Shown one piece after another: positions 1-30,586 of a stretch of 30,586 bases of DNA. The notes below the pieces were generated by a model. That model had not been told where the DNA came from, ran no database searches, and was given only the letters and a program-made list of their open reading frames with translations. This DNA is from a virus: the IMG/VR virus record IMGVR_UViG_3300044627_005999, positions 1 through 30,586 of that record. The stretch is one strand, 5' to 3'. Made by a program: the position numbers and the translations under genes. Position 1 is the stretch's first letter. Each line of letters begins with the position of its first letter.

Positions 1-585
1 CTTTCTTCTGATCCGGAAGTGATGAAAAAAGTTGATAGCCGAAAATTGGTTCATATGCATGTGATGGATATTGTTTTGGCTAATGGAGATAGGCATAGTG
101 GGAACATTCTGTTCGCGGAAAACTCCGATGGTGTTGACGCCATCCCTATTGACCATAGTTTTGTGATGAGCGTTTACGAATTCAGCGATACAGCAGAAAA
201 ATTTTCTTCAGGTATTCGTAATCATCCAGTCGGCAACGAACTTACTTCACGCCATGGCAGATCAGCCGAAAGCCATAGCGAACTAGTTGGGGAAGCCGAA
301 AAGGTTCTGCAAGATATACAGAAAATTGACGCAGATTCATTGGAAGATCGCCTTTTGAGCCAACTTGACGAGATGGTCAAGGATCGCAATTTGATAGGCG
401 AATTTGCGATGTCCCCTGAGCGGTTGGAGCAACTAGAAAAGTTGCAGTCAGATATCAGGAAGTCAGCGTCACGCCTAAGAGAAATGCAAGGAATGACCCC
501 AAAGCAGTTAGCAGACATAATTGTTGAACCACCTAAGCCAAAAGCCGATTCAGCATTAGAAGATCTTGTTGCGAGTGTTGTATGA
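1..585 (+). CDS. C-terminal part of a kinase-like modular phage protein (5' end outside window)
   Basis: The reading frame is open from base 1, so the start lies outside the window. The first internal ATG is at 22. The visible 194 residues hold a kinase-type catalytic loop, DIVLANGDRHSGN (about bases 67-105), followed by an IDH motif (148-156) in the place of the metal-binding DFG. This is the DRHxxN...D(F/H)G arrangement of PI3/PI4-kinase-like and HipA-like atypical kinases. The stretch before and through the loop closely resembles the matching part of the 916-aa protein at 2608-5358, so this is a paralogue of that protein. The last 100 residues are helical and charged. The stop overlaps the next ATG (ATGA), which implies translational coupling. 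The N-lobe and any N-terminal module cannot be seen. Kinase activity and substrate are inference. Confidence 0.8.
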   Translation, partial: LSSDPEVMKKVDSRKLVHMHVMDIVLANGDRHSGNILFAENSDGVDAIPIDHSFVMSVYEFSDTAEKFSSGIRNHPVGNELTSRHGRSAESHSELVGEAEKVLQDIQKIDADSLEDRLLSQLDEMVKDRNLIGEFAMSPERLEQLEKLQSDIRKSASRLREMQGMTPKQLADIIVEPPKPKADSALEDLVASVV

Positions 586-899
586 GATACGCCCTTGTGA
601 CCCCAAGCACCGATGTTTCGGGTGTCCCATATGTACTTCTTGAAGGTGATTACGGCATTTTTGGTGTGGTAGCCCCCGACCCGAAGTTCGCATCAAGTTT
701 GACAAATGAGTTGTTTTTGTCTCAAAGGGACACCATTGAAAAAGCAACTACTGGAATGTCGTATCATAGTGTTAGCACCAATGTGCTAGATGAAAAAAAT
801 ATTACGCTTTTAAGGCAGTTGGCTAAAAAGTGGAAAACAACCTTGCCCGCAGAAATAGCGGAACCTGAAGAACCGAAAGAATCGGCAAAAAATGAGTAA
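582..899 (+). CDS. Small phage protein coupled to the 571-aa modular gene
   Basis: A protein of 105 residues that I do not recognise. It starts inside the stop of the upstream gene (ATGA) and runs 8 bases into the next gene, so three genes are chained by overlap. The N-terminal half is hydrophobic and probably beta-rich, with a YVLLEGDYGIFGVV stretch at about residues 17-30. The C-terminus is acidic and proline-rich (AEPEEPKESAKNE). Small genes of similar size also precede the large proteins at 5809, 9180 and 12937. The pattern hydrophobic strand, Gly-x-Phe, then an acidic helix is weakly shared with the N-terminus of the 1029-aa protein. It could be a chaperone, adaptor or minor structural protein; nothing decides between these. 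Confidence 0.75.
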   Translation: MRYALVTPSTDVSGVPYVLLEGDYGIFGVVAPDPKFASSLTNELFLSQRDTIEKATTGMSYHSVSTNVLDEKNITLLRQLAKKWKTTLPAEIAEPEEPKESAKNE

Positions 900-2607
900 T
901 TATCTCAACCAAGACTTTGAGTATTTCGCAAGAAAACTCCGCATGTCCATGCGCATGAAAACTGCGATGAAACGGACGAATATTGTCTCTGGTGAGGAAC
1001 TTTATTTTAACCCTGATAATGCAAAAACAAAATTCCTTTTTACTAAAGGATCAGATGTTCGCAAAACTCCACTTGACGGAAGTAGAACTCTTCTAAACTT
1101 CAAAGCAAAACTTTACCTGAAGTCTCGCTCGTCAAGGCTCGGTGCAGAAACATTCGTCGGTGATGAAACCAAGCGCGGTGGTTTGGGCAAATGGTTTGAA
1201 GAAGAATGGGTTGACATTTCGCGCCCGAAAAAAGGTGGCGGTTTTGAGTCGTGCGGTCGTGGGGACGCAGATTCAGGGAAATACCCTAAGTGTGTAAAGA
1301 AATCTACAGCGATGAAAATGTCTGCGGAAGAAATTGATTCAGCGGTACGCAGAAAACGCCGAGCAGAAACAACAGGAGATCGGGAAGAAAACAAGCCGAT
1401 CAATGTCTCCACATTTAAGTCCGATGGAGAAGAATTCAAGAGCGAAAATATCCCAACAGACCCCGAACTTTATGCACGGGTCAAAGCAGAAGCAAAAAAG
1501 AAATTCAACGTGTACCCATCTGCTTACGCTAATGCTTGGCTTGTTCGTGAATATAAAAAGCGTGGTGGTGGATACCGTGTAGGTAAAGATGATGCAGAAG
1601 ATATGGAAACGAAAGCAGGACTTATAGGTTCTGGAAGCACGGCAGGTAGAGCGGCACAAGCCGTTGGTTCTGCACTAACACCGGGGAACATTTCGCCACT
1701 TACATCACCTATTCGTTCACGAGTTTATGGTGCACTCGTACCCGGCGGTGGTGGTGGCGCATTAAGCAGACTAAAGCCTAATCGCAAGCGTCAAGCACGA
1801 TGCCCTGCCGGTTTTGAATATGGTGGACGATTCACAGACAACCGTTTTTCAACCTGTGGTGCGCAACTGTTTGAAATACCAGGACCACTAGCACTAGCCG
1901 CTCGCGCGTTACGAGGGGCAACCACACGACTTCCACAAGCACGAGCAGAAAACCTTTCTGAAGTATTAGAAGGAAATCCAAGCAATACGCGCACCATTCA
2001 AATTCAACGCATGGCACAAATACCACGAACAGGTGCTTTCCAAAAAGATAAGTTCGGCAAGTCTGTGTCTGATGCGGTGAGTCTTTTGAAGGGTGCACCA
2101 CGAGGCGAAGGACGAATGATCCGCAGAGATGGCGTGGTTCTTCGCCCTGTAGTTCCATCATCGGTTTTGCGTTCTTTCAGTGAGAACCCTGACATGGTTG
2201 ACGGTGCAATGGTTCGTGCAGTTCAACTTCCATCTGACATAGGTGCTGATGACCTAGCGCTATTGGGTGGTCCTTCAATGAGCAAAATTGCTTTCGTTGC
2301 GCCCAACGGTGTGAGCATCAGTATTGAACGATCACGCCCTTTCACTATTGGTGAGAAGCGAAAGTTTCCGCGAATGATCAACTCTCTTGCGGAGTCAAGC
2401 AATAAAGACAATATTATAAAAAACATTGAAGATTTTGCGAACGCATCGGAAGGCGCATTCAAATTTACTGTTGACAGTGGAAAAATTCCAGATGCATTGG
2501 AACTCGTTGAATACACTGGTGCAGATGGTGTTGCACGGAAGGCTCCACGCTGGCTTTACGAAACATTCATCAAACCTGATCTCGCAAAAGAGCGAAAGAA
2601 ATCGTAA
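892..2607 (+). CDS. Large modular phage protein with YPSAYAN-type domain and degenerate copy of the shared Cys module
   Basis: 571 residues. An NFKAKLYL peptide at residues 69-76 matches the FKAxxFL peptide near the N-termini of the 916-, 1029- and 1163-aa proteins. Next comes a Cys-containing segment (KWFEEEWVDISRP, then CGRGDADSGKYPKC, about 100-140) and a segment with PTDPELYARVKAEAKKKF and YPSAYANAWLVREY (about 188-225). Both resemble uncharacterised domains of large DNA viruses and phages, possibly DUF5872; that name is from memory. Residues 303-326 (RCPAGFEYGGRFTD...CG) are a degenerate copy of the RCPxGTRYGGQITDRF...CG module of the neighbours. The C-terminal 200 residues are mixed alpha/beta and unrecognised. 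The stop abuts the next ATG (TAAATG). Role unknown; its position before the capsid gene suggests a structural or packaged protein. Confidence 0.8.
   Translation: MSNYLNQDFEYFARKLRMSMRMKTAMKRTNIVSGEELYFNPDNAKTKFLFTKGSDVRKTPLDGSRTLLNFKAKLYLKSRSSRLGAETFVGDETKRGGLGKWFEEEWVDISRPKKGGGFESCGRGDADSGKYPKCVKKSTAMKMSAEEIDSAVRRKRRAETTGDREENKPINVSTFKSDGEEFKSENIPTDPELYARVKAEAKKKFNVYPSAYANAWLVREYKKRGGGYRVGKDDAEDMETKAGLIGSGSTAGRAAQAVGSALTPGNISPLTSPIRSRVYGALVPGGGGGALSRLKPNRKRQARCPAGFEYGGRFTDNRFSTCGAQLFEIPGPLALAARALRGATTRLPQARAENLSEVLEGNPSNTRTIQIQRMAQIPRTGAFQKDKFGKSVSDAVSLLKGAPRGEGRMIRRDGVVLRPVVPSSVLRSFSENPDMVDGAMVRAVQLPSDIGADDLALLGGPSMSKIAFVAPNGVSISIERSRPFTIGEKRKFPRMINSLAESSNKDNIIKNIEDFANASEGAFKFTVDSGKIPDALELVEYTGADGVARKAPRWLYETFIKPDLAKERKKS
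1798..1869 (+). repeat. Degenerate copy of the shared RCPxGxxYGGxxTDRF module
   Basis: This encodes residues 303-326 of the 571-aa protein, RCPAGFEYGGRFTD followed by NRFSTCGAQL. It keeps both Cys residues, the YGG and the TD of the module found in the three larger paralogues, but sits mid-protein and lacks the flanking WDPSLSIPGTN and GVARRIANQI parts. Confidence 0.7.
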
Positions 2608-5358
2608 ATGCTCAAAAACGAAGTAAATTTTAAGGCTCTTACTTTCCTATCTGAACAGACATCCAGTACTTTCAGTTATGAAGTAAAAGGCGTTAGAGCG
2701 ATTTGGGATCCGAGTCTTTCTATTCCCGGAACGAATCGTCGCGGAGGATGGCGCTGTCCAGTTGGCACCCGTTACGGTGGACAGATAACCGACAGATTTG
2801 GTCGCTCATGCGGATGGGGTGTTGCACGCCGTATTGCTAATCAAATTGCTGATATCGGTGAGCGTTTAGAAAACATTGATGACCGCAAACGAAACGACCG
2901 TTTGGCGAGACGCAATGCTCGTGTACAAAGAATGTTGGCTCGTCAGAACAAGCCAGGTTTTCTTGAGCGTGGTGCAAGAAATATTGCTGAAGCACTTGAG
3001 GGTGGACAGGCTCCGCAACAGGCGCGACCAAGAATCCCTGTTCAGCGACAACGCCCAAGAATTCCTGTGCAATCATCAGCCAATCCGCGAACTGCTACTC
3101 CTCGTAGACAGTTGGGTGGAATGCTTGACGAAAACGGACGAGTAATGCCTGTTGGCGGTTCACGCAGACAAGGAAACCTTCGTGAGTCTGAACGACGAAG
3201 AATGGAACGAGAATTAGTTGAACCCGGCGCACCGCGTACAGGTGAACCACCAAGACCGAATGCTCCACGACGCCGACGACGAGCCGCAGCACAACAGGGC
3301 GCGAAACGAACAGCAAGAAGAAAGCCTGAAGCAGATTTTGTTGACAGTGCTAAACCCGAACCGACGAAGGTGCCACGCAGAAAACCTGCACCAAAACCGC
3401 CAGAACAACAGAAACCATCAACACCAATTCCTGATCCACCCGCATGGAATCCAACAGCAGACGAGTTGGGTGGAAGCGTTCCAGACGCTGCTTCTATTCG
3501 CAATGTTCGTAACCGTTTCGGTGATCTTCGTGGGCTACCCGAAGATGCGTATTGGCGTAAACCAGATTTCCCTGAAGGTGAAGAGAGAGCCGAACTAGAA
3601 AGAAGGTTCGGTCGCTATTACGGTGACAACAATAAACGTAATGCTCGTGGCAATTTTGTTAACCAACAAATATTTGCACAACAGGCAGGAGCGCCACAGC
3701 CCGCACCAAAAGCACCCGCACGACCAGCAGGTCCACCACCAATCCCAGCAAGGGACATAAACCCGCGCAGAGAATTTGATCAAGACAGAGATCGGCGTGT
3801 AGTACAAGCAGTAGAGGAACAAGTTAAAAGATACAAGCCAAATGCTTACAATAATTTGCGCAACCTATCTAAAGAAGAAGTTTTAGGCAAGAAAATTCAA
3901 GACCAACAACTCCTCAAACAGGCTCAAGCAGGATTTGATGAAGCCTTCAAAGACTGGCAAAGCAAAAAGAATGGTAACGAACGAGAAAGAGACGAAGCCA
4001 GAGATAATTTATTGCGGATGTGGGCGCAAAAAGAAAATCTAAAAGAGGGTGTTTCGGCTGCCGAGTTGAGAATTACTGAAATTGATGCCGGTATTGAATT
4101 CAGACAACGACCTCCTGCTGCGGGTGGCAACAATAATGTGCCAGTAATACAAAATCCGCCACGCGCACAACCACCAGCCCGCCCAACTGAGCCCTCAGCA
4201 CCTGATGCCGAAGAAGCAATTCCTGAGGACAAAATCGTTCCCGATGCTGACGCAGGAGGAAGATCACCAAGAAAAATCGGAAGACAACAAAAACTTGATG
4301 ATGCCATCAAGGGATTGCATGAAGATGGCGGGAATCTTGCAGATATTCAAGACGGAATCGTTATTGATGCTGTGGTTGACGGACAGTTCAAAGATGGGAA
4401 CCTTCAACGTGGTAGAGAGTACACTGATGCTGAAGTAGCAGGGTTCATCAAAAACGGTTTTAAAGATTTTGAGCGTGGTGCAAAGTTTGAAAACAGGAGA
4501 TACAAGTTTGAACTTGTGAAACAGAGCAACGCTAATGCTGATGTTTGGTGTGTTCTGAAAGTTGTTGACAAGAATAACGGCGAAAAATGGTTTATGAAGT
4601 CTTCAACATATGGGGCGAATGATGGAATGTTAGAGAACATTGGAATGCGTGCTGCTCAGGCTCTTGAGTTTGGTAACGATGAAAACCATTTACGGCTTGG
4701 CGATGTAATAAAAAATGATGCAATTTTCGGTAGGGATGTCATGCCTCGTCGTTGGATAATGATGAGGGATATCCATCAGTGGGAAAATGGTGTTCAGGGA
4801 GAATGGAAAGACGCTGATCTTGGTTTAGCAGCATTTGCTGCTCAAATAAACCCGAGAGATGTGGGGAGAATTGCCGTTTTGGACATGGTTCTTGATAATC
4901 AGGATCGGCATGGGGGAAACTTCATGTGGGTGAAAGAAGGCAACCGTGTTCGCTTAGGAATTATTGACCACGGCTTGCTTGGCGGTGGTCGCCGTGAAGG
5001 TATTGCCGTTGAAGATGTACCTGCCAATATTGAAAGGTGGGCTGATGGGGTGGTTGCGAACCCGGGAGCAAGGGGTTACTACAACGAGCCCAATAATGGA
5101 ATCAAAGGATTGCTCAGGGCTGGTTACCGTATCCAAAATCCCCGAGACAGAAGAATTTTGAAGGAAACCATGCGTAGGTCTGTAGGGAAAATGAAAGAAG
5201 ATCTAGACACGATTCTTGGCGTTGACCGTATTCAGGCAAACGGAGCGCAATTATCAGACATTGAGAAAGCGCATATACAAGCCCTAAAGCGGGTAGCCGA
5301 GGCAAGAATATCGTGGATTGAGAATAACTTGGACGACATGGTTGATCGGTTCGCCTAA
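2608..5358 (+). CDS. Large modular phage protein: shared Cys module, Pro/Arg-rich linker, C-terminal PI3/4K- or HipA-like kinase domain
   Basis: 916 residues, starting directly after the upstream stop. Residues 7-28 carry the FKAxxFLSEQ peptide and residues 29-88 the shared module (WDPSLSIPGTNRRGGW, two Cys, GVARRIANQIADIGERLE). Residues 90-560 are mostly low-complexity, rich in Arg, Pro, Ala and Gln, with some predicted coiled coil. The C-terminal third looks like a kinase: KWFMKSS with candidate ATP-binding Lys664, a helix with conserved acidic residues, a WIMMRDIH hinge, a catalytic loop with Asp766-Arg767-His768 and Asn771, and Asp787-His788-Gly789 in the DFG position. These match the PI3/4-kinase and HipA-like fold families by motif. 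All key residues are present, so it may be active. The substrate (protein, lipid or nucleotide) cannot be told. Confidence 0.85.
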   Translation: MLKNEVNFKALTFLSEQTSSTFSYEVKGVRAIWDPSLSIPGTNRRGGWRCPVGTRYGGQITDRFGRSCGWGVARRIANQIADIGERLENIDDRKRNDRLARRNARVQRMLARQNKPGFLERGARNIAEALEGGQAPQQARPRIPVQRQRPRIPVQSSANPRTATPRRQLGGMLDENGRVMPVGGSRRQGNLRESERRRMERELVEPGAPRTGEPPRPNAPRRRRRAAAQQGAKRTARRKPEADFVDSAKPEPTKVPRRKPAPKPPEQQKPSTPIPDPPAWNPTADELGGSVPDAASIRNVRNRFGDLRGLPEDAYWRKPDFPEGEERAELERRFGRYYGDNNKRNARGNFVNQQIFAQQAGAPQPAPKAPARPAGPPPIPARDINPRREFDQDRDRRVVQAVEEQVKRYKPNAYNNLRNLSKEEVLGKKIQDQQLLKQAQAGFDEAFKDWQSKKNGNERERDEARDNLLRMWAQKENLKEGVSAAELRITEIDAGIEFRQRPPAAGGNNNVPVIQNPPRAQPPARPTEPSAPDAEEAIPEDKIVPDADAGGRSPRKIGRQQKLDDAIKGLHEDGGNLADIQDGIVIDAVVDGQFKDGNLQRGREYTDAEVAGFIKNGFKDFERGAKFENRRYKFELVKQSNANADVWCVLKVVDKNNGEKWFMKSSTYGANDGMLENIGMRAAQALEFGNDENHLRLGDVIKNDAIFGRDVMPRRWIMMRDIHQWENGVQGEWKDADLGLAAFAAQINPRDVGRIAVLDMVLDNQDRHGGNFMWVKEGNRVRLGIIDHGLLGGGRREGIAVEDVPANIERWADGVVANPGARGYYNEPNNGIKGLLRAGYRIQNPRDRRILKETMRRSVGKMKEDLDTILGVDRIQANGAQLSDIEKAHIQALKRVAEARISWIENNLDDMVDRFA
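2626..2871 (+). repeat. Shared N-terminal module, copy 1
   Basis: Residues 7-88 of the 916-aa protein. The core, residues 29-88, differs from the 1029-aa copy at only two positions that I can see (I/V and W/F), while many third codon positions differ. The module holds two Cys, a YGGQITDRFGRSCGWG signature and an amphipathic GVARRIANQIADIGERLE helix. Confidence 0.9.
3175..3255 (+). repeat. Linker repeat, NLRESE...PGAPRTGE type
   Basis: It encodes NLRESERRRMERELVEPG followed by APRTGEPPR inside the 916-aa protein. Two further copies occur in the linker of the 1163-aa protein at 9708-9791 and 9834-9917. It is a short helix plus a proline turn in the Arg-rich linker, and shows that the linkers as well as the N-terminal modules are related. 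Confidence 0.8.
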
Positions 5359-5379
5359 AAGTTGATAGGATTACAGATT

Positions 5380-5670
5380 ATGGCTTTCCCAATTACTTAC
5401 GAAGCAAGACGAAATGGCAAACTAGAGATGCTCGTCGTCGCCAAAGAAAAGGGACAATTTTCTTGGTACTTCCGAAATGGCGAAATAGAGACCGAAAAGG
5501 ACTACTCTCCTAAAAGCAAGAATATCTTTGATGACCCAAGAACAGGAGTCGGGTATATGGGTATTGGAAATATCATGAGCGAAGACGTAGACGAGCCAAA
5601 AATCACCGAGGGTGCTTCAGAGGAACTTGTTGATTCACTTGTAAAAGAAATGCGAAAAAATTCCAAGTAA
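5380..5670 (+). CDS. Small phage protein, 96 aa
   Basis: Unrecognised. I chose the ATG at 5380 because AGGA at 5367-5370 sits 9 nt upstream; an in-frame TTG at 5362 has no ribosome-binding site in reach. The N-terminal half looks like antiparallel strands (KLEMLVVAKEKGQFSWYFRNG) and the end is a charged helix. It follows the 916-aa gene by 21 bases and is followed by a 138-base gap. It belongs to the set of small genes that sit beside the large modular proteins. The 1029-aa protein begins with about 50 residues of similar character, so this kind of domain may have been fused there. Confidence 0.7.
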   Translation: MAFPITYEARRNGKLEMLVVAKEKGQFSWYFRNGEIETEKDYSPKSKNIFDDPRTGVGYMGIGNIMSEDVDEPKITEGASEELVDSLVKEMRKNSK

Positions 5671-5808
5671 TATATTTACACACTATTTTATTTGTTGGTG
5701 CCTTTAAATTAGCGCCACCTTGTTAGTGATACCATTTTACGGTAGCGATATTGCGACGCAAGACTTTCAGGGCTTGCTCAATGCCTTCACAAATGTGGAA
5801 AGTAAACA
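5671..5808. other. Intergenic gap in the modular gene array
   Basis: 138 bases, AT-rich, with no open frame of note and only an imperfect GGTG...CACC hairpin (about 5696-5720). It is the one sizeable break in the array and may hold a weak promoter for the 1029-aa gene, but I cannot name boxes with confidence. Confidence 0.3.
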
Positions 5809-8800
5809 ATGAACCTAGTTTTCATTATCAAGAACCGTGACAACACCCCATTTATGGTTGTTTCAACGACCCCTGAGGGATCCACATTCAAGCCAATGAC
5901 GGAAGACGCCAAGGAACTTGTTGGGATACTTCGCGAAGAATATGCCAAAACCCCAATCACCAAACCTGAACTTGTTCAGTCTATGGACGCATCCAAAATC
6001 ATTGAAGGTCCGAGCCCATCTGGTACAGCAGTTCAGAAAAAAGTTGCTTCACTTACCGAAATTCAAAGCGAGCCAATTGAATTAAAGAACCTGCCAGTCT
6101 TATCTATTTCAGAAGTTTTGCTATCAGAGTTTTCTGATGCAGAGTTCAAAAATGTTTTAACTTTTAAAGCATCTTCTTTTATTTCCGACCAAACTCGTTC
6201 ATCAGCACATTTTGAAATCAAAGGTGTTCGTGCAGTTTGGGATCCAAGCCTCTCCATTCCCGGCACGAACCGCCGTGGAGGTTTCCGATGCCCTGTTGGT
6301 ACAAGATACGGCGGACAAATAACAGATCGTTTTGGTCGTTCGTGCGGATGGGGAGTTGCGCGACGAATTGCAAACCAAATCGCTGACATTGGCGAACGCT
6401 TAGAACAACGAGATGATGACAAACGGAAGCGTCGTCTTGATCGCCGTAACGCACGAATGATGAGAAGGCTTGGCGGAGTTGCAGAAACTGGTCGGGTTGA
6501 AGGCGGACTAAGAGGTATCGCTGATCGTCTAGATGGCGGAGATGCATCAAAACCACGAGTAGGTCGTGGCGCAGTTGCAGAAACAGATGGCATTGACGGC
6601 GGTTGGCGAAACGTCGCACGCGGTCTAGTCGGACAACGTAGGGTTCCGAACAGACAAGCGAGTCCTGAAATAGAAGCACCATCTGCACGAGTGCCAAGGA
6701 ACCGTCGTCGCGATGTACTACCAGAAACAGCGCCTACACCAACACCAAAACCTCGTCCTGCACGCCGACCAGCACCAGCAGGACAACGACGCCCACAGCC
6801 ACGACCGCAGGCACGCCCGCGCGTTGCGCCACAACCAGCAAATGTTGATGTTCTCACCGCAAGAGATGCTTCCGACGCTAGTGAAACAGAAGATTTCAAA
6901 CCGTATGTATTACGAAAATATGGTGAATACGCTAAACGGGTACGAGAAATTCGCGAAGGTGGCGGAAACGCAGGAATGTTGACTCGCCGTGAATGGTACG
7001 AGATCAACAAAAACAATCTTCGCGATGCTTGGAAAGATGCACACGGTCGTTCAGCACCACTGGATTTTGAACCACCAGCGCCTCGTAATCGTCGCCCACA
7101 AAATAACCGTCGTCGCCGTCGGCAAGCAACAGCACAGGGTGCTGGTCGCAGCGCATCACGCAAACCAACAGCAAATGATGTTCCCGAACCAGCACCTGCA
7201 AAACCTGTTCGTCGTCGTGGCGCTAAGCGCCGTCCTGCTGGAGTTAGCGACGAACTTTGGAATGAATACAAAGATTATGTTGCCATGGAAGAACGTCGCA
7301 ATAACTCGGCAATTTCGTTCACTAGATGGGCACAGGCACAAAGAGACTTAGGTCGTAATATCAACTTTCCAGCACGACCTGCTCGTCGTCCTGCCGCAAA
7401 ACCAAACGCAGTTGATAAACCACAAATTGAACTTAGTTCAAAATGGAAAAAAAATACTGATGGCACTTGGGAACGCAATGGCTACAAATTGACAGCAACT
7501 TTTAATGCTGATGGGAAACTGGAAAAATTTGTTCTTCAAGAACCATATGGCAATAGTTTTGAAATGGGGTATGGCGGTCCTAACACCAAACGAGACATAA
7601 ATAACTTTGCGGAATATATTTATGGAATTGCTGGTGGGAGTAGTGCGGAGCCAGATTTTGCGTCTGAATCTGGCGAAAATGTTGTATCACCGCCACGAGC
7701 ACCAGCACGACAGCGCGGGAGAAATGCCCCACAATTAAAAATGAACAATCTTGTGGACAACCACTACACAGAATTACCTAAACTACAGCCAGACGATGGA
7801 AAGTTTGTCGCAGTTCGTGTTGGGAACAAGGGGATAAACACCCTTGCAGACGCAAGAAGGTACAGGGGATCGCTTGCAGATATCCCTGACGAATTTCTTT
7901 TAGACGTAATACAAAAGCGCACACACAAGGATCGTGGTGCGATGAGCCCAAATGTTGTTGATGCTGTCCGATCTGTTTTTCCATCCGCTGACGACGCAGA
8001 AGTTTTTCAAATCATGAAGCGTTTGTCTACGAATTTTCGCAGATCGCTCAATGAAGCACCACCAGCAATTGATGAAGATACAAAAAAACTTATCAAGGCA
8101 TTGAAGGACAAAAATATAGAATTTATTGAAGTTCCTGCTAGTAGCGGTATTACTTCTCCACTCTATTACTTTCACCTATCTGACGATCCAGCCAAATGGG
8201 GTCGCGGATATTTTTTGAAGAAACCAGATAGAGATTGGGAGGGCATGCGAAACGGGAAAAAGGTATCTCAGCATGCAGAACTAATCGGCAACATTCTCGC
8301 TAAACAAATTGGTTTTGCAAATGGTGCACCAAGGCTTGTCAAAGGAAGCAACAATAACCCATTTTTGTTAATGGACATTTTTGTCAATAACGCAGAAGGA
8401 AAAGTTGCGGGTCGTTACAGTCCGGGCAACGTCACTGATGCAAAGTCTCGCTTCTTCAATGGTGCTTTGAATGCAATCATGAATGTTGCCGACAGGCATA
8501 ACGGCAATGGCGACCAGATCAAAGGCAACGGCGCTATCCCATTGGATTTTGGTCGCGCTCTATTTGGTAGAAAGAGCGCTTCGGAACAAATGCAGTATTT
8601 GTCTAGGCTGATGATGGATCAAGCGTCATGGGGTGGATATACAAAACGCCTTAACGGGAAAGTTGGGGCAGCAAGAACTCGCGAGATAAATGCGATTCGT
8701 GCTGAACTACAGGCGGACATAGCGTTGGCGGCAGAAAATATGCGTGTAGGTTTGCGTCGCGTAAACGAAATGAACCAAGCGTATGACGCTTTAGACATTG

Positions 8801-8898
8801 ATGCGAAGGATGACAGAATGGCGGATCTTGTCTACAATCTTGACCAATTCGCATCCCCTGAATATCTTGATCTTCTGATGCAGAAAATAACTAATTAA
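5809..8898 (+). CDS. Large modular phage protein: extra N-terminal domain, shared Cys module, Arg/Pro-rich linker, C-terminal kinase-like domain
   Basis: 1029 residues. Unlike its paralogues it has about 115 extra residues at the front (beta-type MNLVFIIKNRDNTPFMVV, then a helix), which resembles a small upstream gene joined in frame. FKASSFISDQ and the shared module follow (core residues 140-199). Residues 200-720 are Arg/Pro/Ala-rich with repeated GLRGIADRLDGG-like helices. The C-terminus (about 770-1029) has kinase motifs: GYFLKKPD with candidate Lys804, an LLMDIFV hinge, a catalytic loop Asp895-Arg896-His897...Asn900, and a canonical Asp913-Phe914-Gly915. The GGAAAG stretch upstream is a modest ribosome-binding site. 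The kinase domain is clearly diverged from the one at 2608-5358. Family level PI3/4K- or HipA-like; the target is unknown. Confidence 0.85.
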   Translation: MNLVFIIKNRDNTPFMVVSTTPEGSTFKPMTEDAKELVGILREEYAKTPITKPELVQSMDASKIIEGPSPSGTAVQKKVASLTEIQSEPIELKNLPVLSISEVLLSEFSDAEFKNVLTFKASSFISDQTRSSAHFEIKGVRAVWDPSLSIPGTNRRGGFRCPVGTRYGGQITDRFGRSCGWGVARRIANQIADIGERLEQRDDDKRKRRLDRRNARMMRRLGGVAETGRVEGGLRGIADRLDGGDASKPRVGRGAVAETDGIDGGWRNVARGLVGQRRVPNRQASPEIEAPSARVPRNRRRDVLPETAPTPTPKPRPARRPAPAGQRRPQPRPQARPRVAPQPANVDVLTARDASDASETEDFKPYVLRKYGEYAKRVREIREGGGNAGMLTRREWYEINKNNLRDAWKDAHGRSAPLDFEPPAPRNRRPQNNRRRRRQATAQGAGRSASRKPTANDVPEPAPAKPVRRRGAKRRPAGVSDELWNEYKDYVAMEERRNNSAISFTRWAQAQRDLGRNINFPARPARRPAAKPNAVDKPQIELSSKWKKNTDGTWERNGYKLTATFNADGKLEKFVLQEPYGNSFEMGYGGPNTKRDINNFAEYIYGIAGGSSAEPDFASESGENVVSPPRAPARQRGRNAPQLKMNNLVDNHYTELPKLQPDDGKFVAVRVGNKGINTLADARRYRGSLADIPDEFLLDVIQKRTHKDRGAMSPNVVDAVRSVFPSADDAEVFQIMKRLSTNFRRSLNEAPPAIDEDTKKLIKALKDKNIEFIEVPASSGITSPLYYFHLSDDPAKWGRGYFLKKPDRDWEGMRNGKKVSQHAELIGNILAKQIGFANGAPRLVKGSNNNPFLLMDIFVNNAEGKVAGRYSPGNVTDAKSRFFNGALNAIMNVADRHNGNGDQIKGNGAIPLDFGRALFGRKSASEQMQYLSRLMMDQASWGGYTKRLNGKVGAARTREINAIRAELQADIALAAENMRVGLRRVNEMNQAYDALDIDAKDDRMADLVYNLDQFASPEYLDLLMQKITN
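6226..6405 (+). repeat. Shared module, copy 2 (core)
   Basis: Residues 140-199 of the 1029-aa protein. The protein sequence is nearly identical to the copies at 2692-2871 and 9264-9443, although codons differ throughout (for example the codons of IPGTNRRGG). That indicates old duplicates held by selection on the protein. Confidence 0.9.
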
Positions 8899-8910
8899 GG
8901 GAAAATGATT

Positions 8911-9180
8911 ATGAAAAAACTTATTGGGGTAATTTCAAACTTTGGTTTTGGCATTTCGTGCGACGGTAAAAATGTTGAAGTGTTCGGCTCTGGCGATACA
9001 GCAGAGTCAATCAAAAAACTTATTGATGATCCAGAAAGTAGTTACAGCCAATTCGTCAAGAATGGGACGATGGATGATCCAGTTGGATATTGGATTACAT
9101 CTGCGCAGAACTTTGAATATGAGACAATTCCATACTCGCAAGAAAACTTGGATATGATGAAAGCGAAATTCAGCGAATAA
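8911..9180 (+). CDS. Small phage protein coupled to the 1163-aa modular gene
   Basis: 89 residues, unrecognised. Two ATGs occur, at 8905 and 8911. AAGGG at 8897-8901 is 9 nt from the second and only 3 nt from the first, so 8911 is preferred. The start MKKLIGVISNFGFGISCDG is hydrophobic and could be one strand pair or a weak amphipathic segment; I do not see a clear signal peptide. The last base of the stop is the A of the next ATG (TAATG), so translation of the 1163-aa protein is probably coupled to it. This is the third small gene placed just before a large modular gene. Chaperone, adaptor and minor capsid roles are all open. Confidence 0.75.
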   Translation: MKKLIGVISNFGFGISCDGKNVEVFGSGDTAESIKKLIDDPESSYSQFVKNGTMDDPVGYWITSAQNFEYETIPYSQENLDMMKAKFSE

Positions 9181-12100
9181 TGCTTCAGAATATTGTTGAC
9201 TTTAAAGCAAAATCGTTTCTTAGTGAACAGAACACGTCCACGATTGCTTACGAAGTTAAGGCTGTTCGCGCCATGTGGGATCCAAGCCTTTCCATTCCCG
9301 GCACCAACCGTCGTGGTGGCTGGCGATGCCCAACAGGAACACGATACGGTGGACAGATCACCGATCGTTTTGGTCGGTCTTGTGGTTGGGGAGTGGCGCG
9401 ACGCATCGCTAATCAAATATCAGATATCGGTCAACGCTTGGAGAATGTTGATGATGCTCGCCGTGGTCGTCGTATTGCTCGTCGTGAACGCCGAATACTT
9501 GCAAGACTTAATCCTGAAGGCGGTGGCGCTGGTCGTCTTGAGCAAGGTTTGCGTGGTGTCGCAGATAGATTAGACGGCGGAGGAACGCCAAGCCCTCGTG
9601 GTGCGCGTAGGAGAACTGTTGTTGCACGACCACCATCAGTTGATACACCTGAAGCACCTAGGGAATTGACACCTGCACCTCGCCAACAGCGCAGAAGGCG
9701 TGCACCGAATGTTAGAGATTCAGAACAACGACGCATGGATCGCGAAATTGAACAGCCCGGTGCGCCACGAACAGGCGAAGCACCTGCTCGCCCTGCCCGT
9801 AGACGTCAACCTGCGAGACCACGGGGTGAAGGAAATCTTCGTGAATCAGAACAACGAAGAATGCAACGCGAAATTGAACAGCCGGGTGCACCAAGAACTG
9901 GTGAAGCGCCTGCTCGCCGTCGCCGTCGTGCCGTAGTTGAAGCAACAAAGAAACCTAAAGCACCAACACGCCAAGCAGATGAGACCGATCCGCTTGCAGT
10001 AGCAGAGCGTGATCTTAACGAAGCACGAGACATGTTGCAGATGATGCGACAGAACAGTGCGGCGCCACAAGCAATCAGGCGTCAACGAGAAAAAATAGTT
10101 AAGTTGGAAGAAGAGGTAAGGCGTCTTCAGCCTCCACGCACAGTTGTTGAACCAAAAGTCGTTAAGCCTCGTCGCCCTAGGGCAAACCCTGACAGGAACG
10201 ACATTGGTGCTCTACTTGATGCTGAATCGGAAGAGCGTCGTGCCGTAGCAGAACCTAAACGCAGAAAACCACAACCCGGTAATAGCGATAATGCTGCGCG
10301 TTCGGAAGAGTTGCGACAAAACCGAGTGGCAATGGAACAGGCTGTTCTTGCTGATGCGAAAAAGAGGCAACGAGCCCAAAAGTTAGGTCGCAAAGTTGAT
10401 GTTGACAAAATACTTAAAAACGCAAATTCAAGAGAATATGTTAACTACTTAGAAGAAAGAGTTATTAAAGAACAACGTCTTGAAGTTATAAACAACTCCG
10501 AAAACTTCCCATCTGGAAGCGAAGCGATGCGCGATAAGTTGCGTCAAGCGAAACAGCGTATTGATGCAGCGAATGTACGAATTGAGAAACTACAACAGGC
10601 TATAGATGATGGAAAACTTAACGACAACGACTATATAGAGATTGATGGCGTTCTTTTTAATATGGCGCGTGTAAAAACACTTATCGCCGATCACCGCGAT
10701 GGGTGGCGGGAAGTCGCATATGCGCTTGAGTCACGCCCTTCTATAAACCCAAATAACGCTCCTGCACCACTCGGTGTTCCTCTTCTAGAGAATGATGCTT
10801 TTGACAATTTTGTACGAGGTTGGATACCTGCGATAGGTGACGATCTAGATGCAGAAGAACGAGAGGTGATGAGGGCACAGTGGGACGCTGAAGAAGAACC
10901 GATCAATGATGTCAGAAGATTCTTTAGGCGCAGGATTCTTGATGGAGATTTTGGCGAGCCCGAAGATCTGAGAGAACGAATTGCTCTAAACTTACAGGAA
11001 ATTCGTGAGGCTCAAAGCCGAATGGACGGCGATGTTGAACTGATTCAAGATGGCGCCGCAACTGGTCAAAGAAGAGCAGATGCATTAAATAGGATTGTTG
11101 TTAATGCTCAGGATAGGCGCAGACGCGTTCTTGAAAATGAATTCTTTGAACAGGCATTACAAAATGTTGCACCTGAATCCTCACCGAAACCTAAAACCAA
11201 ACCAAAAACTAAACCGACAACGAAGCCAACTCCAGCCCCTCAGGGAAATGCAGACGCTCCGAAGAAACAAAATGGAGCAGAGAACGCCCCCACGGAAATA
11301 GCCTATAAACCTCTTGAATTCAAACCTGCGTTTGACGCAGACAGGAACAGAGAAGTTGAAGAAAAACTTCTGGCAATCAATAACCCTACTGAGTTAGCAA
11401 AAATGATTGCAGAACTTGACAAGTTGAAATTCAATCATGGTGCCGCGCAACAGGCACGGCTTAATGATCATCACAATGCTTTGGATAACGCACTCAAGGA
11501 TATTGCTCGTGGTAAATCGTTAGATGATGTGATGGAAGACTACTGGGATAATAATGACGGTAGCGTTCAGGCAAACATAAAGATCGCCAGAAGAAAAGCA
11601 CAATACGACGAAGAGTGGAGACTCTTCCAAGGAGGCGCAAATAACATCAGAGAGTTGGATCAGGCAAACAAACTCCTAGTCAGAGAACAAGCATCTTTTG
11701 AACTGAGCAAAAGATTTGAAAAAGATCTGAAAAATGCGATCGCTCGCAAAGAGCAAGGTTTTGTTGTCAATGAGAATGATTCAAACTTGGCAAAAATAAC
11801 TCCTGATGATGTAAAAGCACAGATTGACGCCGATATAGGTAAAGCAATATCAAAACGTGGCAACAAGTTGACCAACTATCTTAAAGAAAGATTCCCTGAA
11901 GGTGGTGCTAAGCCACAGTATAGAGATATGACACCAGAAAAATGGCAACAGATGTCCCCATCGCAGAAGAAGTCATACATCATGGAAGCCTATTCTCATC
12001 CACTCATCAAGGGTGCTAACGGAAAGTTGTACAAAGTATCAGTAACCGATTACCGTGAAGGTGGCGATGGGAAAATCATCCTTATGACATCTTTTGATGA

Positions 12101-12671
12101 AATTGATACAAACGGGCGTGTCGTTAGATCTGGTATCGCTTCATCTACAAGAACAATTTATCATGGTGCTAATTATGCAGACGACGCAAAGCATGTTTAT
12201 CAAGACTCTCTCTTCGTACGATCAGACATAGATAAAGCAGCCGATCTTGCAACAATCTATAATCAAACCGCATTTACTTACCTGAAAGCAATCGGCATCA
12301 ACAAGGCTAAAGTTGGTCCTGCTGAGGATGGGAAATACGTTTGGGCAAGAGTTGGTTTCAAAGAGGAACTAGGTGGCATGAACAGAGTTCATTACGATAG
12401 ATTTGAAGATGCATTGAAGTTCTACAAAAACTTCGGACCAGGTGGATTGATATCTTCAGACGAACAATACATGCGCGTCAAGAAATTCGTTGAGGCTGGA
12501 CGCGCAGGGCGCAAATACAGCCATCAAGATGCAATATTCTTGATTGATGACGGCAATATTGCGGACAAAGCAAGACGACAATACATTAAACACTGGTTTG
12601 TGGAGAATGCACCTCTAAGTGGTGCGGTTCTGAGTTTCGGAGAACAAAAAATTGGCGCACAGGTACGCTAA
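9180..12671 (+). CDS. Giant modular phage protein: shared Cys module, coiled-coil and KP-rich linkers, possible GNAT-like C-terminal domain
   Basis: 1163 residues, start overlapping the upstream stop (TAATG). FKAKSFLSEQ and the shared module occupy residues 8-88. Two copies of the RESEQRRM...PGAPRTGE repeat lie at about 177-246. Charged coiled-coil segments follow (about 275-320 and 400-480), then a KPKTKPKTKPTTKPTP spacer around 665-680, and more helical sequence. From about residue 945 the sequence becomes globular: strands around KLYKVSVTDYREGG and IILMTSFDEID, a helix LATIYNQTAFTYLKAIG, then KYVWARVGF. The last pattern resembles the end of GNAT acetyltransferase-like domains seen in phage head proteins; this is a weak call. 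No kinase loop is present, so the C-terminus has been exchanged relative to its paralogues. Confidence 0.8.
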   Translation: MLQNIVDFKAKSFLSEQNTSTIAYEVKAVRAMWDPSLSIPGTNRRGGWRCPTGTRYGGQITDRFGRSCGWGVARRIANQISDIGQRLENVDDARRGRRIARRERRILARLNPEGGGAGRLEQGLRGVADRLDGGGTPSPRGARRRTVVARPPSVDTPEAPRELTPAPRQQRRRRAPNVRDSEQRRMDREIEQPGAPRTGEAPARPARRRQPARPRGEGNLRESEQRRMQREIEQPGAPRTGEAPARRRRRAVVEATKKPKAPTRQADETDPLAVAERDLNEARDMLQMMRQNSAAPQAIRRQREKIVKLEEEVRRLQPPRTVVEPKVVKPRRPRANPDRNDIGALLDAESEERRAVAEPKRRKPQPGNSDNAARSEELRQNRVAMEQAVLADAKKRQRAQKLGRKVDVDKILKNANSREYVNYLEERVIKEQRLEVINNSENFPSGSEAMRDKLRQAKQRIDAANVRIEKLQQAIDDGKLNDNDYIEIDGVLFNMARVKTLIADHRDGWREVAYALESRPSINPNNAPAPLGVPLLENDAFDNFVRGWIPAIGDDLDAEEREVMRAQWDAEEEPINDVRRFFRRRILDGDFGEPEDLRERIALNLQEIREAQSRMDGDVELIQDGAATGQRRADALNRIVVNAQDRRRRVLENEFFEQALQNVAPESSPKPKTKPKTKPTTKPTPAPQGNADAPKKQNGAENAPTEIAYKPLEFKPAFDADRNREVEEKLLAINNPTELAKMIAELDKLKFNHGAAQQARLNDHHNALDNALKDIARGKSLDDVMEDYWDNNDGSVQANIKIARRKAQYDEEWRLFQGGANNIRELDQANKLLVREQASFELSKRFEKDLKNAIARKEQGFVVNENDSNLAKITPDDVKAQIDADIGKAISKRGNKLTNYLKERFPEGGAKPQYRDMTPEKWQQMSPSQKKSYIMEAYSHPLIKGANGKLYKVSVTDYREGGDGKIILMTSFDEIDTNGRVVRSGIASSTRTIYHGANYADDAKHVYQDSLFVRSDIDKAADLATIYNQTAFTYLKAIGINKAKVGPAEDGKYVWARVGFKEELGGMNRVHYDRFEDALKFYKNFGPGGLISSDEQYMRVKKFVEAGRAGRKYSHQDAIFLIDDGNIADKARRQYIKHWFVENAPLSGAVLSFGEQKIGAQVR
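9264..9443 (+). repeat. Shared module, copy 3 (core)
   Basis: Residues 29-88 of the 1163-aa protein, at exactly the same distance from the start as in the 916-aa protein. It has a few substitutions against the other copies (M, T, S and Q at single positions) and keeps both Cys and the GVARRIANQI helix. Confidence 0.9.
9708..9917 (+). repeat. Two tandem copies of the RESEQRRM...PGAPRTGE linker repeat
   Basis: Copies at 9708-9791 and 9834-9917 encode nearly the same 28 residues (NxRxSEQRRMxREIEQPG then APRTGEAPAR), separated by a short Arg/Pro spacer. A third copy is in the 916-aa gene at 3175-3255. Nucleotide matches are long but interrupted at third positions. Confidence 0.85.
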
Positions 12672-12679
12672 GGGATTTT

Positions 12680-12937
12680 ATGAAACTAACAAACGAACAA
12701 AAATCTGTTATCAGAGAAGAACTCTTCCGAAACGTCAAGAACGGAGAAACACGATCAAAAATAATTTCAACTGCTTTCGGTTTCGCCCATGAAAACGGTG
12801 AAGATGGCGACACAGAAAAAATGGTTAGTTACCTGATGAATAATAAAGACAAAATTGATGAACTTTTTATGGAATTTGGTATGTCTATGCCATACTCATC
12901 TGAGACGGAACCTGAAAAGAAAAAAACTAAAAAGTAA
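12680..12937 (+). CDS. Small helical phage protein coupled to the 735-aa gene
   Basis: 85 residues, unrecognised. AAGGGA at 12670-12675 is a fair ribosome-binding site for the ATG at 12680. The protein looks all-helical and charged (MKLTNEQKSVIREELFRNVK; a second helix around KMVSYLMNNKDKIDELFMEF) and ends in a lysine-rich tail. Its stop shares one base with the next start (TAATG). It differs in sequence from the other small genes of the array but occupies the same position before a large gene. Confidence 0.75.
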   Translation: MKLTNEQKSVIREELFRNVKNGETRSKIISTAFGFAHENGEDGDTEKMVSYLMNNKDKIDELFMEFGMSMPYSSETEPEKKKTKK

Positions 12938-15144
12938 TGTCAGAAAATAAAGAAAAAACCACTAGGGATCAGGCGCTTCGTGTTGCCCGCATGCTCGGGT
13001 GTCAGGGCGCTCATGAGACCGATGCTGGTTGGATGCCTTGCTCCTCACATGAGGAATATGAGGGTATCAAAAAGGGTAAAGAAGAGTATTTAAAGGTTCG
13101 TGCTTCAAATAACAAAAAACCTTTGCCAAAGATGGTTCAACGGACAAAGCGGTTAGAAACAAAGTCTGATGCATATTACGAGAATCGTGCTGATGCTGTT
13201 GCTATTTCTAAGGCTCGTGGTTGTGGTGGTGTGCGAACTGTCATGCTTGCAGGGAAAAAATATTATGCGGTTTGTAACCATAAGGCACCTAAACGGGGTT
13301 GGGAGAACCTTGATGAGAAACCTATTTCTGGTATCGCAACCTTGCCGGGTGGTGGGCTTGTCACTGGCTCGTTTTCGGGTAAGTCTCTAGGTCGCCCTAT
13401 TGGCGGTGTGTCCAATTTTGATGGTGACGGTGATGGGAAGGTTACTGGTCCTGACGGAGAAGACAATATTCCTGCGCCCAAAATACCTAAAAAAATGTTT
13501 CACGGAAGCACGGTGAAGTTAAATGTCGGGGACTACTTGCTCCCACCTTCAGAAACTGGAGTTAAGCCACGGGCACATCCAGACATTGACGCAATTGAGT
13601 TCAACAACACAAACTATGTCTACTTAACTTCAAAACTTGAAGATGCTCGTGGTTATGGATCTGACGTCGTGAAACCCGGACAGACTATATACATCTACGA
13701 AGTTGAACCATCTGACGATGTTGAAGAAGATCCAGAGAATGAAATGTTTGGGGTGGAAGGCGGATTTCGTTCTCGTAAAGCAAAAATAAAAAAGATAGTA
13801 GCAACTCTTACGAGTAATTCTGACGGATCTCTAGAAGAAAAGGGTTTCGTTAACTTTGTTAGCCGTTCCACAGACCCTGACACTTTCAGTGACCCTGAGT
13901 CTGCCCGTATTCGTGCACGCAACCTTGGATGTATAGGTATTCGCCGTTACACGGCACGGGATGGCAAACTTGTTTGGCTTCCATGTACGAATGTTTCTGA
14001 CTACAACCGTGTCACAGGTATCCGTGGGGATAACAGCCCTAGGAATAATCCTCGCCGTCAGGGTTCGGGTTTCAAAAAGAAATCAGAAACAGAGGAAAAA
14101 GCACTTGGTCGTTCAATTGGTGGCTATAGAAGAATGTTCAAACCAATCGGTGGGGTAGGCGCACTTGAAGATGGAGACGGAGACGGTTTTGCTACTGGTG
14201 CAGATGGCGAAGATAACATTCCTGTAGCAAAAGTGCCAAAACCTAAAAACAAAAAACCAGCGCCCAAGAAAAAAGCACCAAAGAAAAAGTTAACACCACA
14301 ACAACAGCGCGAACGAACCAGATGGGAAAACCAACTTCGGCGAGACGAACTTGCTAAAAGGAAAAGAGAGATTGAATTTGAGATAGAGCGTCGTAAACCA
14401 GATGTCCCTCGTCTCCCACCGGGCATGGTCAACATTGAAAAAGCCCGAGAAGTTAAAAAACATTGGGATGACCTTGTTGACAATCTTTTTGAACAAGCAG
14501 AATGGGGCAACGACGAAAAGGCTCAGGAAAAGAAAAAACGGAAGTTGTTGGCTCAGGCTTATGTTGCCACGGCGCGCAAGTTTAAACTTTCTCCCAAGCA
14601 AGTACAGCAACACATGAACGAAGTTGGTAGAAGAGTGTACGACGATTTGCCATGGGTTTGGCGTCCAGAAGATCTACCAGTAAGAGACATCATGTTGGTG
14701 CGAGGTGCAAAACCATCACAAAAAGATGCGCTAAGCGATGGCATCATTTCCTTCAAAGGTGTCCCTAAGCCAAAGAAAAAACCGCCGACCGTGACAAGCA
14801 CAGACATCAACAACCTTGCTGTCATGGTACGCAAAAATAACGCTAAAGCAAAAACTTCTGCCAAAACGAACCTCCGTGACCTCAAGGTGGTATTCGTTAG
14901 AGGGCTGGCTGACGGCGGTCGGGAAGAAGCAAATAATCGGGTCTCAAAGTTCCTATCGTTGCTGAACTCCGACAAACCTAAAGATGTAAAGTATTCAGAA
15001 GATAATGATCTTTTGCCTATTGACCACCCATGGAAAAACCGTAAAACAGCCAAGAAATGGGCTGATTTTGAAGAAGGCGAATACGGTGTCAAATACGCTG
15101 GCGGATGCTGTCCAAAGGTAGTTAAAAGATACCGTCCAAAATAG
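12937..15144 (+). CDS. Large phage protein with an Arr-like ADP-ribosyltransferase domain, three LGC repeats and two EF-hand-like Asp/Gly loops
   Basis: 735 residues. Residues about 187-290 read like rifampin ADP-ribosyltransferase (Arr): FHGS with His189, GDYLLPP, NYVYLT with Tyr229, then IYEVEP with EEDP (Asp265) and a FRSRKAKIKKIV end. Arr uses a His-Tyr-Asp set at these places, so the NAD site looks intact. Three Cys repeats (ARMLGCQG...WMPC at 16-36, SKARGCGG...YAVC at 90-110, ARNLGCIG...WLPC at 325-352) surround it. Two Asp-rich loops, FDGDGDGKVTGPDGEDNIP (161-179) and EDGDGDGFATGADGEDNIP (411-429), look like single-loop calcium sites, each preceded by a LGR(P/S)IGG stretch. The rest is a Lys-rich helical tail. 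It lacks the shared module of its neighbours. Target and virion location are inference; it is the last gene before the capsid promoter. Confidence 0.85.
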   Translation: MSENKEKTTRDQALRVARMLGCQGAHETDAGWMPCSSHEEYEGIKKGKEEYLKVRASNNKKPLPKMVQRTKRLETKSDAYYENRADAVAISKARGCGGVRTVMLAGKKYYAVCNHKAPKRGWENLDEKPISGIATLPGGGLVTGSFSGKSLGRPIGGVSNFDGDGDGKVTGPDGEDNIPAPKIPKKMFHGSTVKLNVGDYLLPPSETGVKPRAHPDIDAIEFNNTNYVYLTSKLEDARGYGSDVVKPGQTIYIYEVEPSDDVEEDPENEMFGVEGGFRSRKAKIKKIVATLTSNSDGSLEEKGFVNFVSRSTDPDTFSDPESARIRARNLGCIGIRRYTARDGKLVWLPCTNVSDYNRVTGIRGDNSPRNNPRRQGSGFKKKSETEEKALGRSIGGYRRMFKPIGGVGALEDGDGDGFATGADGEDNIPVAKVPKPKNKKPAPKKKAPKKKLTPQQQRERTRWENQLRRDELAKRKREIEFEIERRKPDVPRLPPGMVNIEKAREVKKHWDDLVDNLFEQAEWGNDEKAQEKKKRKLLAQAYVATARKFKLSPKQVQQHMNEVGRRVYDDLPWVWRPEDLPVRDIMLVRGAKPSQKDALSDGIISFKGVPKPKKKPPTVTSTDINNLAVMVRKNNAKAKTSAKTNLRDLKVVFVRGLADGGREEANNRVSKFLSLLNSDKPKDVKYSEDNDLLPIDHPWKNRKTAKKWADFEEGEYGVKYAGGCCPKVVKRYRPK
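13381..13473 (+). repeat. LGRPIGG plus calcium-loop-like repeat, copy 1
   Basis: It encodes KSLGRPIGGVSN followed by FDGDGDGKVTGPDGEDNIP (residues 149-179). Asp at 162, 164, 166 and 173 with a spaced acidic residue fits an EF-hand or dockerin-type loop. It is repeated at 14101-14223 in the same gene. Confidence 0.7.
14101..14223 (+). repeat. LGRSIGG plus calcium-loop-like repeat, copy 2
   Basis: It encodes ALGRSIGGYRRMFKPIGGVG, then EDGDGDGFATGADGEDNIP (residues 389-429). It matches copy 1 at 13381-13473, with an extra IGG unit. The two copies bracket the ART-like domain and the third Cys repeat. Confidence 0.7.
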
Positions 15145-15163
15145 CCGAGTGTTAAATATGGGG

Positions 15164-15192
15164 TTGCATTTCTAATACTACTTTGATGTTAT
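15164..15192 (+). promoter_or_regulatory. Candidate promoter for the capsid gene
   Basis: TTGCAT (15164-15169), 17 bases, then TGTTAT (15187-15192) preceded by TGA, which gives an extended -10. It lies in the 152-base gap before the capsid start. The match is modest; the position and the need for high capsid expression support it. Confidence 0.35.
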
Positions 15193-15296
15193 TCTCGTAT
15201 TACAGTAATAGTAACTGGACTAGGTGCTTACCGAAGTCTGCAATGAAGAAACATAAGTAATCACCAACCAAATCCAATTCACTAGGAGTGAAAAAC

Positions 15297-16613
15297 ATGT
15301 CATTTGACAACAGCCGTTTAACTGAACTTCAAGGTGCAATGCGCGCCAAGATGGCAGAAAACAAGACAATCGCCGACAACTTCAAAATTGAAGACGGCAC
15401 CGTAGTCGTATCCGCAGAACAAAAGACCGCGTTTGACAAGAACATGGCAGACATCCGCGAGATCAAGTCGCTCGTTGAGAGCCTTGAGTCAATGCGCGAT
15501 GCTGACAAGTGGGCTTCAGAGCCACAGGATTCAGTAGCACAGGCTTCGGCTTTCGCTTCACAAGAAATCCAGCATGCAGTTCAGTCAATGGGTCGCAAGA
15601 GCATTGGTGAGGCATTCCTTGCTTCAGCAGAGTTCAAGTCCCTTTTGCAGAGCGGTTCGGCAAACATGCCAGCACCATACAAGTCGGGTAGCGAAGTGTA
15701 CAGTCAGAAAGACTTGTACTCGGCACTCCCAACTGGTACACCTGGCTCGTTCGGAACCATCCAACGCGATGCAATGGTTATTCCTCCAATGCGTACCAAG
15801 CGTGTTCGTGACTTGTTCCCAAGTCGCACCACAACTGCTGCGATCATTGAATACTTCCGCATGACGGGATTCACCAACAACGCAGCAGCAGTTGCTGAGC
15901 GTTCGGGTTCCGCATTCGGCGCCAAGCCACAGTCGTCTTTCACCTTCGTTGGTGAGCAGGCTCCTGTTCGCACCTTGGCTCACTGGGAAGCCGCACACCG
16001 CAATGTTCTTGCTGATGAGCCACAACTGCGCTCAATCATTGACAACGAGTTGATGTACGGTCTTCGCTTGCAGGAAGATGCACAAATCCTTAACGGTTCA
16101 GGAACTGGCGAAAACCTTACGGGTATCTTGAATACCTCGGGCGTACAGACCTACAACTGGTCGGATGGCGTGTACTCAGCAACTGCTGGTATGAGCGACA
16201 CCAAGGCTGACGCAATCCGTCGTGCCGCAACCCTTTCCTTCTTGGCTTACTACGAGCCATCGGGTATCGTTCTTAACCCGAACGATTGGGAAGACATTGA
16301 ACTCAGCAAGGACGGCAACGGCGCTTATGTCGTAGCAGTTTCTGTTGCAATGGGTGGCGAGCAGAAGTTGTGGAGGATCCCAGTTGTGGACACCCCTGCA
16401 ATTGCTGAAGGCACCGCACTTATCGGCGCATTCGGTACGGGAGCACAAATCTACGACCGTGAATCACCAAGCATCCGCATTAGCGAACAGCACGCAGACT
16501 TCTTCGTGCGTAACGCAATTGTGATTCTTGCTGAACAGCGTTTGGCTCTTGCAGTCAAGCGTCCAGAGTCGTTCGTCAAGGTATCTTTTGACGGCGCACC
16601 AGCAGCACCGTAA
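15297..16613 (+). CDS. Major capsid protein, HK97 fold
   Basis: 438 residues from the ATG at 15297, which has AGGAG 8 nt upstream; a GTG at 15288 lies inside that site and is rejected. Residues 1-100 are a charged helical N-terminal part, probably a delta/scaffold domain removed or rearranged in maturation. From about 145 the sequence follows the HK97 family: an LPTGTPGSFGTIQRD linker, the spine helix region (EAAHRNVLADEPQLRSIIDNELMYGLRLQED), a QILNGSGTGENLTGIL segment, and an A-domain with GIVLNPNDW, LWRIPVVDTPAI and RNAIVILAEQRLALAVKRPESF at the end. It builds the icosahedral shell. Codons are visibly biased to C-ending choices compared with neighbours, as expected of a highly expressed gene. 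No separate protease is in view. Confidence 0.95.
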   Translation: MSFDNSRLTELQGAMRAKMAENKTIADNFKIEDGTVVVSAEQKTAFDKNMADIREIKSLVESLESMRDADKWASEPQDSVAQASAFASQEIQHAVQSMGRKSIGEAFLASAEFKSLLQSGSANMPAPYKSGSEVYSQKDLYSALPTGTPGSFGTIQRDAMVIPPMRTKRVRDLFPSRTTTAAIIEYFRMTGFTNNAAAVAERSGSAFGAKPQSSFTFVGEQAPVRTLAHWEAAHRNVLADEPQLRSIIDNELMYGLRLQEDAQILNGSGTGENLTGILNTSGVQTYNWSDGVYSATAGMSDTKADAIRRAATLSFLAYYEPSGIVLNPNDWEDIELSKDGNGAYVVAVSVAMGGEQKLWRIPVVDTPAIAEGTALIGAFGTGAQIYDRESPSIRISEQHADFFVRNAIVILAEQRLALAVKRPESFVKVSFDGAPAAP

Positions 16614-16629
16614 TCATTAAGTAATTAAC

Positions 16630-16670
16630 AAAAACCCCGCTCTAGCCGAAAGGTTGGGGCGGGGTTTTTG
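16630..16670 (+). terminator. Rho-independent terminator after the capsid gene
   Basis: AAAAACCCCGCTCTAGCC, loop GAAA, GGTTGGGGCGGGGTTTTT: a GC-rich stem with few mismatches closed by a GAAA loop and followed by a T run. It starts 17 bases after the capsid stop and isolates capsid transcription from the next gene. Confidence 0.9.
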
Positions 16671-16680
16671 CTTTTTGTGG

Positions 16681-16686
16681 GATAAT
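16681..16686 (+). promoter_or_regulatory. Candidate -10 box for the 253-aa gene
   Basis: GATAAT lies 8 bases before the ATG at 16695 and just after the terminator, so transcription would begin almost at the start codon. GAGG at 16687-16690 could serve instead as a ribosome-binding site if transcription starts further upstream. No clear -35 is visible because the terminator occupies that place. Confidence 0.4.
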
Positions 16687-16694
16687 GAGGAACT

Positions 16695-17456
16695 ATGAAA
16701 TTCACTGATTTGATTAACGGTCAACCGATCTCTGTTCGTGTCAAAGCGGAAGAATCTTGCCCTAAAGCGACACAGGACATTGCGGTAAACCTTGCCAACA
16801 GAGGCAAAGCAATCAAGACAGCGATGTATGGTCCGCTTAATCCTTCTGAACCAAACACGGAGTATTGGGGCAAGTTAGCAAAAGAGTGGGATGTTGATAA
16901 CGCTTCTGCGAAAAAACAATTGTGCGGAAACTGTTCACTTTTCATTCAAACACCTTCCATGAAAGACTGCATCAACAAAGGTGTAACTGGTGGCGATCGT
17001 CAAGATGAGTGGGAAGCAATTGATAGTGCTGGCGAACTTGGATATTGCGAAGCATTTGATTTTAAGTGTGCGTCAAAGAGGACTTGCCGTGCTTGGGTTG
17101 CTGGTGGTCCGATCGTTAAAGAGAAGTCCGCTAAACCGTTGCGTGATCCAAAGGGTGGTTTAACTGCCGCTGGTCGCGCACACTTCAATAGGACAGAGGG
17201 ATCTAATTTGAAACCGGGCGTGAAGGGTCCTGCTGATACACCAGAAAAGATGCGTCGCAAAGGATCATTTCTTACACGGTTCTTCACCAATCCTTCTGGT
17301 CCTATGAAAGACGAAAAGGGTCGCCCAACACGGCTCGCTCTTTCAGCGGCTGCTTGGGGCGAACCAGTTCCACAGAATGTGGATGATGCCAGAGAACTAG
17401 CCGCTAAGGGAAAAAGAATGCTTGAACGATATAAGAACTCCAAAGATAAGGATTGA
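16695..17456 (+). CDS. Phage protein with Cys-cluster N-terminal domain and KMRRKGSF-type C-terminal domain
   Basis: 253 residues. The N-terminal domain (about 50-145) has CGNC, then a Cys in MKDC, then GYCEAFDFKC and RTCRAW, giving six or seven Cys in a pattern that could bind zinc or an iron-sulfur cluster. The C-terminal domain (about 150-235) contains GGLTAAGRAHFNR, KPGVKGPADTPEKMRRKGSF and RLALSAAAWGEPVP. I know this pattern from uncharacterised proteins of phages and large DNA viruses, probably DUF6321 (name from memory). The end is a Lys-rich helix. The next gene begins two bases after its stop. It may be a minor virion or DNA-binding protein; function unknown. Confidence 0.8.
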   Translation: MKFTDLINGQPISVRVKAEESCPKATQDIAVNLANRGKAIKTAMYGPLNPSEPNTEYWGKLAKEWDVDNASAKKQLCGNCSLFIQTPSMKDCINKGVTGGDRQDEWEAIDSAGELGYCEAFDFKCASKRTCRAWVAGGPIVKEKSAKPLRDPKGGLTAAGRAHFNRTEGSNLKPGVKGPADTPEKMRRKGSFLTRFFTNPSGPMKDEKGRPTRLALSAAAWGEPVPQNVDDARELAAKGKRMLERYKNSKDKD

Positions 17457-17458
17457 TT

Positions 17459-17866
17459 GTGGAAAGATTTTGGTACGGAGCAACAGTTATCGGTGTTGTT
17501 GATGGTGACACCGTTGATTTGATGGTTGATCTAGGTTTCAGTGTTCATCATAAAATTCGTGTTCGCCTATATGGGATTAACACCCCTGAATCGCGAACAA
17601 AAGATCTGAAAGAAAAAGAACTTGGCTTAAAGGCAAAGAAGTTTGTTGAGGATTGGATAACCAACCACAAATGGGTTTTTGTCAACACCATTCCTGACAA
17701 GAACGACAAGTATGGTCGTGTTTTAGCAAGAATTTATTCATCAGACAAAATTGACGACCCTAAAACAGCGTGCCTGAATATTGACATGATTCAATCAGGA
17801 AACGCAAGAGAGTACTTTGGTATAGGCGATAAGACTTGGGCTGAGTTCAAAAAGGAAACAAAATAA
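17459..17866 (+). CDS. Thermonuclease (SNase-like) homologue
   Basis: 135 residues from a GTG start; AAGGA at 17448-17452 is 6 nt upstream, while the in-frame TTG at 17453 would abut it. The staphylococcal nuclease fold is recognisable: VIGVVDGDTVDLMVDLGF, then RVRLYGINTPESR and KYGRVLA. Counterparts of the catalytic Arg35, Glu43 and Arg87 are Arg36, Glu44 and Arg87, and Asp15/Asp17 stand for the calcium-binding Asp. The Asp40 position is Asn41, a change common in phage members. The full domain is present without a signal peptide, so it acts inside the cell or particle on DNA or RNA. It sits between two Cys-cluster genes two or so bases apart, one transcription unit. Confidence 0.9.
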   Translation: MERFWYGATVIGVVDGDTVDLMVDLGFSVHHKIRVRLYGINTPESRTKDLKEKELGLKAKKFVEDWITNHKWVFVNTIPDKNDKYGRVLARIYSSDKIDDPKTACLNIDMIQSGNAREYFGIGDKTWAEFKKETK

Positions 17867-17867
17867 A

Positions 17868-18215
17868 ATGAGCGATGAAAAATCAATTATAGAAATGCTG
17901 ATGGCGCAACTCCCTATGAGAATCGTGGGCATGCCAAAACCCATGGTGCCCAATCTCCACCCTGAAGAAAAAGCACTCGCGGACGCTTTAGTGCAAATCA
18001 CTAAGCAGTACGGAAAGTTCAATCAGGACTACACGGGTGTATGGGCTGGTTACGACGAACCAATGAAAAACGAGGTTGCCTCAATTGGAGTTAAATGCTC
18101 AAATTGTGTTCTTTACGAAGGTGGTTCATCATGCAAAATTATTTCTTTGCCTGTTGCACCAGAAGGCAAATGCCGGTTCGCTGTAATCCCTGATGGTGTA
18201 GTTAAAGCAAAATAG
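17868..18215 (+). CDS. Small Cys-motif phage protein, HiPIP-like pattern
   Basis: 115 residues, starting just after the nuclease stop. The first 70 residues are helical and proline-containing. The C-terminal half carries VKCSNCVLYEGGSSCKI and PEGKCRFAVIPDG, with four Cys spaced CxxC, C and C. This resembles the cluster-binding region of high-potential iron-sulfur proteins and related phage proteins. Whether it binds Fe-S or zinc cannot be told. The gene ends 4 bases from the convergent 52-aa gene, with no terminator between them. Confidence 0.75.
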   Translation: MSDEKSIIEMLMAQLPMRIVGMPKPMVPNLHPEEKALADALVQITKQYGKFNQDYTGVWAGYDEPMKNEVASIGVKCSNCVLYEGGSSCKIISLPVAPEGKCRFAVIPDGVVKAK

Positions 18216-18219
18216 CAAA

Positions 18220-18378
18220 TTATAGGTACTTGGCGTTTACCATTTCTAGATATCTTAAATCGCTTTTAAGGTAATCAATCTGTTTCTTTAGATCTGCTAC
18301 CTCTATACGTAGTTTTTCTAATTCGCTATCAACCAAATGGTTAAATCCTTGTTCCGCTAAGTGGGTTTTCTCAAGCAT
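18220..18378 (-). CDS. Small coiled-coil protein, 52 aa
   Basis: I translated this by hand. It begins MLEKTHLAEQGFNHLVDSEL and continues with ELEKLRIEVADLKKQIDYL, a clear heptad coiled coil, ending NAKYL. It fills the gap between the convergent Cys-motif gene and the oxygenase gene and is the last gene of the minus-strand operon. The ribosome-binding site is poor (GTAGAG directly before ATG), so expression would depend on coupling with the oxygenase gene 17 bases upstream. Confidence 0.5.
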   Translation of the reverse strand: MLEKTHLAEQGFNHLVDSELEKLRIEVADLKKQIDYLKSDLRYLEMVNAKYL

Positions 18379-18395
18379 CTCTACACATTAGTTCT

Positions 18396-18956
18396 TTATT
18401 CAACTAGTAAAAAGAATGTTGAAGAGAATCTTTTGCCCTTGGTTACAGGTCTAACCCAATGCCACAGGTTCGCATCAAAGAATATGCACGAATTCGGTTG
18501 TGGTTTTAAGGTGAATAAATTCCTCAACTCGGTGTTGTCTACAGGGGTTTGAGGCAAAGGTGGTCTACTGCTTGTGAAGCAAACCTCCCCACCTTCGTAG
18601 TCGTCGTTCAAGTAGTAGACGGCAGAAGCATTCGGGGAGAACCCAACCTCTGGATCGTCTGGATAATCCTTGTTGGGGACAGAGTCTTGGTGAACACCCA
18701 TTCCTCGGTTCTCATAAAAAGCAAGGACATTCCCACCTTTTATCTTGAGAAGATTTTGCTGACAGTGAAGCGGGTAAAGGGTATTGATTTTTTTACGAAC
18801 TTCCCCAGTCTCAACACCATCAATGTTAACTAAATGTGGGGTTTGTTCACTTGAACTGCCATCACGGCTAAGAGCCTGATCAAGAATGTCTTTGAAACGA
18901 TCTTCTTCCAAAAAATTTGTTAAATAAACAAACGGGCGGAATGTTTCAACACCCAT
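18396..18956 (-). CDS. 2-oxoglutarate/Fe(II)-dependent oxygenase (prolyl 4-hydroxylase type)
   Basis: 186 residues from the ATG at 18956, which overlaps the upstream stop by one base (TGATG); a longer start at 18971 is possible. The jelly-roll motifs are in order: GVHQDS with His89 and Asp91, SAVYYLNDDYEGGEVCF, CIFFDANLWHWVRPV with His166, and KGKRFSSTFF with Arg176 for 2-oxoglutarate. The full metal and cosubstrate set is present. The family hydroxylates protein side chains or small molecules; the target here is unknown. It is coupled to the methyltransferase gene and lies in an operon of modifying enzymes. Confidence 0.9.
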   Translation of the reverse strand: MGVETFRPFVYLTNFLEEDRFKDILDQALSRDGSSSEQTPHLVNIDGVETGEVRKKINTLYPLHCQQNLLKIKGGNVLAFYENRGMGVHQDSVPNKDYPDDPEVGFSPNASAVYYLNDDYEGGEVCFTSSRPPLPQTPVDNTELRNLFTLKPQPNSCIFFDANLWHWVRPVTKGKRFSSTFFLLVE

Positions 18957-19543
18957 CAGAGCGTTTCCCACCTCATATGTTTCTTGTATACATCAGGGCT
19001 GATAACCGTTGGGTCAACCCACCAATCCTCGTGAATCGTTCTCACAACAAGCGTGTAGCCAAGACAGTCAAGGATTTCCCGTTGTGCGTCTCTTTGTCCT
19101 GTATTTCGGAAATACATGTTCGCATCATGCTCAAAGGTAATAATTGAAAACCTGTACTGCGTTAAAGGAACAGTGATTAGACCTAAAAGGGTGGTGTAAT
19201 GATTCCCGTTAGGTCTCGTAGCCCTGTCATAGCCAGTATCAATATCTACTTGTAGATAGTCAATTTGTTTTGGGAAATGGTTGTTATGAAAGTAACTGAT
19301 GTAATCAAAGTTCAAAGCGTCACCCATGCAAGGATTTGACCTGTTCCCAATGAATTCTTCACGACGCTCATCAACTAGTTCAAACGAGACACCCTGCCAC
19401 CCAAATTGCTTTTCTAAAACATTGGTATTGCTACCGTCAGATGAATGAAACGCGCCTAGTTCAACATAAAAGCCATCTTTTTTATAATCAAGAATGTCTA
19501 AAACAAATGCCTCTTGATTACTGCTACCTGTGTATCGGTTCAC
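18956..19543 (-). CDS. FkbM-like SAM-dependent methyltransferase
   Basis: 195 residues from a GTG start overlapping the previous stop (GTGA). GFYVELGAFHSSDGSNTNVLEKQFGW is split in the usual way into motif I (FYVELGAFHSSDGSNT) and the following helix. GVSFELVDERREEF supplies the acidic residue expected to bind the SAM ribose, and IDYLQVDIDTGYD is the motif IV region. These features match FkbM-type O-methyltransferases, often acting on sugars or other small molecules. The length of about 195 is short but the Rossmann core seems complete. Neighbours are an oxygenase and a coiled-coil protein. The substrate is unknown; cell-surface sugar or nucleotide modification are both possible. Confidence 0.8.
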   Translation of the reverse strand: MNRYTGSSNQEAFVLDILDYKKDGFYVELGAFHSSDGSNTNVLEKQFGWQGVSFELVDERREEFIGNRSNPCMGDALNFDYISYFHNNHFPKQIDYLQVDIDTGYDRATRPNGNHYTTLLGLITVPLTQYRFSIITFEHDANMYFRNTGQRDAQREILDCLGYTLVVRTIHEDWWVDPTVISPDVYKKHMRWETL

Positions 19544-19770
19544 TTCTTGAAACCGTTTTTCCGCACTAGATCGCCGACTGTTTTTATGGTTGAGCCAAGT
19601 GAACTTTTAATGTCCTGATTAGTTATGTTGACTTTCACGGTTTCTCTTTTTGCTGAATTCAACTCAGACTGAAGAATGCGAATCATCGTTTCAAGTTCTT
19701 TTAGTTTTTGGTTTGTTTCTTCAACAAACTCCTCAAAACGATTCTCCATATTGTCTCCGCCGTAAGGCAT
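19540..19770 (-). CDS. Small coiled-coil protein, 76 aa
   Basis: Start chosen at ATG 19770 because GGAG lies 6 nt upstream and the previous gene ends at 19772. A longer frame from 19944 would overlap the upstream gene by about 170 bases and is rejected. An inner ATG at 19749, also preceded by GGAG, is possible. The sequence NRFEEFVEETNQKLKELETM and what follows form a heptad coiled coil, then a short basic end. It couples to the methyltransferase by a 4-base overlap. Function unknown. Confidence 0.65.
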   Translation of the reverse strand: MPYGGDNMENRFEEFVEETNQKLKELETMIRILQSELNSAKRETVKVNITNQDIKSSLGSTIKTVGDLVRKNGFKK

Positions 19771-19771
19771 T

Positions 19772-20038
19772 TCATTCTCCGTTTTCTTGTTTTTCAACAA
19801 TCCTGATCGCTCGTGAACATATTCTATCCCATTGTTCTGGATGGTTGTCTTTAATCCATTTAATGGCGATCTGTGAACGCTTGTTAGCAACGATTTGGTG
19901 AAACCTAGCCTGAGACTTTCCTGCTGAAGTTTTTCTATACCCACGCATGTATTCGGCGGCTGCTTTTTTGCACAGTACGCATCTACATTTAGAGTTCGTG
20001 TATGTGGCGTAAAGCCCGTGAATTATTTCGTCTGCCAT
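19772..20038 (-). CDS. Small Cys-motif actinophage-type protein
   Basis: 88 residues from the ATG at 20038, overlapping the end of the deacetylase-fold gene by 16 bases. Near the N-terminus is HGLYATYTNSKCRCVLCKKA, close to the HGxxxxYxxxxCRCxxCxxA pattern that I associate with short proteins of actinobacterial phages. His and three Cys could bind one zinc ion. The remainder is basic and helical (MRGYRKTSAGKSQARFH). It may bind nucleic acid. The overlap implies coupled translation in the minus-strand operon. Confidence 0.7.
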   Translation of the reverse strand: MADEIIHGLYATYTNSKCRCVLCKKAAAEYMRGYRKTSAGKSQARFHQIVANKRSQIAIKWIKDNHPEQWDRICSRAIRIVEKQENGE

Positions 20039-20970
20039 GACCAACCATAGATAGTTCGGAGATGTGTTTTTGCAACATCATCTCGTGTTGTTTTACCGCC
20101 AGAATATCCGCCTGCTAAAGCGAAAATAGCCTTGTTGGAACCAATGAAATTAGAGACAATTTTCTCTCGTTCCGCAATGACGCTTTCGTCTATCCCATGA
20201 GATCCTACTGGATCAATACCTGCGTTATAGATGAACAGTGTCTTATCTGTGATGAACGGTTCTGCCAAAGTCAAGGCATTCCTGATTTCTTCTAAATAGT
20301 CTTCTTCACGGCTAAGAACATGCAGGGAAGCCCAGGTATCGTTTTCGTCAATGTCGTACCCGTCAAACCAATTGGTTGATAGGTCAATGTGTCTGATTGG
20401 TTTAACTGATGTTTGAAAGTTCTTGTTGAATTCTTTCAAAAAGTCCATAGTTCCACCGCCACAGTGAGCATCAAAATCAAGGACGATAGGTTCAAACCCT
20501 TGCTGATATGCGTAGATTGCTGACAGCGCAATTCCGTTGATCGTGCAGAAACCTGCACCGCTACCTCTTGAGGCATGGTGTAGTCCTGAAGAGAGACTCC
20601 CGCTTCTATTGGATCCTGCCTTTATCTCGTCTACCGATGCCACTAAACCGTGCGTGTGTGCGCGAGCGAACTTGTAAGTGTTTTTACACCAACTAAAACC
20701 TTGGCTTTGCGCTAGGTGTGGGTCGTTGTTTGTCTTCAGTGCCTCAACATATTTTGGGGTAAGCCATTTGTTGATGAGACGATCCGTTACAGAAATGTCC
20801 GTGATCTGTTCAGGGTCAACAATTTTGATTTCGGGTATGTCTTTAAGCAAACGAACCCTTTCGGCAATATCGTTATCCGAATTGATCAGATTGACAATAT
20901 TGTTTGACTTTCGTGATGTGTCAAAATCATGCTGAATGCTTGTGTATGTTTCGTTCCAAAAAACTTTCAT
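20023..20970 (-). CDS. Histone deacetylase-superfamily amidohydrolase
   Basis: 315 residues from the ATG at 20970; an upstream start would overlap the phosphatase gene. The arginase/deacetylase fold motifs are all present: LHHASRGSGAGFCTINGIAL with the His131-His132 pair, VLDFDAHCGGGT with zinc ligands Asp167 and His169, IYNAGIDPVGSHG with Asp253 as third ligand, and LAGGYSGG with Tyr289. In this family the enzymes remove acetyl or other acyl groups from lysine side chains or polyamines by zinc hydrolysis. The active site looks intact. A deacetylase homologue is unusual in a phage; a possible substrate could be the Lys-rich protein at 26914-27219, polyamines, or host proteins. All three are inference. 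Confidence 0.9.
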   Translation of the reverse strand: MKVFWNETYTSIQHDFDTSRKSNNIVNLINSDNDIAERVRLLKDIPEIKIVDPEQITDISVTDRLINKWLTPKYVEALKTNNDPHLAQSQGFSWCKNTYKFARAHTHGLVASVDEIKAGSNRSGSLSSGLHHASRGSGAGFCTINGIALSAIYAYQQGFEPIVLDFDAHCGGGTMDFLKEFNKNFQTSVKPIRHIDLSTNWFDGYDIDENDTWASLHVLSREEDYLEEIRNALTLAEPFITDKTLFIYNAGIDPVGSHGIDESVIAEREKIVSNFIGSNKAIFALAGGYSGGKTTRDDVAKTHLRTIYGWSWQTK

Positions 20971-20974
20971 CAAA

Positions 20975-21502
20975 TTACCAACCCATTTCTGTGTGGTTAT
21001 TGCGTATCTCCAAAAGGGTTGTACCAAGATTGAAATAGTTATCTAAATGTTTTACCATCAGTGTGTTTGGCGCGAAAGTACGACGAGCACCACGATAGAA
21101 ACTTTTCTCAATCGGATGCTGTTTTTGTAGCGTCAAAAATGCTTCAAGTGGATCTACGCCATTTGCTATTGCCACACCCCATGCTGTTGCTGTAGACCTA
21201 GATATTCCTGCGTGGCAGTGAACCAACAACTTGGGAACGCCAACACCGAATTCAATTAGTTCAACAACATCGTCAAATGTGGGTCCACCATTGCTTTCAA
21301 ACATGGTGTCCCTAAATTCAACGACCTTATGTATAGGGTGTTTGAAGTCACGCACTTCGTCCTTGAACGGACCGGCGGTGATTACGGCGTCATATTCAAG
21401 GCATTGGCTTCGTGCTTCTTGAAGGTTTCTGACGGTTGGCATGGCTATTAGTGAGGTTTCCATATATTCGCTTTCTTTAGTATTTGTAGGTATATTACTC
21501 AT
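20975..21502 (-). CDS. Dual-specificity/tyrosine phosphatase-like protein
   Basis: 175 residues if the ATG at 21502 is used. That ATG lies 6 nt after a -10-like box, so the message may be leaderless. An inner ATG at 21463 is possible, and the frame is open back to 21562. The signature VHCHAGISRSTATAWG contains the HCx5R loop, with Cys96 as nucleophile and Arg102 binding phosphate. An upstream Asp65 (FRDTM) may be the general acid. The preceding segments (LEYDAVITAG, HKVVEFRDT) fit the dual-specificity fold. The protein should remove phosphate from protein Ser/Thr/Tyr or another phospho-substrate. It is the first gene of the minus-strand operon, 4 bases before the deacetylase gene. Interesting alongside the kinase-like genes at 1-8898. 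Confidence 0.88.
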   Translation of the reverse strand: MSNIPTNTKESEYMETSLIAMPTVRNLQEARSQCLEYDAVITAGPFKDEVRDFKHPIHKVVEFRDTMFESNGGPTFDDVVELIEFGVGVPKLLVHCHAGISRSTATAWGVAIANGVDPLEAFLTLQKQHPIEKSFYRGARRTFAPNTLMVKHLDNYFNLGTTLLEIRNNHTEMGW

Positions 21503-21508
21503 ACCGTA

Positions 21509-21538
21509 AGTGTAGCCCCCATGTGTGAGGTTTGGCAA
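21509..21538 (-). promoter_or_regulatory. Candidate promoter for the minus-strand enzyme operon
   Basis: Read on the minus strand: TTGCCA (21538-21533), 18 bases, TACACT (21514-21509), then 6 bases and ATG at 21502. The -35 matches TTGACA at five of six positions. The distance would start the RNA at or next to the ATG. Confidence 0.5.
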
Positions 21539-21671
21539 CCCGACAAAACCCTCTAGATACAAGGAATATATATTTAAGTTTTTTTATATAAAAAGTTGTT
21601 TTTCTCCGACATGTTAGTTAGTCTCTCTTTTCAGGAAGACATAAACCACTAGACAGAAATAGGAGCCCAAT

Positions 21672-21914
21672 ATGGCTACAACATATCAGCAACTGAAAAA
21701 GAAACTTGGGGTTAGCCGTGGACGTAAGCCACTGCCCGCAGAGGAGCGCGCCCGTCGCGCCGAACTGCGCAAAGTTGAGGCAAAGCGTCGTAATGAGGCA
21801 AAGCGCCGTGCATCTTTTGTTCTACAAACCCGATACACCGAAGAGTTTGATGAACTGTTTGCAGAAGAAATGAAGGCAATGAAGTTGGAAAACAAGTTCG
21901 CACCCAAAAACTAA
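21672..21914 (+). CDS. Small basic phage protein, 80 aa
   Basis: Unrecognised. AGGAG at 21661-21665 is a good ribosome-binding site for the ATG at 21672. The N-terminal two thirds are rich in Arg and Lys (SRGRKPLPAEERARRAELRK, then EAKRRNEAKRR) and look helical; the end is more acidic. The composition fits a nucleic-acid-binding protein. It is divergent from the minus-strand operon across an AT-rich gap (21503-21671) and followed by a terminator, so it is a one-gene unit. Confidence 0.75.
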   Translation: MATTYQQLKKKLGVSRGRKPLPAEERARRAELRKVEAKRRNEAKRRASFVLQTRYTEEFDELFAEEMKAMKLENKFAPKN

Positions 21915-21954
21915 CATTTGGGGCAATCAGTCTATGCCCCCTCGCATAGAAGGG

Positions 21955-21985
21955 AAGGAGCGCCGAAAGGCGCTCCTTTTCCTTT
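21955..21985 (+). terminator. Rho-independent terminator
   Basis: AAGGAGCGCC, loop GAAA, GGCGCTCCTT, then TTCCTTTTCC: a perfect 10-base stem with a GAAA loop and a pyrimidine-rich tail, 40 bases after the 80-aa gene. The same loop occurs in the capsid terminator. Confidence 0.88.
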
Positions 21986-21998
21986 TCCTAGGGCGAGG

Positions 21999-22004
21999 TA
22001 TAAT
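21999..22004 (+). promoter_or_regulatory. Consensus -10 box placed for a leaderless start
   Basis: A perfect TATAAT lies 5 bases before the ATG at 22010, with no Shine-Dalgarno sequence between. RNA starting 6 bases after the box would begin exactly at the A of the start codon. No good -35 is visible because the preceding terminator fills that region. Confidence 0.6.
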
Positions 22005-22009
22005 TACCT

Positions 22010-22303
22010 ATGCCTGAGTACATTTTTGGTGACATAGAAATCTTGCGAGCAGTCTCCGAACCATGCATTGTTTGCGGTGACCCGAACGGCAACTGCGTAC
22101 CCGAAGGACATAAACCTCCTGAAAGACTTTTCGGATTGGGTATCTTCAAATCACTAGATGACAAGCAAACATTTAGAATAGAAGAAGATTTTTTTGTAGA
22201 CGAAGAAATCTCTGCTGGTGTTTTTGCCAAAGTTCGCAAATTCGCTGTAGGTCAAGTGATTCCTTTATCTGAGGCAAGAAAATATAACCTTACCCGTAAT
22301 TAG
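22010..22303 (+). CDS. Small Cys-motif phage protein, 97 aa
   Basis: Unrecognised beyond a CIVCGDPNGNC motif near residues 19-29, which could bind zinc with three Cys and perhaps a nearby His (EGHKPPE). Later segments look like strands (FFVDEEISAGVFAKVRKFAVG). The start is set by the -10 box 5 bases upstream and the absence of any ribosome-binding site. It precedes the ribonucleotide reductase gene by 74 bases. Small proteins of this kind are common in actinophage genomes. Confidence 0.75.
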   Translation: MPEYIFGDIEILRAVSEPCIVCGDPNGNCVPEGHKPPERLFGLGIFKSLDDKQTFRIEEDFFVDEEISAGVFAKVRKFAVGQVIPLSEARKYNLTRN

Positions 22304-22307
22304 GATT

Positions 22308-22335
22308 TTACTTAAAATACTTGGTGCTGTACTAT
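22308..22335 (+). promoter_or_regulatory. Weak candidate promoter before the ribonucleotide reductase gene
   Basis: TTACTT (22308-22313), 16 bases, TACTAT (22330-22335). Only the -10 is reasonable. It lies 42 bases before the ATG at 22378. Read-through from the gene at 22010 would serve as well. Confidence 0.25.
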
Positions 22336-22377
22336 TGTTCTCCACCCATATTGCCTAGTGCGCCGAAAGAGGATGTA

Positions 22378-24306
22378 ATGACTTCGCTGTTATCCCAAGA
22401 ATTTGTAGACCGATACAAAACACAGACACCACCATGGGGATTCAGCGGTCTTGGCGAGGTTGTCTACCTGCGCACATACTCTCGCCGGATTGAAGAGTTG
22501 AACCGAAACGAAACTTGGTTGGAAACAGTACAGCGATGTGTAAACGGTGCAGTAGAAATTGGAACACCACTCACACAAGATCAAGCAGAAAAACTTTTTG
22601 ACCATGTATTTCACCTGCGTGGATCGTTCTCTGGTCGTGCCCTATGGCAACTTGGAACCCCGTTGATCAAGCAGTTCAATGCCGCTTCGCTGAATAACTG
22701 CTATTTCGTAAACATAGAAAAAGTAGAAGATTTTGAGTTCCTCTTTGATCACCTGATGCTTGGCGGTGGAGTTGGATTCTCCGTTGAACGAGCAAAGATC
22801 CATGACCTGCCAAAAGTTTTGCCTAATGTGAAAATCACGCACGACCGTTCAAATGATGCAGACATCATTGTTCCTGACTCTCGTCAAGGTTGGCGACGAC
22901 TCCTGCACAGCGTACTTAAATCATATTTTGATACAGGTAAATCTTTCTCCTATTCAACGATCCTTATTCGCGAATTCGGTGCACCACTAAAAACATTCGG
23001 CGGAACAGCAAGCGGACCAGGTGCGCTAGTTGACGGAATCGCAGACATTTGCAAAGTTATGGAAGCACGCGAAGGAAAGAAACTCCGCTCAATTGATGTT
23101 CTTGACATTTGCAACATCATTGGTCGCGTTGTTGTTTCAGGATCATCACGACGCTCAGCACAGATCGCTATCGGCGACCCTGATGATGTTCTGTTTTTGC
23201 GAGCAAAGAACTGGGCTTCGGGGGATATCCCGGGTTACCGAGCAAACTCAAACAACAGCATCTACGCCGACTACTACGACCACATCATGCCAGAACTATG
23301 GAAGGGTTACACGGGTGGCGGAGAACCATACGGTTTGGTGAATCGTCGCCTCGCACGAAAGTTCGGACGCCTCAAAGAAGAACGGGCAGATAAAACAATT
23401 GAAGGGTTCAACCCTTGCGCGGAAATCGGTTTAGGTGATGGGGAGTCATGCAACCTTGCAACCATATTCCTACCGAACATTTGCAGTATTGAACAATTCA
23501 AAGAACTGTCTGAACTTCTGTACATGGTTCAGAAGCAAATAACTCGCCTCACTTATCCTTACGCAAAAACAAATGCGATTGTTGCTAAAAATGCGCGTCT
23601 AGGACAAAGCGTCTCTGGCGTTCTACAGGCTTCAGAAGAACAAGTTTCTTGGTTGGATGAGGCGTACCGCAACCTTGACGAATTTGATGTCAACTATTCA
23701 AAGGAAAAAGGTTTCCCTCGTTCTGTCAGGTTGACAACTGTTCAGCCATCAGGGACGCTCTCATTGCTCCCCGGGATCACTCCGGGCATTCATCCCGCAT
23801 TCGCACCGTTCTACATCCGTAGGGTGCGTTTTGGAGCGTCTGACGCCCTTGTAGCAGGCTTGCGTGCACGAGGACATAAGGTTGTTTGGGACATTGGTAT
23901 TGATGGTCGCGAAGACCACACTCGCTATGTTGTTGAGTTCCCGTGCAAGTCACCAGATAACGCTGTACTCGCCGAAAACATGACTGCCGTAGAGCAACTT
24001 GAATGGGTGAAAAAGATGCAAACCGAATGGGCTGATAATGCCGTTTCGGTGACTGTTTACTACCGCAAGGAAGAACTTGAATCAATCAAAGAATGGTTGT
24101 CCAAGAACTACGACACAGGCGTCAAATCAGTATCTTTCCTTTTGCATGCCGACCACAACTTCCCATTGCCACCATACGAGCAAATCACACAAAGTGAATA
24201 CGATGCGCTCGTAAAGAAAGTGGACACATCAGTTCCTTTGAGTCAGGCAAGCGGTATTGATCTTGACCTTGATAATTGCGCGACAGGTGCTTGTCCAATC
24301 AAGTGA
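22378..24306 (+). CDS. nrdJ: Adenosylcobalamin-dependent (class II) ribonucleoside-triphosphate reductase
   Basis: 642 residues from the ATG at 22378, which has GAGG 5 nt upstream; the in-frame TTG at 22321 has none. Expected residues are present: Cys108 in NNCYFVN and Cys358 in ESCNLATI as the substrate-reducing pair, NPCAEIG with Cys347 as the thiyl radical site and Glu349, and a C-terminal CATGACPIK with Cys634 and Cys639 as the shuttle pair. There is no ATP-cone. Length and motifs fit the monomeric class II type known from Lactobacillus and mycobacteriophages. It makes deoxynucleotides for phage DNA synthesis with or without oxygen and needs host B12. No cobalamin riboswitch is visible upstream. 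rtpR is an equally used name. Confidence 0.95.
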   Translation: MTSLLSQEFVDRYKTQTPPWGFSGLGEVVYLRTYSRRIEELNRNETWLETVQRCVNGAVEIGTPLTQDQAEKLFDHVFHLRGSFSGRALWQLGTPLIKQFNAASLNNCYFVNIEKVEDFEFLFDHLMLGGGVGFSVERAKIHDLPKVLPNVKITHDRSNDADIIVPDSRQGWRRLLHSVLKSYFDTGKSFSYSTILIREFGAPLKTFGGTASGPGALVDGIADICKVMEAREGKKLRSIDVLDICNIIGRVVVSGSSRRSAQIAIGDPDDVLFLRAKNWASGDIPGYRANSNNSIYADYYDHIMPELWKGYTGGGEPYGLVNRRLARKFGRLKEERADKTIEGFNPCAEIGLGDGESCNLATIFLPNICSIEQFKELSELLYMVQKQITRLTYPYAKTNAIVAKNARLGQSVSGVLQASEEQVSWLDEAYRNLDEFDVNYSKEKGFPRSVRLTTVQPSGTLSLLPGITPGIHPAFAPFYIRRVRFGASDALVAGLRARGHKVVWDIGIDGREDHTRYVVEFPCKSPDNAVLAENMTAVEQLEWVKKMQTEWADNAVSVTVYYRKEELESIKEWLSKNYDTGVKSVSFLLHADHNFPLPPYEQITQSEYDALVKKVDTSVPLSQASGIDLDLDNCATGACPIK

Positions 24307-24307
24307 A

Positions 24308-24565
24308 ATGACTCAAAAACCTATCACCCTTTACCCCGTCGTCATAAGGGAGGCGAGGTATGGGGGGATATATGAGGGTGGGAAGTGGCTTGCATTCGCA
24401 GAGTGTGACGAATTCACTGAACCTATGCTTGATTATTTTTATGGAGACGACTGCGATGCTGTTGATCTGTTCACCGACGAATACAAACAGTCAATCGGCA
24501 TAGGAGAAAGCCCGAACATTGCATATGCCGATCTTTGCCATAAAAAAGGAATTTCAAAAGAATAA
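24308..24565 (+). CDS. Small acidic phage protein, 85 aa
   Basis: Start chosen at ATG 24308, directly after the reductase stop; an earlier in-frame ATG at 24257 lies inside the reductase gene. The N-terminus contains VVIREARYGGIYEGGKWLAF, a pattern I have seen in short actinophage proteins of unknown role, then a strongly acidic stretch (YGDDCDAVDLFTDEY). Its stop overlaps the next ATG (TAATG). It is probably cotranscribed with the reductase. Confidence 0.75.
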   Translation: MTQKPITLYPVVIREARYGGIYEGGKWLAFAECDEFTEPMLDYFYGDDCDAVDLFTDEYKQSIGIGESPNIAYADLCHKKGISKE

Positions 24566-24930
24566 TGTTCCCAACATTAAAAGAACTCGGTGCCCACGAC
24601 GCCTATGAACGGGCTGCCGTGATTTTAGAAAAACATGGATTCTCCAACCACACGACATACGACCCATACACAAAAGAAGTTGATCTATGGGGTGCGATAC
24701 TCCTCGCCTGTGGGGCTAAAGAAAAATTCCTTGCTGAAGGAGTAACAGACGCAGAAGAATGCGGTGTAGCGCCATTTATGTGCGGAAGAGCAAGATTCTT
24801 TTGCGAATACCTAGAACTAGTAACAGGAAAAGAAATAGCAGAATGGTGTGCTTGTCACGCCCAAGAGGATGCTATCTCATTGCTCAAGAAAGCAAGCGAC
24901 AGGGTTGCTATAACAGTTCTACGCCCGTAA
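24565..24930 (+). CDS. Phage protein of 121 aa, possibly DUF6197-like
   Basis: It is coupled to the preceding gene by TAATG. It looks all-helical: DAYERAAVILEKHGF, then VDLWGAILLACGAKEKF, then EYLELVTGKEIAEW and EDAISLLKKASDRV. That order of helices with an A(I/L)LLA core and an ending about D-A-I-x-L-L resembles the DUF6197 family common in actinophages; recall-based and weak. Cys residues are frequent (six) but do not form an obvious metal site. It is the last gene before a strong palindrome. Confidence 0.75.
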   Translation: MFPTLKELGAHDAYERAAVILEKHGFSNHTTYDPYTKEVDLWGAILLACGAKEKFLAEGVTDAEECGVAPFMCGRARFFCEYLELVTGKEIAEWCACHAQEDAISLLKKASDRVAITVLRP

Positions 24931-24931
24931 A

Positions 24932-24975
24932 TAGTTAATCCCCCACAGACCTGCACGGATGTGGGGGATTAACTA
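24932..24975. terminator. Perfect 16-base palindrome between convergent genes, likely two-way terminator
   Basis: TAGTTAATCCCCCACA (24932-24947), a 12-base loop, and TGTGGGGGATTAACTA (24960-24975) are exact inverted copies. It begins directly after the + strand stop at 24930 and lies 33 bases from the end of the minus-strand gene. T-rich sequence follows on the + side (TTTAAATTTTTA), so it can act in both directions. Confidence 0.8.
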
Positions 24976-25008
24976 CTTGTCGGGTTTAAATTTTTACTTA
25001 CTTAATTA

Positions 25009-25440
25009 TCAGGCTACAACTCCACCTGGGTGGTTGCCACGAAGTGTTGCTACTGAAACAACATCTGAACCATCTTGGTCTGCTGATTGGTCAATCTGAA
25101 GAAGAGCGGTCAAGTTTGAACCAGCGGTTCCCGAACCAACTGCGCCAACAACCAAGTGAACGAGATCGTCTGCTGCGAGTTCATCTGCACCGTCAACGGT
25201 TGACATTGTTGCTACAGCGGAGGTTGCTCCAGCGGCGATTGACCAAGTTCCTACAACGGTTCCCGAAGCGGTAGCCTTGCGAACTGTTCCACTCAAAACT
25301 GAACCAGCAGGAGCGGTGCCTGCGGCAACCGTGATGGCTCGTACACGACCTGCAACAGGAGTGCGAACAACAACAGTTGAAGTTGTTGCACATGTGCCTG
25401 TAACCGTCATTGGGAGAAGAAGTGGTGCTGATGCTGACAT
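25009..25440 (-). CDS. Small Ala/Thr/Val-rich beta protein, possible head decoration protein
   Basis: 143 residues from the ATG at 25440, which has GGAGG 6 nt upstream, one of the strongest ribosome-binding sites in the window. The sequence is almost all beta-type: VVVRTPVAGRVRAITVAAGT, then TWSIAAGATSAVATM and LVHLVVGAVGSGTAG. It contains few charged residues. The pattern (repeated Gly-Thr-Val strands, TAPAGS turn) is what is seen in phage decoration or fibre-type proteins, and the strong start fits an abundant virion protein. It stands alone on the minus strand away from the capsid gene. Identity is a guess by composition. Confidence 0.75.
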   Translation of the reverse strand: MSASAPLLLPMTVTGTCATTSTVVVRTPVAGRVRAITVAAGTAPAGSVLSGTVRKATASGTVVGTWSIAAGATSAVATMSTVDGADELAADDLVHLVVGAVGSGTAGSNLTALLQIDQSADQDGSDVVSVATLRGNHPGGVVA

Positions 25441-25503
25441 TTTTGACCTCCAAGTCAAAGAGAACTACTGAAATACTTATGTAGGTAAATAATACAACAT
25501 TTA

Positions 25504-26880
25504 CTACCCCTCAGAAGCAACCTCAAAAAGAGACAACTGACTATCCGCTAACTCGCGGGCAATTCTCAACTTTTCCTTCTCATCAGACAAACGCAATGTT
25601 GCGATCTGTGCATACTCAGGGTTCAACTCACAGCCCAAATACGATCTACCCAACTTTTGGGCTACAACCCCTGTGGTGCCAGCACCAAAGAACACATCCA
25701 ACACCGTGCATGGGACAGTTTCAGCGGTTTCGCATTTGCAAGCCTTTTCCCAACCGATTGTGTCGGTTTGAGAATAACCTGCGTCTCCTTTGCCATTTAT
25801 TTCCCCATACGCGCCTTCGTAGTTGTTTGGACGATAACGAGGATCGTCCACTGGAAGTTCGTTTCGGGCTATCCTCTTGCGGTTCACTTGACGAACCAAC
25901 GGTGACCCACATTGAGCACAACATCCCATTTCGCTCGTACCAGCGGAGATGCAGGGCTCTATCAGATCCTGAGGGAATGTTGCGAAGTGCGCTCCCTTGA
26001 ATGGCTTCGTTGTCACCGTCCATACTGACCTCTTGTTCCTGAATGCTCCAGTTGACCCATGCATTGCATTTGAAATGCCTGCATCTTTACGACTGTCCGC
26101 ACGAGACCCCCTGTCATCATAAGCATATTTTGCTGGTTCCTTAATCGCTTCACTATCAAAAAAATAATGAGACTTCTTTGTTAGCAAGAACATGTATTCG
26201 TGTGCTTTGGTGCACCTGTCACGAACAGACTCAGGCATCGGGTTTGGTTTAGCCCAAATAATGTCTTGACGCAAATACCAGCCATCTGCTTGCAAGGCAA
26301 AAGCAACACGCCAAGGAATACCAACTAAATCTTTAGGTTTAAGATCGCCATCATCGCGACCAATTTTTGCTCTGAAATCTTCGTTCTCTCCACCAGCGTT
26401 GGAAGCGTTAGTAGAAGCGATTGACTGCTTCCACCCATTCCCGTTGCTACCCGCATAAGAGTCGCCTAGGTTCAACCAGAGCGTTCCGTCTTCTCGTAAA
26501 ACTCTGCGAACTTCACGGAAAACTTCCACCATATGTTCTACATATTCGTCAACGGTTGGCTCTAAACCAAGTTGGCTATCCTTACGCATTGCGCCACAAC
26601 GAGGACATTGAACTTTATAAATGCCGTCACCGATAGCGCCTTCAAGAAGTTTCTGTCCAGTTGAGCAACTCTCACTGAACTTACTATCTCGTTTATGAGA
26701 GCATTCAGGATCGCCACCAATCCAAGTGGCAGTTCCATAATCCCTTAGACCCCAATACGGTGGTGAGGTGACAACGCAGTGAATGCTGTTATCCGCCAAA
26801 GACGCAAGAGTTTCCCGTACATCACCAAGGAGAATGTTTGAATCAATAACAAATGGCAGCACAGTCTCGTCGTTTGTCAT
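25504..26880 (-). CDS. DNA methyltransferase (N4-cytosine or N6-adenine) with zinc-ribbon-like insertions
   Basis: 458 residues. TSPPYWGLRDYG (Ser39-Pro40-Pro41-Tyr42) is the catalytic motif IV, and DVFFGAGTTGVVAQKLGR with YLGCELNPEY near the C-terminus is the SAM motif I. The order IV then I makes it a beta-class amino-methyltransferase; SPPY is most usual for N4-cytosine but occurs in N6-adenine enzymes. Two Cys clusters, CSH...C and CPRCG at about 59-110 and CCAQCG at about 320, look like zinc ribbons. GAGGGG upstream is a good ribosome-binding site. No restriction endonuclease adjoins, so it is an orphan enzyme, probably protecting phage DNA or regulating packaging or expression. Confidence 0.92.
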   Translation of the reverse strand: MTNDETVLPFVIDSNILLGDVRETLASLADNSIHCVVTSPPYWGLRDYGTATWIGGDPECSHKRDSKFSESCSTGQKLLEGAIGDGIYKVQCPRCGAMRKDSQLGLEPTVDEYVEHMVEVFREVRRVLREDGTLWLNLGDSYAGSNGNGWKQSIASTNASNAGGENEDFRAKIGRDDGDLKPKDLVGIPWRVAFALQADGWYLRQDIIWAKPNPMPESVRDRCTKAHEYMFLLTKKSHYFFDSEAIKEPAKYAYDDRGSRADSRKDAGISNAMHGSTGAFRNKRSVWTVTTKPFKGAHFATFPQDLIEPCISAGTSEMGCCAQCGSPLVRQVNRKRIARNELPVDDPRYRPNNYEGAYGEINGKGDAGYSQTDTIGWEKACKCETAETVPCTVLDVFFGAGTTGVVAQKLGRSYLGCELNPEYAQIATLRLSDEKEKLRIARELADSQLSLFEVASEG

Positions 26881-26893
26881 TTTTCCCCTCGTA

Positions 26894-26909
26894 AACCCCT
26901 CATGGGGTT
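26894..26909 (-). other. Short hairpin between two minus-strand genes
   Basis: AACCCC, loop of 4, GGGGTT, directly after the Lys-rich gene and just before the methyltransferase ribosome-binding site. No T run follows, so it is more likely an RNA processing or attenuation hairpin than a terminator. Confidence 0.4.
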
Positions 26910-26913
26910 CAGA

Positions 26914-27219
26914 CTACTTGCTAATCTTGAACCACGCAAGCATTTTCTTACGAAGAGGCAAAGATTTAACATCGTTTACCCTGATAACAGCAGTCTGTTC
27001 AGCCATTACCTTCATAAACTTTTCGGCATTTGCAAATTGCTGTTTTGGTTCACTGATTTTTGCCAATAAACGATCAGAGTCTTCAGGACGAACATTTGTT
27101 GTCTTCTTTGAAGCAGATGCTTTCTTGACGGGAGCCTTCTTGGCAGGAGCCTTTTTTGCTGATGCCTTCTTGACAGGAGCCTTCTTTTTGTTTGACTTTT
27201 TTGGTTGTTTTGATGTCAT
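26914..27219 (-). CDS. Lysine-rich histone H1-like phage protein
   Basis: 101 residues. The first 45 are a tail of Lys-Lys-Ala-Pro/Ser units (KKAPVKKASAKKAPAKKAPV and so on) like the C-terminal tails of histone H1 and of bacterial AlgP/HctB-type proteins. The rest is a small helical domain (AEKFMKVMAEQTAVIRV, PLRKKMLAWFKISK). Such tails bind DNA or RNA without sequence specificity. It lies upstream of the methyltransferase on the same strand. The tail lysines are natural sites for acylation, which makes the deacetylase homologue at 20023-20970 a possible partner; inference only. The 5' gap before the divergent gene at 27303 is 83 bases. Confidence 0.8.
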   Translation of the reverse strand: MTSKQPKKSNKKKAPVKKASAKKAPAKKAPVKKASASKKTTNVRPEDSDRLLAKISEPKQQFANAEKFMKVMAEQTAVIRVNDVKSLPLRKKMLAWFKISK

Positions 27220-27302
27220 ACAAAAACCCTAGTACAAAATAAATAGCATAAATGTAACCCCCATCATTTTGGAGAAGTGACCATACGGTAGGGTTTCCTA
27301 AC

Positions 27303-27935
27303 ATGTATACAGGCTTCTACGAAACAGAATTTGACAAAATAGCGCTATGCGCCGAGTCAATTAAAACTGCAAAAACTTCATTAATTGAAGAAGATGGAAT
27401 AGGCTCAGATTTAAATATAAACATATTTGGGTGGAAAAATAATGAGTTGGCAACAATAATTCAACTCAAAAATACCTTCTCCATTCCTAAAGATGATCGG
27501 ATTCAGTCACTGATAGAGGCTTCCGTAATCATGCGTCGTGGTTGGGGAATCACAGAATTCACCATCGCAGCCGAAGGATATTGCTCAATGGCTCCAGCAG
27601 AAACATCTGGTGAAAACCTTGCACAACTTTTTGCTTTAAAAGACTCACCAGTAACAGAGTGCGTATCTTTTACTCACCTAACGCTTGACGACCATATTTT
27701 TGTTGCGATGCCATACAAGGTGCAACTAGGAAGAAAAGTTGATTTCGGTGATGTTCTTTGGTTTAACGGCGGGAAAGCAATGCGCGATATTGAATACCCC
27801 GCAGCGCTAAAAGCGTCGTTGAAACTAAAACAGGAACCGATTGACTCATCTCTAGACCGAGAAACATACTTTGGTACACTCGCTTCAGCAGTAATGCACT
27901 GCGGATTTGAAATATTTTATAGGGACGATATCTAA
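27303..27935 (+). CDS. Phage protein of 210 aa, unknown function
   Basis: Not recognised. The sequence is balanced and globular, alternating strands and helices: NINIFGWKNNELATIIQLKN, SLIEASVIMRRGWGITEFTI, THLTLDDHIFVAMPYKV. It has no membrane segment or obvious metal site. TAGGGT at 27289-27294 stands 8 bases before the ATG and could be a -10 for a nearly leaderless message; its AGGG could also act as a ribosome-binding site. It is followed after 7 bases by the PhyH-type oxygenase gene, so the two are probably cotranscribed. Confidence 0.75.
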   Translation: MYTGFYETEFDKIALCAESIKTAKTSLIEEDGIGSDLNINIFGWKNNELATIIQLKNTFSIPKDDRIQSLIEASVIMRRGWGITEFTIAAEGYCSMAPAETSGENLAQLFALKDSPVTECVSFTHLTLDDHIFVAMPYKVQLGRKVDFGDVLWFNGGKAMRDIEYPAALKASLKLKQEPIDSSLDRETYFGTLASAVMHCGFEIFYRDDI

Positions 27936-27942
27936 ATAGAAA

Positions 27943-28707
27943 ATGGAGCCAATAGATTTTTTCCACGAAAATGGTTATGTTGTATTCAAAAAGGCTATAA
28001 GCGAAAGTCTTTTAGATGAATACAATTCTGTATGGGAGAAAGAAAACTCCAACAAAACTGATCAGTATGGAAATAATTTTGGGTGGGATAAAGAGGAAGA
28101 GTATATAGAACATCCCGAAGTAATGGACATAATGTGCAGTCCAATAATAGTAAATTTTTTTACTGAACTGAAACTTGCTGTTGCTCTTCACCGTGTAGAC
28201 ACATGGTCTATGAGTAGCCAAAAAAATTGGCATCAGGATTCAATACATTCAAACCCCGCCGCCTTCAACAACTACATAGGTGCTTGGGTTGCGGTAGAAA
28301 ATGTTTTGTACGAAACAGGACCATTCCAACTGATACCCAAATCACATAAATGGGTTTTTGATAAGCATACGGCTTATTTTGGAGAAAATAGTGGGGAAGT
28401 GATTGATGGACGGTGGTTAAACTATGAACTTGAAAAACAAGTTGAAGAGCATAAAGAAGTAGAGCATTTTACTTTCCTTGCTCAAAAAGGCGACCTGTTG
28501 ATTTGGCATGGCAATCTCATTCATCGCGCCCTAGTGTCTGCTGACAAAAATGCGACAAGGAAAGCCGTTATTGGTCACTACAGCAACTCAAAGCAATACG
28601 AAGATGCAGTTGACGAAGGATACGAAAAGAACATGACCTCACTGCTTGATGACCCAAACGTTAAACAATGGAAAAACTTGGGGTATTACTACGCCAGAAA
28701 AAAGTAA
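27943..28707 (+). CDS. Phytanoyl-CoA dioxygenase (PhyH) family oxygenase
   Basis: 254 residues. FHENGYVVFKKAISESLLDEY is the usual start of the family. NWHQDS supplies His97 and Asp99 for iron, AWVAVENV...TGPFQLIPKSHKW is the conserved central strand pair, and GDLLIWHGNLIHRA gives the distal His194. TRKAVIGHY gives Arg206 for 2-oxoglutarate. The iron and cosubstrate sites appear complete. PhyH-family members hydroxylate lipids, amino acids and natural products; in phages the targets are unknown. This is a second, distinct 2-oxoglutarate oxygenase besides that at 18396-18956. It ends head to head with the small membrane protein gene, with no bases between. Confidence 0.88.
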   Translation: MEPIDFFHENGYVVFKKAISESLLDEYNSVWEKENSNKTDQYGNNFGWDKEEEYIEHPEVMDIMCSPIIVNFFTELKLAVALHRVDTWSMSSQKNWHQDSIHSNPAAFNNYIGAWVAVENVLYETGPFQLIPKSHKWVFDKHTAYFGENSGEVIDGRWLNYELEKQVEEHKEVEHFTFLAQKGDLLIWHGNLIHRALVSADKNATRKAVIGHYSNSKQYEDAVDEGYEKNMTSLLDDPNVKQWKNLGYYYARKK

Positions 28708-28881
28708 TTAGAAATTTAAAGGATTTTTCTGTTTTTCAAATTCTGTCCATTCACGGAATGAACCGCCGCTGTCGCCGTAGCGGTCAAATCTGTCAACAGA
28801 ATGCATTAGGAATGAGTGGGTTGACACAACGATCGCCGCTGTAATAAGAATTGTAATAATCATAGGGATACATGATGCCAT
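28708..28881 (-). CDS. Small membrane protein, 57 aa
   Basis: I translated this by hand. It begins MASCIPMIITILITAAIVVS, one membrane-spanning segment, then a soluble tail with HSVDRFDRYGDSGGSFREW. An inner ATG at 28863 would remove six residues. The ribosome-binding site is weak. The gene fills the gap after the minus-strand terminase-like gene (42 bases away). Topology N-in or N-out is not clear. It might be a holin-like or superinfection-type small protein; nothing specific supports either. Confidence 0.55.
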   Translation of the reverse strand: MASCIPMIITILITAAIVVSTHSFLMHSVDRFDRYGDSGGSFREWTEFEKQKNPLNF

Positions 28882-28923
28882 CTCTGCAAGCGATCAACTG
28901 CACGAAACTATCGTTTTACGAAA

Positions 28924-29571
28924 TTAGATGGTGTCAATCTCTTTTTGTGATACCGCATTGTCGTCAGCATCAACTATTTCTGCATCCTGAATATCGTCGC
29001 CATCTTCAAGAGCGGGGAAGTCACCGAGCAATTCTTTGATTGTTTCACGAGGCATAATTCCCGCATCGCTCATAAGCATCAAAAGTTTCTTAGCCTCAGC
29101 CTCGGAATCAAACTTTTCAGACTGAACCACACCCGGCGCACCAGCCAAAACAGCCCGCAACGGAGAAGCATCACGGACATCCATTTGCACATTCACATTC
29201 GTTTGTTCCATGCCTAACAATTTTGCGCGACGATCAATAATAGAAAGAACAGTAGACACAGCCTTAATATCAGGCTCAATAGAAACCTCTGTGCCGTCAT
29301 CCATTTTCTGTTTTCGGTGTTGCGTTAACGGCCAGATTGCAGATTGCAGAGCATCCAAACGCTCAAGTTCCATCTGAAGAACCTCAGGATAAGCCAACAA
29401 AGCCTCCTGATTTAACTTGCCAAGTTGCCTTCGGATTGAATTGGAAACATTAGAAGTACCGACCCCAAACCTTCGCGCTATCTCGGCAATTGGCACACCA
29501 GCCTGACGCATCTTAAAAATACGCAAGTCTCGCTCAGCAAGAAATTCTCTAGTTAAACCTTTTTCAGCCAT
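28924..29571 (-). CDS. Small terminase subunit-like protein with N-terminal helix-turn-helix
   Basis: 215 residues. Residues 15-47 form a helix-turn-helix: RDLRIFKMRQAGVPIAEIAR, then RFGVGTSNVSNSIRRQ. A central helical part (PEVLQMELERLDALQSAIWP) is followed by KAVSTVLSIIDRRAKLLGM, a pattern frequent in small terminase subunits, and an acidic C-terminal tail. In that role it would recognise phage DNA for packaging. The large subunit is not in the window, and the gene sits directly after a replication-type ATPase rather than beside it, so a transcription regulator remains possible. One base separates it from the upstream gene. Confidence 0.7.
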   Translation of the reverse strand: MAEKGLTREFLAERDLRIFKMRQAGVPIAEIARRFGVGTSNVSNSIRRQLGKLNQEALLAYPEVLQMELERLDALQSAIWPLTQHRKQKMDDGTEVSIEPDIKAVSTVLSIIDRRAKLLGMEQTNVNVQMDVRDASPLRAVLAGAPGVVQSEKFDSEAEAKKLLMLMSDAGIMPRETIKELLGDFPALEDGDDIQDAEIVDADDNAVSQKEIDTI

Positions 29572-29572
29572 G

Positions 29573-30586
29573 TCAGGATGCTTTCATAAATTCAATAACT
29601 TCAAATGGGAAGATTTTCCCTCTTCTCATTTTAGTCGGGAATTCGCGCACATCTCGCGCGCCACGGAAGTGTCGCACATCATAGACATACTCACCCATAG
29701 CCGTTGGGTCAGGAGTTAAAGACAGACCGAACTCCGGCCAGCGTGACCACACAGCAGAACCGAACGGTCGTAAATCTCTAGTGGAAGAAGATGTCCCCAA
29801 TGGGGCGTGGTGCTCAAGCCACAATGAGCAGTTGTAGTAATCGCGCAACATGTCAAAGTATTTGGCAACTTCAACAGTGATTGATTCCGATGTTCTGCCA
29901 CCCGGATCAACAAAAGATTTGTAGATCGGACCGAGCAAAATTAGATCGGGTTTAATGGTCTCAACTGCTTCTTCAATAATTGATCTATCCGACGGACGCA
30001 TCAAATCAACACCTGACGGCTTAATGAGGATATGACACTCAGGTTCACCATCCAAATATCCAAGACGGCGTGCTGCGCCCATGATGTTCGCCGAAGTTCG
30101 CCTAATGATTCGCTCAGGGTTTTCAAGGTCAATGGTTAATGTTCGTATAGGTTTCATGCGAGACATAGTGAATGGGTTGATGCCGAATGAACTACAGATC
30201 GCCACCTGTCTTGCGAGCATTGTTTTTCCGACACCTTCAGCGGCTACAACAATTACTCGCTCTCCACGCTCAAGAACATTAGGGATAATCCAGTCATAAT
30301 CTTCGTTCTCGGTCTCCAACAAAAACTGCGACCAATTGACCAGTCTGCCCCTGTCAATTTCATCTTCTCGTCCAAATGCACCGATAAGCATTGATGCTTT
30401 TGTTAAGCGAACATTCTCCGAAATATCCTCACGGATCAACAGAGAATTCAACCTTTCGGCAAGCGCAACTAGCGGTGTCGTCGCTTCAATGATCGCTTCA
30501 GTTTGCTGTTCCTCTTCTTCATGTTGGACTATGTCGTCCAAAGGTTCAGAGTCTTTCATTTCAACTAGATCATCAATTGTCCCACC
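29573..30586 (-). CDS. RecA/RepA-like AAA ATPase (5' end may lie outside window)
   Basis: The frame stays open to the window edge beyond the ATG at 30559, and no ribosome-binding site precedes that ATG, so the true start is probably outside; from 30559 it would be 328 residues. Walker A is VVAAEGVGKTMLARQ, with Ala in place of the first Gly. LTIDLENPE follows, and DLILLGPIYKSF is Walker B with the sensor region. LWLEHHAP near residue 245 resembles the sensor of RepA-type helicases. The family is known from plasmid RepA/KaiC-like ATPases and phage replication genes. The first 60 residues are acidic and helical. It likely works in DNA replication or recombination, cotranscribed with the terminase-like gene. 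Confidence 0.82.
   Translation of the reverse strand, partial: GGTIDDLVEMKDSEPLDDIVQHEEEEQQTEAIIEATTPLVALAERLNSLLIREDISENVRLTKASMLIGAFGREDEIDRGRLVNWSQFLLETENEDYDWIIPNVLERGERVIVVAAEGVGKTMLARQVAICSSFGINPFTMSRMKPIRTLTIDLENPERIIRRTSANIMGAARRLGYLDGEPECHILIKPSGVDLMRPSDRSIIEEAVETIKPDLILLGPIYKSFVDPGGRTSESITVEVAKYFDMLRDYYNCSLWLEHHAPLGTSSSTRDLRPFGSAVWSRWPEFGLSLTPDPTAMGEYVYDVRHFRGARDVREFPTKMRRGKIFPFEVIEFMKAS

Follow-up and report, generated by a model that had tools for sequence, protein, structure and literature searches.

Gene content of the minus-strand run

The viral DNA analysed here (the window; 30,586 nt, positions 1 to 30,586 of IMG/VR record IMGVR_UViG_3300044627_005999) carries four enzyme genes, all on the minus strand and all located in the ORF list where the initial annotation had placed them. 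They encode a phosphatase of the dual-specificity type (DSP), a deacylase with the histone deacetylase fold (HDAC), an FkbM-like methyltransferase and a 2-oxoglutarate (2OG) oxygenase. The run would be transcribed from the divergent intergenic region at 21503..21671; promoter-like and terminator matches were in no excess over shuffled sequence. The DSP and HDAC genes are separated by a 4 bp gap, HDAC overlaps a small CRCxxC gene by 16, a gap of 1 separates the latter from a coiled-coil gene which overlaps the FkbM-like gene by 4, and the FkbM-like and 2OG genes overlap by 1. The overlaps of 1–16 bases by which the four enzymes were initially said to be chained are, therefore, roughly right in size but do not link the enzymes directly, because the CRCxxC and coiled-coil genes separate HDAC from the methyltransferase.

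No known phage matched the window at the DNA level, and NCBIfam gave no match for the window proteins of the run. Since gene order is retained among relatives as distant as ~40% identity and dN/dS is 0.03–0.26 for the genes of the run (wherever dS was measurable), the run is more than a chance arrangement: its genes are genuine and purifying selection acts on them.

The DSP gene (20975..21502, minus strand) encodes a 175-aa putative DSP/PTP-superfamily phosphatase with the Cys-phosphatase P-loop HCHAGISRS, in which the HCxxGxxR active-site loop of DSP/PTP phosphatases is present as HCHAGISR. The loop residues (H95-C96-x-x-G99-x-x-R102) are invariant across 12 phage relatives and the family profile retrieves PTP/DSP chains; the match to PF00782 (E 0.0023) stays under the Pfam cut-off.

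The HDAC gene (20023..20970, minus strand; 315 aa) begins at an ATG at which the homology with the relative in L004 ends. Its product matches PF00850 with 66.3 bits (cut-off 27.9; E 3.8e-18), and the HH dyad, DxDxH, Asp and catalytic Tyr (H131, H132, D165, D167, H169, D253 and Y289) are invariant in 35 sequences, bearing out the complete HDAC-type active site noted earlier. An AF2 model (pLDDT 90) has the arginase/deacetylase fold, aligning with 9gky_A, the HdaH of Vibrio cholerae, over 285 residues with Z 32.7. By profile, residues and modelled fold, the protein fits the classical Zn-dependent HDAC/deacylase family, with deacylase as its predicted activity. Among solved structures, those nearest to it in fold are enzymes that deacylate lysine or remove fatty-acyl groups, and not nucleotide enzymes. 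The invariant basic residues near the N-terminus were considered as a phosphate site, which we do not claim because the segment also corresponds to the acetate-channel region of other HDACs. The bacterial classical deacylases of cluster 5 (VcHdaH; PMC11532494) and the class IV HDAC11-like enzymes resemble the window HDAC over the whole chain (Z 31–33) with conserved catalytic residues, but identity is only 18–20%, and the window HDAC has DxDAHCGGGT where they have DxDxHHGxGT, plus an invariant FDTxRK-type segment.

The small genes between HDAC and the methyltransferase, and another one further downstream, had been overlooked in the initial annotation. The CRCxxC protein (19772..20038, minus strand), HNH-like or zinc-ribbon-like (phrog_8936, 1.5e-5; phrog_4234, 2.5e-4), is found in syntenic relatives at the position that follows DSP or HDAC. 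It is followed by a conserved coiled-coil protein of 76 aa (19540..19770, minus strand), for which we corrected the start from the sequence: a 134-aa GTG ORF (19540–19944) was rejected, as the conserved coiled coil starts at the ATG at 19770. A second coiled-coil protein of 52 aa (18220..18378, minus strand) comes after the 2OG gene; in relatives without the two intervening enzymes, its gene lies directly 3′ of that of the first.

A removable methyltransferase–oxygenase cassette

The FkbM-like gene (18956..19543, minus strand; GTG start) encodes a putative SAM methyltransferase of 195 aa. The protein model resembles SAM-methyltransferase folds (TM about 0.5) and 10 out of 26 relatives weakly match PF05050 (best E 0.0014); the window protein itself has no Pfam match. 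The neighbouring 2OG-Fe(II) oxygenase (18396..18956, minus strand; 186 aa) was correctly recognised, matching PF13640 (4.8e-11; 43.9 bits, cut-off 27) with an HxD...H motif and distal H/R read from the sequence. Relatives in L004, L097, L100 and L101 lack both genes. A 2OG gene occurs within 1.5 kb in 22 of 30 distinct FkbM loci, and the cassette recurs across many unrelated phages without DSP or HDAC. Similar modules of aquatic phages, in which FkbM relatives of 65–73% identity adjoin 2OG genes in many viral contigs, likewise occur on contigs that lack the DSP–HDAC pair.

The initial annotation had suggested that the four enzymes, as one operon, could build or strip a single metabolite or surface group. 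Short junctions and co-orientation speak for such a pathway, but FkbM-2OG is missing from 7 of 12 sister lineages and exists as an independent module elsewhere, which leaves the claim unsupported and makes the single pathway scarcely credible; we have thus rejected the four genes as a conserved system. FkbM-2OG is a separate, removable cassette, inserted in some lineages, and the run consists of two modules joined by small genes. The cassette would serve methylation and hydroxylation of a target other than the substrate of the phosphatase and the deacylase.

The DSP–HDAC pair in phages and bacteria

In the clade of the window, the DSP gene immediately precedes HDAC, as it also does in relatives with HDACs of 36–42% identity. 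Most phage pairs occur within one syntenic backbone; in L139/L141, from an unrelated phage backbone that bears WhiB, DSP and HDAC are 2 bp apart and the other genes (DUF932-like, SSB, WhiB-like) differ from those of the window clade. DSP is kept without HDAC in several syntenic phages (L321–L331) and HDAC without DSP in two others (L135 and L138). On the HDAC tree, DSP adjacency has changed at least nine times, which we count in favour of the two-enzyme module. The “putative histone deacetylase” gp202 of Rhodococcus phage E3 belongs to the same HDAC subfamily (34% identity; tblastn), but its neighbours are different and no DSP was detectable in that phage when looked for, so E3 does not count as another instance of the pair. 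The neighbourhood comparison proposed at the outset, therefore, has a divided outcome: the grouping of four varies, while phosphatase and deacetylase keep recurring together, both in phages (two backbones at least) and in loci of the hosts. The uncultured phages carrying the module probably have actinobacterial hosts.

Bacterial HDACs of the subfamily adjoin a DSP gene in six loci (L182, L183, L206, L281, L287 and L294), and HDAC and DSP are divergent in three (L285, L288 and L292). The DSPs of host loci, at only 15–19% identity with those of phages, constitute a different subfamily. Locus L281 reads ARG-vWA / ARPP-1 / DSP / HDAC / PD-(D/E)XK / unknown / HD_4, where ARG stands for ADP-ribosylglycohydrolase, which is also present in L182, L287 and L294; an NrtR-like Nudix transcription factor is found in L287 and L294, and L187 comprises ARPP-1 / HDAC / SIR2_2 / HD_4. 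In a set of 296 genomes, all from a single bacterial class, 13 have HDAC and 26 have DSP; both are present in 10 genomes versus 1.1 expected (p 1e-9), and HDAC together with ARPP-1 in six versus 1.2 expected (p 4e-4), p-values which are too small because the DSP profile was seeded partly from HDAC-linked host copies and the genomes are not independent.

In some actinobacterial loci, the host context of the pair is thus an ADP-ribose/NAD conflict locus. The closest known systems are the ARG-centred ones (PMC9503650), which the host loci resemble in ARG, vWA, the rhodanese/DSP-superfamily phosphatase, ARPP-1, the NrtR-like Nudix regulator, REase and HD. The R-P phosphatases of these systems have been proposed to process ADP-ribose (section 3.8 therein); the text on ARG-centred conflict systems lists the phosphatase, and an HDAC-fold enzyme is absent from it. 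PADLOC profiles matched neither the DSP nor the HDAC, be it of the window or of L281. The phage shares with these systems the superfamily of the phosphatase, which in the window adjoins HDAC, but differs in lacking ARG, ARPP and the Nudix regulator: the window proteins scanned include no match to PF03747 (ARG) and no Nudix or WYL regulator, and no ADP-ribose enzyme lies next to the pair. Sirtuin and Macro families were searched for in 12 related phage records and not found, and we have, therefore, dropped a direct ADP-ribose link inside phages. In the search for an acetyl source, GNAT matches were only marginal and none was thus found.

Possible substrates of the pair

We tentatively favour a two-enzyme module, a DSP phosphatase followed by an HDAC-fold deacylase and then by small proteins, that may remove phosphate as well as acyl groups from a single class of substrate, probably derived from NAD or ADP-ribose, in counter-defence or clean-up. 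The phosphatase would take the phosphate off a metabolite or adduct (e.g., phospho-ADP-ribose) and the deacylase the acyl group off the same class of substrate (e.g., O-acetyl-ADP-ribose); in the phage, the module would pre-empt or reverse a host ARG-centred response, or recycle products of the infection. Since the phage and host DSPs are so dissimilar, we only infer a substrate common to both. Within a fight over NAD/ADP-ribose, the phage pair could be either a borrowed component or an opposing one, and the conflict context in hosts lends some support to the early idea that the run counters host signalling or defence. Against the NAD/ADP-ribose model stand the E3 HDAC without DSP, the loss of either gene singly in syntenic phages, the negative sirtuin and Macro searches, the lack of an ADP-ribose enzyme next to the pair in the window, and nearest folds that are lysine or fatty-acyl deacylases.

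The main rival, which we consider somewhat unlikely, is that both enzymes erase protein modifications with no small-molecule substrate in common: DSP would dephosphorylate targets of host Tyr/Ser/Thr kinases and HDAC would deacylate host lysines, in metabolic enzymes, nucleoid proteins or targets of acetylating toxins, by which the host is reprogrammed. DSPs and HDACs classically act on proteins, the nearest folds, VcHdaH and HDAC11-like, are those of lysine deacylases, and bacterial relatives do act as such (PMC11532494). Erasure alone, however, leaves unexplained why two DSP subfamilies pair with one HDAC subfamily, as well as the ARG/ARPP/Nudix company in hosts. Alternatively, the two genes could be loosely coupled accessories, occupying a slot shared by descent in one phage lineage without joint function, as the predominance of a single backbone and the phages with either gene alone (E3 among them) would suggest; the pair amid other neighbours in L139/L141, its association with another DSP subfamily in bacteria and the excess of genomes with both genes argue against this, and we regard it as unlikely.

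Deacetylation of acetylpolyamines, releasing polyamines for DNA packaging or translation, appears quite improbable. Giant viruses provide a precedent in the acetylpolyamine amidohydrolases (APAHs) of Imitervirales (PMC9992855), HDAC-fold enzymes encoded by viruses, and APAH structures are among the nearest folds of the window HDAC; those viruses have other hosts, however, the window offers no polyamine context (no polyamine gene was seen nearby), HdaH and HDAC11-like chains score slightly higher, and the APAH profile matches begin only past the region of the L2 polyamine-specificity loop, as judged from the sequence. The linked phosphatase would also be left unexplained.

What looked like one operon of four enzymes is a mosaic, which shifts the focus to DSP and HDAC. 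Phage HDAC-fold enzymes are almost unstudied and mostly labelled “putative histone deacetylase”; the recurring Cys-phosphatase partner and the occurrence of the pair in bacterial ARG/ARPP/Nudix loci point to a testable substrate class, and extend a predicted anti-phage system, in which no HDAC member has been reported, by a candidate enzyme. It is possible, albeit doubtful, that the HDAC-fold enzyme is an unrecognised part of the actinobacterial ARG-centred NAD/ADP-ribose defence loci, where it would work alongside the phosphatase on a substrate of ADP-ribose type, and that the phage pair is the counter-module; if true, this would be the first HDAC-fold enzyme in the NAD conflict between phage and host.

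The minus-strand gene run and its two modules

The 30.6-kb virus record encodes a phage major capsid protein (PF05065). A run of seven minus-strand genes (21502 to 18220) specifies, in order, a DSP-type phosphatase (DSP), an HDAC-fold enzyme (HDAC), a 90-residue CRCxxC protein, a small coiled-coil protein, an FkbM-like methyltransferase, a 2OG-Fe(II) oxygenase and another coiled-coil protein. The initial annotation had chained the four enzymes by overlaps: all four are present, but two small genes break the chain, and DSP and HDAC are separated by a 4-bp gap. Between relatives, dN/dS ranged from 0.03 to 0.26 for the pairs with measurable dS, dS being saturated in several pairs.

The HDAC matches PF00850 (3.8e-18), and its catalytic set is complete across 35 relatives; the predicted fold (pLDDT 90) aligns with Vibrio cholerae HdaH at Z 32.7 over 285 residues. 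DSP carries the Cys-phosphatase loop HCHAGISRS; its Pfam match is below threshold, and a profile built from its relatives retrieves PTP/DSP structures. The oxygenase belongs to PF13640. The methyltransferase is tentatively assigned to FkbM: the Pfam search gave no match for the window protein itself, 10 of 26 relatives match PF05050, weakly, and the model resembles SAM methyltransferases (TM about 0.5).

In close relatives, the gene order is ribonucleotide reductase (RNR), two small genes, DSP, HDAC, CRCxxC protein, coiled coil, the optional FkbM-2OG pair, coiled coil, SNase and capsid. The window's RNR (22321-24306, plus strand) is of the adenosylcobalamin-dependent class II (over the NCBIfam TIGR02505 cut-off). 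FkbM-2OG is present in five and missing in seven of 12 distinct lineages (window counted; near-identical contigs merged by eye). Relatives of FkbM with 65-73% identity occur in many unrelated viral contigs (80 of 240 loci fetched). Among 30 distinct FkbM loci, 22 (four of them from the window's clade) have a 2OG gene in the same orientation no more than 1.5 kb away (PF13640 confirmed for a sample). Neither DSP nor HDAC was found at FkbM loci outside that clade; FkbM-2OG is, therefore, a module of its own. The proposed four-enzyme system thus splits in two: the original observation is real but over-grouped, and the part worth following is the phosphatase-HDAC pair.

The phosphatase-HDAC pair in phages and bacteria

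An HDAC profile scan yielded 74 viral loci. DSP lies immediately upstream of HDAC in the window's clade and in more distant phages; in two viral loci (L139 and L141), the pair is 2 bp apart among unrelated genes, including WhiB-like ones (assigned by eye), which suggests actinobacterial hosts. HDAC occurs without DSP in loci L135 and L138, and alone in Rhodococcus phage E3. The reciprocal DSP scan shows that HDAC is optional next to DSP: in L321-L331, the CRCxxC gene directly follows DSP and HDAC is absent. Viral contig L149 has a host-type DSP (HCHMGINRAPS; 3294-4001) some 2 kb upstream of its HDAC (5992-6918), with WhiB-like and Fic-like genes downstream (both by eye).

Bacterial genomes also hold this HDAC subfamily. 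Genes for an ADP-ribosylglycohydrolase (ARG; PF03747 by Pfam), DSP and HDAC are consecutive in L182/L183. Bacterial locus L281 (2103-8641) is an ARG-centred conflict locus with HDAC, reading ARG-vWA (PF03747, 7.5e-44, plus PF00092), ARPP-1 (PF20208, 8.4e-61), DSP, HDAC, PD-(D/E)XK, unknown and HD_4. An additional, divergent NrtR-like Nudix regulator occurs in L294, ARG with a Nudix regulator in L287, and ARPP-1, HDAC, SIR2_2 and HD_4 in L187. Such genes make up the ARG-centred conflict systems that PMC9503650 (section 3.8) proposes as a counter to viral ADP-ribosylation; its text contains no mention of an HDAC.

Among 296 genomes of the class to which L182's genome belongs, 13 encode HDAC, 26 encode DSP and 10 encode both, against 1.1 expected (hypergeometric p 1e-9); six encode HDAC as well as ARPP-1, against 1.2 expected (p 4e-4). 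These counts must be read with a DSP profile seeded partly with HDAC-linked copies, related genomes and fragmentary MAG contigs. The HDAC tree implies at least nine state changes in DSP adjacency, six of them among bacteria alone. In this tree, the window's copy groups with phage sequences inside a clade that includes Acidimicrobiaceae and Ilumatobacteraceae copies, consistent with an acidimicrobial host.

Candidate substrates and neighbouring features

Beyond the observed pairing, catalytic residues, predicted fold and host context, DSP and HDAC would act on one common substrate class. An NAD/ADP-ribose-derived metabolite or adduct is the guess that needs the fewest assumptions, since the host copies are found together with ARG, ARPP and a regulator of the ADP-ribose-sensing type; in the phage, action on such products would serve counter-defence or clean-up. 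Erasure of protein modifications by phosphatase and deacylase is a serious rival: the closest structures to HDAC are lysine or fatty-acyl deacylases, and 12 related phage records gave no match to sirtuin or Macro families. A polyamine role for HDAC is a weakly supported possibility.

Next to the capsid gene, on its upstream side, a 735-aa protein (12937-15144, plus strand) contains an Arr-type ADP-ribosyltransferase-like segment (13495-13740; motif FHGS...VYLTS...Y; PF12120, 1.5e-5; NCBIfam rifampin_ARR, 1.6e-4, below cut-off), which is present in the related contig L001 and replaced in L004. If real, the segment would be a phage-borne ADP-ribosylating domain, the type of activity against which ARG systems are proposed to act, and may be relevant to the phosphatase-HDAC pair. 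Also upstream of the capsid gene lie three large plus-strand paralogues (2608-5358, 5809-8898 and 9180-12671) with a near-identical N-terminal segment (DPSLSIPGTNRRGG...RCP.GTRYGGQITDRFGRSCGWGVARRIANQI). A plus-strand ORF (26783-27232) that overlaps the 5' end of the oppositely oriented DNA methyltransferase gene may be non-coding or partly frameshifted, as its relatives match in two frames. A further PhyH-type oxygenase (PF05721; 27943-28707, plus strand) shares 80% identity with its L001 counterpart and is missing from L004.

The ARG/R-P conflict network itself is already known; what is new is a putative, previously unreported HDAC-fold member of it, with a candidate substrate class and a presumed direction of action.
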